Shown here piece after piece: positions 1-64,000 of a stretch of DNA of 64,000 nt; position 1 is the stretch's first letter, and each line of letters opens with the position of its first letter. The DNA is from Robiginitalea marina. Its GTDB lineage: Bacteria; Bacteroidota; Bacteroidia; Flavobacteriales; Flavobacteriaceae. A program made the translations under genes and the position numbers. Location: NCBI RefSeq assembly GCF_024006985.1, contig NZ_JAMXIB010000007.1, positions 1 through 64,000 on the forward strand, in the 5' to 3' direction. The notes below the pieces were generated by a model. The model did not search any database and was not told the DNA's origin. It saw only the letters and a program-made list of their open reading frames with translations.

Positions 1-238
1 CCGGTTTGGATCACACCGCAGGCGTAATCCAGCCAGGTTCGCTTTCCCTCGGGACAGGTTTGCAGTAGTGGTCATATTTTGGATCACGCCGCAGGGGTAC
101 TCTGCCTTTTTTTGCCGCTTCTTTCCCAACACTTTTGCAAACTACAATGGCTTGGACGATATTTGATTTTTCCAAAGTCGCCTTAAAATAGCAATTTGGG
201 GTTGTTTACCCGGCCCCGTTGGTTAATTTGACATAGCC
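1..238. other. gene-free left edge with candidate promoter
   Basis: No coding frame is supported here. Two imperfect copies of a TTTGGATCAC-type segment (near 5 and 79) are visible, meaning unknown. A candidate Bacteroidetes promoter, TTTG at 134-137 and GATATTTG at 158-165 with a 20-bp spacer, faces the DUF4198 gene at 239. Confidence 0.35.
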
Positions 239-1441
239 ATGAAAAACAAGATCCTCCTCCTCTTTGCACTACTACTGTTTTGCAGCCACGACATGTACCT
301 GAAGCCGGATAACTATTTCCTTGAACCGGACGCCCAGGCTGCCATTGAACTTTTCAACGGCACCTTCGAGAAGAGCGAGAACGTCATTGCGCGCAACCGA
401 ATGGCCGATGTGAGCCTGGTGGGTAATGGCCGCAGAATAGCGGTTGATTCCACCCAGTGGAGCGAGCGGGACAGCATCACGATACTGCGGTTTAAAACCG
501 GGCAGGCCGGCACCTGGGTCGCAGGGGTATCTACCTTTTCCCGGACCATCGAAATGACCGCTGAGGATTTCAACGGTTATCTGGAACACGACGGGGTACT
601 CGATATGCTGGAATGGCGGAGGGCCAACAACACCCTTGGCCAAAATGCCGCAGAGGAATATTCCAAGCATGTAAAAACAATTTTTCAGGTGGGGGACCAA
701 ACCTCAGACGACTGGAAGACCCCCCTGGGGTATCCGATTGAGTTTGTTCCCCTGCAAAATCCCTACGACCTGCATCCCGGCCATTCCCTGGAAGTCCAAC
801 TGCTGTGGCAGGGGAAGCCCCTGGCCAACCAACTGGTGTATGCAGGCCCTCCCACCGGTGTGCATTCGCATGAACCGGGAACGGGCCATAGCCATGAAGC
901 CTCTTCAGACCACAAGCACGAGCATGAAGCCGACCACACGCATGGCGAAACAGGGGAGCATTCTCACGAGCAGGAATCGGACCACACGCATGGCGAAACA
1001 GGGGAGCATTCTCACGAGCAGGAATCGGACCACACGCATGGGGAAGAAGGGATGCATTCTCACCAACAGGAATCGGGCCATACCCATAAGACGGCACGGG
1101 CAGAGGAATTCCCTCAGGGAGGTAGCGCAGAACAAGGCCATAGCCACCCTCTTGTCAAATCACTCAGGACGGATGCGGATGGCCTCATAAAGGTGGACCT
1201 CACGGCCGAAGGGGTCTGGTACCTTCGCACCATCTACCTGACCCCCTCTGAGAAGCCAGGCCTGACCCACGAATCGAACTGGGCCACCCTTACCTTTGCG
1301 ATAGGGGAAGGGCACAGCCACAGCCACGACGGGGACACGCACAGCCACGGGGAGGATGGGGGTATCCCTTCCTATTTCTACTGGATCGGAAGCCTGGTAC
1401 TGTTGATTGTATTGTTCTTCTGGTTCAAACGGAAAGACTGA
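239..1441 (+). CDS. His-rich DUF4198 domain protein, membrane-anchored
   Basis: A 400-residue exported protein. An N-terminal signal peptide (about 1-17) is followed by the HDMYLKPDNYFLEP start typical of DUF4198 proteins, which often sit beside nickel or cobalt uptake genes. Residues about 205-290 are extremely rich in His, Glu and Asp and contain three tandem 16-residue units of the type DHTHGETGEHSHEQES. More HSH motifs lie near 300 and 350-370. A single membrane helix (about 376-395) followed by KRKD anchors the C-terminus, so the metal-binding part should face the periplasm. It is followed without any gap by hupE, so the two are an operon. The inference is a metal-capture partner of the HupE permease. 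The metal (Ni, Co, Zn or Cu) cannot be told from sequence. Confidence 0.85.
   Translation: MKNKILLLFALLLFCSHDMYLKPDNYFLEPDAQAAIELFNGTFEKSENVIARNRMADVSLVGNGRRIAVDSTQWSERDSITILRFKTGQAGTWVAGVSTFSRTIEMTAEDFNGYLEHDGVLDMLEWRRANNTLGQNAAEEYSKHVKTIFQVGDQTSDDWKTPLGYPIEFVPLQNPYDLHPGHSLEVQLLWQGKPLANQLVYAGPPTGVHSHEPGTGHSHEASSDHKHEHEADHTHGETGEHSHEQESDHTHGETGEHSHEQESDHTHGEEGMHSHQQESGHTHKTARAEEFPQGGSAEQGHSHPLVKSLRTDADGLIKVDLTAEGVWYLRTIYLTPSEKPGLTHESNWATLTFAIGEGHSHSHDGDTHSHGEDGGIPSYFYWIGSLVLLIVLFFWFKRKD
932..1075 (+). repeat. three tandem 48-bp repeats coding His-rich units
   Basis: Units start at 932, 980 and 1028. The first two copies are identical over 48 bp and the third has several substitutions. Each encodes a 16-residue His/Glu-rich unit in frame, so copy-number change would not break the protein. 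Confidence 0.9.
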
Positions 1442-2125
1442 ATGAAAGGGCAGGCGTTAAGGCGAAGGGTATTGCCGATATTTATGCTTTGCCCCCTGGT
1501 GCTTGCTGCCCACGGGGTGAGCCCGGGGGACCAGGAAATCCTCAACAACGGGGGGCTGCTCTCCTACCTCCTGGTGGGCGCCAAACACATGGTGACCGGG
1601 TATGACCACCTGTTGTTTTTGGCGGGGGTGATCTTTTACCTCAGTGGCTTCCGGGACATTATCCGCTTTATCACCGTCTTTACCATTGGCCACAGCATTA
1701 CCCTTACCGGGGCAACCTATTTGGGGATCCGGGCCGACGAACACCTGGTGGATGCCGTAATTGCCCTGAGCGTCCTGTACAAAGGGTTTGAGAACCTGGG
1801 AGGTTTTGAGAAAATCCTGAAAGTACGGGCGCCAAACCTGTTGATGATGGTTTTTTTGTTCGGACTCATCCATGGTTTTGGCCTCTCTACCCGCCTTCAA
1901 TCTTTTGATATGGGGACTTCCCAATTCCTGGCCAAGATCCTCAGTTTCAATGTGGGGGTGGAGCTCGGGCAGGTTGCTGCCCTGATCCCAATGGTATTCC
2001 TCATTACCCGTTGGCAAAGCAAAAACAGTTACCAGGCCTTTTACAAAGCCGCCAACACCTATCTGGTGATTGCAGGGGTGGGGTTGTTTATTTACCAGCT
2101 CTACGGGTATTTCAATGCCCATTGA
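1442..2125 (+). CDS. HupE/UreJ family metal permease
   Basis: A 227-residue membrane protein of the HupE/UreJ_2 family, whose members are linked to nickel or cobalt uptake. The family signature is present: AKHMVTGYDHLLFLAGV near residue 47 and FTIGHSITLTGA near 80, with six or so hydrophobic segments after a signal-like N-terminus. The ATG at 1442 directly follows the TGA of the DUF4198 gene, which argues for translational coupling. The 3' end (1978-2125) is repeated at 5059-5206 downstream of the iorAB-like genes. Function as a divalent-metal permease is from family knowledge; substrate is not determined. Confidence 0.85.
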   Translation: MKGQALRRRVLPIFMLCPLVLAAHGVSPGDQEILNNGGLLSYLLVGAKHMVTGYDHLLFLAGVIFYLSGFRDIIRFITVFTIGHSITLTGATYLGIRADEHLVDAVIALSVLYKGFENLGGFEKILKVRAPNLLMMVFLFGLIHGFGLSTRLQSFDMGTSQFLAKILSFNVGVELGQVAALIPMVFLITRWQSKNSYQAFYKAANTYLVIAGVGLFIYQLYGYFNAH

Positions 2126-2270
2126 GCCGTCCGGGAATCCCTCCTTTTCGGATGAACCCTGGCCGGGCTGGCAGCATCAGGTGCCCATTGCTGCAAACCT
2201 TCAATTTTTGGAAGCCCCATGTGCAATCCATTCTTCTTTTTCAGTACCTTAAGGGCAAACGAGTTTTGCC

Positions 2271-2747
2271 ATGGCCAAATACACCCTAAACGTCAATGAC
2301 GAAACATATCCTGTTGAAGTTGCCGAAGGGACCTCCCTTTTGTGGGTGCTCAGGGAGCATCTTGGGCTTACCGGAACCAAGTACGGATGCGGCATTGCCC
2401 TATGCGGGGCCTGTACCCTGCACATCGACGGGCAACCCGCGAAAGCATGCATCATCCCTGTGGAAGGGGTGGCCAGCGGGCAGCGGATCCGCACCATCGA
2501 GGGCCTGTCCGAAAAGGGGGACCACCCGGTCCAGAAGGCCTGGATAGCGGCCCAGGCCCCCCAGTGCGGCTTTTGTCATTCCGGGCAGATCATGCAGGCG
2601 GTGGCCCTTTTGGAATCCAACCCCAGGCCTACGCGGGAGGAAATCAAAACTTATATGAACGGCATCCTGTGTCGGTGCGGCACCTATATGCGCATCCTGA
2701 AAGCCGTGGAAATGGCCGCAGGAACCGAAACCCATGTTGAATCCTAA
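2271..2747 (+). CDS. molybdenum hydroxylase small subunit, [2Fe-2S] protein (IorA-like)
   Basis: A 158-residue iron-sulfur subunit of a xanthine dehydrogenase/isoquinoline 1-oxidoreductase type enzyme. It has the plant-type ferredoxin cysteine set YGCGIALCGACTLHIDG plus a later Cys, and the second cluster motif CGFCHSG ... ILCRCGTYMRI, so both [2Fe-2S] clusters should form. It carries electrons away from the molybdenum site of the large subunit encoded next. It lacks its own export signal and would be co-exported with the large subunit, which has a twin-arginine leader. The gene overlaps the next one by 14 bp if the earlier ATG is used there. The substrate is unknown; family members oxidise aldehydes or N-heterocycles. 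Confidence 0.88.
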   Translation: MAKYTLNVNDETYPVEVAEGTSLLWVLREHLGLTGTKYGCGIALCGACTLHIDGQPAKACIIPVEGVASGQRIRTIEGLSEKGDHPVQKAWIAAQAPQCGFCHSGQIMQAVALLESNPRPTREEIKTYMNGILCRCGTYMRILKAVEMAAGTETHVES

Positions 2748-4929
2748 GCCCATGCCAAAGACAGCCACCCAATACAGCAGAAGGAACTTCCTGAAAACCT
2801 CGGGAGGGGTAGTGCTCTTTATCGGAGCTTCCGGGATCCTGCCCTACCTGGTTTCCTGCCGGGATACGCGGCGCATGAAGGAGGAATTTGCAAGGCATCC
2901 TATAACCGCCTGGGTGCAATTTTCCGAGGACGGGCAGATCATCATCTATAACCCTGCCGCTGAAATGGGACAGGGTTCCATGACCTCCCTGCCGGTCATC
3001 TTTGCAGAGGAGATGGATGCGGACTGGGCCCGGGTTTCGGTGGAGTTCTCCCCCCAGGAAGCCGAGATCTACGGGTCTGAGGGGTGGACCCCTGGCAGCA
3101 AGCTCATGATGACGGTCGGCAGCCGGACTACCCACAGCTACTGGCCGGTCATGAGGAAGGCGGGGGCCCAGGCCCGGTATGTGCTCCTGAGCAGTGCTGC
3201 GGGGCACTGGGAGGTGCCGCTTTCCGAACTCACCACTTCAGAAGGGGTGGTATACCATGAAAAGTCCGGAAGGAAAATAGAATACGGCCAGCTGGTACCC
3301 TTCCTGAAAATGCCGGAGGTACTTCCGGAAATCGACGAGGCCCAGATGAAAAAACCCGGGGAGTTCCGCCTGATCGGGAAGGTGCTCCCCCGAACCGAAA
3401 TCCCTGAAAAGGTGAACGGGACGGCTCTGTTTGCCCAGGATATCCGGTTACCGGGCATGGTTTACGGCGTTCTGGAAAGGGGCAACCTCCACGGGTCCAG
3501 GCCAACGCTTACCAATGAGGCGGAGATCGTTGGGATGGACGGGGTGCTGAAGGTGGTCCCGTTTGACTATGCCATAGGTGTGATTGCCCAAACCCTGGAG
3601 CAGGCCCTGTCCGCCAAAAGGAAACTCAGAATTGAATGGGGTCCTTCCCCGGCCAGCGGGTTCCATTCCCAGGAGGTTTTTGAAACCTACGCCTCAATGG
3701 CCGGGCAACCGGAGAGGGGCAGGGTCATCACCGAGGCCGGGGATGTACAACAGGCCATCAAAACGGCGGCCCGAACCTATTCCGCTGATTTCAAAAACGA
3801 CTACGTGTACCACGCCCAGATGGAACCCCTTAATGCCGTGATCCGGGTGGCGGAAGACCTGCAGAGCGCCGAGGTCTGGGTGGGCAGCCAGCAGGGCCCG
3901 GATACCAAGCTCGGGGTACCCGGTATCCTGGGGATCCCACATGAAAAGGTCGAAGTCCACCTGCAGTATCTGGGGGGAGGCTTTGGACGACGCAGCATGA
4001 ACGATTTTGTGGAGGAATGCGCCGTCCTGGCCCGGGAGGTGGCCCCCCTGCCCGTGAAGCTCATCTGGACCCGGGAGGACGATGTGGCCTACGGGGCGTT
4101 CCGCCCGCTTTCCCTCCAGCGCCTGACCGCCTCTGTGGATGCCCGGGGTACCCTCACCAGCCTTTCGCATTGCGTGGTGGGGGATGGGGGCAACCTGGTA
4201 GCCAGCGGGGTGACCAATACCCATTACGACATTCCCAACCAACTGGCCGAGTGGCGGGGGGCCTCCCATGGCATCCGCTTGAAGCACTGGCGCGCTGTCG
4301 GGCATGGGCCCAACAAATTTGCGATTGAATGTATGCTGGATGAAATAGCCCGGGACCAGCAGGCCGACCCCGTCGCCTTCCGCCGCAAACTGATGGCCAA
4401 ATCCCCCAGGGCCCTTGCCACCCTGGACAAGGCAGCAGAAATCTCGGGCTGGGGAGAACCTGTAGCCGAAGGCCGGGCTAAGGGTGTGGCTTTCGTGGAA
4501 CACGGCTCCCTGGGGACCGGGGTTTGCGAGATCTCGGTGGACCGGAATACCGGGGACATCAGGGTGCACCATTTCTGGATTGCCCTGGACGCCGGGATTC
4601 CCGTACAGCCGGACAATATCAGGGCACAAATGGAAGGCGGCATCCTCATGGGGATGAGCAGTGTACTGAAAGAGCAGATTACCATAGTGGACGGGCGGGT
4701 ACAGCAATCCAATTTCCACGACTACCCCCTGCTTCGGATGCAGGAAATCCCCGACTCCATCGAAACCGTAATCCTCCCTTCCGGGGAGCGCCCCGAAGGG
4801 GTGGGGGAAACCGCCACCCCCATGGTAGCCGGTGCCATAGCGAATGCTTTTTTAAGGCTTACGGGTAAACGCCTGCGGCACATGCCCTTTACCCCCCAGC
4901 GGGTCCTGGAGGCCCTCAGTTCCTCATAA
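2734..4929 (+). CDS. molybdopterin-binding oxidoreductase large subunit (IorB-like)
   Basis: A 731-residue molybdenum hydroxylase large subunit of the aldehyde oxidase/xanthine dehydrogenase superfamily. A twin-arginine signal (SRRNFLKTSGG, residues about 15-25) precedes a hydrophobic stretch, so the folded, cofactor-loaded enzyme is exported by Tat. The molybdopterin-contact motif GGGFGRRSMNDF lies near 415. The C-terminal EGVGETATPMVAGAIANAF contains the conserved catalytic Glu. A second ATG at 2752 (protein starting MPKTATQYS) leaves a 4-bp gap to the small subunit and is an equally good start. No maturation (XdhC) or FAD subunit gene is next to it, as is usual for the Ior-type two-subunit enzymes. 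Substrate unknown. Confidence 0.88.
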   Translation: MLNPKPMPKTATQYSRRNFLKTSGGVVLFIGASGILPYLVSCRDTRRMKEEFARHPITAWVQFSEDGQIIIYNPAAEMGQGSMTSLPVIFAEEMDADWARVSVEFSPQEAEIYGSEGWTPGSKLMMTVGSRTTHSYWPVMRKAGAQARYVLLSSAAGHWEVPLSELTTSEGVVYHEKSGRKIEYGQLVPFLKMPEVLPEIDEAQMKKPGEFRLIGKVLPRTEIPEKVNGTALFAQDIRLPGMVYGVLERGNLHGSRPTLTNEAEIVGMDGVLKVVPFDYAIGVIAQTLEQALSAKRKLRIEWGPSPASGFHSQEVFETYASMAGQPERGRVITEAGDVQQAIKTAARTYSADFKNDYVYHAQMEPLNAVIRVAEDLQSAEVWVGSQQGPDTKLGVPGILGIPHEKVEVHLQYLGGGFGRRSMNDFVEECAVLAREVAPLPVKLIWTREDDVAYGAFRPLSLQRLTASVDARGTLTSLSHCVVGDGGNLVASGVTNTHYDIPNQLAEWRGASHGIRLKHWRAVGHGPNKFAIECMLDEIARDQQADPVAFRRKLMAKSPRALATLDKAAEISGWGEPVAEGRAKGVAFVEHGSLGTGVCEISVDRNTGDIRVHHFWIALDAGIPVQPDNIRAQMEGGILMGMSSVLKEQITIVDGRVQQSNFHDYPLLRMQEIPDSIETVILPSGERPEGVGETATPMVAGAIANAFLRLTGKRLRHMPFTPQRVLEALSSS

Positions 4930-5056
4930 ATCCCTTTGGTCGATCATGGAGTGAGGTTTCCATCTGCCCCCTACCTCCCGTTGCCCCTGCAGGTTTGCTC
5001 GTCCGGCCTGTCCCCGGCCTATGGAATTTCCAATTAAGCCCGGCTCCGGGGGGATC

Positions 5057-5206
5057 GCTGCCCTGATCCCAATGGTATTCCCCATTACCCGTTGGCAAAA
5101 CAAAAACAGTTACCAGGCTTTTTACGAAACCGCCAACACCTATCTGGTGATTGCAGGGGTGGGGTTGTTTATTTACAAGCTCTACGGGTATTTGAGTGGG
5201 CATTGA
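5057..5206 (+). pseudogene. hupE 3'-end remnant (duplicated fragment)
   Basis: About 150 bp, ending in the same stop codon position, match hupE 1976-2125 with only about a dozen base differences; it encodes IPMVFPITRWQNKNSYQ and the rest of the last HupE helix. The sequence upstream of 5057 is unrelated to hupE. It is therefore a truncated copy, not a gene. With the intact copy it brackets the two molybdenum hydroxylase genes as direct repeats. Confidence 0.85.
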
Positions 5207-5376
5207 CCGGCACATTTTTTTCTTCCCGCCCAACCCGCCCCCTTCCTCAACCTACGGTCAATCCCTGAAACCTCCCTTCAGTTCACAAAAAATCACGGAT
5301 ATGCCGGGAAGAAGGCAGGGTGCCGGCCCTATGGGAGAAATCCATAGGGGAGTGGTGGAAGAATACTGCAAAATTG

Positions 5377-5384
5377 TAATTTTG
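5377..5384 (+). promoter_or_regulatory. -7 box TAATTTTG
   Basis: A perfect TAnnTTTG element ending 4 nt before the ATG at 5389. The transcript would begin at or very near the start codon. Confidence 0.5.
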
Positions 5385-5388
5385 GACC

Positions 5389-5775
5389 ATGTTCGGCCGA
5401 ATACGAAATAGCACCTTTACCAGATTCCTTTTTGGGTTGTTGGGCCTGTATTTCCTGAACATCAGTGTCGACTCCCCAGACCCCTTCCCCAATAAGGTTC
5501 CCGAGGACCTGTCCTTCAATGACCAGGAAAGTATTGTGGAGCTGATAGTGGAACAGGTGCTGGGGTTTGAGGACCTTATAAGGGAGGTTGATGACCCCGA
5601 TCCTGAAGACCACAATAGCACCATGGGATTCAAGATGCCCATTATGGTCCAGTATACATGCGATAGCGGACTATCACCAGTTCTTGTTGAAAGCAGGAAA
5701 GAGAAATTTCCTGAAAAAAATGCCCGTTTCCCCATGGGGTTTGACCCAATAGATACCCCCCCTCCCCGGATTTGA
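5389..5775 (+). CDS. hypothetical protein, Asp/Glu/Pro-rich
   Basis: 128 residues, not assigned to a named family. A short hydrophobic stretch (FLFGLLGLYFLNISV, about 13-27) could be an uncleaved signal. The rest is acidic with DPDPEDHN and VDSPDPFPNKVPEDLSFND segments and ends in a Pro-rich tail. The start is supported by a -7 box only 4 nt upstream. It is followed after 75 nt by a beta-barrel-like protein gene on the same strand. I recall similar small proteins beside such barrels in flavobacteria, but can give no function. Confidence 0.6.
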   Translation: MFGRIRNSTFTRFLFGLLGLYFLNISVDSPDPFPNKVPEDLSFNDQESIVELIVEQVLGFEDLIREVDDPDPEDHNSTMGFKMPIMVQYTCDSGLSPVLVESRKEKFPEKNARFPMGFDPIDTPPPRI

Positions 5776-5850
5776 TTTAATTTTTTGGAACCCTTATAAC
5801 CGCTATTGCCTAGTCGGTTACTTTCTCCATCTTTTTAATTCAAATCAAAA

Positions 5851-6717
5851 ATGAACTTCAAAAAGGAATTATTGCCGTTTATGGCACTGCTATGGGCAAG
5901 CGCTTCCCTGGCCCAAATTTCGAACGCGGAAAAAGACAGCCTGTATATCGTTCAGGTCGAAGACCAGGCAGGGCCTGCCAAGGTATTGCACGCGGAACCC
6001 CTTTATATCGACCTGATCCGGGACCTGGGGGCCCGGAAAGGGGAAAAGGAATGGAATATTGGCCTGGGGCTGACCGACAACCTTAGGTTCGATGCCTACG
6101 AAGCCCTGATAGAGTACGAATGGGCCCCGAGGGATCGCCTGGGGCTGGAGGTGGAATTGCCCTTCACATTTTATTCGCCTCTGAATGGCTCGCTTCGGGA
6201 TTCAATCCCGTCCAACCAGTTGAACAGCCTGAAGCTTGCAGTCCAGTGGTCTTTCTTCGTCAATGAAGCCATGGCGACCTCCATGGCCCTTGGCTATATC
6301 AATGAGTTCGAATTGTCGGACTTTCGAAATTTTGGGGACCCATGGATCAAAGGGAACGTTTACAATCCGTTTCTGGTAATCGCCAGGCGCTGGGGCAATA
6401 ACGTGCATTCCCTGATCTACACGGGCCCCATGATCGAACATAATTTCAGCACCGGGAAGTTTCTGACGGCCTTTGATATCAATACGAGTTTTCATTACAT
6501 GATAACAGGCACAAGGAACTTTATTGGAGTGGAATTCAACAAAACCCTCAGCGCCGGGGATTTCGACATGACGCTTCGTCCCCAAATGCGGTTGGGCATT
6601 GCCGACAACCTCCTGGTCGGGATTGTTGCGGGAATTCCTGTGAGCAGGGAAAACCAGCGGTTTAGTGCCTTTATGAGGCTGATCTGGGAACCCGGCCATG
6701 TGCGGGAACACCGGTAG
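5851..6717 (+). CDS. putative outer-membrane beta-barrel protein, unknown function
   Basis: 288 residues with a cleavable signal peptide (about 1-21, ending SLAQ). The mature part begins with an HAEPLYIDLIRDLGARKG segment and then consists of alternating hydrophobic and polar strands with aromatic girdle residues (ALIEYEWAPRDRLGLEVEL, VEFNKTLSAGDFDMTLRP), as expected of a small outer-membrane barrel. No catalytic motif is seen. It shares orientation with the preceding small acidic protein and the pair may be an operon. A transport or sensing role would be a guess. Confidence 0.65.
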   Translation: MNFKKELLPFMALLWASASLAQISNAEKDSLYIVQVEDQAGPAKVLHAEPLYIDLIRDLGARKGEKEWNIGLGLTDNLRFDAYEALIEYEWAPRDRLGLEVELPFTFYSPLNGSLRDSIPSNQLNSLKLAVQWSFFVNEAMATSMALGYINEFELSDFRNFGDPWIKGNVYNPFLVIARRWGNNVHSLIYTGPMIEHNFSTGKFLTAFDINTSFHYMITGTRNFIGVEFNKTLSAGDFDMTLRPQMRLGIADNLLVGIVAGIPVSRENQRFSAFMRLIWEPGHVREHR

Positions 6718-6929
6718 GTTTTGACAGGGCGCCCAAAAGGAAAAAACAATGGGGCCACAGAAACTGTGCGGGCACGACACCGTTTTTTAAAGGGCCGTGT
6801 TCCCCGCAACTGGAAATGTCCCGGGAATGCCCGATTGGATCAATCCCGTCAACGGATGGACGCGGGCAATAAGGGTATCCCATATCCCGATAATTTTGAA
6901 GGCACATCCATTGGGTCGGGGGTAAAAAC

Positions 6930-6937
6930 TATCTTTG
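6930..6937 (+). promoter_or_regulatory. -7 box TATCTTTG
   Basis: A perfect TAnnTTTG element. It overlaps the upstream TTG codon at 6935, which makes that codon untranslatable from this promoter and favours the ATG at 6959 for the YhhN gene. Confidence 0.55.
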
Positions 6938-6958
6938 AAGAAACCAAAACACCGACCC

Positions 6959-7627
6959 ATGCTCTCAAAATTCCGTCCGGTCCTGATCGGGTTGCTCGTA
7001 TTGCAGGTCGCCTCGGCCATCCTGGCGCTGGCCTATGGGGACTTCCTTTTCAAATCAGGTTCCGCCGGCCTCGGCGCGATAATCCTCTTATTGCTCTTAT
7101 CGGGCAGGTCCTTCCGTACCCCGGACCTCTGGATGGTAATCGGGGCGTTCCTCTTTTCTATTGTCGGGGATTACTTCCTGTCCCACAGGAACGGGGATAC
7201 CTTGTGGTTTGTATATGGCATTTTCTTTTTTTTCCTGGCGCACATCGGTTATTTGGCCTATTCCCTGTTCCATGGCCAAGTGGCCTGGAAGACGACCCTG
7301 GTGGTCTGCGCCGCGTACCTTATTTTCTTCTTTACCTCCCTTTATGGGGGCATTGGGGACCCCCTGCTCATGTGGGCCGCGCTGGCCTACCTCCTGGTGT
7401 CGTGCCTTTCCCTTGGGGCGGCCGTTGGCATAAAGAAAGCGGGATGGCCAAAGTTGGGTTATACCTTTGGGATTGCCCTGATCCTTTTTTCCGACACCCT
7501 CATCGCCCTGGCGGAATTCATGCAGTACAACCGGTGGGATTTTTTGATCCTCCCCACCTACTACCTGGCCCACATCGCGATTACCTGGGCCCTTTGGAAG
7601 CGATTCACTGCAGAGGAACCCGCCTGA
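6959..7627 (+). CDS. YhhN family integral membrane protein (lysoplasmalogenase-like)
   Basis: 222 residues, almost entirely hydrophobic, with about eight membrane helices. Family-typical motifs are GAFLFSIVGDYFLSH near residue 60 and ALILFSDTLIAL near 180, matching the YhhN/TMEM86 family, whose animal members hydrolyse the vinyl-ether bond of lysoplasmalogens. The ATG at 6959 was chosen over TTG 6935 because a TATCTTTG promoter box covers the latter. The gene converges on the DUF748 gene with only 47 nt between stops. Enzyme activity in this organism is inferred from the family only. Confidence 0.8.
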   Translation: MLSKFRPVLIGLLVLQVASAILALAYGDFLFKSGSAGLGAIILLLLLSGRSFRTPDLWMVIGAFLFSIVGDYFLSHRNGDTLWFVYGIFFFFLAHIGYLAYSLFHGQVAWKTTLVVCAAYLIFFFTSLYGGIGDPLLMWAALAYLLVSCLSLGAAVGIKKAGWPKLGYTFGIALILFSDTLIALAEFMQYNRWDFLILPTYYLAHIAITWALWKRFTAEEPA

Positions 7628-7674
7628 TAAAATGCGAATATCGCGGCAGTTGACCGCCTTTGAACCGTTTGGCC

Positions 7675-9885
7675 TTAGGGTCGTGGGAATTTACGGGGTG
7701 CCGGGGGAACCCCTTCGGAAGCTGCCGGGGGGGCAGGGGCTTCCGGTTCCGCTCCTTTCAGGGAATAGTTCATTTTGAACTGGGGGGCGGCATTGGCATT
7801 ATCGGGGTTGCTTACTTTGGCCTTTTGCACTACGATCGTGGTCGTGTTTTGCTTGCTTTCCAGATAGCCGCTGAAGTTGCGGATCAGGGCGTCCATGTAG
7901 GTATTGGCCAGGGAATCCATGTTCTGGGCTGCGGTAAGGGATCGGATGGATCCCAATAGGCCCAGGGTATCGGAGCCCACCTGTTCGTACACGAATTTTT
8001 CAAAGGCCTCCCGGTTTGTGGTGAAGTCCGCATTTGTTTTCTGTGTGAAAAGCTCACCTGCCCGGTTTTCGGCCATCAGGCTGACCAGGGAATCCTGCCC
8101 GACCAGGTTCATTACGATTTCAACCCCTTCTTTTTGGCGTTCAAGTTCCAGGAGCAGGTCCAGTTGCCGGGCCTGTTCCGCGTTGGGGATGGTGTCCGGG
8201 TATTGGAAGGCAAGGCTTTCGAGGTCTTTCGGATCGGCCCCGATAAACCGTGCCAGCGGCTTTACAGGGTTGTCCGTGGCGTCGAACAGCTTTTTTTTCA
8301 GGGTGGTGCCCACCAGGGCCCAGGCGTCTACGGTGGGGTCGTCCAGGTTGCCCCGCACCGGGATGTCCAGTTCAATATCCCCGTTTTTGTCCTTGAGCAG
8401 CCAAACGGCAATTTTCAGGGGAATGGCATACAGGCCGCCTTTGAGGTTCTCCACGGCTACGCCCTTGATCAGCAGGTTGTTTTCGCTTTGCAGCTGGCCG
8501 TCCGTGATGCGGGTGTCCGAGAAATAGAACATGTCCCCGGTAAGGATGGAATGCCCGGTATAATAGCTGGAGTAGATGTTGAGGTCCGAGAGCAGGAAGT
8601 CCTCTATGGCAATATCGATGGTGGCAAAATCGGGGTCCGCAGGGTTGAACCCGATTTCAGCCTTAAGTTTTCCGCGTTTGTTCAAAACCATGGTAGAGAG
8701 GATGTCCACCCATTCGCTGTCGCTGAAGATGCTGTCGGTGTCGATCTCGATGTCGCTGAGGGCATAGTCAAAGGGTTGCCCGGTCAGGTTGTCGGTATAA
8801 TCCATCCGCCCCTGATGCACTTTTACATGGTTCAGGGCGTAGTACAGGGGTTGCTCCGCTTCGGATTCCACAACTGTGGAATCCGTGGAATCGTATTTAA
8901 AAATCCGGAACAGATTGTTGGAGACGGAGTCGAGTTCAAATTTGAGAAAAGGCTGTTCAAAGACCAAATCCTCGATGATATAGGAGCTTTTCGCATAGTT
9001 GATCTCCCCCAGGGTACACAGGATTTTTTCAGCGGATAAAAACCCCAAACTGTTCGGGTCCGTCATCAGGGGCTTCAGGGCTTCCACTTCCCCGGAAACC
9101 AGGGTTTCCAAAGGGCTGTTCACGTTTCCTGTCAATTCAATGACTGCATTGACCGTACCCTCCAGGCTATTGATCGTTGCGTACTCCAGGGCGTATTTGT
9201 AAAACGCGCTTAACTGCAGGTTGTCAATCTCCACGGAACTGCTGAAATCCCCTGTTCCAGGGTTGACGTTGGACGATGCCTTAACCGCCGCGGACTCCCC
9301 GAGCCGGAAAGCGATATCCGCATTGCTGTCATGTTCCTGGTCCCAGGCGATTACCGGGATGAAAAGGGATAAATTTTCGATCTCGGTGGTATGGTCCAGG
9401 TCCGCATCGTAGTATTCGAAGGCAGCGTCCTTCAGCTCCAGATTTTCCAGGAGGTATTTAAAGGCTTCTTCGTCCTCACCATTTGTAGCGGAGCTGTCTT
9501 CCGCCGAATGGAAGGCAACCAGGTCATCGAAATTAAAGGTGGAATCCTTTTTGGCGATACGGACCTGCAGGCCTTCCAGGTATAACCTGTCCAGGGCTTT
9601 CACCCCGCCGAAGTACTTATAAGGGGCTGTATTCAGCACAAGGGTGTCGAAGGCGACAAAAACATCCTGCCCATTGGCCTCATACAGGTTGAAGTCGTAG
9701 ACCTTTACTGTTCCGGTGAAGTAGTTTATCCTGAGCTTGTCTATAGAAATTTGCCGGCCGAGGAGTTCCCTGCTGTTCTTTACAGCGTAATTTTTAACCA
9801 GCCCGGGTAGGAGGAGCAACAAAACGATCAGGAGCCCAAGGAATCCAAGGCCCGTGTACCGGAGTATTTTTTTTTTGGCAGCCAC
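7675..9885 (-). CDS. DUF748 (AsmA-like) envelope protein
   Basis: 736 residues. An N-terminal membrane anchor (about 10-32) is followed by a long periplasmic region of DUF748/AsmA type, with repeated short beta strands such as GRQISIDKLRINYFTGTV and LYLEGLQVRIAKKDSTF. These proteins resemble the AsmA/TamB bridge-like proteins thought to move or shield phospholipids between membranes. The C-terminus is low-complexity and Pro/Ala-rich (PEAPAPPAASEGVPPAP). No partner gene is adjacent. The 343-nt stretch upstream carries no other gene. Confidence 0.78.
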   Translation of the reverse strand: MAAKKKILRYTGLGFLGLLIVLLLLLPGLVKNYAVKNSRELLGRQISIDKLRINYFTGTVKVYDFNLYEANGQDVFVAFDTLVLNTAPYKYFGGVKALDRLYLEGLQVRIAKKDSTFNFDDLVAFHSAEDSSATNGEDEEAFKYLLENLELKDAAFEYYDADLDHTTEIENLSLFIPVIAWDQEHDSNADIAFRLGESAAVKASSNVNPGTGDFSSSVEIDNLQLSAFYKYALEYATINSLEGTVNAVIELTGNVNSPLETLVSGEVEALKPLMTDPNSLGFLSAEKILCTLGEINYAKSSYIIEDLVFEQPFLKFELDSVSNNLFRIFKYDSTDSTVVESEAEQPLYYALNHVKVHQGRMDYTDNLTGQPFDYALSDIEIDTDSIFSDSEWVDILSTMVLNKRGKLKAEIGFNPADPDFATIDIAIEDFLLSDLNIYSSYYTGHSILTGDMFYFSDTRITDGQLQSENNLLIKGVAVENLKGGLYAIPLKIAVWLLKDKNGDIELDIPVRGNLDDPTVDAWALVGTTLKKKLFDATDNPVKPLARFIGADPKDLESLAFQYPDTIPNAEQARQLDLLLELERQKEGVEIVMNLVGQDSLVSLMAENRAGELFTQKTNADFTTNREAFEKFVYEQVGSDTLGLLGSIRSLTAAQNMDSLANTYMDALIRNFSGYLESKQNTTTIVVQKAKVSNPDNANAAPQFKMNYSLKGAEPEAPAPPAASEGVPPAPRKFPRP

Positions 9886-10228
9886 GCTCAGGGTTTTTTG
9901 TCAGGTTTATTACTCGCCGTCCCCCGAAAAAGGAAAGGGTGCCCTGAAAGCCCAGGATACTGCTAAAGATAATAAATTTTTGACCTTCCTGCCCCCCTGT
10001 ACCCACAGGAAGGATATGGGAATTCGACGACCTAAAAGGATCGGCCCCCGGCTGTGGGGATGGTTCCGATAGCTGTGCGGGGGGATTGGATCACGGGTGC
10101 ATGATAGGATCCGGGAGTAATGGGGAACCCCCCACCCGCCCCCCAACCAAACTAAGCTACGGCCCTGCAAAAACCAGGCGCTCATCCGTTGGTGCGCCCG
10201 GGCTTCCCGGTCGGGCCACGCCCCTTAA
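9886..10228. other. 343-bp gene-free stretch
   Basis: Lies between two minus-strand genes. It is G+C-rich in its right half, with a run of C/G blocks at 10120-10215 that could fold, but I see no tRNA, riboswitch or convincing promoter. A weak TATCTTTA box on the minus strand (9971 to 9964) may serve the DUF748 gene. Confidence 0.3.
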
Positions 10229-10816
10229 TCAGGCCTGCCGCCTGCGCTCATCCTTCAATGCCCAGTAGATCCCCTTAACGTCCTTTACCCAGTGGTCGTA
10301 AAGGAAAATGAGGGTAATTTCCTCGAGGGTCTCCAGGATGCCGATAAAAATCATCAGGTAGAAAAGCCAGTACACAGGCCCGAAGAACAGCAGCCAGAGC
10401 AGGAATACCGCCTGCAAAATGGCTGAGGTTTTGGCCAGGTAGGTATGGAACGACGTCGCCCGGCCGTATTTGATAAAGGCGATGGCCATCTGGATGATGT
10501 AGGGGATAAAGGCAATGGCAATGAGCACCAGGTTTTCAAGGATAAATACCTTTTCAAAAACCCAGATCCCAAACAGCCCGGCTATCAGGGTCAGCTGGTC
10601 TCCGACCGAGTCGAGCTGCGAACCCCTGGCGCTGCTGATATTCAGCTTACGGGCCAGGAAACCGTCGACGGCGTCAGTGGAATAGCTGATCAGCAGGAAC
10701 CAGGTAAACCAGTCCCTGGCGCCTGAGAAAAGGAAAACCATCAGCAACGGAAAGGCGACGATGCGGTAGAAGGAAAACCAGTCGGCGATATTGAAACTTC
10801 TGAACGGATTCATCAC
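10229..10816 (-). CDS. CDP-alcohol phosphatidyltransferase family protein
   Basis: 195 residues with about six membrane helices. The family active-site motif D-x2-D-G-x2-A-R-x8-G-x3-D-x3-D is intact in DAVDGFLARKLNISSARG followed by SQLDSVGD (about residues 48-73), so the enzyme should transfer a phosphatidyl group from a CDP-activated lipid to an alcohol. Which alcohol (glycerol-phosphate, inositol or other) cannot be told. The gene has its own TGA-N6-TCA operator and TACCTTTA -7 box and so appears to be part of the stress regulon of this window. A second ATG lies one codon in. Confidence 0.85.
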   Translation of the reverse strand: MMNPFRSFNIADWFSFYRIVAFPLLMVFLFSGARDWFTWFLLISYSTDAVDGFLARKLNISSARGSQLDSVGDQLTLIAGLFGIWVFEKVFILENLVLIAIAFIPYIIQMAIAFIKYGRATSFHTYLAKTSAILQAVFLLWLLFFGPVYWLFYLMIFIGILETLEEITLIFLYDHWVKDVKGIYWALKDERRRQA

Positions 10817-10832
10817 ACCCCGAATATATGAT

Positions 10833-10875
10833 TAAAGGTAGGGGCACCTGCTGATCCCGGATATGATTTATGTCA
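10833..10875 (-). promoter_or_regulatory. operator TGATTTATGTCA plus -7 box TACCTTTA
   Basis: Palindrome TGA-N6-TCA at 10864-10875; -7 box at 10840-10833 reading leftward. Centre-to-box distance 29.5 bp. Drives the CDP-alcohol phosphatidyltransferase gene. Confidence 0.7.
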
Positions 10876-11020
10876 CCAGGACAGGTCCGGAGCATCAATT
10901 TTTAAGAAACAATGTCCATTTTGCAGCCTATCCGGATAAGTGCAGCAGGGTTTCAGCAGGCTTTTTGAACCGGCAGGACCCAAAGAAACGAGGCTGAACT
11001 GGAAAGGCCTGCCGAAACCC

Positions 11021-11064
11021 TGACCCCGGTCATTTTTTAACCTCCCGGCTTTGGCGTATCTTTT
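11021..11064 (+). promoter_or_regulatory. operator TGACCCCGGTCA plus -7 box TATCTTTT
   Basis: Palindrome at 11021-11032; -7 box at 11057-11064. Distance 30.5 bp, one longer than most others. Faces the membrane protein/slipin operon. Confidence 0.6.
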
Positions 11065-11085
11065 CGAAAAGTTGAATCTCGCGAC

Positions 11086-11766
11086 GTGTGCTTTCCGGCA
11101 ATCAGGAAGATTGGAATCCTTTCCCTTCCCCTTTTGGGGATGGGGGTGTTCATATTGGGTTACCTGCTCGCGGCCAGCCGGTATCCCGGGGGGTCCTGGG
11201 CCTTTCCGGGGCAGGATGGCTTCAGTTGGCGCCATAACTACCTGTGCGACCTGCTGGATACCCGGGCTGTCAACGGGGCCGTGAATACCGGCAGGTACTG
11301 GGCGCGCGGGGCCCTCGTGGCACTTTGTTCTGCCCTGCTATTGCTTTGGTACCACCTGCCCCGCCTGACCGGGGGGGCTGCCTTGAGCCGCCGCCTGATG
11401 CGCGTGTTTGGGATGGCAGCCCTGGGAACGACCTTTTTTTTGAGCGCAGGCACCCATGACCTTACGGTGTATATCGCCGGGGGACTGGGTACGGGGGCCA
11501 TTGCCCTCGCCATATTCGGGCTGTGGAAGGGGCGCAGGCATTTCCTGGCTGCCCTGGGGGCCTGGTGTTTTTTGATTTTCCTGCTGAATTATGTCATTTA
11601 TGAATCCGGAAGTTTCCTCCGCGCCCTTCCCCTGATTCAAAAGGTGACCTTCAGCAGTTTCCTGATCTGGCTGGCCGGGATAAACCTGGCCCTCCTTGGC
11701 CTGAATGGGCCGAAACGGGGGGAAGGGGCTAAAACCCCTGGCTCCCCTGAAATTGTAACCCCTTAA
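11086..11766 (+). CDS. six-helix membrane protein (DUF998-like)
   Basis: 226 residues starting at a GTG; no ATG is available upstream, and the predicted promoter (-7 box 11057-11064) places transcription start shortly before it. About six hydrophobic helices, with the loop SWRHNYLCDLLDTRAVNG between the first two, resembling DUF998 proteins; this match is tentative. The slipin gene follows after 13 nt, so the two are co-transcribed. A membrane protein paired with a stomatin-like scaffold is a common arrangement, and the operator upstream puts both under the proposed stress regulator. Confidence 0.65.
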   Translation: MCFPAIRKIGILSLPLLGMGVFILGYLLAASRYPGGSWAFPGQDGFSWRHNYLCDLLDTRAVNGAVNTGRYWARGALVALCSALLLLWYHLPRLTGGAALSRRLMRVFGMAALGTTFFLSAGTHDLTVYIAGGLGTGAIALAIFGLWKGRRHFLAALGAWCFLIFLLNYVIYESGSFLRALPLIQKVTFSSFLIWLAGINLALLGLNGPKRGEGAKTPGSPEIVTP

Positions 11767-11779
11767 AAGAGAATATCCC

Positions 11780-12526
11780 ATGAACCCAACACTGATTTTT
11801 GGAGTCCTGCTCCTAGGCTTTTTCCTTTCGGGGATCCGCATTGTTTATGAATACAAACGCGCCCTTAAGTTTCGTTTTGGGAAGTACGTAAAGACCCTGA
11901 AACCCGGGTTCCGGTGGATCATCCCCCTGATAGAGACCATCCAGAAAGTCGATATCCGGGTCATCACCATCAACATCGTTTCCCAGGAAGTCATGACGGA
12001 AGATAATGTGCCCTGCAGCATCGACGGGGTTGTCTTTTTCCGGATCGACAACCCTGAAAAAGCGGTTCTGGAGGTGGAGGAATATCATTTTGCCATAACC
12101 CAGCTGTCCCAGGCCGCCCTGCGGGACGTTTGCGGAAAGGTGGAACTGGATACCATCCTCTCCCGTCGGGAGGAGATGGGCAAGAACATCAAAGCCATTG
12201 TGGAGCATGAAACCGGGGACTGGGGCATTGATATTATTGACGTGAAGATCAAGGATATACAGCTGCCAGAGAATATGAGGCGGATGATGGCCAACCAGGC
12301 TGAGGCTGAGCGCTCGCGCCGGGCCCGGATCATCCTGGCCCAGGCTGAGGAACAGGCTGCAGGGGCCCTGCTGGCCGCCGGGAAGATGATCGACCAGTCG
12401 CCTTCGGCCATCAAGTTGCGGTTATACCAGACCCTTTCGAATATCGCTGCGGAGAAAAATTCCACCATCCTGTTCCCTTTCCCGGAAGAAGCACTCCCGA
12501 GGAACACGAAATCGGGCAAGAAATAG
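11780..12526 (+). CDS. slipin family protein (stomatin/prohibitin, SPFH domain)
   Basis: 248 residues: one N-terminal hydrophobic segment (about 2-17), then an SPFH/band 7 domain (YVKTLKPGFRWIIPLIETIQKVDIR to IIDVKIKDIQLPENM) and a helical Ala/Glu-rich tail (AEAERSRRARIILAQAEEQ). Slipins oligomerise on membranes and scaffold or regulate membrane proteins. It is the second gene of an operon with a multispanning membrane protein. Its reading frame stays open for another 100 codons past the TAG stop, into the next small ORF. No NfeD partner is present. Confidence 0.88.
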   Translation: MNPTLIFGVLLLGFFLSGIRIVYEYKRALKFRFGKYVKTLKPGFRWIIPLIETIQKVDIRVITINIVSQEVMTEDNVPCSIDGVVFFRIDNPEKAVLEVEEYHFAITQLSQAALRDVCGKVELDTILSRREEMGKNIKAIVEHETGDWGIDIIDVKIKDIQLPENMRRMMANQAEAERSRRARIILAQAEEQAAGALLAAGKMIDQSPSAIKLRLYQTLSNIAAEKNSTILFPFPEEALPRNTKSGKK

Positions 12527-12553
12527 GGCAGAAGGAAATCGGACCTGGGCCTG

Positions 12554-12826
12554 TTGCGGGAGTTGGAGTCCCTCGGAAAGGATTCCTTCAAAGACCTTCA
12601 GGACCATCTGACCCGCAGCGTTCCGGTTTTACAGATCATTAATGCAGACACCACAGAGGCCGCCGGCATCTTTGAACACCTGCTGGAAGATTCTGTTTTT
12701 CATGGCATTGTACTCGGCCACTCCATATCCATGCGAAGCCTCAACCAGCGCTATCTCGAAAAAAAGCCGCTCTGGGAGCGGCTTGAAGTACTGGTGGGCA
12801 GGGAGATCGACAGGTTGCAGGAATGA
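12554..12826 (+). CDS. small hypothetical protein downstream of slipin
   Basis: About 90 residues, no family recognised. There is no ATG start: TTG at 12554 gives MRELESLGKDSFKDLQDHL; CTG at 12545 sits 8 nt after an AGAAGGA sequence and is another candidate. The frame is the same as that of slipin and is open from its TAG stop onward, so stop-codon readthrough, or an ancestral fusion later split by a stop, are also possible. Predicted mostly helical, ending VLVGREIDRLQE. It ends 7 nt before the convergent hydrolase gene. Confidence 0.45.
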   Translation: MRELESLGKDSFKDLQDHLTRSVPVLQIINADTTEAAGIFEHLLEDSVFHGIVLGHSISMRSLNQRYLEKKPLWERLEVLVGREIDRLQE

Positions 12827-12832
12827 ACCGGG

Positions 12833-13720
12833 TTACTGCAGGGTTTTCCTGAAGAAATCCACGGTCCTTCCCCAGGCCAGCTCAGCGGCCTCTTTATCGT
12901 ACCTGGGGGTGGTGTCGTTGTGGAACCCATGGTTTTTTTCGGGGTAGAAAAACACCTGGTACTCCTTCTTGTTGGCTTTCAGGGCCGCTTCGTATTCGGG
13001 CCAGCCGGCATTGACGCGTTCATCGAGGCCGGCATAGTGGAGCATCATGGGCGCCTGGATTTCGGGGACTGACTCCACAGGGGCCTGCCCGCCGTAGAAG
13101 GGAACCGCTGCCCCAAGGCCCGGGAGGCGAACGGCCATCATATTGGCGATCCATCCCCCAAAACAGAAGCCCACCACGCCTACCTTACCGGTACAGTCCG
13201 GGTGTGATTTCAGGAATTCAAACCCCGCGATAAAATCCTCCAGCATTTCGTCCCGGTTCCTTTCCCGTTGTAAAGCCCTGCCGTCATCGTCATTGCCCGG
13301 GTAGCCCCCCAGGGGTGTCAGGGCGTCCGGGGCCAGGGCCATGAAGCCAGCCAGGGCGGCACGTCGGCATACGTCTTCTATATGGGGGTTGAGCCCCCGG
13401 TTTTCATGGACCACTACAATGCCGGGAAGGGGGCCATCGGCATCGGAAGGACGGGCCAGGAGCCCTTTGATCTCCCCGCCGCCATTGGGAGAGGGATAAG
13501 TGACATAACCCGCTTTTAGGCGCGGGTCGTCCTGAGGCACCTGGATTTTGGTCCGGTAGTCGGGCATCATAAAACTGAGGAGCGACATGACCGTGATGCC
13601 CCCCACGGCATACGTGGAGAGCTTGTCAAGGAATACCCTGCGGGGAATCTGGTTGTGGGCATAGGCATCGTACAGGTCAAATACTTCCTGGCTAATGTCT
13701 TCTTTGCGGAGTTTTTTCAC
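12833..13720 (-). CDS. dienelactone hydrolase family protein
   Basis: 295 residues from the GTG at 13720 (protein VKKLRKEDISQEV). An upstream TTG at 13765 is possible but gives an unconserved leader. About residues 25-55 form a hydrophobic signal/anchor-like segment after DAYAHNQIPRRVFLDKL, a layout usual for this subgroup. The alpha/beta-hydrolase fold shows the nucleophile motif GFCFGG with Cys in place of Ser, as in dienelactone hydrolase, and a C-terminal HGFHNDT containing the catalytic His. Substrate is unknown; it would be periplasmic if the leader is a signal. Confidence 0.8.
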   Translation of the reverse strand: MKKLRKEDISQEVFDLYDAYAHNQIPRRVFLDKLSTYAVGGITVMSLLSFMMPDYRTKIQVPQDDPRLKAGYVTYPSPNGGGEIKGLLARPSDADGPLPGIVVVHENRGLNPHIEDVCRRAALAGFMALAPDALTPLGGYPGNDDDGRALQRERNRDEMLEDFIAGFEFLKSHPDCTGKVGVVGFCFGGWIANMMAVRLPGLGAAVPFYGGQAPVESVPEIQAPMMLHYAGLDERVNAGWPEYEAALKANKKEYQVFFYPEKNHGFHNDTTPRYDKEAAELAWGRTVDFFRKTLQ

Positions 13721-13789
13721 GGGGTTACGTCTTTTAAAAGGTAAAGTTCCCCTGAAGGTACCCAAAAAATTCCAATAGCAGGGGCTGCC

Positions 13790-14335
13790 TCACGCCATTT
13801 CAGGGACGCGCACTCTTTTCCGGGCTTGCTCCGGGCGCGTTTGTTTTTCAAACCAGCATACGATGGGTTCCAGGCTTTCCCGGTCCATAAAGTCGAAGCC
13901 TTCGGTCATTCGTTTGGACTCCTCCGGGTCTTTTATTGCCCGTGCAAGGCCTTTAAGCAAAATCCTGGACCACCAGGGCAGTTCGCTCACCACCATGCGG
14001 CCCCGCAAGGGCACATATTCCATTTGTGAGAAGATTTCCTCGCCCAGCCCGCGCTTCATCCATAAAAGGAGGTCCGGGTCTTCCGGAGCGGTGCCGGACA
14101 CTGAAAACAGCAGGAGAGGGCGCCCGTTTAGCTGGGTCCAGTTTTTTTTAACCCATTTTGAAATGGTGGGTTTTCCCACCCTTACGGAACTCCCAAGGAT
14201 CAGTATGTCGTAGTTCCAGGGTTCGGGGGGGTCTTTCCTGACGTCAAATACCGGGAGGCCGGTAGCTTCCCCCAGCCATTCGGCATACTGGCAGGTACTC
14301 CCGTAATTTCCTGAATAAAGGATGGCGGCTTTCAT
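13790..14335 (-). CDS. flavodoxin-domain protein (HemG/protoporphyrinogen oxidase-like)
   Basis: 181 residues from ATG 14335 (MKAAILYSGNYGSTCQYAEW). The FMN phosphate-binding loop is YSGNYGSTCQYA, and the second flavin loop SSVRVGKP near residue 52 is as in HemG-type flavodoxins (GASIRYG family). The C-terminal extension RPEQARKRVRVPEMA is variable. Role: redox carrier or FMN-dependent oxidoreductase in the cytoplasm. It has its own operator (TGACTTGTATCA) and -7 box, so it belongs to the proposed regulon. Upstream on the minus strand lies the terminator of the DUF6607 gene, only a few bases from the operator. Confidence 0.78.
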   Translation of the reverse strand: MKAAILYSGNYGSTCQYAEWLGEATGLPVFDVRKDPPEPWNYDILILGSSVRVGKPTISKWVKKNWTQLNGRPLLLFSVSGTAPEDPDLLLWMKRGLGEEIFSQMEYVPLRGRMVVSELPWWSRILLKGLARAIKDPEESKRMTEGFDFMDRESLEPIVCWFEKQTRPEQARKRVRVPEMA

Positions 14336-14370
14336 TGCAGAGGTCTTGGGATTGAGGATCAAATTTGGGG

Positions 14371-14413
14371 TCAAGGTACCCGGTCCCTGCTTTTCCGACA
14401 ATGACTTGTATCA
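14371..14413 (-). promoter_or_regulatory. operator TGACTTGTATCA plus -7 box TACCTTGA
   Basis: Palindrome at 14402-14413; -7 box at 14378-14371, distance 29.5 bp. Drives the flavodoxin-domain gene. Confidence 0.65.
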
Positions 14414-14414
14414 A

Positions 14415-14440
14415 TAAAAAAGGCCGCCCGCGGGCGGCCT
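14415..14440 (-). terminator. rho-independent terminator of the DUF6607 gene
   Basis: A perfect 20-bp palindrome (AGGCCGCCCG and its complement, 14421-14440) followed on the minus strand by six T residues (14420-14415). Confidence 0.8.
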
Positions 14441-14469
14441 AAAAATCGAACAGTAAAAGGTTTAAGATC

Positions 14470-15387
14470 CTATTTGCCGACCCCTGAACGGTCTTCACTG
14501 GCAAAACGGCTGAAAAGGGCGGCGATCTCTTTTCTTTTGGCATCCTTTTCCTCCAGTTGGGAAAGGTGGACATAGAGGGGCTTCCCATCCACTTCCCTGG
14601 CCAGGTTCAGCTGTCCCTCCCTCTGGTAAAGGGTATCCCAGGCCGCCCGCACTTCATCCCAGAAGGGGTGGTTTTCCTGCCACCATGTCCTGGCGAGGGC
14701 ACATTGGGCATCGTCTACCTTCCGGTAAATGTTCCAGCCCTTTTCCTGGGCGATCAGCTGGTCCTTTTGGTCGCTTTCCCGTATAATTTTCTCATTGTCC
14801 TGCTCGTGCACCCAACCGTATTCCGTGATCTCGTGACGGTTCCCGCGCACCATCACGTTGTAGTCGCTCCGCTTGGTGTACTCCCTCCGGGGCAGGGGGG
14901 ATGGGGTGGCGTTCTCCCAGTAGTGTTTCCCGTCGGCGTGGATCCAGGTGGCGGAACCGGCATAGCGTGGGCTGTCATCCACCTGGTATACTTTCTGGGT
15001 CCAGGTACCCCTGAGGTTGGGGGAAGGGGTTTGGTGGAAGTCCCAGGTATTGTCTCCCACGAAGGCAAAGCTGGCCGGGCTTTCGTATTCCCAGTCCTGC
15101 CGCCAGTGCTTGATGGCCGTGGAATCGTTTACCACAAGCACGTGCTGGAGGGAAATCCGGTTTTCACCGTCCTCGAGGAGTTCCACCCACTCCAGGGCGC
15201 TGGCCCGGTACCCGGGTTTTTTCTCGTAGCCTTCTATGGGCGAGAAAGTCTCGGCATATTCAAAACTTACCTCGTAACATCCGCACATCGACTTGATAGC
15301 TTTCCGGTCCTGGTCTTTGAGGCCCTGGCCCTGAAGGGAGAAAGCCAGAAGCAGCGCCCCCGAAAAGAGTGTGATTTGTTTTTTCAT
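14470..15387 (-). CDS. DUF6607 family secreted protein, haem-locus associated
   Basis: 305 residues with a signal peptide (about 1-21). The pattern CGCYEVSFEYAETFSP near residue 35 and WRQDWEYE, DVMVRGNRHEITEYGW-type motifs match the DUF6607 family of Bacteroidetes. It is divergent from a TonB receptor gene, sharing an 85-bp AT-rich regulatory region with metal-regulator-like palindromes, and stands across from an HmuY-like gene. Co-regulation by iron is therefore likely. No enzymatic motif is visible; exact role unknown. Confidence 0.75.
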   Translation of the reverse strand: MKKQITLFSGALLLAFSLQGQGLKDQDRKAIKSMCGCYEVSFEYAETFSPIEGYEKKPGYRASALEWVELLEDGENRISLQHVLVVNDSTAIKHWRQDWEYESPASFAFVGDNTWDFHQTPSPNLRGTWTQKVYQVDDSPRYAGSATWIHADGKHYWENATPSPLPRREYTKRSDYNVMVRGNRHEITEYGWVHEQDNEKIIRESDQKDQLIAQEKGWNIYRKVDDAQCALARTWWQENHPFWDEVRAAWDTLYQREGQLNLAREVDGKPLYVHLSQLEEKDAKRKEIAALFSRFASEDRSGVGK

Positions 15388-15422
15388 GGTCTGTGATGGT
15401 TTTGTGTTAAAATAAATTGCTT

Positions 15423-15455
15423 ATTTAGACTAAATATAAATAAAATATATATTTG
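15423..15455 (+). promoter_or_regulatory. palindromic metal-regulator box over a TATATTTG promoter
   Basis: ATTTAG-A-CTAAAT (15423-15435) is a 13-bp inverted repeat of the type bound by DtxR/MntR-like metal repressors. The -7 box TATATTTG is at 15448-15455, so the palindrome occupies the upstream promoter part. Further TCTAAAT half sites follow at 15463-15469 and 15479-15485, the latter inside the first codons of the receptor gene. The inference is repression of the haem/iron locus by a metal-loaded regulator. Confidence 0.5.
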
Positions 15456-15472
15456 CGACAAATCTAAATAGA

Positions 15473-17575
15473 ATGAGTCTAAATAAAAATAGTCGCTTCT
15501 ATTTTTTTCTTCTTTGGGTGCACCTCTACGGGTTTTCCCAGGTTCCTCTTCCCGCCCAGGATTCCATTCTCACGGAAAACCTCGACGAGGTAGTGGTATC
15601 TGCCACCCGGACCCTCCGGCAACTCTCTTCCCTCCCGCTACCCGTAACCCTGGTTTCCGCGCAGCAAATCCGGCGTACCGGGGTGACCCGCCTCAATGAA
15701 ATCCTCAACGAACAAACGGGCATCCTGGTGGTGCCCGATGCCACTATCGGGGGCGGGGAAGGGGTGCAGATCCAGGGGATTGCCTCCGATTATGTTTTGG
15801 TCCTGATCGACGGGGTCCCCGTGGTGGGCCGCAGTTCCGGAAATCTCGACCTCAGTCGCCTGGCGGTGGGCAACATCGCACAGGTGGAGATCGTTAAAGG
15901 GCCCTCCTCGAGCCTGTTCGGCTCTGAAGCCCTGGGCGGGGTGATCAATATCATCACCGAGGATCCCAAATCGGAGACCATCAGCGGCCAACTGGCCCAC
16001 CGGGCGGCCAGTTTCAACAACCAGAACACCAGCCTGAACCTGGGCCAGAAGGCCGGTCCCTTCAGTTACGGTGTTTTCCTCGACCGCCTCAGTACCGACG
16101 GCTTCGACCTGGCCCCCGGGCAGGAGGGCCAAACCGTGAACCCCTTTGTCAATTATACCCTGAACGGCCGCGTGCGCTGGCAAGCCGGTGAAAAGCTGAA
16201 GCTGCTGGCCACCGGCCGCTATTTTTCACAGGAATTCGACATCTCGCCCAGCAACAGCGAGGAAACGGACTTCAACCTGCTGCTGCGCGCCGAACACGAC
16301 CCTTCGGAACGATTCAACGTGCAGTACGAGTTTTATTTCACCCGGTACACCACCAATGAAAATGCCCTGGACCCCCTGGATGAAACCCTCCTGCTGGAAA
16401 ATGATTTTGACCAACGCCTGCTGCGGCCGGAAGTGCGCCTGAGCTATTCCTTTACGCCCGGCAATACCCTGACTACAGGGGCGGGGATGAATTTTGAGCG
16501 GCTTGAGCGAAGCCTGTTTTCCAGTTCCCCCCGCTTTGATTCCCAGTACATTTTTGCCCAGTACGACTTTACCCCCCTGCGCGCCCTGAACCTCATCCTC
16601 GGGGCCCGGTTCGACCACCACAGCGAATACAATTCGCAATTCAGCCCGAAGGCTTCAGCCCGATACGACCTCAGCCGGGCCCTGTCGCTGAAGGCATCTG
16701 TAGGGAGCGGGTTCAAGGCCCCCGATTTCAGGCAGTTGTACCTCGATTTCACAAATGCCTCCGGGGGCGGCTATTCCGTAATGGGGAAGGAGGTGGAAGC
16801 CGCCGGGATCAGGCAATTGCTCGATGCGGGCCAGGTGGCCGGCCTGGCCGTACCCCTGGAGGACCTGGGGGAGCGGCTCGATGCAGAGCGCTCGGTGGGC
16901 ATCAACCTGGGCCTTAGGTACCAAAAAGGGAAGTGGACCACCGAACTGAATTTTTTCCGGAACGATTTCCGAAACCTCATCGATACCCGCATCCTGGCGA
17001 CCAAAACCAATGGGCAGGGGGTATTTGGATACCTGAACCGGGAGGAGGTATTTACCCAGGGGGCGGAGCTCGACCTGCGTATAGCCCCCCTGGAAAACCT
17101 TTCGGTTTCAGCGGGGTATCAACTGCTTTTCGCCTACGATAAGGAAAAGCAGCGCGAGGTAGAACGCGGTGAGGTCTTCGTCCGCGATCCTGAAACCCTT
17201 GAAACCGTGCGCCTGGGACGCCCGGACTATTTCGGCCTGGAGAACCGGTCGCGACACAGCCTGAATTTAAAGGCGTTTTACGAGCTGCCTTCCCTCGATG
17301 CCTTTGCCAACCTCCGGGTGGTCTACCGCAGCCGTTTTGGCCTGACGGACCGAAATGGCAACGACCTCCTTGATGTCTTTGACGATTCCTTTGTAAAGGG
17401 GTATGCCCTGGTAAACCTGGCTTTCGGGAAGACCTTTTTCGATCATTACGAATTGCAGTTTGGGGCAAACAACCTGCTCGATTTCAAGGGGAACAACCCC
17501 CTGGCCGCCCAGGACAGCGAATTGCTGGTAAACCCGGGCATCCAGCTTTTTGCGAGAGTATCCTTTGAATTTTAA
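15473..17575 (+). CDS. TonB-dependent receptor, probably haem/iron
   Basis: 700 residues, full length. Signal peptide about 1-28, TonB box region NLDEVVVSATRT near 37, plug domain (RLNEILNEQTGILVVPDATIGG, IEIVKGPSSSLFGSEALGGVINII) and a 22-strand barrel ending in the aromatic residue of LFARVSFEF, as outer-membrane assembly requires. Its position directly before an HmuY-like haem-binding lipoprotein gene (28 nt gap) points to haem import. A metal-box palindrome overlaps the promoter and a half site lies on the start codon. Substrate assignment is by context, not by a diagnostic residue. Confidence 0.85.
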   Translation: MSLNKNSRFYFFLLWVHLYGFSQVPLPAQDSILTENLDEVVVSATRTLRQLSSLPLPVTLVSAQQIRRTGVTRLNEILNEQTGILVVPDATIGGGEGVQIQGIASDYVLVLIDGVPVVGRSSGNLDLSRLAVGNIAQVEIVKGPSSSLFGSEALGGVINIITEDPKSETISGQLAHRAASFNNQNTSLNLGQKAGPFSYGVFLDRLSTDGFDLAPGQEGQTVNPFVNYTLNGRVRWQAGEKLKLLATGRYFSQEFDISPSNSEETDFNLLLRAEHDPSERFNVQYEFYFTRYTTNENALDPLDETLLLENDFDQRLLRPEVRLSYSFTPGNTLTTGAGMNFERLERSLFSSSPRFDSQYIFAQYDFTPLRALNLILGARFDHHSEYNSQFSPKASARYDLSRALSLKASVGSGFKAPDFRQLYLDFTNASGGGYSVMGKEVEAAGIRQLLDAGQVAGLAVPLEDLGERLDAERSVGINLGLRYQKGKWTTELNFFRNDFRNLIDTRILATKTNGQGVFGYLNREEVFTQGAELDLRIAPLENLSVSAGYQLLFAYDKEKQREVERGEVFVRDPETLETVRLGRPDYFGLENRSRHSLNLKAFYELPSLDAFANLRVVYRSRFGLTDRNGNDLLDVFDDSFVKGYALVNLAFGKTFFDHYELQFGANNLLDFKGNNPLAAQDSELLVNPGIQLFARVSFEF

Positions 17576-17603
17576 TCCATAATCAACTCTAAATCCTAAA
17601 ACA

Positions 17604-18479
17604 ATGAAAACAGCCATGAGCGTATTGACCGCAGCCTTCCTGCTCCTCACTTTTGTCAGTTGCAGCGATGATGACCCCGCTCCGGGGACCGAATTCAGCA
17701 TTGCCTCCGTAAGCCCGGAGTCCGGAACGGTGGGGACGGAAGTTGTGATCACCGGCACCGGTTTCCCGGAAGAGGCCACCGGCCTGCAACTCACCTTCGG
17801 CGGGGTTAGTGCCCCGATAGTTTCCCTTACCCCCACCCGCATCACCACCACGGTGCCTTCCGGGGCCACCTCGGGCGAGATTCGCCTGAGCGCGGATGGG
17901 TTTTCGGTTCCCGCCCCGGGATCCTTTACCGTGCTTTCCGATCTGGTTTCGACTACCTATTCCAACCTGCCGGCCCCCCAGACGGGAGGGCAGGGCGAGC
18001 CGGTAGGCGGGCCCTTCACCCGGTTCAGTTTTGAAACCGGTGAGATTACGGAAAGCGAAACCGAATGGGATATTGCCTTCCGGGGCACTACCATTGCCGT
18101 AAACGGAGGCGTCGCCACGGGTACCGCGGACGAACCCGTCCGGAACGGGGAAGCAGGTGCAACCCTGGTATCAGGGCTCTTCGACGAGGTCGCCAGTGCC
18201 GCCGGGTTGTCTTTTGCCCAGGATGCGGTAGGGGCCTTTGCGATCCCTTCGGGAAGCGGTGCCGGATGGTATAACTACAACCCGGCCACCTTTACGATCA
18301 ATCCTATCCCCGGGGCGGTTTTGGTGTTCCGCACCCACGACGGGAAAGTGGCCAAGGTGGAAATCCTGAGTTATTATCGCGATGCCCCCGCCCAGCCGAA
18401 TGCTTTCACCGATGAGGCCCGGGTTTACACGTTCCGGTATGTCTATAACCCCAATGAGGGGGAAACCCAACTAAATTAA
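17604..18479 (+). CDS. HmuY-like haem-binding lipoprotein with IPT domain
   Basis: 291 residues. A lipobox (LLLTFVSC, Cys about 20) marks it as a lipoprotein. Residues about 33-112 form an IPT/TIG immunoglobulin-like domain (FSIASVSPESGTVGTEVVITG, then TTTVPSGATSGEIRL). The C-terminal half (about 113-291) has the HmuY pattern FTRFSFETGEITESETEWD, IAFRGTTIAVNGG and DGKVAKVEILSYY. HmuY proteins capture haem at the cell surface and pass it to the TonB receptor, here encoded just upstream. The IPT domain as spacer or adhesive module is notable. A small DoxX-like gene follows after 6 nt. Confidence 0.82.
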   Translation: MKTAMSVLTAAFLLLTFVSCSDDDPAPGTEFSIASVSPESGTVGTEVVITGTGFPEEATGLQLTFGGVSAPIVSLTPTRITTTVPSGATSGEIRLSADGFSVPAPGSFTVLSDLVSTTYSNLPAPQTGGQGEPVGGPFTRFSFETGEITESETEWDIAFRGTTIAVNGGVATGTADEPVRNGEAGATLVSGLFDEVASAAGLSFAQDAVGAFAIPSGSGAGWYNYNPATFTINPIPGAVLVFRTHDGKVAKVEILSYYRDAPAQPNAFTDEARVYTFRYVYNPNEGETQLN

Positions 18480-18485
18480 ACCGAA

Positions 18486-18920
18486 ATGAGATACGTCTAT
18501 ATTCTGCTTCGCCTGATCCTGGGCGGCATGATGCTTTACGGGGGTGTACAGAAGTTCAGCAAACCCATACCAGAACCCCTGCAGGTGGTGGAAACCGCGC
18601 AAAAATTTACCGATCCGGACAAAAAAAACACCCTTCAAAAGGTCCTTTATATCAGCGGGGCTAAACAAACCGGCTACTTTTGGCAGGTCCTGGGGGTTTG
18701 TGAATTGCTTTTCGGGCTGTTGTTGCTCCTGCAGGGCACTTCCCTGATCGGGGCGCTCTTCCTGTTGCCGATAACCCTGCATATCTTCCTGTTCCACCTG
18801 TTCCTGGAACGGGATGAACCCCTGGAACTCTTCCAGACTGCCGGGCTTTTTGCCATCAATATCGCCCTGGTGCTCAAGGAACGCCGCCGTTGGAAACCCT
18901 TGTTGTGGCTTCCATGGTAA
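18486..18920 (+). CDS. DoxX-like membrane protein of the haem operon
   Basis: 144 residues with four predicted membrane helices (about 5-22, 58-80, 84-105, 112-130) and the DoxX-type LRLILGGMMLYGGVQKF start. It lies 6 nt after the HmuY-like gene and ends the operon, being followed by a hairpin terminator. Small DoxX-like proteins often close HmuY operons in flavobacteria; a redox or membrane role is inferred only. Confidence 0.7.
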   Translation: MRYVYILLRLILGGMMLYGGVQKFSKPIPEPLQVVETAQKFTDPDKKNTLQKVLYISGAKQTGYFWQVLGVCELLFGLLLLLQGTSLIGALFLLPITLHIFLFHLFLERDEPLELFQTAGLFAINIALVLKERRRWKPLLWLPW

Positions 18921-18931
18921 TCCCCTTTTTC

Positions 18932-18957
18932 AGCCCCTGCCCCCGTGCAGGGGCTTT
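18932..18957 (+). terminator. terminator of the haem operon
   Basis: AGCCCCTGC, loop CCCCGT, GCAGGGGCT, then a short T run. Perfect 9-bp stem, 11 nt after the DoxX-like stop codon. Confidence 0.7.
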
Positions 18958-19123
18958 CTCTGCAGGGCGGCCCGGGGGTTTGCAGGGCCTCCCCGCATGA
19001 ACGACTGCGGTTCTGCGTCAAAATACATGCGGGTTTAAGGAGTTTCCGGAAAACAGACAAATGGCCACTGGTTTCGGATTGTAATTCTTCAGTTTTGGAT
19101 GGCGGTATTTCATCCCGTTCCGA

Positions 19124-19153
19124 TTGTTTGCTTCACAAATAGTCCTATTTTTA
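19124..19153 (+). promoter_or_regulatory. promoter TTG-N19-TATTTTTA
   Basis: TTG at 19124-19126 and TATTTTTA at 19146-19153 ahead of the adenylate cyclase gene. If used, transcription would begin close to the ATG at 19159. Confidence 0.45.
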
Positions 19154-19158
19154 CCACC

Positions 19159-21141
19159 ATGGGAAGTGCCTTTTTAGCGGGAATGTGCCATGGGACCACC
19201 CGGGCGGTGGTTCTGGCTTTTTTGCTTTTGCCCCTGTTCGTTTTGGCTCAGGACCAGGTCCCGCAAAAGGGTAGCGGTACTGCACAGGGAGAAAGGCAAA
19301 CCGATTCCCTTAAGGTCCAGGCCTTGCTGGGCCAGTTTAACCAGTTTAGGGGCACCAACCCGGATTCAGCCATTTACGTTTCCCGGAAGGCCGTGGAACT
19401 GGCGGGGGAAAGTGGTTTTGAAGCCGCTAAAGCCCTGGGGCTTAAGAATATCGGCATCATCAATTTCGACAAGGGCTCGTATCAGGAAGCCCTGGACTAC
19501 TTTAACCAATCCCTTGAAGTCTATGAAAAGGAAGCCGACACCGTAGGGATAAGCAACCTGCAGAACAATATCGGTTCTGTATATCAAACCATAGGGGATA
19601 ACCCCAGGGCGCTGCAATATTTTATCAATTCCCTGAGGAATGGGGAAAAGGTGGAAGATTCCCTTCGCATGGGCACGGCCTACCTGAACATCGGCACGGT
19701 GTATTCCAATGACAGGAATACCTACCCGGAAGCCGTGGAAAATTTCCAGCGGTCGATAAACCTGTTCGAGAAAATCGGTTATGACATCGGGGTTGCCGTA
19801 GCCAACATCAATTTCGGGGAATGGTACCTGAAGCAGGAAGAACCTCAAAAGGCCCTGCCCATTCTCAGAAAGGCGCTGGATGGGTTCAGGGAAACCGGCC
19901 TGGACCCCTCCCCCCCTTTGAATTTTATGGGAAAGGCCTACCTGATGGATAAGCAGTTCGACCAGGCCAGGCAATATTTTGAGGAAGCCCTGTTGCTGGC
20001 CAGGGAGAAAAAAAATATCTCAGAAGAAACCAAAGCCCTGATCGGGCTGGGAAAAACGGCAATCGAAAACAGGAGGTACGCGGAAGGGGTAACCCACCTG
20101 AAGAAAGGGCTTGAACTGGCCCGGGCAACAGGCGTCCTGTACGATTTGAAGGAGATCTATGAGAGCCTCTCCGTGGCATATTCTGCGCTGAATGACTACA
20201 AAAATGCCTTCGCTGCACAAAGGGATTATTCCCGGGTACAGGACTCCATACGCTCGGAAGGCTATGAGAATCAAATGGGGAACCTAAGGGTGCAATTTGG
20301 CCTGGAAAATGCCGAAAGGGAAAATGAACTGCTCAAAGCCCAGAACAACCTCAACGCCCTCCAAATCGAAAAAGATGCCAGGGCCAAGCAATTGCTCTAT
20401 GTAATCCTGGGGTTGTTCGTGGCGATCATCGCAGGTTTTATTTTCCAGTTTTTCTATGTCCGGAGGTCCAACCGCCGCCTGGCCTTTGAGCGAAACCGCT
20501 CCGAGCAGATCCTGCTGAACATCCTCCCCAAGGAAACGGCCGATGAACTGAAAGAGCATGGATTTATCAAAGCCAAAGAATTTGAGCAGATTACCGTATT
20601 GTTCACGGACTTCAAGGCATTCAGCCTTATTGCGGAACGGATCTCCGCGGAGAAGCTCGTGAAGAGCGTGGATTATTATTTCAAGAACTTCGATGCCATC
20701 ACGGAACGCCATAACCTGGAGAAAATAAAAACCATTGGGGATGCCTACATGTGTGCCGGCGGAATCCCCAGCGCCAACAACACCCACGCCCGGGATGCCA
20801 TAAAAGCGGCCATGGAAATCCTGCAGTTCGTGAAAGAAACGGAATTGAACCCGCCCCCGGGAATTTACCCTTTCAAGATCCGCCTGGGGTTGAATTCAGG
20901 CCCCGTGGTGGCAGGGGTAGTGGGTACCAGGAAGTTTGCCTATGACATCTGGGGGAACACCGTGAATATCGCCGCCCGTATGGAATCGGGCTCTATCGCA
21001 GGCCGGATAAACGTTTCCGAGAACACCTACGAACTCCTGAAGGATGAATTTGAATTTACCTACAGAGGGGAAATGGAAGTGAAAAACGGACAGGTGCTGA
21101 AAATGTATTTTGCAGAGGTCCCCGAAGGATCGACGGCCTGA
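19159..21141 (+). CDS. TPR-containing class III adenylate cyclase, membrane-bound
   Basis: 660 residues. A signal peptide (about 1-31, ending VLAQ) precedes a series of tetratricopeptide repeats (about 60-390), a coiled region, one membrane helix (about 412-432) and a cytoplasmic class III cyclase domain (about 475-650). Catalytic residues are complete: metal-binding D484 (LFTDF) and D528 (IGDAYM), adenine-selecting K524 and D596 (YDIWGN), and transition-state N603 and R607. cAMP is therefore the predicted product, made in response to something sensed by the periplasmic TPR part. ATG 19180 is an alternative start with a better leader. Neighbours are an HD phosphohydrolase and a Pycsar-effector-like protein. 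Confidence 0.85.
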   Translation: MGSAFLAGMCHGTTRAVVLAFLLLPLFVLAQDQVPQKGSGTAQGERQTDSLKVQALLGQFNQFRGTNPDSAIYVSRKAVELAGESGFEAAKALGLKNIGIINFDKGSYQEALDYFNQSLEVYEKEADTVGISNLQNNIGSVYQTIGDNPRALQYFINSLRNGEKVEDSLRMGTAYLNIGTVYSNDRNTYPEAVENFQRSINLFEKIGYDIGVAVANINFGEWYLKQEEPQKALPILRKALDGFRETGLDPSPPLNFMGKAYLMDKQFDQARQYFEEALLLAREKKNISEETKALIGLGKTAIENRRYAEGVTHLKKGLELARATGVLYDLKEIYESLSVAYSALNDYKNAFAAQRDYSRVQDSIRSEGYENQMGNLRVQFGLENAERENELLKAQNNLNALQIEKDARAKQLLYVILGLFVAIIAGFIFQFFYVRRSNRRLAFERNRSEQILLNILPKETADELKEHGFIKAKEFEQITVLFTDFKAFSLIAERISAEKLVKSVDYYFKNFDAITERHNLEKIKTIGDAYMCAGGIPSANNTHARDAIKAAMEILQFVKETELNPPPGIYPFKIRLGLNSGPVVAGVVGTRKFAYDIWGNTVNIAARMESGSIAGRINVSENTYELLKDEFEFTYRGEMEVKNGQVLKMYFAEVPEGSTA

Positions 21142-21316
21142 TTTCATGCACCGGGAGATCGTTTCATGAAAAAATATGCTATATTTCCAACGCAAACCCC
21201 TTGTTTACCCCATTGAAAACCTCCTCCCGGCAGAGTAGATCGAACGAACCATGCAATAAAACCACATGGTTGCAGTTTTGGTACTATGGGGAATCCGTTA
21301 TCCAGTTTAGAGATAT

Positions 21317-21937
21317 ATGGAATTAGAAAATATCAGCGCATACCCGGAAATTTGCCACAAAATCCTGGATAACCTGTCCCGGAAGCTCCCGGCCCACCTG
21401 ACCTATCACACCCTGGGGCATACGATAGACGTGGCTAATGTATGCAACCATTACATCGATTACTACATGGTTGCAGATTCCGTGGCCAGGCTGATCCGCA
21501 TCGCTGCTGTGGCCCATGACTATGGGTATATTGTTTCCCCGGAGGGCCATGAAGAACGCAGTATCGCGGAGGTTCGCCCCTTGCTTTCCGATTACAGCGA
21601 ACGGGAAATTTCCCTGATTGAGGGGATGATCAGGGCCACCAAGGTTCCCCAAAAGCCGCATAACCTCTATGAGGAAATCCTTGCGGATGCCGACCTCGAC
21701 TACCTGGGCCGGCAAGACTACCCACAGCTGAGCGGCAGACTCTATGAGGAATTCCTCCATTTTGGGGTGGTGGCCAATGACTCCCAATGGCTTGCGGTAC
21801 AGATCAAATTCCTGGAAAGCCACCATTTCCACACCGACTGGGCCAAAAGGCACCGGAGTGACCCCAAGCAACAGGTATTGAAAAGGCTTAAGCAACAGGC
21901 CTCCTCGGCGCCGGAATCCTCACAAAAGGCTTCTTAA
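21317..21937 (+). CDS. HD-domain phosphohydrolase
   Basis: 206 residues forming a metal-dependent HD domain: YHTLGHTIDV (H31/H35), AVAHDYGY (H67-D68), GHEERSIAEV, and a later Asp in EEILADADLDYLG. The ATKVPQKPHNLYEEILADADL run is like the HD domain that, in many flavobacterial proteins, is fused to a Pycsar-type 2TM effector domain (recalled from family knowledge). Here that membrane domain is encoded separately and convergently, overlapping this gene by 4 bp at the stops. Likely acts on a nucleotide or cyclic nucleotide; the substrate is not known. Confidence 0.8.
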   Translation: MELENISAYPEICHKILDNLSRKLPAHLTYHTLGHTIDVANVCNHYIDYYMVADSVARLIRIAAVAHDYGYIVSPEGHEERSIAEVRPLLSDYSEREISLIEGMIRATKVPQKPHNLYEEILADADLDYLGRQDYPQLSGRLYEEFLHFGVVANDSQWLAVQIKFLESHHFHTDWAKRHRSDPKQQVLKRLKQQASSAPESSQKAS

Positions 21938-22488
21938 GAGAACAGGGAAATAACCACGGTGATGATCCCTATCAGCATGGGGACAAAACTGTACACCAGG
22001 TTCCTGACCGAGTTGTTGACGTCGCTGAATTTTTTGGAAGCGATCAGGGAATTCACGTAAATCTGCTGCCCGAGCTGGTGGTTTAGTTCCTCCTCATTTT
22101 CAAGGAGTTTCGAAAAATTCTTTGAGAAGGAGTGGATGTCCCCATAATGGGTGATCACATCGTGGAAGAAAAACATGTTTTTGTCGAACTTGGTCTCTAT
22201 CTGTGGCAGAAAGCACCTGAAGCTAAAATAGATAGACCGGCACACAAAAAACACAAACACCACGAGCACGACAATAAGGAAAAAGCTCAGGCGAAAGGAA
22301 GTCTCCAGGGTGGTGATCATCTGAAGGATTACCCCCAAAAGCAAGCCGTAAAAGGAAATGATAAGGCCCGCCTTGATTTCTGAAGACCGGTTAAGCCCTA
22401 CGATGTATTCTATGGTCTCCCAGTAAACGATAAGTTTTTCCTCGGCGTTTAACCAATCCCTGCGTTGTGCGGGTTCTCTTTTTTCCAT
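21934..22488 (-). CDS. Pycsar effector-like membrane protein (PycTM/DUF5706)
   Basis: 184 residues. The pattern SSEIKAGLIISFYGLLLGV (about 35-53), a second membrane helix (66-91), THYGDIHSFSKNFSKLL, the QQIYVNSLIASKKFSDVN helix and a final membrane helix (164-183) match the PycTM/DUF5706 effector fold. In Pycsar defence this effector binds cCMP or cUMP and disrupts the inner membrane to stop phage infection. The gene is convergent with an HD phosphohydrolase (4-bp overlap), and an adenylate cyclase lies one gene further. A TACCTTTA -7 box (22515-22508) lies 20 nt upstream. Family match is by motif reading, so moderately sure. Confidence 0.7.
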   Translation of the reverse strand: MEKREPAQRRDWLNAEEKLIVYWETIEYIVGLNRSSEIKAGLIISFYGLLLGVILQMITTLETSFRLSFFLIVVLVVFVFFVCRSIYFSFRCFLPQIETKFDKNMFFFHDVITHYGDIHSFSKNFSKLLENEEELNHQLGQQIYVNSLIASKKFSDVNNSVRNLVYSFVPMLIGIITVVISLFS

Positions 22489-22809
22489 TGGTTTTCAGGT
22501 TGGAGCCTAAAGGTACTAAATTAACAGATGGTTTTTTGGTTCGGGGAGCCAATCCAAGGATTAAGGAATTAAATGAACACGGTCATAACCGGGAGGGATC
22601 CGGCCCTGCCCATTCAACCGGGTTTTTGTGCACTTAATACATAAATCACTGAAAGTTAATAATTTTTGACTCAACGAGAGCCTGAATTTTGTATATTCGG
22701 TCGGCTTTTAAACCGGCGTGTCCGGCAGGCCGCATGCCAGAGCTCCCCAAAGCTTACCTACTCCTTTCCTTTGAATTGAACCGCTTAATGTTGTGTTAAA
22801 AACTCAACT
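22489..22809. promoter_or_regulatory. 321-bp divergent intergenic region
   Basis: Contains a TACCTTTA -7 box for the PycTM-like gene (minus, 22515-22508). For the giant exoprotein there is a candidate promoter TTTG (22665-22668), N23, TATATTCG (22692-22699), giving a leader of about 100 nt. A TGA-N6-TCA match at 22574 is not correctly spaced to either box. Confidence 0.35.
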
Positions 22810-25800
22810 ATGAAAAACCATTACTGCGGCCTTTTCAGGGGAAGCCGAATACCTGCTTTCTCCCTGTTTGTCTTTTTCTTTTTAACGGCCTTTCCGCTTT
22901 TTGCCCAGGAATACACCACCACGGGGAATTCCTCAGACTGGACTGATCCAATTGCCTGGGAATGTCAGGGGGGTGGCTGTAACCAGAACCCCACCCCGGG
23001 AAACAATATCCGGTCTACGGTAACGGTTAACCACGACATCACCTATAATGCCAATTCGAATATCACGGTTCGGAACAGGGGGGTACTCATTGTTTCCGGG
23101 GCAACCCTTACCAATAACAGCAACCTGGAGGTAAGTTCGGGGGGGACCTTTATTGCGGATAAGGCCGAGGTGCTCATAGGCCCCGGGATTTTAAACAATA
23201 ACGGGGTTATAGAACTCACCAACTCCCTGGTTACCAAGGATGGTAACGTAATCAATAATGGCGAAATCACCCTGAACAATTCCTGTTTCAGCCTGTTGTC
23301 CGGGAATTTTAACAACAACAACCTGCTCCTAGGGGTAGGGGGTGTTAAGGTCCTTTCGGGGAACGCGAGCAATAGTGGTTCCTGGAGTCCCGACATCCTT
23401 TATTTTCTGGCCAACAATGGAAGCGGCCTCCCGGGATCGCCCAGCACCCAGGAGGAAGTGGATGCCGTTTGCCGCTGTGCCATTACAAACTGCGATATTG
23501 AATATGCATACGATTTTGCCTTTAAAACCCCGGGCAAACTCAGCCCGGCCCTGCTGTCTCTTGCCCGCACCTATTCTGATTTGGATGCGGCCGGAAATCA
23601 GGCCAATTTTTACGACCCTCTGATTTATACCCTGGACGAAAAAAGCACTGCGGACCTGAATGATGATGAGGTCCTGGTGGAAATTGTGGTGACCAATACC
23701 CAATACGGAGCGCTGCAAGCCATATTGCAGGCGCCACCATTCAGTAAAAACCTCACGCCATTCGAAGACGGGGGCGATCTCTTATCCGTATACAATCAGA
23801 CCGCGACAAGGCTGGTCATCTCACTGTATGTACAGATTTCCAATCTGCTGCTGCTGGATGAGGAACCTTCTTTGAACCGGGTATACGAACCAGCACGCCT
23901 TACCAACAATGAAATCACAAGCCAGGGGCATCTGGCCCAGGGTTCGCTGGCCGGAAATCGCGGCTGGTTGGTCGATGGGTCAGGCGTTGGTGTTGCCGTG
24001 ATTTCGGACAGCTTCAGAACGGGGGATCTAGCAGGGTACAATAATGACGTGGAGGATGGCGAATTGCCCGGCAATGAGATTGTCCTTTTCGACCTTCCGG
24101 GAGGGGGCAGCGATGAGGGGCGGGCCATGTTGCAGATTGTCCATGATGCAGCCCCGGGCGCCCAATTGTATTTCAGGACCGGGTTTATTTCTGAATACGA
24201 TTTTGCCGAGGGAATAGATGAATTGGCGGCAATTGATGGGGTGGATATCATCGTCGATGACCTGACCTACCTCAAAGAACCCTATTACAAAGATGGAATC
24301 GTAGCCCAGGCCATCGAGAATGCGGTAGGTGCCGGAAAACTGTATATCAGTGCGGCCGGAAACTTTGGCAGCCGTTCCTATGAGTCGACTTTCAGCGGCA
24401 CCCCCACCTCGGATGCTACTATTTACCGACATAATTTTGGGACCTCCAATGGTTTGCAAAAACTGGAGAATTTGGGCCCGGGGCTTTATGTGATCGGGCT
24501 TCAGTGGGATGACGATTATTATTCCCTTGGAGACGCCTTTGGTGCGGAGGTAGATTTGGACATCTACCTGACCGATGCCGAAGGCAACAAACAGTTCGGT
24601 TATAACTGGAACAACAATGGGGCCGACCCCATAGAACTGATGTATTTCCGGGTAATCAACCCCACCACTACCTATATAATGATCGAACAGGCAGGGGGCA
24701 ACACTTCTGTTCCCTTTAAATATGTGGTGTTCAGGGCCGGCAATGACGGACAATTTGTCGCCGATCCGCCCCTGGAGGCTTCCACTATTGTGGGCCACAA
24801 CAATGCGGCCAGTAATATGGCTATTGGAGCGGTTCGATGGGACGTAACGCCCAACTGGAGTGGGATCGTGGCAGAATTCGATGAAAACAGCGGGCAACCA
24901 AGGACATTCACTGCTCAGGGATCTTCCTCCAGGGGGGGTACAAGGATCAGCGGTGAAACAACCCTGAGGCAACAACCTGTGCTGATGGGCCCTACAGGGG
25001 TGAACACTTCGGTGGACCTTGGCGGCCCCAGGGGGACTGATTTTGTTGTGAAAGATAAATCGGGGAATACGTTGGAACCAGACCCCAACAACAACCCCAA
25101 TTTCTTTGGAACCTCTGCCGCAGCCCCACACGTGGCCGGGGCCGCAGCGCTATTGATACAGGGGGTGCAGAAATACCTCACCGATGAAACAGGGGCGCTT
25201 TTGGTCAATCCGGCAGACTATTCGGCTCGTAAACTTCTGCTTGATTATGCCGTACCTCTGGCAGGGCAAGCCGCAGTGGATGGAAAGCCGGTATATGACA
25301 AAACCAATGGCAATGGATTCCTTTCAGTGGACGATGCCCTCGGTTCCTTTGCAAACCCGGCTCCCGGGTTTGGCCGGTTCAATTATGATGACCTGCTGGC
25401 CACAAACCCGGAGTATGTGCCCGGAAGTGAGCCCTTTTATCTGATCATCGAAGGGACTGACTTTACCCCTGAAACGGAAGTGCTCTTCCGGGGGGTTCCC
25501 CTCACCCAAAACCAGCTATTGGCGAATGGCGATCCCGGGACGTTGACCGATCAGGAATTGGCAAATTACCTGCAAACCTACTGGGTTATCGATGAAAACA
25601 CCATAGCCCTGTACCTGGACGCCTTTATAGGAGACCCTTCCATTATCATTTCGACCCCGCCAAATGATTCCCTTACTAACGGGACCGATGGAGGAGACGT
25701 GGAAACCCCGCCATTCGGCGAAATCACCCCGGTAGACGTGGTTATTAAGCCCGATAATGTATCGCGCCTTTACGGGCAGCCAAATCCGGGCTTTTCATAC

Positions 25801-28767
25801 TCAATATTTAAAGAGGGCGAAGGAGGATCACTAATTGAGGTTACCCCGGAGAATGTTGCCGAACTGTACCCGAATAACCAGGATATCCTTGACTTGTTCT
25901 TCGATGACCCGGATACCACTGACCCCGTTTATATCGACAATATTGCCTACACACTGGCAGACGGGTCGGGTAACGCGGTTGCGCTCGATGATCCGCTGAT
26001 CGATGTGGATACCTATGACATCGATATAGACCAGGGTTCCCTGGCTGTAGATCCGGGCCTCGGGGAGTTGTTTACTATTTCCTACATCAGCGGTAAATTG
26101 TCCGTGGAGCCGATGCCCGTAACCATAGAGGCGGTTTTTGCCGGCAATGTGACTGAGTTTGAATACGGGACTCCCATCCCGGATATTGAATTTGTGTATA
26201 CCTATGCTACCCCCGATGGAACAGCTGTCCCCATTGCGGAAGCAGCAAAGGCGGAATTCGAAACCCGGCACACCAGTGGCTTTAACCTGGTCAATGGGTT
26301 CAGCCTGGTGAACGGCTTTAGTCTTGTAAACGGCTTTAACCTGGTCAATGGTTTTAGCCTGGTCAATGACGAACCAACCATCAATGGTTTTTCACTCGTA
26401 AACCGGTCCTTCTTTGTGTCGGAAACGACCGAGAGTGCAGCCATAAATTCCGAGCCACAGGCCAATGGCTTCAGCCTGGTTAACGGCTTCAGCCTGGTCA
26501 ACGGTTTTAGCCTGGTCAATGGCTTTAGCCTGGTGAACAGCGAATCCTCGACCTCCACAGACCCAGTGAAGGTCATCCCGATTTCTTCGAATCTGTTTGT
26601 GCAGGTAAAACAAGATGAAGAAAGTGAGAATAGCGATATTACCTCGATTGGTGGAGGTGACTTTTACAATTATGCGCCAGAGCCCATCGATTCGCAGGCA
26701 AACGGCTTTAGCCTGGTCAATGGCTTTAGTCTTGTAAATCGGGATGGAATAATCAATGGGTTTTCGCTTGTCAACGGATTCAACCTTGTCAACGGGTTTA
26801 GCCTGGTGAACGGGGATCCGACAACGAATGGCTTCAGCCTGGTGAATGCCGCAAATACCACCAATTTCTTTAGTACGACCAATGGCCTTAATCTGGTGAA
26901 CGGATTCAGCCTGGTCAATGGCTTTAACCTGGTCAACGGGTTTAGCCTGGTCAACGGCTTTAACCTGGTCAATGGCTTCAGTCTGGTGAATGCCGATGGG
27001 ACCACCAATGGCTTTAGCCTGGTAAACAGCGATCCCACCTCCGGAACCGGTGCGCCCGGAACAGCCGTGGACCAGCCCTTATTGCTGCTAAATGACGTGG
27101 ATAGTTATTTGAGCAATGTGGAAGGAGTGCCCATTAAATTGAAGGCGATCACGGTCCTGACCGGGTTGCACGCCGGGCAGCACGCCATTGTGCCCCCCGC
27201 CGTCCTTTTTGACAATGAGCCCGGTGGGCAGTTCAAGAAGCAGAACTATAAGGTCTACACGAAGCCGACGCTTTATACGATCACCCCTGCGGCTCTGACG
27301 GTGACGACTTCCGACTTCCCAGCCCCGGGCGATACCCCGGTAGTTTACGGGGATTTCGGGGGCGAGGTACAGCCCGATTTCGGCTACGAGGCCATCGGAC
27401 TGCAAAACGGTGATTCGAAGGAAGAGGTACTGGCCGGGATCAGGCTTTACGCAGACTGCACGGTTTGCCCTGAGGGCAAGTATCCGGCTAATTCGGTGGG
27501 CTATGACATCCTCGCCGACCTGTCTGCCCTTACTTCGGCTTCAGCGGGAAATTATACTATTGTGTTTACGACGGACCAAAACCTGATTGGCAAGTTCAGG
27601 GTCGACCCATTTGCCCTGACGCTGAAAGTCGATGACGGGGCCGAGATCACTTATGGGGCCGACGGACCGTTTGATTTTCCGTATACGCTGAGCACGGGGG
27701 ATGCCGCCTGGACGGAAGCAGACCTGCCTTATGGGGAAACCCGCGTGGAAATTTTTGCCTCCCTGACCTTTGACCCGGCCACGGGTTGCCTCCTTCCGGA
27801 TCCGCTTCTGGCTTCTGCAGTGCCTGTACAGGCCCCGAATTACGAGGTAACCTATCAGCCCGGAAGCCTGACGGTAAACCCGGCCCCCCTTGAGCTGCAG
27901 GTAGGGACGGAATTCATTTCCCTGGGCGATCCGATTCCTTCCAGTTTCGAGGTCATCGCCAATGGACTTGTGTGTTTCGATACGCCGCCAACGGGATTGA
28001 CCTTTACCGTTTACGACGCCTCCGGCAACCCGGCGCAGGGTGCCCTGGCGGAGGGGCCTTATGGAGTTCGGGTAAACACTCCCATCCCGGGATTTGAAAA
28101 TTATAGTATCACCCAGGTACCGGGCACCCTTTTCGTAAACCCGGAAGTGGGCTGTAATGACCGGATCAAGGCCGCAGACATTTGCCGTAGCCCGGCCAGC
28201 CTGCCGGATGATCCCCGGATCAACACCTTGGTACGCTTTACTTACATCAATTCCCTCGATGTCCCGATTTACGTGCCTTACGATACCAGGGAAAACAAGT
28301 TAAAGGGGAATGCAGTCTTTATCGGCGAGGCACCTTCCCTGTTTTTGCCCGGGACCCACACCTTTGAAATCTACACCGACGGGGGCAACCTGCAGTGGGA
28401 GATCATTACCCCGGGATGCAGCAGCGCCTCCAAGTCAGCCAATGGCTCCAATGCGAACCCCTGTGGGACCGCCTTCACCAGCAAGGTGGAGGAATTGGAT
28501 TCCTTTACCCGGGAGGTCGAAGAGGATGCGCCAAAGGCTTACCCAAACCCGGCCACGGACTACCTCACCCTTTTTGTGGGCAATATGGAAGGCGCAGTGC
28601 GGGTTTCCGTCTTCGACGAAGTGGGCCGGCAACTGATGACCCGCGAGTACTCGGCGGCCGGGCAGGCGGAAGTCTACCTCGACCTCAGTGCCCTGAAACC
28701 GGGTATCCTGTTCATACGGACCGAAAACCAGGGGAACACCGAGGTGTTCCGGATTATCAGGCAATAA
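22810..28767 (+). CDS. giant T9SS-secreted subtilase-like protein with GFSLVN repeats
   Basis: 1985 residues. Signal peptide about 1-32; Asn-rich beta-helix-like region about 40-210; subtilase-like domain about 370-880 with D400 (VISDSF), E436 (DEGRAM, at the place where subtilisins have His), N518 (SAAGNF) and S769 (GTSAAAPHVAG); then several MBG-type immunoglobulin-like domains (VDVVIKPDNVSRLYGQPNPG, VTIEAVFAGNVTEFEYGTP, LTLKVDDGAEITYGADGPF). One MBG domain is interrupted at 1157-1406 by 23 copies of the hexad GFSLVN or GFNLVN. The C-terminus from 1909 (KAYPNPATDYLTLFVGN) is a type A sorting domain, so the protein is exported by the type IX system. A strong terminator follows. Single-gene unit. 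Proteolytic activity is plausible, not shown. Confidence 0.85.
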   Translation: MKNHYCGLFRGSRIPAFSLFVFFFLTAFPLFAQEYTTTGNSSDWTDPIAWECQGGGCNQNPTPGNNIRSTVTVNHDITYNANSNITVRNRGVLIVSGATLTNNSNLEVSSGGTFIADKAEVLIGPGILNNNGVIELTNSLVTKDGNVINNGEITLNNSCFSLLSGNFNNNNLLLGVGGVKVLSGNASNSGSWSPDILYFLANNGSGLPGSPSTQEEVDAVCRCAITNCDIEYAYDFAFKTPGKLSPALLSLARTYSDLDAAGNQANFYDPLIYTLDEKSTADLNDDEVLVEIVVTNTQYGALQAILQAPPFSKNLTPFEDGGDLLSVYNQTATRLVISLYVQISNLLLLDEEPSLNRVYEPARLTNNEITSQGHLAQGSLAGNRGWLVDGSGVGVAVISDSFRTGDLAGYNNDVEDGELPGNEIVLFDLPGGGSDEGRAMLQIVHDAAPGAQLYFRTGFISEYDFAEGIDELAAIDGVDIIVDDLTYLKEPYYKDGIVAQAIENAVGAGKLYISAAGNFGSRSYESTFSGTPTSDATIYRHNFGTSNGLQKLENLGPGLYVIGLQWDDDYYSLGDAFGAEVDLDIYLTDAEGNKQFGYNWNNNGADPIELMYFRVINPTTTYIMIEQAGGNTSVPFKYVVFRAGNDGQFVADPPLEASTIVGHNNAASNMAIGAVRWDVTPNWSGIVAEFDENSGQPRTFTAQGSSSRGGTRISGETTLRQQPVLMGPTGVNTSVDLGGPRGTDFVVKDKSGNTLEPDPNNNPNFFGTSAAAPHVAGAAALLIQGVQKYLTDETGALLVNPADYSARKLLLDYAVPLAGQAAVDGKPVYDKTNGNGFLSVDDALGSFANPAPGFGRFNYDDLLATNPEYVPGSEPFYLIIEGTDFTPETEVLFRGVPLTQNQLLANGDPGTLTDQELANYLQTYWVIDENTIALYLDAFIGDPSIIISTPPNDSLTNGTDGGDVETPPFGEITPVDVVIKPDNVSRLYGQPNPGFSYSIFKEGEGGSLIEVTPENVAELYPNNQDILDLFFDDPDTTDPVYIDNIAYTLADGSGNAVALDDPLIDVDTYDIDIDQGSLAVDPGLGELFTISYISGKLSVEPMPVTIEAVFAGNVTEFEYGTPIPDIEFVYTYATPDGTAVPIAEAAKAEFETRHTSGFNLVNGFSLVNGFSLVNGFNLVNGFSLVNDEPTINGFSLVNRSFFVSETTESAAINSEPQANGFSLVNGFSLVNGFSLVNGFSLVNSESSTSTDPVKVIPISSNLFVQVKQDEESENSDITSIGGGDFYNYAPEPIDSQANGFSLVNGFSLVNRDGIINGFSLVNGFNLVNGFSLVNGDPTTNGFSLVNAANTTNFFSTTNGLNLVNGFSLVNGFNLVNGFSLVNGFNLVNGFSLVNADGTTNGFSLVNSDPTSGTGAPGTAVDQPLLLLNDVDSYLSNVEGVPIKLKAITVLTGLHAGQHAIVPPAVLFDNEPGGQFKKQNYKVYTKPTLYTITPAALTVTTSDFPAPGDTPVVYGDFGGEVQPDFGYEAIGLQNGDSKEEVLAGIRLYADCTVCPEGKYPANSVGYDILADLSALTSASAGNYTIVFTTDQNLIGKFRVDPFALTLKVDDGAEITYGADGPFDFPYTLSTGDAAWTEADLPYGETRVEIFASLTFDPATGCLLPDPLLASAVPVQAPNYEVTYQPGSLTVNPAPLELQVGTEFISLGDPIPSSFEVIANGLVCFDTPPTGLTFTVYDASGNPAQGALAEGPYGVRVNTPIPGFENYSITQVPGTLFVNPEVGCNDRIKAADICRSPASLPDDPRINTLVRFTYINSLDVPIYVPYDTRENKLKGNAVFIGEAPSLFLPGTHTFEIYTDGGNLQWEIITPGCSSASKSANGSNANPCGTAFTSKVEELDSFTREVEEDAPKAYPNPATDYLTLFVGNMEGAVRVSVFDEVGRQLMTREYSAAGQAEVYLDLSALKPGILFIRTENQGNTEVFRIIRQ
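26278..27027 (+). repeat. 23 hexapeptide units (18-bp period) G-F-[SN]-L-V-N
   Basis: I count 23 hexads in clusters of one to six, separated by short linkers such as DEPTI, GDPTT, ADGTT and RDGII. Codons differ between copies (AGC, AGT or TCA for Ser; CTG or CTT for Leu; GTC, GTG or GTA for Val) while the peptide is constant, which points to selection on the protein rather than recent DNA amplification alone. Confidence 0.9.
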
Positions 28768-28797
28768 GAAAAATAACCAACCATTTCTTACATGCCG

Positions 28798-28829
28798 GGG
28801 GGCTGGACATCGTCCGGCCCCCTTTTTTT
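28798..28829 (+). terminator. terminator of the giant exoprotein gene
   Basis: GGGGGCTGGAC, loop ATC, GTCCGGCCCCC, then seven T residues. Eleven-pair stem with one G-T pair. Confidence 0.85.
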
Positions 28830-28902
28830 ATGAGCCGTTCGCAGGAATAGTAGAAGGCAGGACGGGTTTTTAGTATCTTGGGAAAACTAAGCCTTACCAT
28901 CC

Positions 28903-30486
28903 ATGCACTTCAACCGAATACTGCTCCTTGTAATATGTTTCGCCTCCCTGTTGGCCTGTAAAGGGGAAAAACCGGAACCCTCCCTTATCGAAACCGGGAA
29001 GCCCCGGGCATATGGGGAGCCCCATCGCCCCCGGTTCCATTTTACCCCCCCGGCCCAATGGATGAACGACCCCAACGGCATGTTTTACCTCAATGGGGAA
29101 TACCACCTGAGCTACCAGTACTACCCCGACAGTACGGTCTGGGGCCCCATGCACTGGGGCCATGCGGTTTCCAAAGACCTGGTGCGCTGGGAACACCTGC
29201 CCATCGCCCTGTACCCCGATTCCCTGGGATATATCTTTTCCGGAAGTGCCGTGGTGGATCATGACAACACTTCCGGCCTGGCTGCCGGGGATACCCCGGT
29301 GGTAGTGGCGGCCTTTACCCACCACGACCCCGTGGGGGAGCAGGCCGGGGCGAACGATTTCCAGAAGCAGAGCCTGGCCTTTAGCCCCGACGGGGGACGC
29401 ACCTGGACCAAATACGCCGGAAACCCCGTGCTTGCCAATGAAACGGGCATTCGGGACTTCCGGGACCCCAAACTCATCTGGCATGAACCCACCGGGAAGT
29501 GGATCATGGCCCTGGCTGTGTACGACCGGGTACAGTTCTATGCCTCCCCCGACCTCAAGCAGTGGACCTATTTGTCGGAGTTCGGGATCCCGGGCGATAC
29601 CCGCCTTTGGGAATGCCCCGACCTCTTTCCCCTGCTGGACCCCGAAACGGGCGAGACCCGCTGGGTTTTGCTGGTAAGTATACAGCAGGACGCCCCAAAC
29701 GGGGGTACGGCCACTTCTTATTTCATTGGCGATTTTGACGGTACCCGCTTTCTCGCTGACCCCGACCGCCAGCAATGGCTCGACTGGGGGACCGACAACT
29801 ACGCCTTCGTGACCTGGGATAACGCCCCGGTTTCCCCGGATCGTCGGATCGGCATCGGGTGGATGTCTAACTGGCAATATGCCCAGCAGGTGCCCACCGA
29901 AGCCTGGCGCTCGGCAATGACCGTGCCCCGTGTCCTAAGCCTGAGGCGGGAAGGGGAGGGGTATTTCCTGGCCTCCGCGCCGATTGGGGCCCTGGAGTCC
30001 CTCAGGGCGGAAGAAACCCGCCTGGGCAGGAGGGTTATCATTGGGGAACAGGAAATACAGGGCAGTTTCTCGCCCGACCGGTGCGAACTGCTCCTTCAGA
30101 CCGACCTGGAACGGACCACGGCCAGTTTATTTGGGATCACCCTGACTAACCCCGGGGGCGACCGGTTGATCATCGGCCTGGACCGGGAGAACGGGCAGGT
30201 GTGGGTCGACCGGCGCAATTCCGGGCCAAAGGGCTTTTCGGATGCGTTCTTCGTGGGGCCCCATTCTGCCCCCCTGGATTTCGGGGAAGCCACGATGGAC
30301 CTCAGGTTGCTGCTCGATGTGGCTTCCCTGGAACTGTTTGCCGGGGAGGGGAAGCTGAATTTCACGGAGGTGTTTTTTCCCTCCAGCCCCTTTCAGACCC
30401 TTACGGTTTGGGCCCAGGACGGGGAGTGGGTCCTCTCGGACGGCCGCGTGTATTCCCTTGGGGGGATTTGGGAAGAGGCCCAATAA
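28903..30486 (+). CDS. glycoside hydrolase family 32 lipoprotein (fructan hydrolase)
   Basis: 527 residues with a lipobox (FASLLAC, Cys19), so a lipid-anchored surface or periplasmic enzyme. All three GH32 acidic motifs are present: WMNDPNG with nucleophile D56, FRDPK with D188, and the acid/base ECPDLF with E237. The C-terminal beta-sandwich (about 370-520) follows. It would release fructose from levan, inulin or sucrose. It stands alone, with no SusC/D pair or fructokinase nearby. A TATCTTGG -7-like box is at 28874-28881. Confidence 0.92.
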   Translation: MHFNRILLLVICFASLLACKGEKPEPSLIETGKPRAYGEPHRPRFHFTPPAQWMNDPNGMFYLNGEYHLSYQYYPDSTVWGPMHWGHAVSKDLVRWEHLPIALYPDSLGYIFSGSAVVDHDNTSGLAAGDTPVVVAAFTHHDPVGEQAGANDFQKQSLAFSPDGGRTWTKYAGNPVLANETGIRDFRDPKLIWHEPTGKWIMALAVYDRVQFYASPDLKQWTYLSEFGIPGDTRLWECPDLFPLLDPETGETRWVLLVSIQQDAPNGGTATSYFIGDFDGTRFLADPDRQQWLDWGTDNYAFVTWDNAPVSPDRRIGIGWMSNWQYAQQVPTEAWRSAMTVPRVLSLRREGEGYFLASAPIGALESLRAEETRLGRRVIIGEQEIQGSFSPDRCELLLQTDLERTTASLFGITLTNPGGDRLIIGLDRENGQVWVDRRNSGPKGFSDAFFVGPHSAPLDFGEATMDLRLLLDVASLELFAGEGKLNFTEVFFPSSPFQTLTVWAQDGEWVLSDGRVYSLGGIWEEAQ

Positions 30487-30501
30487 GGGCCCGGCTTCCC
30501 C

Positions 30502-30544
30502 TGACATTCGTCATTCCCGCCCCGGCGGGTTTGGGGTACCTTTA
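30502..30544 (+). promoter_or_regulatory. operator TGACATTCGTCA plus -7 box TACCTTTA
   Basis: Palindrome at 30502-30513; -7 box at 30537-30544, distance 29.5 bp. Ends 8 nt before the ATG of the Mla permease gene. Confidence 0.7.
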
Positions 30545-30552
30545 TCATTGGC

Positions 30553-31335
30553 ATGGACTATTTGGAAAACATTTGGGTCAGGATTATCACTTTCCTCCGG
30601 GAAACCGGGGAACTTGCTGAATTCTCGGGAAGGTTCTTCAGGGAAGCCTTCCGCCCCCCCTTTGAATTCCGGGAGTTCCTGCGCCAGTGTTACCAAATGG
30701 GCAACCGTTCCCTGATGCTCGTGCTCATCACCGGGTTTATCATTGGCCTGGTACTGACCCTGCAATCGCGGCCCACCCTCATCGAATTCGGGGCGGAATC
30801 GTGGATGCCCAATATGGTGGGAATTTCCATCGTCAGGGAGATCGGGCCGGTGATTACGGCCCTGATCTGCGCGGGCAGGATCGCGTCGGGCATTGGGGCC
30901 GAACTGGGTTCCATGCGGGTGACCGAACAGATCGATGCCATGGAGGTGTCGGGCACCAATCCGTTCAATTACCTGGTGGTGACCCGGGTAATGGCCACTA
31001 CCTTGATGCTGCCCCTGCTGGTCATTTTCGGTGACCTCATTGCCCTGTACGGGTCTGCCCTGGTTGAATATTTCAAAGGGGCCATGAGTTTTCGCCTGTA
31101 TTTTAATTCGGTATTCGACGCCCTTTCCTTCGGGGATTTTATCCCGGCCACGGTTAAGTCGTTCTTTTTTGGTTTTGTAATCGGCCTGGTTGGCTGTTAT
31201 AAGGGGTACTACTGTAAAAAAGGGACGGCGGGGGTCGGTAAAGCAGCAAACTCGGCGGTGGTGATGGCTTCCCTGCTGGTCTTTTTTGTGGATTTTATGG
31301 CCGTCTTCATCTCCGACATCTTTTACGAACTCTAA
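30553..31335 (+). CDS. mlaE: MlaE-type ABC transporter permease
   Basis: 260 residues of the MlaE/YrbE permease family, with about five membrane helices and the family signature MVGISIVREIGPVITALICAG followed by RIASGIGAELGSMRVTEQIDA. With the ATPase and MCE-domain protein encoded next (3-nt gaps), it forms an MlaFED complex that moves phospholipids between inner and outer membrane and keeps outer-membrane asymmetry. The operon starts at a TGA-N6-TCA operator/TACCTTTA promoter, linking envelope lipid transport to the proposed stress regulator. Confidence 0.9.
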   Translation: MDYLENIWVRIITFLRETGELAEFSGRFFREAFRPPFEFREFLRQCYQMGNRSLMLVLITGFIIGLVLTLQSRPTLIEFGAESWMPNMVGISIVREIGPVITALICAGRIASGIGAELGSMRVTEQIDAMEVSGTNPFNYLVVTRVMATTLMLPLLVIFGDLIALYGSALVEYFKGAMSFRLYFNSVFDALSFGDFIPATVKSFFFGFVIGLVGCYKGYYCKKGTAGVGKAANSAVVMASLLVFFVDFMAVFISDIFYEL

Positions 31336-31338
31336 GGC

Positions 31339-32121
31339 ATGGAAACAGGAAGGCCACATAGCCAGGCACCACAGAGGGAAACGCCCCCCAAAGCAGTGAT
31401 CCGGATCCGGGACCTCCACAAGCGTTTCGGGGAGAACCACGTTTTGCGCGGCTTTGACCTCACCCTATACGAAAAGGAAAACCTGGTAGTGATGGGGAAA
31501 TCCGGGTCGGGCAAATCGGTCATGATCAAATGCCTGGTAGGGCTTATGGAACCTGATGAAGGGATGGTGGAGGTCCTCGGGCAGGACCTCGCGACCCTCG
31601 ACCGCCAGGAGCTCGACCGCCTTCGGTCCGACATTGGATTCCTCTTCCAGGGGAGTGCCCTTTACGATTCGATGACCGTGCGGGAAAACCTCGAGTTCCC
31701 CCTGCGTCGCCACCGCGAAAAACTCGGTCACTTTACCGATACGCTTCCCCTGGTTACCGAAGCCCTGGAAAGCGTGGGCCTGGCCCATGCCATCGACCTT
31801 ATGCCGGAAGAGCTCTCCGGGGGGATGAAACGGCGGGTAGCCCTGGCCCGGGCCCTGATCCTCAAGCCCAAACTCATCCTGTACGACGAACCGACCAGCG
31901 GCCTTGACCCGATCACTTCCAAGGAAATCATCGGCCTGATGCGCAGCATCCAGGGCAAATACGGCACGGCTTCCCTGATCATTACCCACGATGTGGATTG
32001 TGCCCGGGTCATTGCGGAACGCATCCTGTTGCTGGTAGACGGGATAAACTATGCCGAGGGGAGCTATGGGGAACTCTCTCAGAGCACCGACCCCAAGGTG
32101 GAAGCATTTTTTAAAAAATAA
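31339..32121 (+). CDS. mlaF: MlaF-type ABC transporter ATP-binding protein
   Basis: 260 residues. Walker A GKSGSGKSVMIK, signature LSGGMKRRVALARAL and Walker B LILYDEPTSGLD are complete, followed by the H-loop ITHDV. An N-terminal extension (about 1-18, HSQAPQRETPPKA) precedes the nucleotide-binding domain. It energises the lipid transporter together with the MlaE permease (3-nt gap before) and the MlaD-like protein (3-nt gap after). Confidence 0.92.
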   Translation: METGRPHSQAPQRETPPKAVIRIRDLHKRFGENHVLRGFDLTLYEKENLVVMGKSGSGKSVMIKCLVGLMEPDEGMVEVLGQDLATLDRQELDRLRSDIGFLFQGSALYDSMTVRENLEFPLRRHREKLGHFTDTLPLVTEALESVGLAHAIDLMPEELSGGMKRRVALARALILKPKLILYDEPTSGLDPITSKEIIGLMRSIQGKYGTASLIITHDVDCARVIAERILLLVDGINYAEGSYGELSQSTDPKVEAFFKK

Positions 32122-32124
32122 GAC

Positions 32125-33120
32125 ATGGCAACAACAACTTCACAATATGTCCGACTTGGTTTTTTCGTGATCGCGGGAAGCCTGCTCCTTTTGGCAATGG
32201 CCTACCTGATTGGGAATGACCAGAACATTTTCAGGCCTACCTTCCGGATCACCTCGGTTTTCAAAAACGTCAACGGGCTGCAGGAGGGCAACAACGTCCG
32301 CTATTCGGGGATCAATGTGGGCACGGTGGAAGCCATCGTCATGGAGAACGATACCAGCATCCGCGTAACGATGGCTATCGGGGAAGACATGCTTAGGCAC
32401 ATCAAGGGCAATGCCATTGCCATGGTAGGGTCCGACGGGCTGGTGGGCAGCATGCTGATCAATATTTTGCCTGGGGAAGGGCCCGGGCAACCCATCAGGG
32501 ATGGGGATGAAATATCCTCGTTCAGCCGCATCACCACCCAGGACATGCTCACCACCCTGAATGTTACCAATGAGAACGCCGCCCTGCTTACAGAAGACCT
32601 CCTGGAGGTCACCCGCGCCCTGCGCAAGGGTTCCGGGGTACTGGGCAAGCTGCTGAACGACAGCCTGCTTGCGGGGGACCTGAAGGAGAGTTTCCACAAC
32701 CTTAAAATCAGCACGGACCAGTCGAGGCAGGCCGTGACCCGCCTCAACCACATGATCGGGCAATGGCGGCTGGAGGAGAGCGCCCTGACCCTGTTGATGG
32801 ATGATCCCGCGTTTGCGGACCAACTCCGGGGGGTAGCGGCCCGACTCGACAGCTCGGGCCGGGAAATCAACGACCTTACCCAACGGCTTAATGGCCTGGT
32901 GGGAGGGTTGCAGGACGGTGAAGGTACCCTGGGGCTCCTACTGCGCGATACAGCAATGGCCGCAGAAATACGCCATGGGCTCAAACACCTCGATTCCGGG
33001 CTGGTTAAATTCGACCAGAATATGGAGGCCCTCCAGCATAACTTCCTGACCCGCGGGTATTTCCGAAAGCTCGAAAGGGAACGGGAAAGGGAGCGCAGGG
33101 CAGAAGAAAAGAACCGCTAG
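32125..33120 (+). CDS. mlaD: MlaD family (MCE domain) substrate-binding protein
   Basis: 331 residues: one N-terminal membrane helix (about 11-28), an MCE domain (about 38-118, with FKNVNGLQEGNNVRYSGINVG) and a long helical C-terminal part rich in Leu/Asp that should form the periplasmic tunnel or coiled stalk. The final residues (RKLERERERERRAEEKN) are a charged helix. Last gene of the three-gene lipid-transport operon. Longer than proteobacterial MlaD, as usual in Bacteroidetes. Confidence 0.88.
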   Translation: MATTTSQYVRLGFFVIAGSLLLLAMAYLIGNDQNIFRPTFRITSVFKNVNGLQEGNNVRYSGINVGTVEAIVMENDTSIRVTMAIGEDMLRHIKGNAIAMVGSDGLVGSMLINILPGEGPGQPIRDGDEISSFSRITTQDMLTTLNVTNENAALLTEDLLEVTRALRKGSGVLGKLLNDSLLAGDLKESFHNLKISTDQSRQAVTRLNHMIGQWRLEESALTLLMDDPAFADQLRGVAARLDSSGREINDLTQRLNGLVGGLQDGEGTLGLLLRDTAMAAEIRHGLKHLDSGLVKFDQNMEALQHNFLTRGYFRKLERERERERRAEEKNR

Positions 33121-33148
33121 CATCCCAGGGTCGCGGCGAAACAGAAAA

Positions 33149-33171
33149 CCGCCCCGAAAACTTCGGGGCGG
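33149..33171. terminator. hairpin between convergent genes
   Basis: CCGCCCCGAA, loop AAC, TTCGGGGCGG: perfect 10-bp stem. A TTTT follows only on the minus strand, so it best serves the PepSY-like gene, and may also stop the Mla transcript. Confidence 0.65.
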
Positions 33172-33274
33172 CCCGCCAGCCCTGTGGGGTTACCTTAGGG
33201 CTGTACTCCGGATAAAAAAGGGACAATCGGATGCAAAACACTGACATGCAAATACCCCTTGTAGCATCCGACCA

Positions 33275-33784
33275 TTAAAGGAAGTTGCCCTTGTCATCCA
33301 GTTTTATCCGTATTTTTTTATCCCCATTCTCCAGCGTGAGTTTGTAGGACTTTTCTACGCCTTTGGTTTGGTGATACTTCACCAAATAGGTGTCCTCACT
33401 CACGGTCCATCCGGGGAATCGATCCAAAACGGCATTGCTCACGCTTTCAGGGAGTTTGACGTTTTTGAACTTCTCAATCGTCCGGAGGATTTTTCCATCC
33501 TTGTCATAAGCGGCGAGGATTTTCCCATCGGGGATGAAAAAGCGGATTTGATAGAAATCATAATCGTCCTGGTAGTAATCGGAATCTTCCAGGTTAAACG
33601 CGGCCACTTTCCTTTCGAGCATTTCTACCGGGATGGCAGCGGGTTCTTCAGAGGCCACACTATTCAGGTATTTGTAATTGGTGGCATACAAAACAACTTC
33701 GGATAACTCTTCAGTTTTTATGACTTGCGCCATGATCGGGCTGGTCAACCCGAGAATCAACAGACCTAAAATGAAATTTTTCAT
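33275..33784 (-). CDS. secreted PepSY-like protein
   Basis: 169 residues from ATG 33784. Signal peptide about 1-19 (ending IMAQ). The C-terminal part LPESVSNAVLDRFPGWTVSE to KIRIKLDDKGNFL resembles PepSY-like/BLIP-type small periplasmic domains found in Bacteroidetes. No catalytic residues. The gene has its own operator (TGACCTGTATCA) with a TACTTTTA -7 box, a leader of about 45 nt, and stands back to back with the class II RNR gene, which has a matching operator. A role in the same stress response is inferred. Confidence 0.65.
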   Translation of the reverse strand: MKNFILGLLILGLTSPIMAQVIKTEELSEVVLYATNYKYLNSVASEEPAAIPVEMLERKVAAFNLEDSDYYQDDYDFYQIRFFIPDGKILAAYDKDGKILRTIEKFKNVKLPESVSNAVLDRFPGWTVSEDTYLVKYHQTKGVEKSYKLTLENGDKKIRIKLDDKGNFL

Positions 33785-33836
33785 ACCTTCTGATTTTGGG
33801 TTAATAGGTTGCAGGCCCCTTCTCCAGGCCTTAGCG

Positions 33837-33879
33837 TAAAAGTAAATACCGCCTGTTCCCCTGACAATGACCTGTATCA
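33837..33879 (-). promoter_or_regulatory. operator TGACCTGTATCA plus -7 box TACTTTTA
   Basis: Palindrome at 33868-33879; -7 box at 33844-33837, distance 29.5 bp. Drives the PepSY-like gene. Confidence 0.65.
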
Positions 33880-33927
33880 GTGGAGCGGCAAGTGTTTCCC
33901 CTTCAAGTGTTCCCCCTTGTGGTTTAA

Positions 33928-33970
33928 TGACCAACGTCATTTGGGGGGTGCAGCCATTTAGGTAGCTTGA
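33928..33970 (+). promoter_or_regulatory. operator TGACCAACGTCA plus -7 box TAGCTTGA
   Basis: Palindrome at 33928-33939; -7 box at 33963-33970, distance 29.5 bp. Drives the class II ribonucleotide reductase gene with a leader of about 100 nt. Confidence 0.6.
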
Positions 33971-34078
33971 GCCCCGTACGGCATGGGATCGCATTATGGC
34001 CAAAGCCAGATTACCCTAAGGGTTTTTATAGGGGTAGCGAAGGCCACCTATGGTAATGATTTTCCGCTACCGTGTTAA

Positions 34079-35803
34079 ATGGAGGTTATGCTCACCGACA
34101 ATGCCATAGAAATCCTCAGGGCCCGCTACCTGGCCAGGGATGAAGCCGGGAAGGTGGTGGAAACCCCTGCCCAATTGTTCAGGAGGGTGGCCAGGGCGGT
34201 TTCTATGGCGGAAGCGTGTGACCGCCCCCTTTGGGAGGAGCGTTTTTTCCGGCTTATGGAACAGGGGGAATTCCTGCCCAATTCCCCGACCCTGATGAAT
34301 GCGGGCCTGCCGGAAGGGCAGCTCAGCGCCTGTTTTGTCCTCCCCGTGGGGGATACTATGGATGCCATTTTTGAGTGCCTCCGCCACACGGCCCTGATCC
34401 ACCAGAGCGGAGGGGGTACCGGCTTCAATTTCTCATCCGTCCGACCCCGGGGGGACCGCACGGGCAGCGGTCCGGGAACGGCCTCGGGTCCCCTGGCGTT
34501 TATGCAGGTTTTCGACGAGGCCACCCGACAGGTACGGCAGGGGGGCAGGAGGCGGGGGGCCAATATGGGCATCCTGGAGTGCACCCATCCCGATGTTTTG
34601 GCCTTTGTCCGCAGCAAGGAAGACCCCTCCCAGTTGCAGAATTTCAACCTTTCCGTAGGAGTTTCGGACCAGTTTATGAAAGCGGTGGAACGGGGGAATC
34701 CCTGGGCCCTGTATAACCCAAGGGATGGAAAGCAATGGGGGGAGCTGCCCGCCCGGGAACTCTGGGGGGCTATCGGCCAGCAGGCCTGGAAGCGAGGCGA
34801 TCCCGGCCTGCTTTTCCTTGATACGATCAATGCCGGGAACACCGTTCCCTCCCTGGGTCGGTTACAGGCCACCAACCCCTGCGGGGAGTTGCCCCTTTAC
34901 CCCTATGAAAGCTGTAACCTGGGTTCGGTGAACCTCAGGGGCATGGTGCGGAAGGACCTGCAAGGACACCCCGGGGTCGACTGGGAAAGGCTGGGGGCCA
35001 CCGTGCGTACGGGCCTTCGCTTCCTGGATAACGTGATCAGTGTGAACCGGTTCCTCCTGCCTCAGGTGCGGGAGGTGACCCTGGCCAACCGGAAAGTGGG
35101 CCTTGGGGTTATGGGGTGGGCCGAACTCCTGATCGAACTGGGGATCCCCTATGCGTCGGAGCAGGCCGTGGACCTGGCGCGCAACGTAATGGGCTTTATC
35201 AGGGAATGCAGTTATGAGGCCTCGGAGGAACTCGCCCGCGAGCGGGGTCCCTTCCCTAACTGGCCCGGGAGTGTATTTTACCCGAAGCGCCCCCTAAGGA
35301 ATGCCACTTGCAACAGCGTGGCCCCTACCGGGAGCATTTCCGTTATTGCCGGCACGTCCTATTCCATAGAACCCCTTTATGCCCTCGCTTTTAAGCGGGT
35401 GGGAATCCTGGAGGGTGAAACACAATGGGAAACAAACCAGGTAGCGTACCGGTGGCTCCTGGAACGGGGGCTTTGGACCCCTGACCTGGAGCAACACCTG
35501 CGCGACAACGGTGGAGTGTCCGGATACCAGGGGATGGCCACCGGGGTACGGGAGCTCCTGGCAACCGCCCATGAAATCCCCTGGGAATACCACCTGGCCC
35601 ACCAACAGGCCTTCCAGGAACACACCGACAATGCGGTCTCAAAGACGGTAAACCTCCCCCGGGAGACGCCGGAATCCATGGTTTCTGAGGTGTATTGGAG
35701 GGCCTGGGAACTCGGCCTCAAGGGGATTACGGTATACCGGGATGGTTCCCGGGAAGGACAGGTGTTGCAGCATTGCAGCCGCAGCGGCCCATGCGAGGGC
35801 TGA
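34079..35803 (+). CDS. nrdJ: class II (B12-dependent) ribonucleotide reductase
   Basis: 574 residues. The class II pattern is clear: LPNSPTLMNAG, LSACFVLPVGDTMDAIF, HQSGGGTGFNFS, and the active-site region NPCGELPLYPYESCNLGS, with TVYRDGSREGQVLQHC near the end. It reduces ribonucleotides to deoxyribonucleotides using adenosylcobalamin and needs no oxygen, so it supports DNA repair or growth when the aerobic enzyme fails. There is no ATP-cone and the protein is on the short side for the family. An operator of the TGA-N6-TCA set precedes it. No cobalamin riboswitch is recognisable in the leader. ATG 34088 is an alternative start. Confidence 0.9.
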   Translation: MEVMLTDNAIEILRARYLARDEAGKVVETPAQLFRRVARAVSMAEACDRPLWEERFFRLMEQGEFLPNSPTLMNAGLPEGQLSACFVLPVGDTMDAIFECLRHTALIHQSGGGTGFNFSSVRPRGDRTGSGPGTASGPLAFMQVFDEATRQVRQGGRRRGANMGILECTHPDVLAFVRSKEDPSQLQNFNLSVGVSDQFMKAVERGNPWALYNPRDGKQWGELPARELWGAIGQQAWKRGDPGLLFLDTINAGNTVPSLGRLQATNPCGELPLYPYESCNLGSVNLRGMVRKDLQGHPGVDWERLGATVRTGLRFLDNVISVNRFLLPQVREVTLANRKVGLGVMGWAELLIELGIPYASEQAVDLARNVMGFIRECSYEASEELARERGPFPNWPGSVFYPKRPLRNATCNSVAPTGSISVIAGTSYSIEPLYALAFKRVGILEGETQWETNQVAYRWLLERGLWTPDLEQHLRDNGGVSGYQGMATGVRELLATAHEIPWEYHLAHQQAFQEHTDNAVSKTVNLPRETPESMVSEVYWRAWELGLKGITVYRDGSREGQVLQHCSRSGPCEG

Positions 35804-35837
35804 GCCGGGGATAGGTACCCCCGGACGGTTTCCAGGG

Positions 35838-36497
35838 TCAATACTGTATTTTACGGACTTCCCATTTGCCCGGGGTGGTTTCCACGGCGACCAACTGGTT
35901 GCCAAGCAGTTTCGCCCGGACAGGCGGGAGGGAATACCGCCTTTTTTTCATCAGGATGTCCTGTACCTCGCCAAGGGGCCATACGGCTTCTCCCTGCGGG
36001 TTCAGGACCACTTCCGTAAAGGAGTAGTCATAGATATTCAACTGGAAATTATTGGTGCCCCGGAAGGTCTTTTTCACATGGACCCCAATGGCATTTCCGT
36101 TTTGGAATTCCGTCAGGTTCAGGTATTCCGGCTCAATGGCGGTGCGGCCTTCCGTGTCGATGAACCCGTACACGGGGATCTCTTCTTCCCCAAGGGCCCG
36201 GATCATGCACCGCCCGTCCTGAAAGTGCGGGTAGGCTACAGCCCTGACCCCGAGGGCCTCCGGGTCCGGGGAGGCATTCCACACCAGGTCATCCCTGAAA
36301 TCGATCACCAATTCCCCGTCGGTATTGATGAACCCCCACTGGTCTGCTTTGCGGACGGCGGCCAGGCCTTCATGGAAGGGGGCCACCTGGTCGAGGCCTT
36401 CGAGGAGGGGTTTGTTCAGGGTTTTCAGGGATTGTGCCTGTGCGTTCCACAGCAGGCCGGGGAGTAGTATTACCAGGAATAGGACGAGTCTTTTCAT
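35838..36497 (-). CDS. WG-repeat protein, secreted
   Basis: 219 residues with signal peptide (about 1-21). WG/beta-propeller-like repeats are visible as QWGFINTDGELVIDF (about 52-66), and YGFIDTEGRTAIEPEY (about 109-124), each pairing an aromatic-Gly-Phe-Ile with an Asp/Gly turn. WG-repeat proteins are usually extracytoplasmic binding or structural proteins. No operator of the stress type lies upstream, so it is not part of that regulon. Confidence 0.75.
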   Translation of the reverse strand: MKRLVLFLVILLPGLLWNAQAQSLKTLNKPLLEGLDQVAPFHEGLAAVRKADQWGFINTDGELVIDFRDDLVWNASPDPEALGVRAVAYPHFQDGRCMIRALGEEEIPVYGFIDTEGRTAIEPEYLNLTEFQNGNAIGVHVKKTFRGTNNFQLNIYDYSFTEVVLNPQGEAVWPLGEVQDILMKKRRYSLPPVRAKLLGNQLVAVETTPGKWEVRKIQY

Positions 36498-36529
36498 GGG
36501 TCTTCAATTTAGATTCGACAAATACGGTA

Positions 36530-36568
36530 TACGGGCATCCTGCCCCGTTTCAGGACAGGATACCCGTA
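36530..36568. terminator. hairpin between minus-strand genes
   Basis: TACGGGCATCCTG and CAGGATACCCGTA can pair (12 of 13) around a 13-nt loop. It lies 26 nt downstream of the DUF2267 stop. No T run follows on the minus strand, so terminator function is uncertain. Confidence 0.4.
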
Positions 36569-36593
36569 GTGTTCTCATTTTTTTGGTTCCCGT

Positions 36594-37046
36594 TCAGAAC
36601 ATCAAATTGGAGTAGATCATATGCTTCAGGTCCTTGGGAAGGGAATCCCGTATGTCCTCGAGTTCGCCGAGGGAAACCGTGTTTCTGAGGAAGGTAAACG
36701 TGAGCTGGATATATTTTTCCGCCAGATCGTCGTCGTACCCGAAATCATTCACCGCGGCTGCCCCGTCTTTTTCCCGGACCAGTTCTATGAATTCCTCCAT
36801 GTGTTTGATTCGCGGGGGCCTGCGGCGGGTGGTCCAGCCGTTTACATAAATGGCTTTGAGGAACATGGGAAACTGGGCCACCATCTGCAGGGACTCTTCA
36901 AAAGGGATAATGTCCCTCAGCGCGTAAAGGGTTGAGGTTAGTACCCGGCCCCCTTTGTCGAGGTCTTCTCCAAACCCCATATGTGCTGTGTACTCCTTGA
37001 TGAAGGTATGGCCTTCATTGGCGTACTGGTTGAAATTTAGTGCCAT
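36594..37046 (-). CDS. DUF2267 protein
   Basis: 150 residues from ATG 37046 (MALNFNQYANEGHTFIKEYT). All-helical DUF2267 pattern: GRVLTSTLYALRDIIPFEESL, QFPMFLKAIYVNGW, EFIELVRE and the DLPKDLKHMIYSNL-like end. DUF2267 proteins are small cytoplasmic proteins of unknown function that are often encoded with universal stress proteins in low-oxygen or stress gene clusters, as here. Its promoter has an operator (TGACCTGGGTCA) at the standard distance from a GATCTTTA -7 box. Confidence 0.82.
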   Translation of the reverse strand: MALNFNQYANEGHTFIKEYTAHMGFGEDLDKGGRVLTSTLYALRDIIPFEESLQMVAQFPMFLKAIYVNGWTTRRRPPRIKHMEEFIELVREKDGAAAVNDFGYDDDLAEKYIQLTFTFLRNTVSLGELEDIRDSLPKDLKHMIYSNLMF

Positions 37047-37071
37047 GGTCGTATGGTTTAAGGGTTGGCCA

Positions 37072-37114
37072 TAAAGATCCCCTATTTCCCATGGACCCGA
37101 AATGACCTGGGTCA
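37072..37114 (-). promoter_or_regulatory. operator TGACCTGGGTCA plus -7 box GATCTTTA
   Basis: Palindrome at 37103-37114; -7 box at 37079-37072, distance 29.5 bp. Drives DUF2267. Confidence 0.6.
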
Positions 37115-37152
37115 ATTGCAGTTTGAAAACGAAAGGCAATAAGGGAATGCCC

Positions 37153-37851
37153 TTACCGGCAATACAGGGCAAGGGAAACCATCTCGGAAAAGGACCGTTC
37201 CCGCTGGGTGGCAGAAGTCCGCTCCCCGCTGATCAGGGAATCGGAGATGGTCAGGATCGACAGGGCGCGCACCCTGTGCCTGGAGGCCAGGGAATAGAGC
37301 CCGGCCGTTTCCATTTCCACACAGAGCACCCCGTAGTCGGTCCAGGCCTGGTAGGCCGGGTCGCTTTCAGGATAAAAGGTGTCTGTGGAAAGGATGTTCC
37401 CTGCGTGGAATGAAAGCCCAAGCGCACTGGCTCCCCCGATGGCTTTCTCAAGCAGGCGAAAGTCTGCTGTGGGTGCGAAAATGCCTTGAGGAAAGACCTC
37501 CTGGAGGATGGAGGAAGTGGTGGAAGCACTGACGGCGATGACCAGGTCGCGTAACCCGAGGTCCGGCTGCAGGGCGCCAGCCGTCCCAACCCGGATAATG
37601 GTTTTCACCCCGTAGTCGCGGATCAGCTCATTGTAATAGATCAGGGCCGAGGGAATCCCCATGCCGCTCCCCTGTACGGAGACTTTTTTCCCCTGGTAGG
37701 TACCCGTGAAACCCAGCATCCCCCTGATGCGGTTATAGCAGGTGACATCCTCCAGGAAGGTCTGTGCAATCCATTCCGCCCTCAGCGGATCGCCGGGCAT
37801 CAGAACAAAGTCGGCGATTTCGCCAGGTTTTGCGCCTATGTGCAGACTCAT
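37153..37851 (-). CDS. deoD: purine-nucleoside phosphorylase (DeoD type)
   Basis: 232 residues, usual length for hexameric DeoD. MPGDPLRAEWIAQTFL, GSGMGIPSALIYYNEL, RVGTAGALQ and CVEMETAGLYSLA are family motifs; the SDSLISGE segment near the end holds the catalytic Asp. It phosphorolyses purine (deoxy)nucleosides to base and (deoxy)ribose 1-phosphate. The ATG overlaps the stop of deoC by 4 bp, so the pair is a nucleoside-salvage operon feeding deoxyribose phosphate to DeoC. Confidence 0.93.
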   Translation of the reverse strand: MSLHIGAKPGEIADFVLMPGDPLRAEWIAQTFLEDVTCYNRIRGMLGFTGTYQGKKVSVQGSGMGIPSALIYYNELIRDYGVKTIIRVGTAGALQPDLGLRDLVIAVSASTTSSILQEVFPQGIFAPTADFRLLEKAIGGASALGLSFHAGNILSTDTFYPESDPAYQAWTDYGVLCVEMETAGLYSLASRHRVRALSILTISDSLISGERTSATQRERSFSEMVSLALYCR

Positions 37852-38528
37852 AGCGGTTCAGGGTTATCGCCCTTGACGATTGCAGGCCCGGAGGACGTCC
37901 CGATTCGGGTGGCCCCGGCCTGCAGGAAAGTCCTGGCGGTTTGGGTATCTCGTATCCCGCCGGAGGCTTTCACCTGCATGGTTTCCCCGGCAATTTCTTT
38001 CATCAAAAGCACATCTTCCACCGTGGCCCCTGCGGGACCGAAACCCGTGGAGGTCTTTACAAAATCCCACCCCGACTCCAGGGCCAGCCGGCAGGCCAGG
38101 CGTTTTTCCTCCTCGTTGAGGTAACAGGTTTCCAGGATGAGTTTTAGGACAGCCTTTGGGGCGATTGCCCGAAGTTGGCGCAATTCTTCCGCGACCTTTT
38201 CGGGGGCCCCGGATTTGAGCCACCCGATGTTGACCACCATGTCCAGCTCCCCGGCCCCGTCCCCGAGGCAGGCTTCGGCCTCCCGGCATTTGGCCGGGGT
38301 TGATGAATTTCCATGGGGGAACCCAACCACCGCTGCCAGGCCGACCCCGCTCCCCTGCAGCATTTCCCGGGCCACCCCAAGCCAGCAGCCGCTTACGCAT
38401 ACCGCCCTGAAGTGGAATTCCAGGGCTTCGCGGCACAGGTTGCGGATGGCGGCCTCCGTAGCGGTGGGCGCAAGCAGGGTGTGGTCGATAAACCGGGCCA
38501 GGGATCTGTTGTGCGACGGGTCGGACAT
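37848..38528 (-). CDS. deoC: deoxyribose-phosphate aldolase
   Basis: 226 residues. Schiff-base Lys158 lies in DFVKTSTGF; a second active-site Lys is in QVKASGGIRD; the family start RFIDHTLLAPTAT is present. It splits deoxyribose 5-phosphate into acetaldehyde and glyceraldehyde 3-phosphate. First gene of the deoCD pair (4-bp overlap). A TATCTTTA -7 box (38540-38533) is close upstream. The nearby TGA-N6-TCA site at 38586 faces the other way, toward the universal stress gene. Confidence 0.93.
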   Translation of the reverse strand: MSDPSHNRSLARFIDHTLLAPTATEAAIRNLCREALEFHFRAVCVSGCWLGVAREMLQGSGVGLAAVVGFPHGNSSTPAKCREAEACLGDGAGELDMVVNIGWLKSGAPEKVAEELRQLRAIAPKAVLKLILETCYLNEEEKRLACRLALESGWDFVKTSTGFGPAGATVEDVLLMKEIAGETMQVKASGGIRDTQTARTFLQAGATRIGTSSGPAIVKGDNPEPL

Positions 38529-38585
38529 GCCGTAAAGATAATGATATTTGGGTGCACCACAGGGGTCATTGGGCGGAAAGGGAAC

Positions 38586-38628
38586 TGACAGAAGTCATAG
38601 TAGGGCCCTTTGGCCCGGAGTACCTTTA
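38586..38628 (+). promoter_or_regulatory. operator TGACAGAAGTCA plus -7 box TACCTTTA
   Basis: Palindrome at 38586-38597; -7 box at 38621-38628, distance 29.5 bp. Drives the two tandem universal stress protein genes. Confidence 0.7.
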
Positions 38629-38654
38629 AAAGGAACAATAACGAAGGACCCGAA

Positions 38655-39506
38655 ATGAAAACGATCCTGATTCCCACCGATTTTTCCGATAACGCCTGGC
38701 ACGCGATTGCCTATGCTATGAACTTTTTCAAGGATGAGCCCTGTACCTTTTACCTGCTGCATACCTATTCCCCGGCATTCTACCGGATGGATTACGTGTT
38801 CGGCGGGCCGAGTTTCAGCGCCATCCCCGACGTAGGGGTCGACATTTCGCTGATGGGCCTTGAAAAGACGCTCGAAGATATCAAAAAGGTTTACGACAAT
38901 CCGCGCCACCAGTTTGAGCTTGTCTCCTCCTTCAACACCCTTACGGATGAGGTTGAGGACCTGGTCGGTTCCAGGGGGATCGACCTTGTGGTAATGGGTA
39001 CCAAGGGGGCCAGCGGGGCCAAGGAACTTTTCCTGGGGTCCAATACCGTTTTTGTGATCCGCAAGGGCAAGGCCCCGGTTATGGCCATCCCCGAGCAGGT
39101 AAAATACCACCCGGTGCGCAATATCCTCTTTCCCAGTGATTACCTGAACCGTTACAAGCCGGAGGACCTCCTCCCTATACTGAAGATCGCCCGGATGCAC
39201 CAGGCCCGGTTTACCCTTTTGCACGTCAACGAAGAAGGGGGGCTCACGTTGGAACAAAAAGACAACAAAGCCCACCTGGAGCGGCACCTTGAGGAATTGG
39301 AATACGAGACCGTGGAGCTCGAGGGCCAATTGATGCCGGATGCCGTTTTGGCCTATATCGAGGAACACCCGGTGGACCTTCTGGTGATGATGAACCGCAG
39401 GCACTCCTTCTTCGAGAGGCTCCTGTTGCGGCAGAATGTCGACCAAATTGGCTTCCACGTCAGGATCCCTTTCCTGGTGGTACCCGATACGTCCACAACC
39501 CGGTAA
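38655..39506 (+). CDS. universal stress protein, tandem UspA domains
   Basis: 283 residues from ATG 38655. Two UspA domains: the first opens MKTILIPTDFSDNAW and ends with the nucleotide-binding pattern MGTKGASGAKELFLGSNT; the second opens NILFPSDY and is more divergent, ending LVMMNRRHSFFERLL. It probably binds ATP. The next gene is a close homologue 19 nt downstream. The promoter has a TGA-N6-TCA operator. Universal stress proteins support survival in hypoxia, starvation or stationary phase; the specific partner is unknown. Confidence 0.88.
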   Translation: MKTILIPTDFSDNAWHAIAYAMNFFKDEPCTFYLLHTYSPAFYRMDYVFGGPSFSAIPDVGVDISLMGLEKTLEDIKKVYDNPRHQFELVSSFNTLTDEVEDLVGSRGIDLVVMGTKGASGAKELFLGSNTVFVIRKGKAPVMAIPEQVKYHPVRNILFPSDYLNRYKPEDLLPILKIARMHQARFTLLHVNEEGGLTLEQKDNKAHLERHLEELEYETVELEGQLMPDAVLAYIEEHPVDLLVMMNRRHSFFERLLLRQNVDQIGFHVRIPFLVVPDTSTTR

Positions 39507-39525
39507 TCGCTCAATGAGAAATGCC

Positions 39526-40374
39526 ATGAAAACCATATTGTTGCCCACCGATTTTTCAAAGAATGCCTGGAATGCCCTGTTTACGGCCCTGAAACTCTAC
39601 CACGACCAGCAGTGCCTGTTTGTGCTGCTCCACACCTTTGAACCGGAACTGGCCAACATCCTTGGCGATCGGGGTGAAAAGCGGCTGGGGACCATCTACC
39701 AGTCGCTGGAAGTGGAATCAGCAGCCAAAATGAAGGAAATCACCGATTACCTGGCGAAAAACCACCAAAACCCCAGGCACCGGTTCCAGGCCCTATGTCG
39801 CCCGGGCGACCTGATCGCCGTGGTACGGCAAAGGATGGAAGCCCACCCTGCCGATATGATTATTATGGGAACCCAGGGGGCCACGGGGGCTGAACGTGTC
39901 TTTTTAGGGAGCAATACGGTGCGCATGCTCAAAAACATACGGAACAAGCCCGTTATTGCCGTCCCGGAGTCCTACGACTTCCAGTGGCTGCGCAGTGTCA
40001 TCTTCCCAACTGATTACATGCAGCACTATGAAGATTTCGAACTCCGGCCGCTGGTCGACCTTATCACCGACTGGAAGGCTACCCTGCACGTGGTCTATGC
40101 CGCCCGGGAATTTGCCCTGAAACCCAAACAGGAGTCCAACAAGGCCTTGCTCCGGACCCGTTTTAAAGGGCATGCCGTAAGGTTTTCAGAAATACCCCTC
40201 GACAAAACCCTGTCCAAAACCCTTACTGACCACAGCAATGCCCAAAAGGCGGACCTCCTGGCCCTGATGCATCACAAGCACTCGATCTTCGAAGGACTGG
40301 CCAAAGAAAAAGTGGTAAATCGAATCGCTTTTGACTCGAAAATACCACTTTTGATCCTGCCTCAATTCCTCTGA
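39526..40374 (+). CDS. universal stress protein, tandem UspA domains
   Basis: 282 residues; ATG 39526 was chosen because MKTILLPTDFSKNAW aligns with the start of the preceding paralogue (ATG 39514 is in frame upstream). First domain ends MGTQGATGAERVFLGSNT, an intact G-2x-G-9x-G(S/T) ATP-binding motif; the second (VIFPTDYMQHYED onward) is degenerate. Co-transcribed with the preceding universal stress gene and thus under the same operator. It converges on a third, oppositely oriented member with 12 nt between stops. Confidence 0.87.
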   Translation: MKTILLPTDFSKNAWNALFTALKLYHDQQCLFVLLHTFEPELANILGDRGEKRLGTIYQSLEVESAAKMKEITDYLAKNHQNPRHRFQALCRPGDLIAVVRQRMEAHPADMIIMGTQGATGAERVFLGSNTVRMLKNIRNKPVIAVPESYDFQWLRSVIFPTDYMQHYEDFELRPLVDLITDWKATLHVVYAAREFALKPKQESNKALLRTRFKGHAVRFSEIPLDKTLSKTLTDHSNAQKADLLALMHHKHSIFEGLAKEKVVNRIAFDSKIPLLILPQFL

Positions 40375-40386
40375 GACCGGCCAGGT

Positions 40387-41247
40387 TCAGAAGAACATCG
40401 TCTGCAGGTTTCGCTCATTGAAACTCAGCAGGGGCAACCGACTGCTGGAGGCCATTTTTTTGACCAGGTCCCCATGGAAAATTTTCTTGGCCGCCCCTTT
40501 TTCCATTCGGTCCAGCATGGCGATCATCCCGGCATGCCTGTTTTTGGAGTAATCCTTCAGGGAGTGGATGATGTTGTCGGATTCCAGTACCTCGTAATGG
40601 ATTTTGTCGTAGTCGATTTTCTGGGCCACCATTTCCCTGAACCACTCCATCTGCGACTGTCCGGCGTATTCCTTGTCCATGGTCACGTGTACCACCCTGA
40701 TGTGGGCATCCCACAGGCGGGCCAGGGCCACTACCTTTTCAAGGGCCCTTAAATCTTCCACCTCAAAATCGGTGGCATAGACCAGGTCGGTTACTTTCTC
40801 GAACCGATGGTCAGCGGGCACGGTCAGTACCGGGCAGGGGGCTTTGTCGATCAGCTTTTTTGCGGTACTGCCCATCACCAGTTCCCTCAGGAGGCTCTCC
40901 CCCCGCATCCCCACGACGATTAACCTGACATGCCAGTCGGTAGCTTTGGAGATAATCCCCGAAAGCACCGACATGTTTTCCACAGGTTCGAAAATGACTT
41001 CCCCGGGCTGCTCCATCTCCCCGGCATATTCCTCATAGAATTCGACGAGGCGGGTGCGTTCGTGCCGCGAAGTGTCTTTGCGCAGGTCCGGGAACGGGGT
41101 CTGGAGCTGGGTGCCCAATATGGTTGGAAGGTCATAGACATGGGTAATTACCAGCCGCATTCCCAGCATGTTACTCAGGGTATTGGCGTAACGCATGGCG
41201 CTAACAGAAGCCATGGAATAATCGGTTGCATAGAGTATTGATTTCAT
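40387..41247 (-). CDS. universal stress protein, tandem UspA domains
   Basis: 286 residues. First domain MKSILYATDYSMASVSAMRYA with the ATP-loop VGMRGESLLRELVMGSTAKKL; second domain DLVYATDFEVEDLRALEK with a degenerate loop. Its own operator TGATTTGGATCA lies 68 nt upstream of the ATG, with the TATCTTTA -7 box at the standard spacing. It is divergent from pta. Confidence 0.88.
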   Translation of the reverse strand: MKSILYATDYSMASVSAMRYANTLSNMLGMRLVITHVYDLPTILGTQLQTPFPDLRKDTSRHERTRLVEFYEEYAGEMEQPGEVIFEPVENMSVLSGIISKATDWHVRLIVVGMRGESLLRELVMGSTAKKLIDKAPCPVLTVPADHRFEKVTDLVYATDFEVEDLRALEKVVALARLWDAHIRVVHVTMDKEYAGQSQMEWFREMVAQKIDYDKIHYEVLESDNIIHSLKDYSKNRHAGMIAMLDRMEKGAAKKIFHGDLVKKMASSSRLPLLSFNERNLQTMFF

Positions 41248-41283
41248 CTGGGTTAATTTTGAGATAGTTTCAATCGAATGCCA

Positions 41284-41326
41284 TAAAGATATCCCCGGAA
41301 AGCGCGGCGGGAAATGATTTGGATCA
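41284..41326 (-). promoter_or_regulatory. operator TGATTTGGATCA plus -7 box TATCTTTA
   Basis: Palindrome at 41315-41326; -7 box at 41291-41284, distance 29.5 bp. Drives the third universal stress gene. Confidence 0.7.
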
Positions 41327-41413
41327 GTCTTCCCTGGCAGCCTGGCGGGTGTTCCGGGCAGATTTTATCAGGATTTTCTCGCCCTTCACGGGGCCTTTGA
41401 CCGGTGAAACCCC

Positions 41414-41421
41414 TAACTTTG
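41414..41421 (+). promoter_or_regulatory. -7 box TAACTTTG ahead of pta
   Basis: Perfect TAnnTTTG, 29 nt before the pta ATG. No TGA-N6-TCA site lies at the regulon spacing, so pta-ackA seems to have an ordinary promoter. Confidence 0.5.
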
Positions 41422-41450
41422 CCACTTGCGGAAAATGAATCCTTTCTTCG

Positions 41451-43544
41451 ATGAATAAAGCCATATATATCGCCACCATAGAAGCGAACAGCGGGAAGTC
41501 AATCGTTTCCCTGGGCCTTATGCACCTCCTGCTGGGCAGGATGGCCCGCGTTGGGTATTTCAGGCCGATTATCAATGATTATCCCGAAGGCCAGAAGGAC
41601 AACCATATCCAAACCATCCTGTCGTACTTCAATATCCCCATGGAATACGAAGAGGCCTATGCCTGTACCCGTAGCGAAGTGGTTCTCAAGAGCAGCCGCG
41701 ACCAGGAAGACGAGCTCCTGGATACGATTATCGGGAAATACAAGGCCATAGAAAGCCGGTTCGATTTTGTGCTGGTGGAAGGGACTGATTTTGTGGGCGA
41801 AGGCGCCATTATCGAATGGGATGTAAATGTGTTGATGGCCAAGAACCTCGGCATCCCCACCCTGATTATTTCCAGCGGGGTGGGCAAAACGCTGGAGGAA
41901 CTGGTCAACAGCCTGGCTTTGGCCGTTGACTCCTTCAAGGACAAGGGCGTGGAGGTACTGATGGCGGTCGCCAACAAGGTACAGCCTGAAAACCGGGCCC
42001 TGATCCTCGAGCGCCTGGGCGAAGAACTTCCCGGGGGGGTGTTGCTGGGCGCCATACCCCTGAACCCTGTCCTGTCCAACCCGAGCATCCGGGAGATCGT
42101 TGCCGCGGTGGAGGGCAAGGTTCTTTTCGGGAAAGAGCACCTCGATAACCAGGCCGGGCACTTTGGGGTAGGGGCCATGCAACTGCGCAATTACCTGAAC
42201 CACATGGGGCAGGATACCCTGGTGATTACCCCGGGCGACCGGGCCGACATTATCCTTGGGGCCCTGCAGGCCCATGTGTCCACGAACTATCCGTCCGTTT
42301 CCGGGATTGTCCTTACCGGCGGGCTCCTCCCGGAAGATACGATTATCCGCCTCATCGAGGGCCTCTCCGAGGTGGTTCCCATCATTTCCGTGGAAGGCGG
42401 CACCTTTTCGGTCACCAACCAGATCGGGGCGGTAAGGCCTCAGATCTATGCCGAAAACAGCCAGAAGATAGACGTGTCTATAAAGGATTTTGCGCGGTTT
42501 GTGGAAGAAGATGCCCTGGCCGACCGGCTGGTTACTTTCCGGGCAGAAGGCATCACCCCCAGGATGTTCCAGTACAACCTGCTCAAAAAGGCACAGGCAG
42601 ACCAAAAACACATTGTCCTGCCCGAGGGCACCGATGAGCGGATCCTCAGGGCCTGCCGCGACCTGGTCCACTCCAGGGCTGCCCGGGTCACCCTTTTGGG
42701 CAACCCCGAGGAGATACGACAGAAGGTGGCCCTCCTGGGGCTGGACCTCGACCTTGGGCAGGTACAGGTGCTCAACCCTGCACATTCCCCCCGGTTTGAG
42801 GAGTATGCCCAGACCCTTTACGAACTGCGTAAACACAAGAACATGAGCCCGGCCACCGCCAGGGACCTCATGGAAGACGTTTCCTATTTCGGGACCATGA
42901 TGGTGTACAAAGGCCATGCCGATGGCATGGTTTCCGGGGCAACCCATACCACCCAACACACCATCAGGCCGGCCCTGCAATTTGTCAAGACCCGGCCGGG
43001 GGTTTCCCTGGTTTCCTCGGTCTTCTTTATGCTGCTCCCCGACCGGGTAGTGGTTTTCGGGGATTGCGCCATCAACCCCAACCCCACGGCCGCGGAACTG
43101 GCCGAGATTGCCATCTCGTCGGCCGATACCACTATGGCTTTCGGGCTGGAAGCGCGTATTGCCATGCTTTCCTATTCCTCGGGAAGTTCCGGTCAGGGTG
43201 CAGACGTCGACCGGGTAAGGGAAGCCACCCGCCTGGTCCGCGAAAAACGCCCCGACCTGAAAATCGAGGGGCCTATCCAGTACGACGCGGCCGTGGACCT
43301 GAAAGTAGGGCGCAGCAAGCTGCCCGACTCCGAGGTTGCCGGACGGGCCACGGTTTTTGTCTTCCCTGACCTGAACACGGGGAACAACACCTACAAGGCT
43401 GTACAGCGGGAAACGGGCGCCCTGGCGATTGGCCCGGTACTGCAGGGGTTGAACAAACCGGTTAACGACCTGAGCCGGGGATGCACCGAAGAGGATATTT
43501 ACAATACCGTGGTGATTACCGCTATCCAGGCCCAGGGACTTTAG
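41451..43544 (+). CDS. pta: phosphate acetyltransferase (long form)
   Basis: 697 residues, the long Pta architecture: an N-terminal P-loop/DRTGG regulatory part (IYIATIEANSGKSIVSLGL to about 370) and the C-terminal phosphotransacetylase domain (about 375-697, IVLPEGTDERILRACRDLV, MMVYKGHADGMVSGATHTT, YSSGSSGQGADVDRV). It converts acetyl-CoA and phosphate to acetyl phosphate. ackA follows 29 nt later, giving the acetate pathway that yields ATP when respiration is limited. A 686-codon antisense open frame over the gene is a codon-bias shadow. Confidence 0.93.
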   Translation: MNKAIYIATIEANSGKSIVSLGLMHLLLGRMARVGYFRPIINDYPEGQKDNHIQTILSYFNIPMEYEEAYACTRSEVVLKSSRDQEDELLDTIIGKYKAIESRFDFVLVEGTDFVGEGAIIEWDVNVLMAKNLGIPTLIISSGVGKTLEELVNSLALAVDSFKDKGVEVLMAVANKVQPENRALILERLGEELPGGVLLGAIPLNPVLSNPSIREIVAAVEGKVLFGKEHLDNQAGHFGVGAMQLRNYLNHMGQDTLVITPGDRADIILGALQAHVSTNYPSVSGIVLTGGLLPEDTIIRLIEGLSEVVPIISVEGGTFSVTNQIGAVRPQIYAENSQKIDVSIKDFARFVEEDALADRLVTFRAEGITPRMFQYNLLKKAQADQKHIVLPEGTDERILRACRDLVHSRAARVTLLGNPEEIRQKVALLGLDLDLGQVQVLNPAHSPRFEEYAQTLYELRKHKNMSPATARDLMEDVSYFGTMMVYKGHADGMVSGATHTTQHTIRPALQFVKTRPGVSLVSSVFFMLLPDRVVVFGDCAINPNPTAAELAEIAISSADTTMAFGLEARIAMLSYSSGSSGQGADVDRVREATRLVREKRPDLKIEGPIQYDAAVDLKVGRSKLPDSEVAGRATVFVFPDLNTGNNTYKAVQRETGALAIGPVLQGLNKPVNDLSRGCTEEDIYNTVVITAIQAQGL

Positions 43545-43573
43545 GCGGTACCCAGGCAATTAACAAAGAGCTC

Positions 43574-44773
43574 ATGCAAACCCAGATCCTCGTTTTGAAT
43601 TCGGGAAGTTCCTCCCTGAAATTCCAGTTGCTCAACATGCCCGATGAAGCCTCGGTATGCCATGGAATAGCCGAGCGGATCGGCACCGGCGGTACCCTGC
43701 TCAAATTCAATTCCCCTGAAGGGGCCTGGCAGGAGGAACTGGGGGATGCGGGCCATCGGGAAGCCCTGCAGCGCATTGCCCAAGCCCTGGGGGAATTGCA
43801 GCCCGGCACCCTTGATGGGGCCAATGGGATTGCCGCCATTGGGCATCGCGTGGTGCACGGGGGTACCCGGTTTTCAGGTACCGTGGCCGCAGATGCGGAG
43901 GTCCTGGAGCAGATCCGCGAACTCTCCGACCTGGCCCCCCTGCACAACCCGCACAACCTGGAAGGGATCCTCCTGTCGGAAGCCTTTTTCCCCGAAGCCC
44001 TTCAGGTTGCCGTTTTCGATACGGCCTTTCACCGGACCATCCCCCTGAAGGCCCGGAAATACGCCCTGCCCGAAAACCTTTACAGACAGCACGGCATACA
44101 GGTGTACGGGTTCCACGGAACCAGCCACAAGTATGTGCACAGCCTGGTGGCTCCCCTGCTTCCGGAAGGCGCCAAGGTGGTAAGCCTCCACCTGGGCAAC
44201 GGATGTAGCGCCACGGCGATCAGGGGAGGGCAGAGTATCGACCACAGCCTGGGCTTTACCCCTTCCAATGGCCTTATCATGGGGTCCCGGAGCGGCGATA
44301 TCGACCATGGGATAATCTTCTACCTGGTAGAGGAACTGGGGTATTCCCTCGAAGATGTCAAGAAACTGTTGAACAGGGAGAGCGGCCTGCTCGGCCTAAC
44401 CGGTTTCAGCGACTTCCGCGATATCCAACAGGGGGCAGCCCAGGGCGATGAGGCCTGCAGGCTGGCCCTTGAGATGGCTGCTTACCGGATCAAAAAATAC
44501 ATAGGGGCCTACGCGGCTGCGATGAACGGGTTGGATGCCGTCCTGTTTACCGCAGGGATTGGGGAACATTCCTCTGTGCTCCGCGAAGCGGTCTGTCGCG
44601 ACCTCGACTTTCTGGGGGTTCGCCTCGACCTGCAGAAGAACGGGGAATCCGGTGGGCGGGTACATCCCATCCACGCCGCAGATTCCCGGGTACGGGTGTT
44701 CGTGGTCCGCACCGATGAGGAGTTGGCCATCGCCAGGGAGGCACTTCGGCTGTGGAGGGAGCGCCGGGGATGA
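43574..44773 (+). CDS. ackA: acetate kinase
   Basis: 399 residues from ATG 43574 (MQTQILVLNSGSSSLKFQLL). Family motifs: GHRVVHGGTRF, FDTAFHRTIP, GFHGTSHKYV, HLGNGCSATAI, FTAGIGEHS. It transfers phosphate from acetyl phosphate to ADP. Second gene of the pta-ackA pair. The pair sits inside a block of universal stress, class II RNR and other low-oxygen-type genes. Confidence 0.94.
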   Translation: MQTQILVLNSGSSSLKFQLLNMPDEASVCHGIAERIGTGGTLLKFNSPEGAWQEELGDAGHREALQRIAQALGELQPGTLDGANGIAAIGHRVVHGGTRFSGTVAADAEVLEQIRELSDLAPLHNPHNLEGILLSEAFFPEALQVAVFDTAFHRTIPLKARKYALPENLYRQHGIQVYGFHGTSHKYVHSLVAPLLPEGAKVVSLHLGNGCSATAIRGGQSIDHSLGFTPSNGLIMGSRSGDIDHGIIFYLVEELGYSLEDVKKLLNRESGLLGLTGFSDFRDIQQGAAQGDEACRLALEMAAYRIKKYIGAYAAAMNGLDAVLFTAGIGEHSSVLREAVCRDLDFLGVRLDLQKNGESGGRVHPIHAADSRVRVFVVRTDEELAIAREALRLWRERRG

Positions 44774-44805
44774 CCTGCAGGCCCTCGCCTAAGCGAGTTG
44801 CCGGC

Positions 44806-45216
44806 TTATGCCCAATTTCTGGCATAGCCGAAAACCATTAGCTTGAATTTTCGGAAGTCCCGGGTAAAGACTTCTATCTTTTTGCCCAGTTCCTGATGTT
44901 GATCCCGGTAGGTGCTGTCGGCAACGCCTTCCACTCCTTGTTCTATTTTGCTCAGCAAGCGTTCATGTTCCATGATTTCATCGGCCAGGTACTCGTAAAG
45001 CATTTCGTGGAGCCGGTCGAGGTTGCCAAGCATTTCACTGTAGTCGGCCCCTTCAAAGGTTGACTTTTCCTGCTTTCTGAGCAGGGAGGCAAAGAAGCGC
45101 GTTTCATCTTTCCAAAAGGCTATGGTTTCCAGCCACTGCCGGCTTTCCTTGTGCAGGCTTTCCAGGCTTTGTGGCAACAGGTAGTCGTTGGAGGTCGTTA
45201 ATTTCTTGGTGCTCAT
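44806..45216 (-). CDS. hypothetical helical protein, partner of the sigma-like gene
   Basis: 136 residues, predicted entirely helical, with many charged residues (SLHKESRQWLETIAFWKDE, LHEMLYEYLADEIMEHERLL, KKIEVFTRDFRKFKLMVFG). No family recognised. It starts 23 nt after the sigma-like gene and should be co-transcribed from the operator at 46060. A binding partner or anti-sigma-type role for the neighbour is possible but is only a guess. Confidence 0.6.
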   Translation of the reverse strand: MSTKKLTTSNDYLLPQSLESLHKESRQWLETIAFWKDETRFFASLLRKQEKSTFEGADYSEMLGNLDRLHEMLYEYLADEIMEHERLLSKIEQGVEGVADSTYRDQHQELGKKIEVFTRDFRKFKLMVFGYARNWA

Positions 45217-45239
45217 GGTTGTTTTTTTTAATAAAGGTC

Positions 45240-46001
45240 TTACAAGCGTTCCTTCAGGGAGGTCTGCAGGATTTCACGCGTGCGGTCCATGATTTCTTCC
45301 ACCCGGGCCACAGGCATTCCTTTGATCAGGGCCACGTCTTCGAGGGAGAACAGCTGTTCCGTAACCAGTTCAAAAATCGAGCGCATGGGCTGCGGCAGCC
45401 TGAAGAGGGTGGCATCGAGGTGGCCCTGGGCCCGCTCCCTGGAATCTTCCTTTTCCATAAGGGCCATCAGGTCCTCATGGGCATCGTCGAGGAAAATGTT
45501 TTTAAGCAGGTAGTGGTGGTCGCGGTAGGAAATATCATCCAACTCGTCCATCATCACCAGGTCGCCATCCCCGTCTGTGCTGAAGGCCTCGTCCATCCCT
45601 TCCCTTTCCGCTTTGGAATAATCGTCTATATTGTCGTACAGGTACGCTTCGAATTCTTCCTCCACCTCCATGTCGCTGAGGAGTTTTTCCGCCCGCTGGA
45701 AGATCCAGGAATGGAACTGGCCTTTGTCCCCCACCTCGTCGAGGTGGTCATAGACCTCCAGGATCAGTTGGTCAAAGAGGTCTTCGGGCCGGTATTTGTT
45801 ATGTGAAATCACCCCTTTGGCAAGGGCGATGCGAAGGCCCCGGGTGAGATAGCGTTTGGCGCCCTGTAGGAGCTTCAACAACAACTCATTGAAGGCTTCG
45901 CGTTTGTCTTCTTCCCTCAGCCGCTTCAGGACCGGGTAATTCTCGTTGACAAACCGGTGGAATTCGGCCTGTCTTTTGTCGTAATGCAGGGTATTTTCCA
46001 T
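45240..46001 (-). CDS. sigma-70-like transcription factor with acidic insert
   Basis: 253 residues from ATG 46001; the GTG at 46025 is too close to the predicted transcription start. The N-terminal half contains a region-2-like helix (PEDLFDQLILEVYDHLDEV, FHSWIFQRAEKLL). The C-terminal end has a region-4-like helix-turn-helix (LPQPMRSIFELVTEQLFSLE, VALIKGMPVARVEEI). Between them lies an insert of about 80 residues rich in Asp and Glu (DDYSKAEREGMDEAFSTDGD). Such divergent sigma-like proteins occur in flavobacterial stress clusters. The promoter carries a TGA-N6-TCA operator, so it may relay the stress response. Confidence 0.65.
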   Translation of the reverse strand: MENTLHYDKRQAEFHRFVNENYPVLKRLREEDKREAFNELLLKLLQGAKRYLTRGLRIALAKGVISHNKYRPEDLFDQLILEVYDHLDEVGDKGQFHSWIFQRAEKLLSDMEVEEEFEAYLYDNIDDYSKAEREGMDEAFSTDGDGDLVMMDELDDISYRDHHYLLKNIFLDDAHEDLMALMEKEDSRERAQGHLDATLFRLPQPMRSIFELVTEQLFSLEDVALIKGMPVARVEEIMDRTREILQTSLKERL

Positions 46002-46028
46002 GACGCCTTCATTTTTGGGGTTCACAGT

Positions 46029-46071
46029 ACAAGGTCATCTTTTTACCCTCCAAAAAAAATGATCTGTATCA
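46029..46071 (-). promoter_or_regulatory. operator TGATCTGTATCA with weak -7 box GACCTTGT
   Basis: Palindrome at 46060-46071. At the standard 29.5-bp distance the sequence 46036-46029 reads GACCTTGT, the weakest -7 box of the set. Faces the sigma-like gene. Confidence 0.5.
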
Positions 46072-46149
46072 GTCCTTTTCGCCCCTGGCCCGGGGGCAGG
46101 AGCGGCCTTGCCGGAGAAATGCCGTAGGGCCCTAAAAACCCCGCGTAAA

Positions 46150-46192
46150 TGACGCAGGTCATTTCCCTCCCGGAATGGAATTCCTAGTTTAG
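46150..46192 (+). promoter_or_regulatory. operator TGACGCAGGTCA plus -7 box TAGTTTAG
   Basis: Palindrome at 46150-46161; -7 box at 46185-46192, distance 29.5 bp. Drives the YtxH operon; back to back with the operator of the sigma-like gene. Confidence 0.6.
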
Positions 46193-46231
46193 GGGTCTTA
46201 AAGGAATAGTAATTTTTAAAACCCAATAGCC

Positions 46232-46561
46232 ATGAGAACAGATAGTGGAACCATTATGCTGGCCCTGTTGACAGGAGCAGCTATCGGAGCCGGGGTAGGA
46301 ATCCTCTATGCCCCGGACAAAGGGTCCAAAACCCGGAAAAAAATCAAAAACAAAGTAGAGGAGACCAGCCATGACCTGGCTGAACGCCTTACCCACGCCA
46401 AGGACGAACTTACCCGTTCCGCAAGGGAAAAAAGGGATGAGTTCGAGCACAAGCTGGAAGATACCCTGAGCACGATGAGCTACAAGGCCGATGATATCAT
46501 CGCCGGCCTGGAACATAAGCTGGAAGACCTTCGCAAGAAGAACGCCCAGTTTCAGAAGTAA
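46232..46561 (+). CDS. YtxH-like stress protein
   Basis: 109 residues: a short hydrophobic N-terminal segment (IMLALLTGAAIGAGVGILYA, about 7-26) with the PDKGSKTRKKIKNKVEE motif of YtxH/general stress proteins, then a charged amphipathic helix to the end. First gene of a three-gene operon (next genes 5 and 4 nt away) with a TGA-N6-TCA operator. Probably membrane-associated; function unknown. Confidence 0.78.
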   Translation: MRTDSGTIMLALLTGAAIGAGVGILYAPDKGSKTRKKIKNKVEETSHDLAERLTHAKDELTRSAREKRDEFEHKLEDTLSTMSYKADDIIAGLEHKLEDLRKKNAQFQK

Positions 46562-46566
46562 GTTCC

Positions 46567-46917
46567 ATGCAAGCCCCGGTCGTACAAGATGAGTTTGTAA
46601 AAGCTGCGGGGGAGGTTCAGAACTATGTGGAATCCAGTACGGATTACCTCAGGTTGAGGATGTTCAAAACCCTTATGCGCCTGGTAACTTCACTTGCGAA
46701 GTCACTGGTGATGGGGGTTTTGGCATTGCTGACCCTACTGTTCCTCTCCCTGGCAGCTTCCCTTTCCCTGGGTGAAAAACTGGGCGATTACCCCCAGGGT
46801 TTTCTCTGGGTAGGGGGCTTTTACCTGTTGGTGGCAGCTATGGCCTTCCTGTTGCGCCACCGCCTGGAAAGGACGGTACTCCGCCATTTTTCGGATTTGT
46901 ATTTTGATGAATTGTAA
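46567..46917 (+). CDS. two-helix membrane protein (holin-superfamily-like)
   Basis: 116 residues with two membrane helices (about 43-66 and 76-96) separated by a short loop (GEKLGDYPQGFLW), preceded by an amphipathic N-terminus (VQNYVESSTDYLRLRMFKT). It resembles the small phage-holin-superfamily proteins that follow YtxH genes in Bacteroidetes. Despite that name there is no phage context; it is the middle gene of a stress operon. Confidence 0.65.
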   Translation: MQAPVVQDEFVKAAGEVQNYVESSTDYLRLRMFKTLMRLVTSLAKSLVMGVLALLTLLFLSLAASLSLGEKLGDYPQGFLWVGGFYLLVAAMAFLLRHRLERTVLRHFSDLYFDEL

Positions 46918-46921
46918 TCGC

Positions 46922-47164
46922 ATGAAAAGGAAGTTTTCCTCTTTCGAAGAGATCGACGCGCAACTGGAGCTGCTCCGGGTGCAGCGGCAACTCAGTATGA
47001 ACCGCTTAAGGCTTCAACTGAGGGAAAGCCCGGTGCAGATCGCGAGCAGCCTCTGGACGCAGGCCGTAAAGCCAGCCCTTACCAACGCGGCCATCGGCTG
47101 GCTCTTGCGACGCCTCAGGGGCATGCGCCAGAAATTGCGGCCTGAGCTGCCCCCGGCGGCTTAG
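46922..47164 (+). CDS. small protein, DUF6327-like
   Basis: 80 residues from ATG 46922 (MKRKFSSFEEIDAQLELLRV). The SSFEEID start followed by a long basic helix and a hydrophobic C-terminal segment (TNAAIGWLLRRL) resembles the DUF6327 family, usually the third gene behind YtxH and a holin-like gene. It overlaps the stop of the convergent response regulator gene by 4 bp. Function unknown. Confidence 0.6.
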   Translation: MKRKFSSFEEIDAQLELLRVQRQLSMNRLRLQLRESPVQIASSLWTQAVKPALTNAAIGWLLRRLRGMRQKLRPELPPAA

Positions 47165-48231
47165 CCGAAAGCAGCGATTTGTTCCAGCCGTTTGCGATCG
47201 AGGATGAGAATCCGGCGCGATTTCCCCATTCCAATGACCCCTTCTTCCTTGAGTTCCGAGAGCGTCCGGATCGCGGTTTCCGTAGCTGTGCCGACCATGC
47301 CCGCCAGATCTTCGCGGGCAATATCGATGCCTTCTTTTGTTTCGTTTTGAATCAGGCCAGCCCTTTGTAATTTGAGCAGGGCCCTGGCCAGCCGCTGCCT
47401 GACCGGCGAATAGGCCAGGTTCACCAGCTGCTGCTGGGCGTCGATCAGGTCGCTGGAAATCAACTCGATGAACTTCTGAGAAACTTCCCGGTTCTCCTCC
47501 AGCAGGTGTACGAAGTCTGCCTTGGGGATGCTGTAGATTTCGGAGGGTTCGATGATGGTGGCGGTCTCCAGGTAGGTGTTGTTGGGGTTCAGCATCGACA
47601 ATTGCCCGACGAATTCCCCTTCCTGGCAGATCCCGGTGACCAGTTCCTTGCCCCCTTCGGTGGATTTGTAGGTCTTTACCAGCCCGCTTTTGAGGAAAAA
47701 GAGGTGGTGGGCGGCATTGCCTTCCATAAACAGGATTTCCCGGGGCTTGTAGTTTTTGGAGTAGTAGGTTTTTTCAATGGCTTCCCGGTTGAGGTAGGCC
47801 GAGGCCTCCTGCAAGAATTCATTGATCCCCCGCAGGTCCCTGCTGAATTCCCTCTGGAAGAATTCGTGCTTTTTGAGGCGTGTGGAGACAGCTTCCAGCA
47901 GTTCATGTTCTTCGAAGGGTTTGGTCAGGTAGTCGTCTGCCCCGAGGTTCATGCCTTTCCGCACATCGGTCCGGTCCGCTTTCGCCGAAAGGAAGATAAA
48001 GGGGATTTTGGCGGTCCGTTCTTCCCGCTGAAGGGTTTCCAGTACCTGGTATCCGTCGATACCCGGCATCATGATATCGCAGATAATCAGGTCCGGGGCC
48101 AGGTTTCTGGCCTTTTCAATCCCGGACGCCCCGTCGGGGCTGGTTACAACCTGGTAGTGCGCCAGTTCCAGCAAATCAGCGGTGTTTTCGCGTACGTCCT
48201 GGTTGTCTTCAATGATCAGAATTTTCTTCAT
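47161..48231 (-). CDS. response regulator: receiver fused to Crp/Fnr-type DNA-binding protein
   Basis: 356 residues. Receiver domain 1-122 with phospho-acceptor D52 (LIICDIMMPG), acidic D9 and Lys of DDYLTKPF; a cyclic-nucleotide-binding fold about 150-240 (PREILFMEGNAAHHLFFLKS); and a Crp-type winged helix about 260-350. The recognition helix TATETAIRTLSEL keeps Glu (318) and Arg (322) at the positions that read TGA in Crp and Fnr sites. Its start overlaps the histidine kinase gene by 23 bp, so phosphorylation by that kinase is likely. It is the natural candidate to bind the 13 TGA-N6-TCA sites described here, including the one before its own operon. Whether it binds cAMP is open. Confidence 0.88.
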   Translation of the reverse strand: MKKILIIEDNQDVRENTADLLELAHYQVVTSPDGASGIEKARNLAPDLIICDIMMPGIDGYQVLETLQREERTAKIPFIFLSAKADRTDVRKGMNLGADDYLTKPFEEHELLEAVSTRLKKHEFFQREFSRDLRGINEFLQEASAYLNREAIEKTYYSKNYKPREILFMEGNAAHHLFFLKSGLVKTYKSTEGGKELVTGICQEGEFVGQLSMLNPNNTYLETATIIEPSEIYSIPKADFVHLLEENREVSQKFIELISSDLIDAQQQLVNLAYSPVRQRLARALLKLQRAGLIQNETKEGIDIAREDLAGMVGTATETAIRTLSELKEEGVIGMGKSRRILILDRKRLEQIAAFG

Positions 48232-51200
48232 CTGCCTTTTGGTTTAGGTGCACCGGCAGGTGCAGGTGGAAGGTACTCCCCTCATGGAGCCGGCTTTGGA
48301 AGGAAATCGTCCCTCCCATCAGTTCGGTATATTGTTTAACGATGTGCAGTCCAAGGCCGGTGCCCGGGATGTTAATGGCGTTCCCGGCGCGGAAGAACCG
48401 CTGGAACAGCTGGTCCTGCTCGGCTTCAGGGATGCCCATACCCTCGTCTTTCACGGAAATGGTCAGGGAATCGCCCTCGCAGTGGATATGGATAAAAATC
48501 ACCTTGTCTTCCCGGGAATACTTGATGGCATTTGAAAGGAGGTTCAGCAGGATATGGCGCATGAGTTTCGGGTCGAGGGTTACCATCAGCGATCCCACGG
48601 CCACCTCCTCCACGAAATGCTGGCCTACCTTGAGGCTGCTTTCCAGTTCTTCCAGCACGGATCGGATGAGCTCCAGCAGGTCGAAACGGACCGGGTCGCA
48701 GCTCATTTTTCCTTCCTCCAGCTTGCTCAGCGACAGGAAGTCATTCAAGATGACCACCAGGTTCCTGACGTTGTTCTTGATTTGGTTCAGGTACCTTAGA
48801 CGCTTTTCCTCCTTGCCGGGTTCATTCTGCTTTCCGATAAGGATGGCTGAGGAATGAATGGCGCTGAGCGGGGTGCGGAATTCATGGGATGCCATGGAGA
48901 TAAAGCGCGATTTCAACTCGTTGAGTTCCTGCTCGATCTGCAGGGCCCTTAGCAGCTCCTTTTCCGCCTTTTTATGCTCGGTTATGTTGCTGAAGACCAA
49001 CAGGGCGGAGCCCTTTCCTTCCCTCATGGGCAGGGGGGAGGAATTCACGTCGTAAATATTTTCCCCCACCTGGAATTCAAAGGAATGGTGCCGGCCCTCC
49101 AGGGTGTTCCCGATTTTTGAGGCCAGGTCCGATACCTGGGCCGGGGAGAGGCCGGGGGTATCGCTCAGGGACATGCCTTCGAAGTCCCAGCGGTCCAACG
49201 CCAGGCGGTCCAGCTCTTCCCCTTGCAGGTGCAGGTAACGGAGTGCCTGGTCGAAGACCATAATGACGCCTTTGGGGAAGTTCCTCGCAATGGCAGCAAA
49301 GAGTGATTCGCTGGCCAGGGCGCGGTCTTCTGCCTCCTGCGTGGTCCGTATTTGCTGTTCCAGGCTGAGGTTGGTTTTCAGCAATTGCTGTACGGTGGAT
49401 TCTACTTCCCGGGTGCGCTCGGCGACGTCCCGCTCCAGGTTCTTGGCGTATTTTTCCAGTTTTTGCTGGCTCGCTTCCAGCCGCTGGCGGGTCAGGTGCC
49501 TCTCGATCGCTAACCCTGCCAGTTGCAGTGCATCCAGGATTAACTCTTCGTGCTCTTTGCCAGGCTTTCCGGGGGTTTTGCTGAAAAAAGTACAGGTGCC
49601 AAGCACCATTTTTTCGGAGGACAAAACCGGGTAGGACCAACTGCTGCGATACCCGGCTTCTTCAAGCGCTATCAGGAAGGGGCCGGGTTTCGGGATGTCC
49701 CGGAGGTCGCTGAGCCATACCGCTTTTTTGGTTAGGGTGGCCTCGCGACAGGGACGGCCGGAATCTTCCCGGAGGGAGACTTGTTGAAGGTGCCTTTCCA
49801 GGGAATGGGCCAACCCCTGGCTCCCGATGGGTTGGAGCATATCGGTTTCCGGGACCGTGAGGCACAGCTGCACCCCCAGGCGGGGAAGGCGGCTGCCCAG
49901 CAATTTCAGGATGGCGTTTGCACACTGCTCCAGGGGCAGGTCCTGGGTTATCGATTCCAGGATGTTGCGGACCAGGTCTTTGCGTTCCCCCTCGAAGATG
50001 AGCTCGCTGACGTCGTTCTGGACCCCGATAAAGTGGGTGGCCTTCCCGGTTTCGTCCAGGATGGGGGTTATGGTCAGTTCGTTCCAGAAGAGGCTTCCAT
50101 CCTTGCGGTAGTTCCTGAGCACCACCCTTGAAGGGCCGCCTTCTTTCAAGGCTTTGCGGATGGTTTCAATCGCTGCCTGTTCCGTGTCGTCGCCCTGCAG
50201 GAAGCGGCAGTTTTTCCCAATGACCTCCTCCCTGGGATAGCCGGTAATTTTCGTAAAGGCCTCGTTGCAGTAGATTACCGGGTTGTCGGGTTGGCTGCCG
50301 TCGGAAATCAGGATCCCGTTCCCGGCGGCTTCCAGCGCCCGGTTTCTCAGGTCCAGCACCCTTTGGGTCGACCGGGCCCGGGTAATGTCGCGGGCCACCC
50401 CCAAAACCTGGCCGGTTCCGGCCGGGGCATATCGGATTTCAAAGCATCGGCGCCCCAGTTCAGAGTCGAGGGAGAATTCAAGGTTTGTTGTTTTTCCCTC
50501 TTCCATGCATTGCCGGATGCAGGTTTGCATAGGTTTCGCAATAGTTTCCGGAAAGCACTCCGAAACCAATTTTCCCTCCAGGGTTTCAGGGCTCCAGAAG
50601 GGGTCTTCCGTTTCCAGGGCTTTCACATCCAGAATTTTTCCCCTGGGGCCATGGATCAGGATCACGTCGGGGATGGCTTTCAGGATAGCCCGGTTCCTGG
50701 CTTCGCTGTCGAGGAGCTCCCGCTCCATGATCCTTTGTTCGGTAATATCTGCCCCTGAGCAGATAAGCCCCGTAATGGTTCCATCAGGATCCTTCAACAG
50801 GGCATTCCGCCAGCGGATCAACCGTTTTTTTCCCTTGCCGGTGCCCATGTGGCTTTCAAAATACTCGGTCAGTTCACTTCGCCCTTCCATAGTGCTCCTG
50901 AAGAGGATCCTGAGCCGTTTCCCCTCGGAGGGGCTCCCCAGGAACGAAAGCCAGTTCTTGCCCAGCAGCGCATCACGTGAATACCCGAGCACTTCACAAA
51001 CTTTTTGGTTGACCAGGACGATTTCAAAGTTGGGCCGGATCACTGCGAACATAGACGCGGCCGAATCGAGATAACTCTGCAACCGTCTTTTTTCCCTGAG
51101 CAGGGCTTTCTGGCTGCGCACCTGCAGGGAGACATCCCGAACTATGGCCAGAACCCTAAGGTCATTCATGGGAACCAACCGGGCCTCATAAAATCGGGTT

Positions 51201-51820
51201 GCTCCGGCGGTAAGTGAGAAATCCAGTTGCTGCGGCTGTTTTATTTGCATCACCTGCTCCATGGCAGCATAAAACCGGTCCATTACCCGTGAAGGGAGGA
51301 ATTGAGCCAGGGTACGTCCCTTAACCAGGGTTTCCCCTGAAAGGAATCCCGACCCCAGGGGGGGATAAAAATCCAGGAGGTTTCCGTGGAAATCCATCAT
51401 GAGGATGGTATCCGGGATGGCCTCCAGCAGGGCATCTGTTTTAATTCTTTCTTCTTTCAGGAGCGCTTTCTGGCCCTGACCGGGAACGGCCCCGATTGCT
51501 TTCAGGAGCAGGAGCCATAGGCCCCGGGTTCCCGTGGCGTGTGCTTCCACCTGCAGTTGCATAAGCGCTGATCCCGGGGGTTGGCCCGGGTAGGGAAGGG
51601 TAAAGGGTTGATCCCCTTCCAGCTTTTCGCCGGGGATTCCCCCGGGGATGAATTCCGAAACTGCCCGGCCATCAAAGCCTTCAGGGGTGGTTCCGAAGAG
51701 CCTGGCCGCCGCAGGGTTCCCCATTCGGATCTGGCCCTTGCGGTCTATAAGCAGTACAGCTTCCCCCGTAGCCTGAAACAGGGGAAGCAAATGCGAGGGA
51801 TGTACCTGGGTAGGGTCCAT
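48209..51820 (-). CDS. LOV/multi-PAS/GAF sensor histidine kinase
   Basis: 1203 residues from ATG 51820 (an in-frame ATG at 51880 is possible). No membrane helix, so a cytoplasmic sensor. In order: PAS domains (about 8-120, 140-255, 275-375, 395-490), a LOV domain (about 506-605) with GKNCRFLQG (Cys538), flavin-contact Asn residues in LRNYRKDG and FWNELTI and the Gln of FIGVQND, a GAF domain (about 615-780), a coiled coil, another PAS, HisKA with His979 (MASHEFRTPLSAIH) and a HATPase domain (LSNAIKYS, DEGMGIPEAEQ, GTGLGLHIVKQ). It should sense blue light or flavin redox plus other signals and phosphorylate the receiver-Crp protein whose gene overlaps its 3' end. Confidence 0.9.
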   Translation of the reverse strand: MDPTQVHPSHLLPLFQATGEAVLLIDRKGQIRMGNPAAARLFGTTPEGFDGRAVSEFIPGGIPGEKLEGDQPFTLPYPGQPPGSALMQLQVEAHATGTRGLWLLLLKAIGAVPGQGQKALLKEERIKTDALLEAIPDTILMMDFHGNLLDFYPPLGSGFLSGETLVKGRTLAQFLPSRVMDRFYAAMEQVMQIKQPQQLDFSLTAGATRFYEARLVPMNDLRVLAIVRDVSLQVRSQKALLREKRRLQSYLDSAASMFAVIRPNFEIVLVNQKVCEVLGYSRDALLGKNWLSFLGSPSEGKRLRILFRSTMEGRSELTEYFESHMGTGKGKKRLIRWRNALLKDPDGTITGLICSGADITEQRIMERELLDSEARNRAILKAIPDVILIHGPRGKILDVKALETEDPFWSPETLEGKLVSECFPETIAKPMQTCIRQCMEEGKTTNLEFSLDSELGRRCFEIRYAPAGTGQVLGVARDITRARSTQRVLDLRNRALEAAGNGILISDGSQPDNPVIYCNEAFTKITGYPREEVIGKNCRFLQGDDTEQAAIETIRKALKEGGPSRVVLRNYRKDGSLFWNELTITPILDETGKATHFIGVQNDVSELIFEGERKDLVRNILESITQDLPLEQCANAILKLLGSRLPRLGVQLCLTVPETDMLQPIGSQGLAHSLERHLQQVSLREDSGRPCREATLTKKAVWLSDLRDIPKPGPFLIALEEAGYRSSWSYPVLSSEKMVLGTCTFFSKTPGKPGKEHEELILDALQLAGLAIERHLTRQRLEASQQKLEKYAKNLERDVAERTREVESTVQQLLKTNLSLEQQIRTTQEAEDRALASESLFAAIARNFPKGVIMVFDQALRYLHLQGEELDRLALDRWDFEGMSLSDTPGLSPAQVSDLASKIGNTLEGRHHSFEFQVGENIYDVNSSPLPMREGKGSALLVFSNITEHKKAEKELLRALQIEQELNELKSRFISMASHEFRTPLSAIHSSAILIGKQNEPGKEEKRLRYLNQIKNNVRNLVVILNDFLSLSKLEEGKMSCDPVRFDLLELIRSVLEELESSLKVGQHFVEEVAVGSLMVTLDPKLMRHILLNLLSNAIKYSREDKVIFIHIHCEGDSLTISVKDEGMGIPEAEQDQLFQRFFRAGNAINIPGTGLGLHIVKQYTELMGGTISFQSRLHEGSTFHLHLPVHLNQKADEENSDH

Positions 51821-51955
51821 GTTCTTATCGTATACTTTTCGGGGTTGTTCGCTTAAGCGATACCCCGGGGCAGGGGCCATAGGTTTTCCTGACCGCTGAA
51901 ACCGGCCTTTCCAAGGGTTATTGCCGGGCTGCCAGGGCCCTTTTACCGGCACCCT

Positions 51956-51999
51956 CAAAGGTAGTCGGTACGGGGCTTCCCATTTTATGACAACCGTCA
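51956..51999 (-). promoter_or_regulatory. operator TGACAACCGTCA plus -7 box TACCTTTG
   Basis: Palindrome at 51988-51999; a perfect TAnnTTTG at 51963-51956 faces the kinase gene at 30.5 bp. A TAAATTTA box at 52022-52029 lies 28.5 bp on the other side, toward the patatin gene. Predicts autoregulation of the kinase/regulator operon. Confidence 0.65.
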
Positions 52000-52064
52000 G
52001 CTAAGGGGCAACGGATTTCCCTAAATTTAGGCATTTAATTCAGGATTTTCGTATACTCGCACCT

Positions 52065-52844
52065 ATGAAGACAGCTTTAGTCCTTTCCGGCGGCGGATAT
52101 CGGGGGATTGCCCACATTGGGGTGCTTCGGGCCCTTGAGGAATGGGGCCTGACCCCTGACCTCATTGCCGGCACCAGCGCAGGGGCCGTTATAGGGGCCC
52201 TCTATGCGCAGGGTACCACGACAGAGGAAATGCTCAAATTGTTCAAGGGGTTGCAATTGCTGAGTTTCAGCAATTACGCCTTTGGGAAACCCGGCTGGGT
52301 GGACCCTGAGAATTTCCGGGAGACCCTGAAAAAGCACCTCCCGGAGGATGACTTTTCTTCCCTCAAAATCCCAATGCGGGTTACGGCGACAAATATCCTG
52401 ACGGGAGAACTTAAGGTTTTCACCGAAGGCCCATTGATCGCAACCCTGCTGGCATCCGCCGCGTTCCCTGGGGTTTTTGCGCCTGTGGAGATCGGGGAGG
52501 GCTACTATGTAGACGGGGGGGTCATGAACAACTTTCCCGCCGATCTGGTTCGTGACGACGCCGACGTGGTGATTGGGGTATATGTGAATCCCTTCGAACA
52601 AGTGGGCAAGGCAGATATCAAGCACTCCATTACAGTCCTGGAACGGGTCATAAAAATTAAGACGGCCACGGATTCTATCGCCAAGTTCGAGCTGTGCGAC
52701 CTGCTGATCTATCCCAGGAAATTGCGCAAATTCAGCACTTTTATGGAGAAGGACCTCGATACCATATACGAGCTCGGGTATCGCGAAGCCCGAAAACAAT
52801 TGAAGGATGCCCCCGAGGGGCTTCTTCCCGGGAAAAAGGAATAA
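52065..52844 (+). CDS. patatin-like phospholipase
   Basis: 259 residues. Oxyanion loop SGGGYRGIAHIGVLRAL at the N-terminus, nucleophile GTSAGAVIGALYA (Ser about 41) and catalytic DGG (VDGGVMNNFPADL, Asp about 155): the Ser-Asp dyad of patatin/RssA-type lipid hydrolases is complete. Cytoplasmic, no signal. It is divergent from the sensor kinase operon and shares its intergenic operator region, so lipid turnover may be linked to the same signal. It converges on hsp20. Confidence 0.88.
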   Translation: MKTALVLSGGGYRGIAHIGVLRALEEWGLTPDLIAGTSAGAVIGALYAQGTTTEEMLKLFKGLQLLSFSNYAFGKPGWVDPENFRETLKKHLPEDDFSSLKIPMRVTATNILTGELKVFTEGPLIATLLASAAFPGVFAPVEIGEGYYVDGGVMNNFPADLVRDDADVVIGVYVNPFEQVGKADIKHSITVLERVIKIKTATDSIAKFELCDLLIYPRKLRKFSTFMEKDLDTIYELGYREARKQLKDAPEGLLPGKKE

Positions 52845-52846
52845 AA

Positions 52847-52892
52847 AAGCCCCGTATCCGGGGATATCCACAAGGCATCCTCAGATACGGGG
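52847..52892 (-). terminator. terminator between patatin and hsp20 genes
   Basis: CCCCGTATC (52850-52858) and GATACGGGG (52884-52892) pair perfectly. On the minus strand the stem is followed by GC and a T run, so it best ends the hsp20 transcript. Confidence 0.6.
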
Positions 52893-52911
52893 TCCCGGAC
52901 CGAAGGGCTTT

Positions 52912-53376
52912 TCAGCCTACTTCAATCACTTTGGGAGGCCTCTTCTTGGCTTCCTCCCTTTTCATCAATTTAAAGCGCAGGATACCGTCGTTGTACCTGG
53001 CTTTAATTTCTTCCTCTTTAACGGTTTCAGGAAGTTGCAGGGATCTTTCGAAAGCGGAATAGTTAAATTCCCTACGGGTGTACTCCTCTTCTTTCTCCTC
53101 TTTGGTGAATTCTTTTTTGGCAGAAATGTTGAGGAATCCGTCTTCGATGGTCACCTCAAAGTCTTTTTTCGAGAACCCCGGTGCAGCCAGTTCTATTTCA
53201 AAATGGTCGTCGGTTTCCCTGATGTTTAGTGCTGGTTCCACGGTTTTTCCGTTCCAGAAGTCCGTTTCCATCAGCCCGCCTTTCCACATGCGGTCGTCGA
53301 AGAAGTTCTCCATATCAAAGAAGTCCCGGGTGATCAGGCTTCCGAATGGCCTTCTGTTAAACTTAACTAAGGTCAT
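52912..53376 (-). CDS. Hsp20/alpha-crystallin small heat-shock protein
   Basis: 154 residues from ATG 53376. The alpha-crystallin domain runs about 44-148: PALNIRETDDHFEIELAAPG, FSKKDFEVTIEDGFLNISA, and FERSLQLPETVKEEEIKARY before the conserved DGIL. It holds unfolding proteins in solution without ATP. The promoter has the operator TGATCCACGTCA at the standard distance from a TATCTTCG box, so it belongs to the proposed regulon, as alpha-crystallin does in the mycobacterial Dos response. Confidence 0.92.
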   Translation of the reverse strand: MTLVKFNRRPFGSLITRDFFDMENFFDDRMWKGGLMETDFWNGKTVEPALNIRETDDHFEIELAAPGFSKKDFEVTIEDGFLNISAKKEFTKEEKEEEYTRREFNYSAFERSLQLPETVKEEEIKARYNDGILRFKLMKREEAKKRPPKVIEVG

Positions 53377-53423
53377 GATAAATGGGGTTTTTAAGGTTAG
53401 ACAATAGGTTTTTTTGATCACCC

Positions 53424-53466
53424 CGAAGATATAAAGGCCTTTTGGCCAGGGAAATGATCCACGTCA
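53424..53466 (-). promoter_or_regulatory. operator TGATCCACGTCA plus -7 box TATCTTCG
   Basis: Palindrome at 53455-53466; -7 box at 53431-53424, distance 29.5 bp. Drives hsp20. Confidence 0.65.
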
Positions 53467-53516
53467 GGACAGGGGGGAATTCAGTGGGAAACCGAAAAAA
53501 TTTTGGTTAGGGTGGG

Positions 53517-53797
53517 TGATCCAGACCCGTCCCGCTGCTGCAATTGGAAAACCCGCCATTCGCTGGCGTGAACGGCCGGCATATCATTTCCTCCGGCCCA
53601 ACTTCTGGATTACTTCCCCCGATAACTATCGGGGTCAGTGATCCAGACCGGTCCCGCTGCTGCAATTAGAAAACCCGCCCATTCGCTGGCGCGAACGGCC
53701 GGCGTATCATTTCCTCCGGCCCAACTTCTGGATTACTTCCCCCGATAACTATCGGGGTCAGTGATCCAGACCGGTCCCGCTGCTGCAATTAGAAAAC
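53517..53797. repeat. tandem repeat, 121-123-bp unit, 2.3 copies
   Basis: Units begin at 53517, 53638 and 53761 (last one partial, about 37 bp), each opening GTGATCCAGACC. Full units end with the perfect inverted repeat CCCCGATA-AC-TATCGGGG. Copies differ by a few bases. No coding function is supported; it lies beside tRNA-Val. Confidence 0.85.
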
Positions 53798-53804
53798 GAA
53801 AACC

Positions 53805-53834
53805 CACAGGCCCATGCGGGCCTTGTGTTTTTTT
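53805..53834 (+). terminator. hairpin with T run
   Basis: CACAGGCCC, loop ATGC, GGGCCTTGTG (one bulge), then seven T residues. No plus-strand gene is immediately upstream, so its target is unclear. Confidence 0.5.
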
Positions 53835-53881
53835 CCATTTCTCCCTCATCTCCGAGTAAACTCGGATTCGGTTGAAATGGA

Positions 53882-53909
53882 AAAACCCACGGCTTTAGCC
53901 GTGGGTTTT
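53882..53909. terminator. bidirectional terminator downstream of tRNA-Val
   Basis: AAAACCCACGGC, loop TTTA, GCCGTGGGTTTT: perfect 12-bp stem with T runs on both strands, 10 nt from the 3' end of the tRNA. Confidence 0.8.
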
Positions 53910-53919
53910 CTGAGTGATG

Positions 53920-53994
53920 TGGGACATACTGGATTCGAACCAGTGACCTCTGCCCTGTCAAGGCAGCGCTCTAAACCAACTGAGCTAATATCCC
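53920..53994 (-). tRNA. tRNA-Val (anticodon GAC)
   Basis: 75 nt, read on the minus strand. Acceptor stem GGGATAT/ATGTCCC, D-arm AGCTCAGTTGG, anticodon arm CTGCC-TTGACAG-GGCAG giving anticodon GAC, and T-arm with GGTTCGAATCC. The 3' CCA is not encoded. A strong terminator follows. Confidence 0.93.
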
Positions 53995-54086
53995 GGAAAG
54001 GGAGCGCAAGATCGGAAAAATTGGCCGTTTATAAAAGCATTTTTTTTGGGGTTTGCGCCTGGTGGCTTCAGCCATTCTGTGTCGGG

Positions 54087-55364
54087 TCAGAGGTAGTCAA
54101 GCAGCCGCTCCAGGGCCATCCCTCGTGAGGCCTTGATCAGCAGGGTTGCCGGTCCTTGTATGGAATTTGCCTTCAGGTAATCGGCCAGGGCCTCAAAACT
54201 TTCAAAAGTGCGGAAAGGCGATTTTGTTGCGGAAAATTCCCTGCCCACCAGGTAGGCGTTTTCCAGGCCCAGTTCGAGGGCCAGGTCTGCGATTGCCTGG
54301 TGTTCCCTGCCTGCATCATCCCCCAGTTCGAACATATCACCCAGAATGGCCACTTTATTTGCTACGGGAAGGGAGGCCAGGTGCTCAAGGGCAGCCCCCA
54401 TGCTGCTGGGGTTGGCATTGTAGGCGTCCAAAATGATCTCCAACCCTCCCCGGGTCAGCAATTGGGAACGGTTGTTTTGGGGCAGGTAGGTCTCTATGGC
54501 GTCCCTGACCAAAGGAAGGGGCACATTGAAATGATGCCCGATCAGGGCGGCAACGGCGCAATTGCTGAAGTTGTATCCCCCGCTCAGGCGAGACTGTATG
54601 CGGGTATCCTCCACCTTCAGGGTGACAAAAGGGGCAGCCCCCAGGTTTTCGACCCTGTAGTGGCCCGGATCGTGGGTGCTGAAGCCGGATTTGTTGGCGT
54701 AACCCTGCAATTTCTCGCACTGAATGGGGTCGTCTGCATTGAAGAAAACCGATTTGCCAGCGGAAATCAGGTAGTCGTACAATTCGCTTTTCCCCTTGAT
54801 GACCCCCTGCACCCCGCCGAAGCCCTCAAGATGCGCTTTCCCGAAATTGGTGATATAGCCGTAGTCGGGTTCGGCCAGCCCGCTTAAAAAGGCGATTTCC
54901 TTTTGGTGGTTTGCGCCCATTTCCACCACTGCCATCTCGGTATCGGCCTGCAGGCGCAACAAGGTGAGGGGTACCCCGATATGGTTGTTCAGGTTCCCTG
55001 CCGTGGCCAGGGTGCGGTATTTGCGCCCGAGGACCGCGGCAATCAATTCTTTGGTAGTGGTCTTGCCGTTGCTTCCGGTAAGGGCAATCACCGTGGCCCT
55101 GCACTGCCTCCGGTGGTGGGTTCCCAGGTCCTGCAGGCATTTCAGGGCATCTGCCACCACGATCACCCTGTCGGACGGGGCCGGGGGCGCTTCGTCCACA
55201 ATGGCATAGGCCGCCCCCTTGGCCAGGGCGTCTTCGGCAAAATGGTTCCCGTTGAAGTTTTCTCCTTTTAAGGCAAAGAACAGGCTGTCGGGTACGATAT
55301 GCCTGCTGTCGGTGCTTATCCCGGGATGTTTCAGGAACAGGGTGTAAATCTCTTCAAGGCTCAT
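54087..55364 (-). CDS. murF: UDP-N-acetylmuramoyl-tripeptide--D-Ala-D-Ala ligase
   Basis: 425 residues, three Mur-ligase domains. N-terminal UDP-substrate domain (STDSRHIVPDSLFFALKGE), central ATPase domain with TGSNGKTTTKELI and MGANHQKEIAFLSG, and the C-terminal domain (ILDAYNANPSSM, ILGDMFELG). It adds D-Ala-D-Ala to the UDP-MurNAc tripeptide, the last cytoplasmic step of peptidoglycan precursor synthesis. It stands alone rather than in a dcw cluster. A terminator separates it from gldJ upstream. Confidence 0.94.
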   Translation of the reverse strand: MSLEEIYTLFLKHPGISTDSRHIVPDSLFFALKGENFNGNHFAEDALAKGAAYAIVDEAPPAPSDRVIVVADALKCLQDLGTHHRRQCRATVIALTGSNGKTTTKELIAAVLGRKYRTLATAGNLNNHIGVPLTLLRLQADTEMAVVEMGANHQKEIAFLSGLAEPDYGYITNFGKAHLEGFGGVQGVIKGKSELYDYLISAGKSVFFNADDPIQCEKLQGYANKSGFSTHDPGHYRVENLGAAPFVTLKVEDTRIQSRLSGGYNFSNCAVAALIGHHFNVPLPLVRDAIETYLPQNNRSQLLTRGGLEIILDAYNANPSSMGAALEHLASLPVANKVAILGDMFELGDDAGREHQAIADLALELGLENAYLVGREFSATKSPFRTFESFEALADYLKANSIQGPATLLIKASRGMALERLLDYL

Positions 55365-55393
55365 GGCGCAAATAACGGCTATGGCGTAAATAT

Positions 55394-55424
55394 AAAAAGC
55401 CCCGACCAGAAGTCGGGGCTTTTT
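55394..55424 (-). terminator. terminator of gldJ
   Basis: AAAAGCCCCGAC, loop CAGAA, GTCGGGGCTTTT: perfect 12-bp stem with flanking A and T runs, in the 77-bp gap between gldJ and murF. The A/T flanks allow action in both directions. Confidence 0.85.
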
Positions 55425-55441
55425 ACCGCGGGAGGGGAAAT

Positions 55442-57106
55442 TTATTTCCTCACTTTTTTACCGCGTACCGTTTTGTTCTTGTCCTTGGACTTGGAGCCCA
55501 CCCTGGACATGGCACAGCGGAACCCAATGTAGTCCGTGGCCATATACTGGGGCAGGTACCTTCTCTGGGCCGGGTCGAGCCAGTAGGCCCGGTCGCGCCA
55601 GGAACCGCCTTTGTAGACCCGTACTTCGTTATTGATCAGGGAGGTGCGGGAGTTGCTCTTGTCGTATTCCCTGACCAGGTTGCCCTCCTCATCGCGCTCG
55701 ATCGTATGGCTGGGGGCATTGTACATTTTCCGCTCGTCTTCCTCATCGCTGAAGCGGTCGAAGAACCTGGAAGACCCGGGGTCCCCATCGCGGTATCCGC
55801 GGGCATCGCTCTCGGCGAAGTTCGTCCGCAGGTAGGTGTCTTCCTCATCAACGGGTATCATCTTTACTTCCCCTGGCATATTCACGGCCACAATCTTCCC
55901 GTTTGGCAGGGTATCGTAGACGATTTCGTCCTGCGGAAGCACTTTCACCTTGCCGTCTTCGCCTATGGCTTTTTTCATGAAGACGTTCCCCCTGAAGTAG
56001 TTGAAATCGCTGATTTCGTCATCCACTATGGGACGGTATACGTCCGCTACCCATTCGGCCACGTTGCCGGCCATGTCATACAGCCCGTGGTCGTTGGGCT
56101 TGTAGGATTTTACAGGGGCGGTAATATCGGCCCCGTCGTCGGACCATCCGGCAATCCCGCCGTAGTCTCCCTTGGCCTGCTTGAAGTTTGCGAGTTGGTC
56201 ACCCCGGCCAACGCGCTGGCCGCTCCGGGTGTAATCGCCTTCCCAGGGATATTTTTTCCGTCCCCGGTAGTTGTTGTATTCCCTTGAACCCACAAGGGCC
56301 TGGGCGGCATATTCCCATTCGGTTTCCGTGGGGAGCCTGTATTCCGGCATGATGATCCCCGTACTCCTCTTGGCGAAAGTAGGCATGGAATCCTTTTGCA
56401 TTTTTCCCATAAGGGTATCGATCTGCCCCCCGTAAACGGATTTCGGGTTATTCAGGTAGGCCTCCGTGCTGAAGGTTCCGCCTATTTCGCCGTTCATGGC
56501 GCGGTATTTTACATCTTCAGCCAGGTATCCTTCCCGTTCCAGCATGGCTTCGTTGACCCTGTCAGTACGCCATTCGGCAAATTGGGTAGCCTGTACCCAG
56601 TTGACCCCCACTACCGGATATTCGGCATAGGCGGGGTGCCTCAGGTAGTTATTGGTCATGGTTTCATTGAAGCCCAGGCGGTTCCTCCACACCAGGGTGT
56701 CGGGCAAAGCCCCTTCATAGATGTTGGTGTATCTCGGATCTTCCGGCGGGTAAACGCTTTTCAGGTAATCGAGGTATTCCAGGTACATCACGTTGGTCAC
56801 CTCCGTTTCGTCCATATAAAAGGATTGAACGTGTTGGGTGGTTGCCGTGTTGTTCCAGTCGTGCATCACGTCATCCTGCACTTTTCCCTTGGTAAAGGTC
56901 CCGCCTTCAACAAACACAAGGCCCGGGGCGGTTTCCTGTTCCTTGAAATCCGAATTGTACTGGAACCCTCCTTCCTTGGCATTGATTTTCCAGCCGGTGG
57001 CCCGGGAAACATCCTTGGACCCCGAAGATTTCTTGCAACTCTGCATGCTCAGGGAACCTATGGCCAGGGCCGCGGCAACGAATGAGGTGATACGTCTTTG
57101 TTTCAT
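55442..57106 (-). CDS. gldJ: gliding motility lipoprotein GldJ
   Basis: 554 residues. Lipobox GSLSMQSC (Cys about 24) followed by KKSSGSKDVSRATGW. The body is a formylglycine-generating-enzyme/sulfatase-modifying fold (VFVEGGTFTKGKV, EVTNVMYLEYLDYL, EYRLPTETEWEYAA, YDMAGNVAEWVADVY, VYKGGSWRDRAYW) as in GldJ and GldK. GldJ is an outer-membrane lipoprotein needed for gliding and for stability of the type IX secretion machinery. It is divergent from porV. The basic C-terminus (KSKDKNKTVRGKKVRK) is typical of GldJ. Confidence 0.9.
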   Translation of the reverse strand: MKQRRITSFVAAALAIGSLSMQSCKKSSGSKDVSRATGWKINAKEGGFQYNSDFKEQETAPGLVFVEGGTFTKGKVQDDVMHDWNNTATTQHVQSFYMDETEVTNVMYLEYLDYLKSVYPPEDPRYTNIYEGALPDTLVWRNRLGFNETMTNNYLRHPAYAEYPVVGVNWVQATQFAEWRTDRVNEAMLEREGYLAEDVKYRAMNGEIGGTFSTEAYLNNPKSVYGGQIDTLMGKMQKDSMPTFAKRSTGIIMPEYRLPTETEWEYAAQALVGSREYNNYRGRKKYPWEGDYTRSGQRVGRGDQLANFKQAKGDYGGIAGWSDDGADITAPVKSYKPNDHGLYDMAGNVAEWVADVYRPIVDDEISDFNYFRGNVFMKKAIGEDGKVKVLPQDEIVYDTLPNGKIVAVNMPGEVKMIPVDEEDTYLRTNFAESDARGYRDGDPGSSRFFDRFSDEEDERKMYNAPSHTIERDEEGNLVREYDKSNSRTSLINNEVRVYKGGSWRDRAYWLDPAQRRYLPQYMATDYIGFRCAMSRVGSKSKDKNKTVRGKKVRK

Positions 57107-57527
57107 TTGTATTTAGGACTTTGGTTTCGCTCCGGGCCCCGGGGGGCCTGGATTGCTTTTAGAACGATTGCTTTTCGGCTACTTAAACGGCTTAAAACCC
57201 ATAATATTTTGTGGTCCGGTAAAAAATGCCGCCCTGGTTTCAGGGGGCAGAACCCGGGTGGTTTGCAATCATAACGGGGAATCCCGGCTTCTAGTATAAA
57301 ATGGGCCCAAAATTAGGGAAGGGTTTGCCCGAAGGGTGTTTTTACTAGGCTTGTTACACAATGCATTACCTGCTCTGCTACCATGGTTTTCCTTTTTCTC
57401 TTAATAATTTATATACTATGGCATACCATCGTCAGGATAATGGCGTTACTCTACAATACGTCGGATAATTTTTAGTTATTGTGGTTTTAGTTCCATTTTT
57501 GAATTTTGAAACCATCTTTGAAGAAGT
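57107..57527. promoter_or_regulatory. 421-bp divergent region between gldJ and porV
   Basis: AT-rich toward porV. A TAATTTTG -7 box on the minus strand (57315-57308) could serve gldJ with a leader of about 200 nt. Near porV a CATCTTTG box lies at 57513-57520. No TGA-N6-TCA site is present, and no further gene is seen. Confidence 0.35.
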
Positions 57528-58673
57528 ATGAAAAAAACAGTCATAATCCTTCTCCTGCTCGTTTCGGCCCGTACCCTGGCCCAGGAAGGAGACCGGGTCA
57601 TCACCACAGCGGTGCCCTTTCTGACCATTGCCTCTGATGCCCGTTCCTCGGGGATGGGCGACCTGGGGGTCGCGACTTCCGTCGATGCCTTCTCCCAGCA
57701 GTGGAACCCGGCAAAGTTCGCTTTTGCGGAACGCAAAACGGGGATCGGGATCAGCTACACCCCCTATCTGGAGAGCATAATCACGGATATAGCCCTGCTT
57801 AACGGCAGTTTCTATAATAAGCTCAACGAGCGCAGTGCCTTTGCAGTTTCCATCCGGTATTTTACCCTTGGGGAGATTGAATTGCGGAACTCTTTCGAGG
57901 AAGCCGGGACCCTGGTCAAGCCGAATGAGCTGGCCATTGACGGGTCTTACGCCCTGAAGCTCAGCGACCGCTTTTCCATGGCCGTTGCCGGGCGCTTTAT
58001 CAGTTCCAACCTGGAAATCCCCCAATTGGGGAACGCGGTGCAAAACGGGAATACCTTCGCGGTGGACATTGCCGGATATTATCGTGGGCCCGAAAAGGCC
58101 TATCAGAATTTTGACGGCCGGTGGACCTGGGGCTTCAATATCTCCAACCTGGGCCCCAAGATCAAGTATGATGACGGGGGACAGGAGAACTTCCTCCCGA
58201 CCAACCTCGGCCTTGGCGGGGGATTCGATTTTATTTTCGACATGGACAATACCCTGTCCCTGAAGGCTGAATTCAACAAATTGCTGGTGCCCACCCCCCA
58301 GGATTTTAATGGGAATGGCATCCTCGACTCCGAGGACAACCAGGAATACCAGCAAATCGGCTTCCTCGAAGGGGTCTTTAAATCGTTCGGGGACGCGCCG
58401 GATGGCCTGAGCGAAGAGCTGCAAGAGGTTACCTGGGCCCTGGGTGCAGAGTATGTGTTCCGGGAAGCCTTTATGTTGAGGGCCGGATATTTCAATGAAA
58501 GTGAAGAGAAAGGCTTCCGGAAGTTTTTCAGCCTGGGGGCCGGCTTTAAGTACAACAATGCGCAGATAGACCTGTCGTACCTGTTTTCTACGGCCCAGGT
58601 CCGCAACCCCCTCGAGAATACCCTCCGGTTTTCTCTGACCTTCAACCTGGGGGAGCAATTTTACAACGATTAA
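57528..58673 (+). CDS. porV: type IX secretion outer-membrane protein PorV
   Basis: 381 residues. Signal peptide about 1-18 (ending TLAQ). PorV hallmarks: TTAVPFLTIASDARSSGMGD near residue 25, SVDAFSQQWNPAKFAFA, and a 14-strand FadL-like barrel ending LRFSLTFNLGEQFYND. PorV shuttles type IX cargo to the attachment complex and binds C-terminal sorting domains, so it should handle the 1985-residue exoprotein of this window. Divergent from gldJ; followed by a terminator and cdd. Confidence 0.92.
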   Translation: MKKTVIILLLLVSARTLAQEGDRVITTAVPFLTIASDARSSGMGDLGVATSVDAFSQQWNPAKFAFAERKTGIGISYTPYLESIITDIALLNGSFYNKLNERSAFAVSIRYFTLGEIELRNSFEEAGTLVKPNELAIDGSYALKLSDRFSMAVAGRFISSNLEIPQLGNAVQNGNTFAVDIAGYYRGPEKAYQNFDGRWTWGFNISNLGPKIKYDDGGQENFLPTNLGLGGGFDFIFDMDNTLSLKAEFNKLLVPTPQDFNGNGILDSEDNQEYQQIGFLEGVFKSFGDAPDGLSEELQEVTWALGAEYVFREAFMLRAGYFNESEEKGFRKFFSLGAGFKYNNAQIDLSYLFSTAQVRNPLENTLRFSLTFNLGEQFYND

Positions 58674-58693
58674 CCGGGCACTCCCGCTGTTTT

Positions 58694-58720
58694 AAAACCT
58701 GCCTGCCGGCGGGTTTTTTT
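58694..58720 (+). terminator. terminator of porV
   Basis: AACCTGCC, loop TGCC, GGCGGGTT, then a run of T residues; one G-T pair in the stem. Confidence 0.75.
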
Positions 58721-58742
58721 CTGGCCGGTCGGCAGCTTTGCG

Positions 58743-58750
58743 TATCTTTA
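58743..58750 (+). promoter_or_regulatory. -7 box TATCTTTA ahead of cdd
   Basis: Ends 4 nt before the cdd ATG, implying a leaderless or nearly leaderless transcript. Confidence 0.45.
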
Positions 58751-58754
58751 ATCC

Positions 58755-59240
58755 ATGGAAAAACGCAAAATCTCTTTTGAACTGGAGGTATACCCTGATG
58801 AGGACGGACTCTCCCCGGAAGACCGGGAGCTCCTCGTCAGGGCCAGGCAGGCCAGGGATGCAGCCTATGCCCCGTATTCGGGGTTCCAGGTGGGGGCTGC
58901 TGTCCGCATGGATTCAGGCCATATCCATTTGGGGAATAATCAGGAGAATGCATCCTTTCCTTCTGGGCTTTGTGCCGAAAGGGTGGCGGTTTTCCATGCC
59001 GCAGCCCTGTATCCGGGGGTTGGGATAAAGGCCATAGCCATAAGCGCTTCCGGGCGGACTAAACCCCTGAAAGTCCCGGCGGCGCCTTGCGGGAATTGCC
59101 GGCAATCCCTCCTGGAATACGAGCAGCGGCAGGGGTATCCTATACGCCTGGTTTTACAGGGTCACGGGGGTATGGTGTATGTGTGCCCCTCCATAGCGGC
59201 CCTTTTGCCGCTGGGTTTTGACGGGAGCTTTCTTGCCTGA
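58755..59240 (+). CDS. cdd: cytidine deaminase
   Basis: 161 residues. Zinc ligands C73 (CAERVAVF), C112 and C115 (PCGNCRQ); proton-shuttle E75. The substrate-binding segment APYSGFQVGAAV is present. Homotetrameric type. It deaminates cytidine and deoxycytidine to uridine forms in pyrimidine salvage. Its start is fixed by the -7 box only 4 nt upstream. Not linked to deoCD, which lies 20 kb away. Confidence 0.92.
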   Translation: MEKRKISFELEVYPDEDGLSPEDRELLVRARQARDAAYAPYSGFQVGAAVRMDSGHIHLGNNQENASFPSGLCAERVAVFHAAALYPGVGIKAIAISASGRTKPLKVPAAPCGNCRQSLLEYEQRQGYPIRLVLQGHGGMVYVCPSIAALLPLGFDGSFLA

Positions 59241-59308
59241 CTTAAAGGCGGGCCACAACAGCCCCTCCCCTTTGGCCCCCATTTTTTTTTCCTGAATGAT
59301 TTAATGTG

Positions 59309-59316
59309 TATTTTTG
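59309..59316 (+). promoter_or_regulatory. -7 box TATTTTTG ahead of pdhA
   Basis: Perfect TAnnTTTG, about 70 nt before the pdhA ATG. Confidence 0.45.
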
Positions 59317-59385
59317 CTCCTCGACCCCGGGGGCTGGCCATCCTGCGCTATTCCCCGCAACCATTCAGACAGTAAAAAGGCCTTC

Positions 59386-60384
59386 ATGAAAAAAGTCACC
59401 AAGGAAGTGTACCTTAAATGGTACGAGGACATGCTTTTCTGGCGCAAGTTTGAGGACAAGCTCGCCGCCGTATACATCCAGCAGAAAGTCAGGGGGTTCC
59501 TGCACCTCTACAACGGGCAGGAAGCTGTTTTGGCCGGGTCCCTGCACGCCATGGAAATTGGGAAAGACCGCATGATCACGGCCTACCGGAACCACGTACA
59601 GCCCATTGGCCTGGGGGTAGACCCCAGGAAGGTCATGGCGGAGCTCTACGGGAAGGTTACCGGGACCTCCAAAGGGATGGGGGGGTCCATGCACATTTTT
59701 TCCAAGGAACATCATTTTTATGGCGGACATGGCATCGTGGGGGGGCAAATCCCCCTGGGGGCGGGCCTCGCGTTTGCCGACAAGTATTTTGGCAGGGATG
59801 CCGTGACCCTTTGCTACATGGGTGACGGGGCCGTGCGGCAGGGAAGCCTTCACGAGGCGTTCAACCTGGCCATGCTTTGGCAGCTGCCCGTAGTGTTTAT
59901 CTGCGAGAACAATGGATATGCCATGGGGACCTCCGTGGCCAGGACCTCCCATTCCACGGAAATCTGGAAACTCGGCCTGGGCTATGAAATGCCCTGCGGC
60001 CCGGTTGACGGCATGGACCCGGTGGCGGTGGCGCAGGAGCTGAGCAAGGCCATTGAGCGCGCCCGGAGCGGTGGAGGGCCGACCTTCCTGGAAGCCAAGA
60101 CCTACCGGTACCGTGGGCATTCCATGTCGGACGCACAGCATTACCGGACCAAGGACGAAGTGGAAGAGTACAAGAAAATCGACCCGATCACCACGGTGAG
60201 GGAAACCATACTGGAAAAAAAATACGCTACCGAAGAGGAAATCCGCCAGATCGACAAGCGCGTGCAGGAGTTGGTTAAGGAATGTGAAGAGTTCGCAGAG
60301 AATTCCCCATACCCGCCCAAAGAGCAAATGTATGACACGGTTTACGAACAGGAAGACTATCCGTTCCTCGAACATAAATTATAA
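59386..60384 (+). CDS. pdhA: pyruvate dehydrogenase E1 component, alpha subunit
   Basis: 332 residues from ATG 59386 (MKKVTKEVYLKWYEDMLFWR). Thiamine diphosphate motif GDGAVRQGSLHEAFN, the YNGQEAVLAGSLHAM and GMGGSMHIFSKEHHFYGGHG segments and the phosphorylation-loop-like TYRYRGHSMSD are all conserved. It decarboxylates pyruvate together with a beta subunit, which is not encoded here. The E2 gene follows after 11 nt, so the two are an operon. Confidence 0.93.
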   Translation: MKKVTKEVYLKWYEDMLFWRKFEDKLAAVYIQQKVRGFLHLYNGQEAVLAGSLHAMEIGKDRMITAYRNHVQPIGLGVDPRKVMAELYGKVTGTSKGMGGSMHIFSKEHHFYGGHGIVGGQIPLGAGLAFADKYFGRDAVTLCYMGDGAVRQGSLHEAFNLAMLWQLPVVFICENNGYAMGTSVARTSHSTEIWKLGLGYEMPCGPVDGMDPVAVAQELSKAIERARSGGGPTFLEAKTYRYRGHSMSDAQHYRTKDEVEEYKKIDPITTVRETILEKKYATEEEIRQIDKRVQELVKECEEFAENSPYPPKEQMYDTVYEQEDYPFLEHKL

Positions 60385-60395
60385 TTAAAAGGCAA

Positions 60396-62018
60396 ATGGC
60401 TGAGATTATCACAATGCCCAGGCTTAGCGATACCATGGAAGAAGGAACCGTGGCGAAATGGCTCAAGAAGGTAGGGGACACCGTAGAGGAAGGGGATATC
60501 CTTGCTGAAATCGAGACCGATAAGGCAACCATGGAGTTTGAATCGTTCCATTCCGGTACCCTGCTCCATATTGGGATACAGGAAGGGGAGGGTGCCCCGG
60601 TAGATTCCCTGCTGGCCATCATCGGGGAGAAAGGTGAGGATATCGCTTCCCTGCTCGGCGGAAAGCCGGCCGGGGAAACCCCTGCCCCGGTTGCCGCGGA
60701 GGAGCCGCCTGCCGCTCCCCCGGTACCGTCTTCCCCTGCCGGGCTCCCGGAAGGGGTGGAAATCATTACCATGCCCCGCCTGAGCGATACCATGGAGGAA
60801 GGAACTGTGGCTTCCTGGCTCAAAAAAGTCGGGGATAAAGTGGAAGAAGGAGATATCCTGGCCGAAATAGAGACCGATAAGGCGACCATGGAGTTCGAGT
60901 CATTTTACTCCGGGACGCTCCTGCACATCGGCATACAGGAAGGGGAGTCTGCTCCGGTGGATTCCGTGCTGGCAGTTATCGGGCCTGAGGGCACCGATGT
61001 GTCTGCGGTGCTCAACGCGGCCCCCGGAAAAGGAAAACCGGAGGCACAGCAAACCGAGCCAGAGCCTGCCAAACCTGATGGCCCTGTCGCGCAACCCGGG
61101 GAAGCCGCCCGGGAAACGGAAGGCGGGGACCGGATTTTTGTTTCGCCCCTCGCACGGAGAATGGCAGAGGAAAAGGGAATTGACCTTAGGCAGGTAACCG
61201 GTAGCGGGGACCATGGCCGGATCGTCAGGAGGGATATCGAGAATTTCACCCCTGCAAGGGAAACGGCAGCCCCTGCCCCTGCAGCCGTGTCTGAAGCCAC
61301 CGGATCGTCCGTGGAGGCTTTTGTGCCTGCAGGCGAAGAACATGCCGAGGAAGTGAAGAACTCACAGATGCGCAAGGTCATCGCCCGCAGACTGGCCGAA
61401 TCCAAGTTCAGTGCTCCCCACTACTACCTCACTATTGAAGTGGATATGGAACAGGCCATGGCCTCAAGGGCTCAGATCAACGAACTCCCCGACACGAAAG
61501 TGTCTTTTAACGATATGGTGGTCAAGGCCTGTGCCATGGCCCTGAGGAAACACCCGCAGGTCAATACCACCTGGAACAACGACACCACCCGGTATAACCG
61601 GCACATCCATGTCGGGGTGGCGGTCGCCGTTGAAGAAGGCCTGGTGGTTCCGGTATTGCGCTTTACCGACCAGATGACCCTTACCCAGATAGGGGCTGCC
61701 GTAAAGGACCTGGCGGGTCGTGCCCGGAACAAAAAACTGACCCCTGCCGAAATGGAGGGCAGTACCTTCACCGTCTCCAACCTGGGGATGTTCGGCATTC
61801 AGGAATTCACCTCCATCATCAACCAGCCCAATTCCGCCATCCTGTCCGTTGGCGCCATAGTGGAAAAGCCGGTGGTTAAGCAAGGGGAAATACGCATAGG
61901 GCATACCATGAAGGTCACCCTGGCCTGTGACCACCGTACGGTCGACGGGGCTACCGGGGCACAGTTCCTGCAAACCCTGAGGGCCTATCTCGAGTATCCG
62001 GTAACCATGCTCGCCTGA
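60396..62018 (+). CDS. pyruvate dehydrogenase E2, dihydrolipoamide acetyltransferase
   Basis: 540 residues. Two nearly identical lipoyl domains (about 1-76 and 120-195) with lipoyl-Lys K43 and K162 in ETDKATMEF; Pro/Ala-rich linkers; a peripheral subunit-binding domain (about 246-283, VSPLARRMAEEKGIDLRQV); and the acetyltransferase core with DHRTVDGATGAQF (H513, D517). It moves the acetyl group from E1 to CoA. The next gene's ATG overlaps the stop codon by 1 bp. The two lipoyl domains appear to be a fairly recent duplication. Confidence 0.93.
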   Translation: MAEIITMPRLSDTMEEGTVAKWLKKVGDTVEEGDILAEIETDKATMEFESFHSGTLLHIGIQEGEGAPVDSLLAIIGEKGEDIASLLGGKPAGETPAPVAAEEPPAAPPVPSSPAGLPEGVEIITMPRLSDTMEEGTVASWLKKVGDKVEEGDILAEIETDKATMEFESFYSGTLLHIGIQEGESAPVDSVLAVIGPEGTDVSAVLNAAPGKGKPEAQQTEPEPAKPDGPVAQPGEAARETEGGDRIFVSPLARRMAEEKGIDLRQVTGSGDHGRIVRRDIENFTPARETAAPAPAAVSEATGSSVEAFVPAGEEHAEEVKNSQMRKVIARRLAESKFSAPHYYLTIEVDMEQAMASRAQINELPDTKVSFNDMVVKACAMALRKHPQVNTTWNNDTTRYNRHIHVGVAVAVEEGLVVPVLRFTDQMTLTQIGAAVKDLAGRARNKKLTPAEMEGSTFTVSNLGMFGIQEFTSIINQPNSAILSVGAIVEKPVVKQGEIRIGHTMKVTLACDHRTVDGATGAQFLQTLRAYLEYPVTMLA

Positions 62019-63055
62019 TGTGGGCCGCCGAACTAAATCCAGGAAGGGACCGCGGATTTCGCGGTAAAGGCAAGGCAGGCCTTTTGGGCATAGCCCTTTT
62101 GGCCTTGGTTTTGGGGTCCTGCGGTGCCCTGAAATCATCGGGTACCGGATCCGACCGCCCGGGCCCTGAGGCTGTGGCGGGCAAACCGGCCGAGAGCGAC
62201 TCCTCGCGGATCAGCACCATGATGCATTTTCTCGCTTCCGATGAACTACAGGGACGCGACACGGGTTCGGAAGGTATTGAACGTGCAGCGGCCTATCTCG
62301 AGGCAAAGATGCGGGAATTCGGCATAAGTCCCTACTTTCAGACCTACAGGGACACCCTCTCCAACAGCAAGGAAGTGGCCTATAATATTGTAGGGGTCCT
62401 GGAAGGTTCGGACCCGGAGCTGAAGGACGAATACCTGGTGATCGGGGCGCATTATGACCATATTGGCCTGCTGCCCCCGAAAGATGGGGATGCCATTGCA
62501 AACGGCGCCAATGACAATGCCAGTGGCACGTCCACAGTCCTGGAGCTGGCACGGATTTTGTCCGGGCAGGGGGCACCCCGCAGAAGCCTGATCTTTGCCT
62601 TTTTCAGTGCGGAAGAGCGGGGCCTGTTGGGTTCCCGCCATCTGGCCAGGGTGCTCAAGGAACGGGGCATAGACCTGTACGCCATGCTCAATTTCGAGAT
62701 GACGGGGGTGCCGATGTCCGGCCGGGATTACCTGGTTTACCTCACCGGCTTCGAACGGTCAAACCTGGCCGGGATTTGCAATGCCTATGGCGGGGCAGAC
62801 TTGGTGGGTTTCCTGGAGACTGCGCGGGAATACAACCTCTTCCAGCGGTCTGACAATTATGCTTTTTTCGAGGAGTTCAACGTTCCTTCCCATACCTTTT
62901 CCACCTTTGATTTTCAGAACTACGCCTACTACCACCAGGCCGGGGATGAGGCCTCACGGATGGATTTTGTCCACATGGCCGCCCTGGTAAACCGCATGGC
63001 CCCCGTAATCCGGAGTATTGCCGATGCCGGGGAGCGTGAAATCAAAGGGAATTGA
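62018..63055 (+). CDS. M28 family metallopeptidase, lipoprotein
   Basis: 345 residues. A lipobox ALVLGSC (Cys about 35) lies after a long basic N-terminus, so the true start could be a little downstream of the ATG that overlaps the E2 stop. M28 zinc-site motifs: IGAHYDHIG, GANDNASGTSTVLELAR, FFSAEERGLLGSRHL, MLNFEMTGV and a final His in FNVPSHTFSTFD. It should be a surface- or periplasm-facing aminopeptidase. It is linked with the pdh genes only by position. Confidence 0.88.
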   Translation: MWAAELNPGRDRGFRGKGKAGLLGIALLALVLGSCGALKSSGTGSDRPGPEAVAGKPAESDSSRISTMMHFLASDELQGRDTGSEGIERAAAYLEAKMREFGISPYFQTYRDTLSNSKEVAYNIVGVLEGSDPELKDEYLVIGAHYDHIGLLPPKDGDAIANGANDNASGTSTVLELARILSGQGAPRRSLIFAFFSAEERGLLGSRHLARVLKERGIDLYAMLNFEMTGVPMSGRDYLVYLTGFERSNLAGICNAYGGADLVGFLETAREYNLFQRSDNYAFFEEFNVPSHTFSTFDFQNYAYYHQAGDEASRMDFVHMAALVNRMAPVIRSIADAGEREIKGN

Positions 63056-63056
63056 T

Positions 63057-63737
63057 ATGGGAAAGGTAGTCATCACAGGCACTAGCCGCGGCATCGGCCT
63101 GGAACTCGTCAGGGAGTTCGCCACCGCCGGTCACCAGTTACTGGCGCTTTCGCGCAATGAGAAGCCGGTAACCGCCCTTGGCCTTTCCGGGGTTTCGGCA
63201 TGGCCCTTCGACATTACCCTCGGGGAAGACCTGGAGCGTGCCGCCCTTTGGGTGGAGCAGCACTGGGGCGGGGTAGACCTGCTGATCCACAACGCCGGGG
63301 CGCTCCTGCTCAAACCTTTTTCGGAAACTTCCCCCCGCGATTTTGAGGCCCTTTACCGGGTCAATGTCTTTGGCGTAGCCGGGCTTACCAGGGCCCTGCT
63401 GCCCTGGATGGGGCGCGGCGGGCATGTGGTGATGATCAGTTCGATGGGCGGGGTACAGGGAAGCGCAAAATTCCCCGGCCTATCTGCCTACAGTTCCAGT
63501 AAAGGGGCATTGATTACCCTGGCTGAATTGCTTGCTGAAGAGTACAAAGAACAAGGGCCTGCGTTTAATGTGCTGGCACTGGGGGCAGTACAGACCGAAA
63601 TGCTGGAAGCTGCTTTCCCGGGTTACAAGGCCCCGGTGAGCGCGGCGGAAATGGCCGCCTTTATCCGCGACTTTGCGCTCAAGGGCCATGCCTATTTCAA
63701 CGGAAAGGTGCTTCCCGTAAGCAATTCCACCCCCTGA
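63057..63737 (+). CDS. short-chain dehydrogenase/reductase
   Basis: 226 residues from ATG 63057, one base after the peptidase stop. Cofactor motif TGTSRGIG, NAG (LLIHNAGALLL), and the catalytic Ser-Tyr-Lys set MISSMGG ... SAYSSSKGAL are complete. Classical SDR, probably NADP(H)-dependent given the Ser-Arg after the first Gly. Substrate unknown. Third gene of a run starting with the E2 gene. Confidence 0.88.
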   Translation: MGKVVITGTSRGIGLELVREFATAGHQLLALSRNEKPVTALGLSGVSAWPFDITLGEDLERAALWVEQHWGGVDLLIHNAGALLLKPFSETSPRDFEALYRVNVFGVAGLTRALLPWMGRGGHVVMISSMGGVQGSAKFPGLSAYSSSKGALITLAELLAEEYKEQGPAFNVLALGAVQTEMLEAAFPGYKAPVSAAEMAAFIRDFALKGHAYFNGKVLPVSNSTP

Positions 63738-63795
63738 GACCTGCAGAGGCTTCGACAGGGAACCTTCGCCCGAAGGCGGGGCTGTGCTATGCAGC

Positions 63796-63828
63796 TTGCA
63801 GGCAGGCGTCCTAAATTTTCTACATTTG
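63796..63828 (+). promoter_or_regulatory. promoter TTG-N22-TACATTTG
   Basis: TTG at 63796-63798 and a perfect TAnnTTTG at 63821-63828, ending 5 nt before the ATG of the SprT-like gene. Confidence 0.5.
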
Positions 63829-63833
63829 TGTCC

Positions 63834-64000
63834 ATGAGCCAGGTGCTTCAGCGCTATTTACCGGAACAGGCTGTGGTTCCCTGTCAGGAAATCATACAGG
63901 CCTATGGGATCCACCTGAAAATCGTCAATGAACGGGTCACCCGCCATGGGGATTACCGCATCCTGCCCGGGGGCGGGCACCAGATCACGGTTAATGCCAT
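63834..64000 (+). CDS. SprT-like domain protein, 5' part only
   Basis: The first 55 residues (MSQVLQRYLPEQAVVPCQEI, then IHLKIVNERVTRHGDYR and GGGHQITVNA) match the N-terminus of flavobacterial SprT-like zinc metallopeptidase-domain proteins. The zinc-binding HExxH would lie beyond the window edge, so activity cannot be judged. The start is supported by a TACATTTG promoter box just upstream. Confidence 0.75.
   Translation, partial: MSQVLQRYLPEQAVVPCQEIIQAYGIHLKIVNERVTRHGDYRILPGGGHQITVNA

Follow-up and report, generated by a model that had tools for sequence, protein, structure and literature searches.

Positions 47161 to 48231 of the window (the whole 64-kb stretch of DNA that was analysed), read on the reverse strand, form one unbroken open reading frame of 356 amino acids, whose product joins a receiver to a cyclic-nucleotide-binding (cNMP-type) fold and a Crp helix-turn-helix (HTH), and which we refer to as RR-Crp. 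Four Pfam matches lie over cut-off (Response_reg, residues 4–115; cNMP_binding, 159–247; HTH_Crp_2, 279–352; Crp, 305–333), with the Crp/Fnr assignment coming from profiles PF00027, PF13545 and PF00325, and they confirm the fusion that a first-pass annotation had recognized here. The protein has D at residue 52, E at 318 and R at 322, and in an alignment E318 and R322 line up with E181 and R185 of E. coli CRP, as well as with the E and R of FNR, which is where the annotation had placed them as contacts to a TGA half-site. The equivalents of CRP E181 and R185, together with E8, D9 and D52, show no variation across 114 RR-Crp rows (the window and 113 loci, of which the window is itself one; 120 were tried and seven that were not full-length were left out), and K104 of the receiver is invariant in 42 rows. 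RR-Crp thus shares the base-contact E and R of CRP and FNR, and these residues of its recognition helix are predicted to read TGA.

In the predicted structure (pLDDT 78.7, pTM 0.47), residues from about 155 to 353 share their fold with structures of the Crp/Fnr family (E. coli CRP and FNR, Bradyrhizobium FixK2, Pseudomonas DNR), the low pTM making the arrangement of the domains unsure and the model a support for the domains alone. RR-Crp is unlike that family in having an N-terminal phosphorylatable receiver, in lacking the cAMP residues, and in lacking an N-terminal Fe-S cysteine cluster, its N-terminus being the receiver, in which C51 adjoins D52. The gene lies in an island with the following members:

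34079–35803, forward strand: NrdJ, a class II (B12) ribonucleotide reductase (TIGR02504 over cut-off), predicted target
36594–37043, reverse strand: DUF2267 protein, predicted target
37153–38528, reverse strand: deoD (TIGR00107 over cut-off) and deoC-like genes, predicted target; the deoC-like name is presumed
38655–39506, forward strand: universal stress protein (Usp)
39526–40374, forward strand: universal stress protein
40387–41247, reverse strand: universal stress protein (Pfam match)
41451–43544, forward strand: phosphate acetyltransferase Pta (profile match)
43574–44773, forward strand: presumably acetate kinase AckA, from its sequence and its conserved position after pta; start chosen at MQTQIL
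45240–46025, reverse strand: sigma-70-like protein (weak profile match, below cut-off)
46232–46561, forward strand: YtxH-like protein (Pfam match)
47161–48231, reverse strand: RR-Crp, with receiver (D52), cNMP-type fold and Crp HTH (E318, R322)
48209–51820, reverse strand: sensor histidine kinase with PAS, LOV, GAF, HisKA and HATPase domains, 1203 amino acids from MDPTQ
52065–52844, forward strand: patatin-like phospholipase (Pfam match)
52912–53421, reverse strand: Hsp20 small heat-shock protein (Pfam match)

Contig C47, whose first 64 kb make up the window, belongs to a genome of 49 contigs and 3.25 Mb; the GC content of the window is 55%.

Putative operators in the window and in the genus

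The window contains 16 copies of the pattern TGAYNNNNRTCA (TGAYN4RTCA), which has the TGA-N6-TCA half-site spacing of known Crp/Fnr sites. The mean over 100 dinucleotide shuffles was 2.39 and no shuffle gave as many as 16, while 4.7 copies would be expected from the pattern's density in the same genome (3.4-fold, P 3.6e-5). By our own gene list 13 of the 16 are intergenic, with intergenic DNA making up 10% of the window (binomial 5e-11), and these are evidently the 13 operators of the first-pass annotation; the remaining three, at 15942, 21963 and 33549, are intragenic. The centres of the intergenic sites lie 40–216 bp from annotated start codons. The putative operators are as follows:

10864–10875: TGATTTATGTCA, between divergent genes for a CDP-alcohol transferase and a 226-aa protein
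11021–11032: TGACCCCGGTCA, in the same divergent promoter region (CDP-alcohol transferase / 226-aa gene)
14402–14413: TGACTTGTATCA, upstream of a flavodoxin-like gene
30502–30513: TGACATTCGTCA, upstream of the mlaE gene
33868–33879: TGACCTGTATCA, upstream of nrdJ and also of a divergent small gene
33928–33939: TGACCAACGTCA, upstream of nrdJ and also of the divergent small gene
37103–37114: TGACCTGGGTCA, upstream of the DUF2267 gene
38586–38597: TGACAGAAGTCA, between divergent deoC-like and usp genes
41315–41326: TGATTTGGATCA, between divergent usp and pta-ackA
46060–46071: TGATCTGTATCA, between divergent sigma-like and ytxH genes
46150–46161: TGACGCAGGTCA, between divergent sigma-like and ytxH genes
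51988–51999: TGACAACCGTCA, between the kinase/RR-Crp operon and the divergent patatin gene
53455–53466: TGATCCACGTCA, upstream of hsp20

The site at 51988, from which autoregulation had been predicted, is present at the regulator's own operon and, lying as it does between the kinase and the divergent patatin gene, could serve either.

The genus is represented by ten members in a set of 60 relatives; RR-Crp is full-length in G000 and G004 to G009 and truncated in G001, where the contig ends; G002 and G003 do not have it. In congeners with RR-Crp the island runs in the order DUF2267, deoC, usp, pta, ackA, a 136-aa gene, sigma-like, (ytxH, holin-like), RR-Crp, kinase, (patatin), hsp20 and gldJ-like, with gaps and losses and with dense operator sites, and all seven congeners examined with RR-Crp show local enrichment of sites over the rate in their own genomes (P 2e-6 to 0.007). 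The pta regions of the RR-Crp-less congeners are not enriched (G002, 1 vs 2.3 expected; G003, 1 vs 1.0), a loss of sites that is confounded, and so suggestive only, because both genomes are also without most island genes. G002 is assembled as one contig, 3,530,383 bp long.

The adjacent kinase and the spread of the pair

The first-pass annotation missed both the LOV-containing kinase next door and how widely the family is spread in Bacteroidota. The stop of the kinase gene and the start of RR-Crp overlap by 23 bp, and from this adjacency we infer that the kinase is the partner of RR-Crp. Its start codon (51820, MDPTQ) is a choice; with that start, the LOV motif GKNCRFLQ begins at residue 535 and the HisKA motif ASHEFRTP is at 977. 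The protein carries several PAS stretches and is apparently soluble, as no strongly hydrophobic 19-residue stretch was found in it (top Kyte-Doolittle mean 1.06). When the region around GKNCRFLQ was compared with solved structures, LOV-type domains gave the best matches (lowest E 6.5e-39), and NCRFLQ was aligned in them, so that the kinase has both the GxNCRFLQ cysteine motif and the LOV-type sequence expected of a LOV photoreceptor. It thereby resembles the known LOV histidine kinases, among them LovK and Brucella LOV-HK, in combining a canonical LOV domain bearing the photoactive-cysteine motif with HisKA/HATPase, and is unlike these two in that its output is a Crp-type response regulator. 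In the literature searched, at the level of listings and abstracts, no description of a LOV kinase paired with a Crp-type response regulator was found.

That the adjacent kinase bears a LOV domain in many Flavobacteriaceae is new here. A LOV kinase stands beside RR-Crp in six of the eight genomes with a full kinase that were examined (those without LOV being congeners G004 and G005), in five of eight window-type RR-Crp stretches of a second set where a kinase was found, and in 10 of 80 loci, these being the best 80 of at least 581 relatives in named genomes. The glutamine that follows FIGV in LOV domains usually reports the flavin state; of six LOV kinases, three have Q at this position and the rest have V, I or H. 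Because LOV kinases stand beside RR-Crp in some relatives only, light or flavin redox is likely to be the input for the lineage of the window and not for the whole family. A FixL-type heme sensor was considered as a general feature of these kinases and rejected: the heme PAS motif is absent from the window kinase in its narrow and its wider version, and among 79 kinases of the best-80 loci the narrow version matches two and the wider 18, with the proximal His in 15 of the 79 and the distal Arg in five. The PAS of the kinase of one relative, L188, has the heme PAS domains of DosP and FixL as its nearest solved structures.

The kinase and the receiver-Crp protein are a widespread Bacteroidota pair. 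RR-Crp was found in 66 of 149 genomes of the family, taken at one per genus (E<=1e-55), and a scan of named genomes matched at least 593 stretches, of which at least 581 encode an RR-Crp relative; the best 80 were kept (L149–L228). Just upstream of RR-Crp there is a kinase ORF in 79 of these 80, the exception being L220, although two of the 79 are fragments at a contig end and a longer minimum length gives 78 of 80. The best-80 loci (947 kb) hold 320 TGAYN4RTCA sites, whereas the reversed pattern occurs there 40 times; 264 of the 320 are intergenic, at an intergenic DNA fraction of 0.17. At 41 of 77 of these best-80 loci a site stands 20–350 bp ahead of the kinase operon (1 of 77 for the reversed control; another gene clustering gives 44 loci), and all other genes of the loci have a site in 217 of 792 cases, vs 17 for the reversed control.

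Downstream genes that recur at the best-80 loci are Usp (19), a 164-aa uncharacterised family (12), DoxX (11), YtxH, Hsp20, sigma-like and a 111-aa family (10 each), patatin and hemA (9 each), an MscS-type channel and a CcoI/FixI-like P-type ATPase (6 each), and a 130-aa family and BON-like genes (5 each). Pfam was run on ten representatives; Usp, YtxH, Hsp20, sigma-like, patatin and BON are what we take these genes to be, in part from resemblance to window proteins, and CcoI/FixI is likewise a presumed name for the ATPase. In the tree, a supported group of 40 rows includes the window RR-Crp, and its kinases, where seen, are mostly large; another group comprises 22 Flavobacteriaceae rows of the 38–45% identity kind. 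In ten stretches around receiver-Crp genes of 38–45% identity a kinase was not found by the motif test, and nine of the ten have Usp-like ORFs. Gain and loss of the sensor on the tree form a mosaic, and since the sensor labels are incomplete (26 rows are 'unk', and L017 is marked 'noHK' despite a kinase-like ORF just ahead), the gain and loss figures carry nothing beyond that word.

Operator cores at RR-Crp and FNR-like loci

The genome holds four HTH_Crp_2 matches, with the helix motifs GTATETAIR in RR-Crp, GTATESCIR in an FNR-like protein, and TVREVISR and SSRVVISR in the other two. The gene of the FNR-like protein (G000, contig C46, 48755–49447), which has a CENC N-terminus and a Cys aligned with C122 of FNR, is flanked by a Usp gene on one side and a P-type ATPase gene on the other, and has TGA-N6-TCA sites of its own. 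At the four predicted base-contact positions (T-E-x-x-I-R) it is identical to RR-Crp. The first-pass annotation had named a different Crp/Fnr protein as what would tell against RR-Crp, and with these contact residues the FNR-like protein is a live rival for the sites. The identity means that sequence alone offers no reason for a differing core preference, and it is because of this identity that the operator cores were compared.

Within the genus, half-sites with A at position 5 (A5) account for 29 of 112 in RR-Crp islands, while FNR-like loci have 20 of 26 (Fisher 2e-6), and core GC is 0.46 vs 0.27. Six equal-GC genomes outside the genus gave a comparable picture, with 26 of 106 A5 half-sites in islands vs 17 of 20 at FNR-like loci (4.8e-7) and core GC of 0.36 vs 0.03. 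Genome by genome, the A5 share is higher at the FNR-like locus in 13 of 13 (sign test 1.2e-4), each FNR-like locus contributing one or two intergenic sites and the genomes compared being related rather than independent. A set of four FNR-like stretches of 20 kb, half of them from the RR-Crp-less G002 and G003, has 17 of 20 A5 half-sites, vs the same 29 of 112 in islands, and in Usp-array receiver-Crp genomes the split is not significant (21/50 vs 6/8, P 0.13). At pta promoters, the A5 share is 1 of 18 half-sites in RR-Crp genomes vs 7 of 10 in RR-Crp-less ones (Fisher 7e-4), and a strict site is present at 8 of 11 RR-Crp loci and 5 of 15 RR-Crp-less loci (28 of 30 pta loci, less L055, the window's own, and L059, from G002). 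By these comparisons the island operators form a separate class. We distinguish two putative operator classes, TGAYYNNRRTCA and TGAYAWWTRTCA, the latter being the apparent FNR-like type, and from these comparisons we infer that the island class belongs to RR-Crp, as its main reader. As the FNR-like protein has the same contacts and goes with a related operator class, the two networks probably overlap.

The likeliest alternative is that RR-Crp and the FNR-like protein share the sites as an AND/OR gate joining oxygen (FNR-like) to the kinase signal (RR-Crp), with the core bases merely tuning relative affinity. We take this to be a real possibility, if somewhat less than an even one, and it overlaps with our preferred reading without excluding it. 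The identical contact residues are consistent with such a gate, as are the overlap of the operator classes, seen in the A5 fraction of the island half-sites (29/112), and the TGAC-type sites that lie nearby upstream of the FNR-like gene in G000, G006 and G007; the strength of the A5 class split argues against it.

It appears unlikely that the FNR-like protein reads all TGA-N6-TCA sites and that RR-Crp is among its targets, itself having a regulon that is minor or unrelated. Besides the equal contacts, the sites carried by the FNR-like gene and the adjoining Usp gene would fit this, as would the presence of the protein in RR-Crp-less congeners, one of which (G002) retains a site ahead of usp-pta-ackA, and the pta sites at the five RR-Crp-less loci; however, the sites at FNR-like loci are more A-T-rich than island sites in all 13 genomes, and RR-Crp neighbourhoods with other gene content are also site-rich. 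Moreover, an FNR-like match at E<=1e-60 is absent in 8 of 30 genomes, and while one of these (G009) is only 74% complete, the RR-Crp loci of the other seven (G086, G088, G095, G140, G016, G031 and G036) still hold sites. This comparison is not clean, since other E-x-x-x-R Crp proteins are present in G016, G036, G095 and G140; none was found among the G088 matches read, one weak G088 match lying outside that set, and G086 and G031 were left out of the check.

Genome-wide, the motif excess in the genus does not track RR-Crp, with 205 motifs vs 44 reversed in G002, which is without it, and 157 vs 46 reversed in G008, which has it; the reversed control can contain a TAG stop and is probably depleted in coding DNA, so that the coding background is probably underestimated. 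Among the 149 family genomes, carriers of RR-Crp weakly exceed non-carriers for TGAYCT half-sites (P 0.026) and also exceed them for TGAYAA half-sites (P 0.003), half-site patterns picking up coding noise in such counts. Genome-wide counts of either kind therefore say little about RR-Crp. The observations of the first-pass annotation are confirmed and its interpretation is supported in part: the class split favours RR-Crp as reader of the island sites, while 'master regulator' over-states the case for a protein whose contact residues an FNR-like protein shares and in whose absence pta loci can keep their sites.

A proposed phosphate switch and its relation to known systems

We suggest, with a probability of roughly 0.7 for the whole, that the kinase acts through D52~P of RR-Crp and TGAY-N4-RTCA on its own operon and on the stress/low-oxygen island. 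The PAS/LOV/GAF kinase (48209–51820), receiving light or flavin redox as its presumed signal through LOV, would phosphorylate D52; phosphorylation would replace cAMP as the switch of the Crp-type dimer, making the D52~P form competent for TGAY-N4-RTCA palindromes. RR-Crp would then feed back on its own operon and would probably turn on, rather than off, Usp, Hsp20, Pta-AckA, NrdJ, DUF2267, YtxH and patatin, and the separate FNR-like protein would serve the related operator class with its more A-T-rich core. Pta-AckA makes and consumes acetyl phosphate, a general phosphodonor, and because it does, an extra feedback through Pta-AckA would be possible.

The first-pass annotation had phosphorylation combined with a small ligand, and we consider it very improbable that a cyclic nucleotide or the like takes part: the cNMP-type fold is intact and over cut-off, and Y at the R82 position (99 of 114 rows, with H in 11, C in 2 and F in 2) might mark a different pocket, but FNR too retains the fold and does not bind cAMP, the equivalents of CRP E72, R82, T127 and S128 are Q, Y, A and Q in the window RR-Crp, and across the 114 rows E72, R82 and S128 are retained in none and T127 in six, on which ground cAMP or a similar ligand was rejected as a co-signal.

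If the phosphate switch is correct, one motif and one kinase-regulator pair would explain the joint switch-on of Usp and a small heat-shock protein, and also that of acetate-based energy and oxygen-independent DNA synthesis, and RR-Crp would be a Crp-type regulator that responds to phosphate rather than to a ligand. In some lineages it would work with a light-type sensor, and it might find use as a tool. In the open-licence literature searched, as far as abstracts show, no study of the receiver-Crp architecture was found. A wider picture, which we offer tentatively and hold to be rather doubtful as a whole, is of a stress/low-oxygen system that spans the phylum Bacteroidota and has converged on DosR. 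It would fuse a FixJ-like receiver to a FixK-like module and have an exchangeable sensor, which in marine Flavobacteriaceae would be LOV; there an anaerobic-survival regulon would be gated by blue light or flavin redox beside, and not through, the FNR-like oxygen regulator.

The wiring of sensor kinase to receiver to Crp/Fnr output is that of rhizobial FixLJ-FixK, and the RR-Crp system is like it in this and in the TGA-N6-TCA-like boxes; it is unlike it in that RR-Crp unites receiver and Crp output in one protein. A FixLJ-FixK2-NnrR cascade is named in the abstract of PMC6710368. With DevR/DosR of Mycobacterium and OsdR of Streptomyces, the RR-Crp system has in common a kinase and response regulator clustered with universal stress and heat-shock proteins. 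The output domain of DosR and OsdR differs from the Crp type. According to PMC5069765, these regulators act on their own operon and the surrounding cluster, with many binding sites, grouped round the regulator and also near universal stress proteins, and their operator is of the GGGCC type (PMC5069765, Table 1). The RR-Crp island, with its Usp, Hsp20, class II ribonucleotide reductase and Pta-AckA, resembles the DosR/OsdR stress islands by functional analogy, not as a member, since a Crp module that targets TGA-N6-TCA forms its output, and neither this output domain nor the operator is homologous to theirs. Also unlike DosR/OsdR, Pta-AckA and the B12 ribonucleotide reductase lie inside the RR-Crp cluster.

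Genes behind operators in the window

One TGAYN4RTCA operator (window position 30502) lies 42 bp before mlaE, and the genes that follow in the window look like mlaF and mlaD, as we presumptively name them. This arrangement hints that lipid transport is part of the regulon. Two further operators occupy the divergent promoter of a gene conserved within the stress and low-oxygen island:

45240-46025, divergent, sigma-70-like protein (profile match below cut-off)

Of the 80 named loci, the best 80 of at least 581 stretches encoding a receiver-Crp relative, 10 have a family similar to this protein downstream of such sites.

Receiver-Crp genes in other genomes

The kinases of loci L188, L178, L185, L186 and L190 carry PAS domains, candidates for heme binding, with His at the heme-ligand position of DosP and FixL and Arg at the distal one; heme PAS sensors are the nearest solved structures to the PAS of L188.

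A second kind of receiver-Crp gene was seen at L132, L134 and L140-L147 (e.g., in genomes G081 and G175), where a motif test on the flanking genes found no adjacent kinase. Universal stress protein genes adjoin most of these genes, and palindromic sites are present around them.

Receiver-Crp genes also occur in L171 and L223, from records titled Bacteriovorax and Alphaproteobacteria. As the L223 protein is nearly identical in the tree to that of Runella (L228), at least the L223 bin is probably contaminated.

Other Crp/Fnr genes of R. marina

A Crp gene on another contig (C6:23075-23269) encodes the helix TVREVISR, resembling the R-E-x-x-x-R of E. coli CRP. Because the palindrome TGACCCGGGTCA overlaps its stop codon, a chance match or terminator is more likely than an operator.

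The FNR-like regulator gene (C46:48755-49447) is adjoined by a universal stress protein gene, much as E. coli fnr adjoins uspE, and by a P-type ATPase gene that we take to be CcoI/FixI-like.
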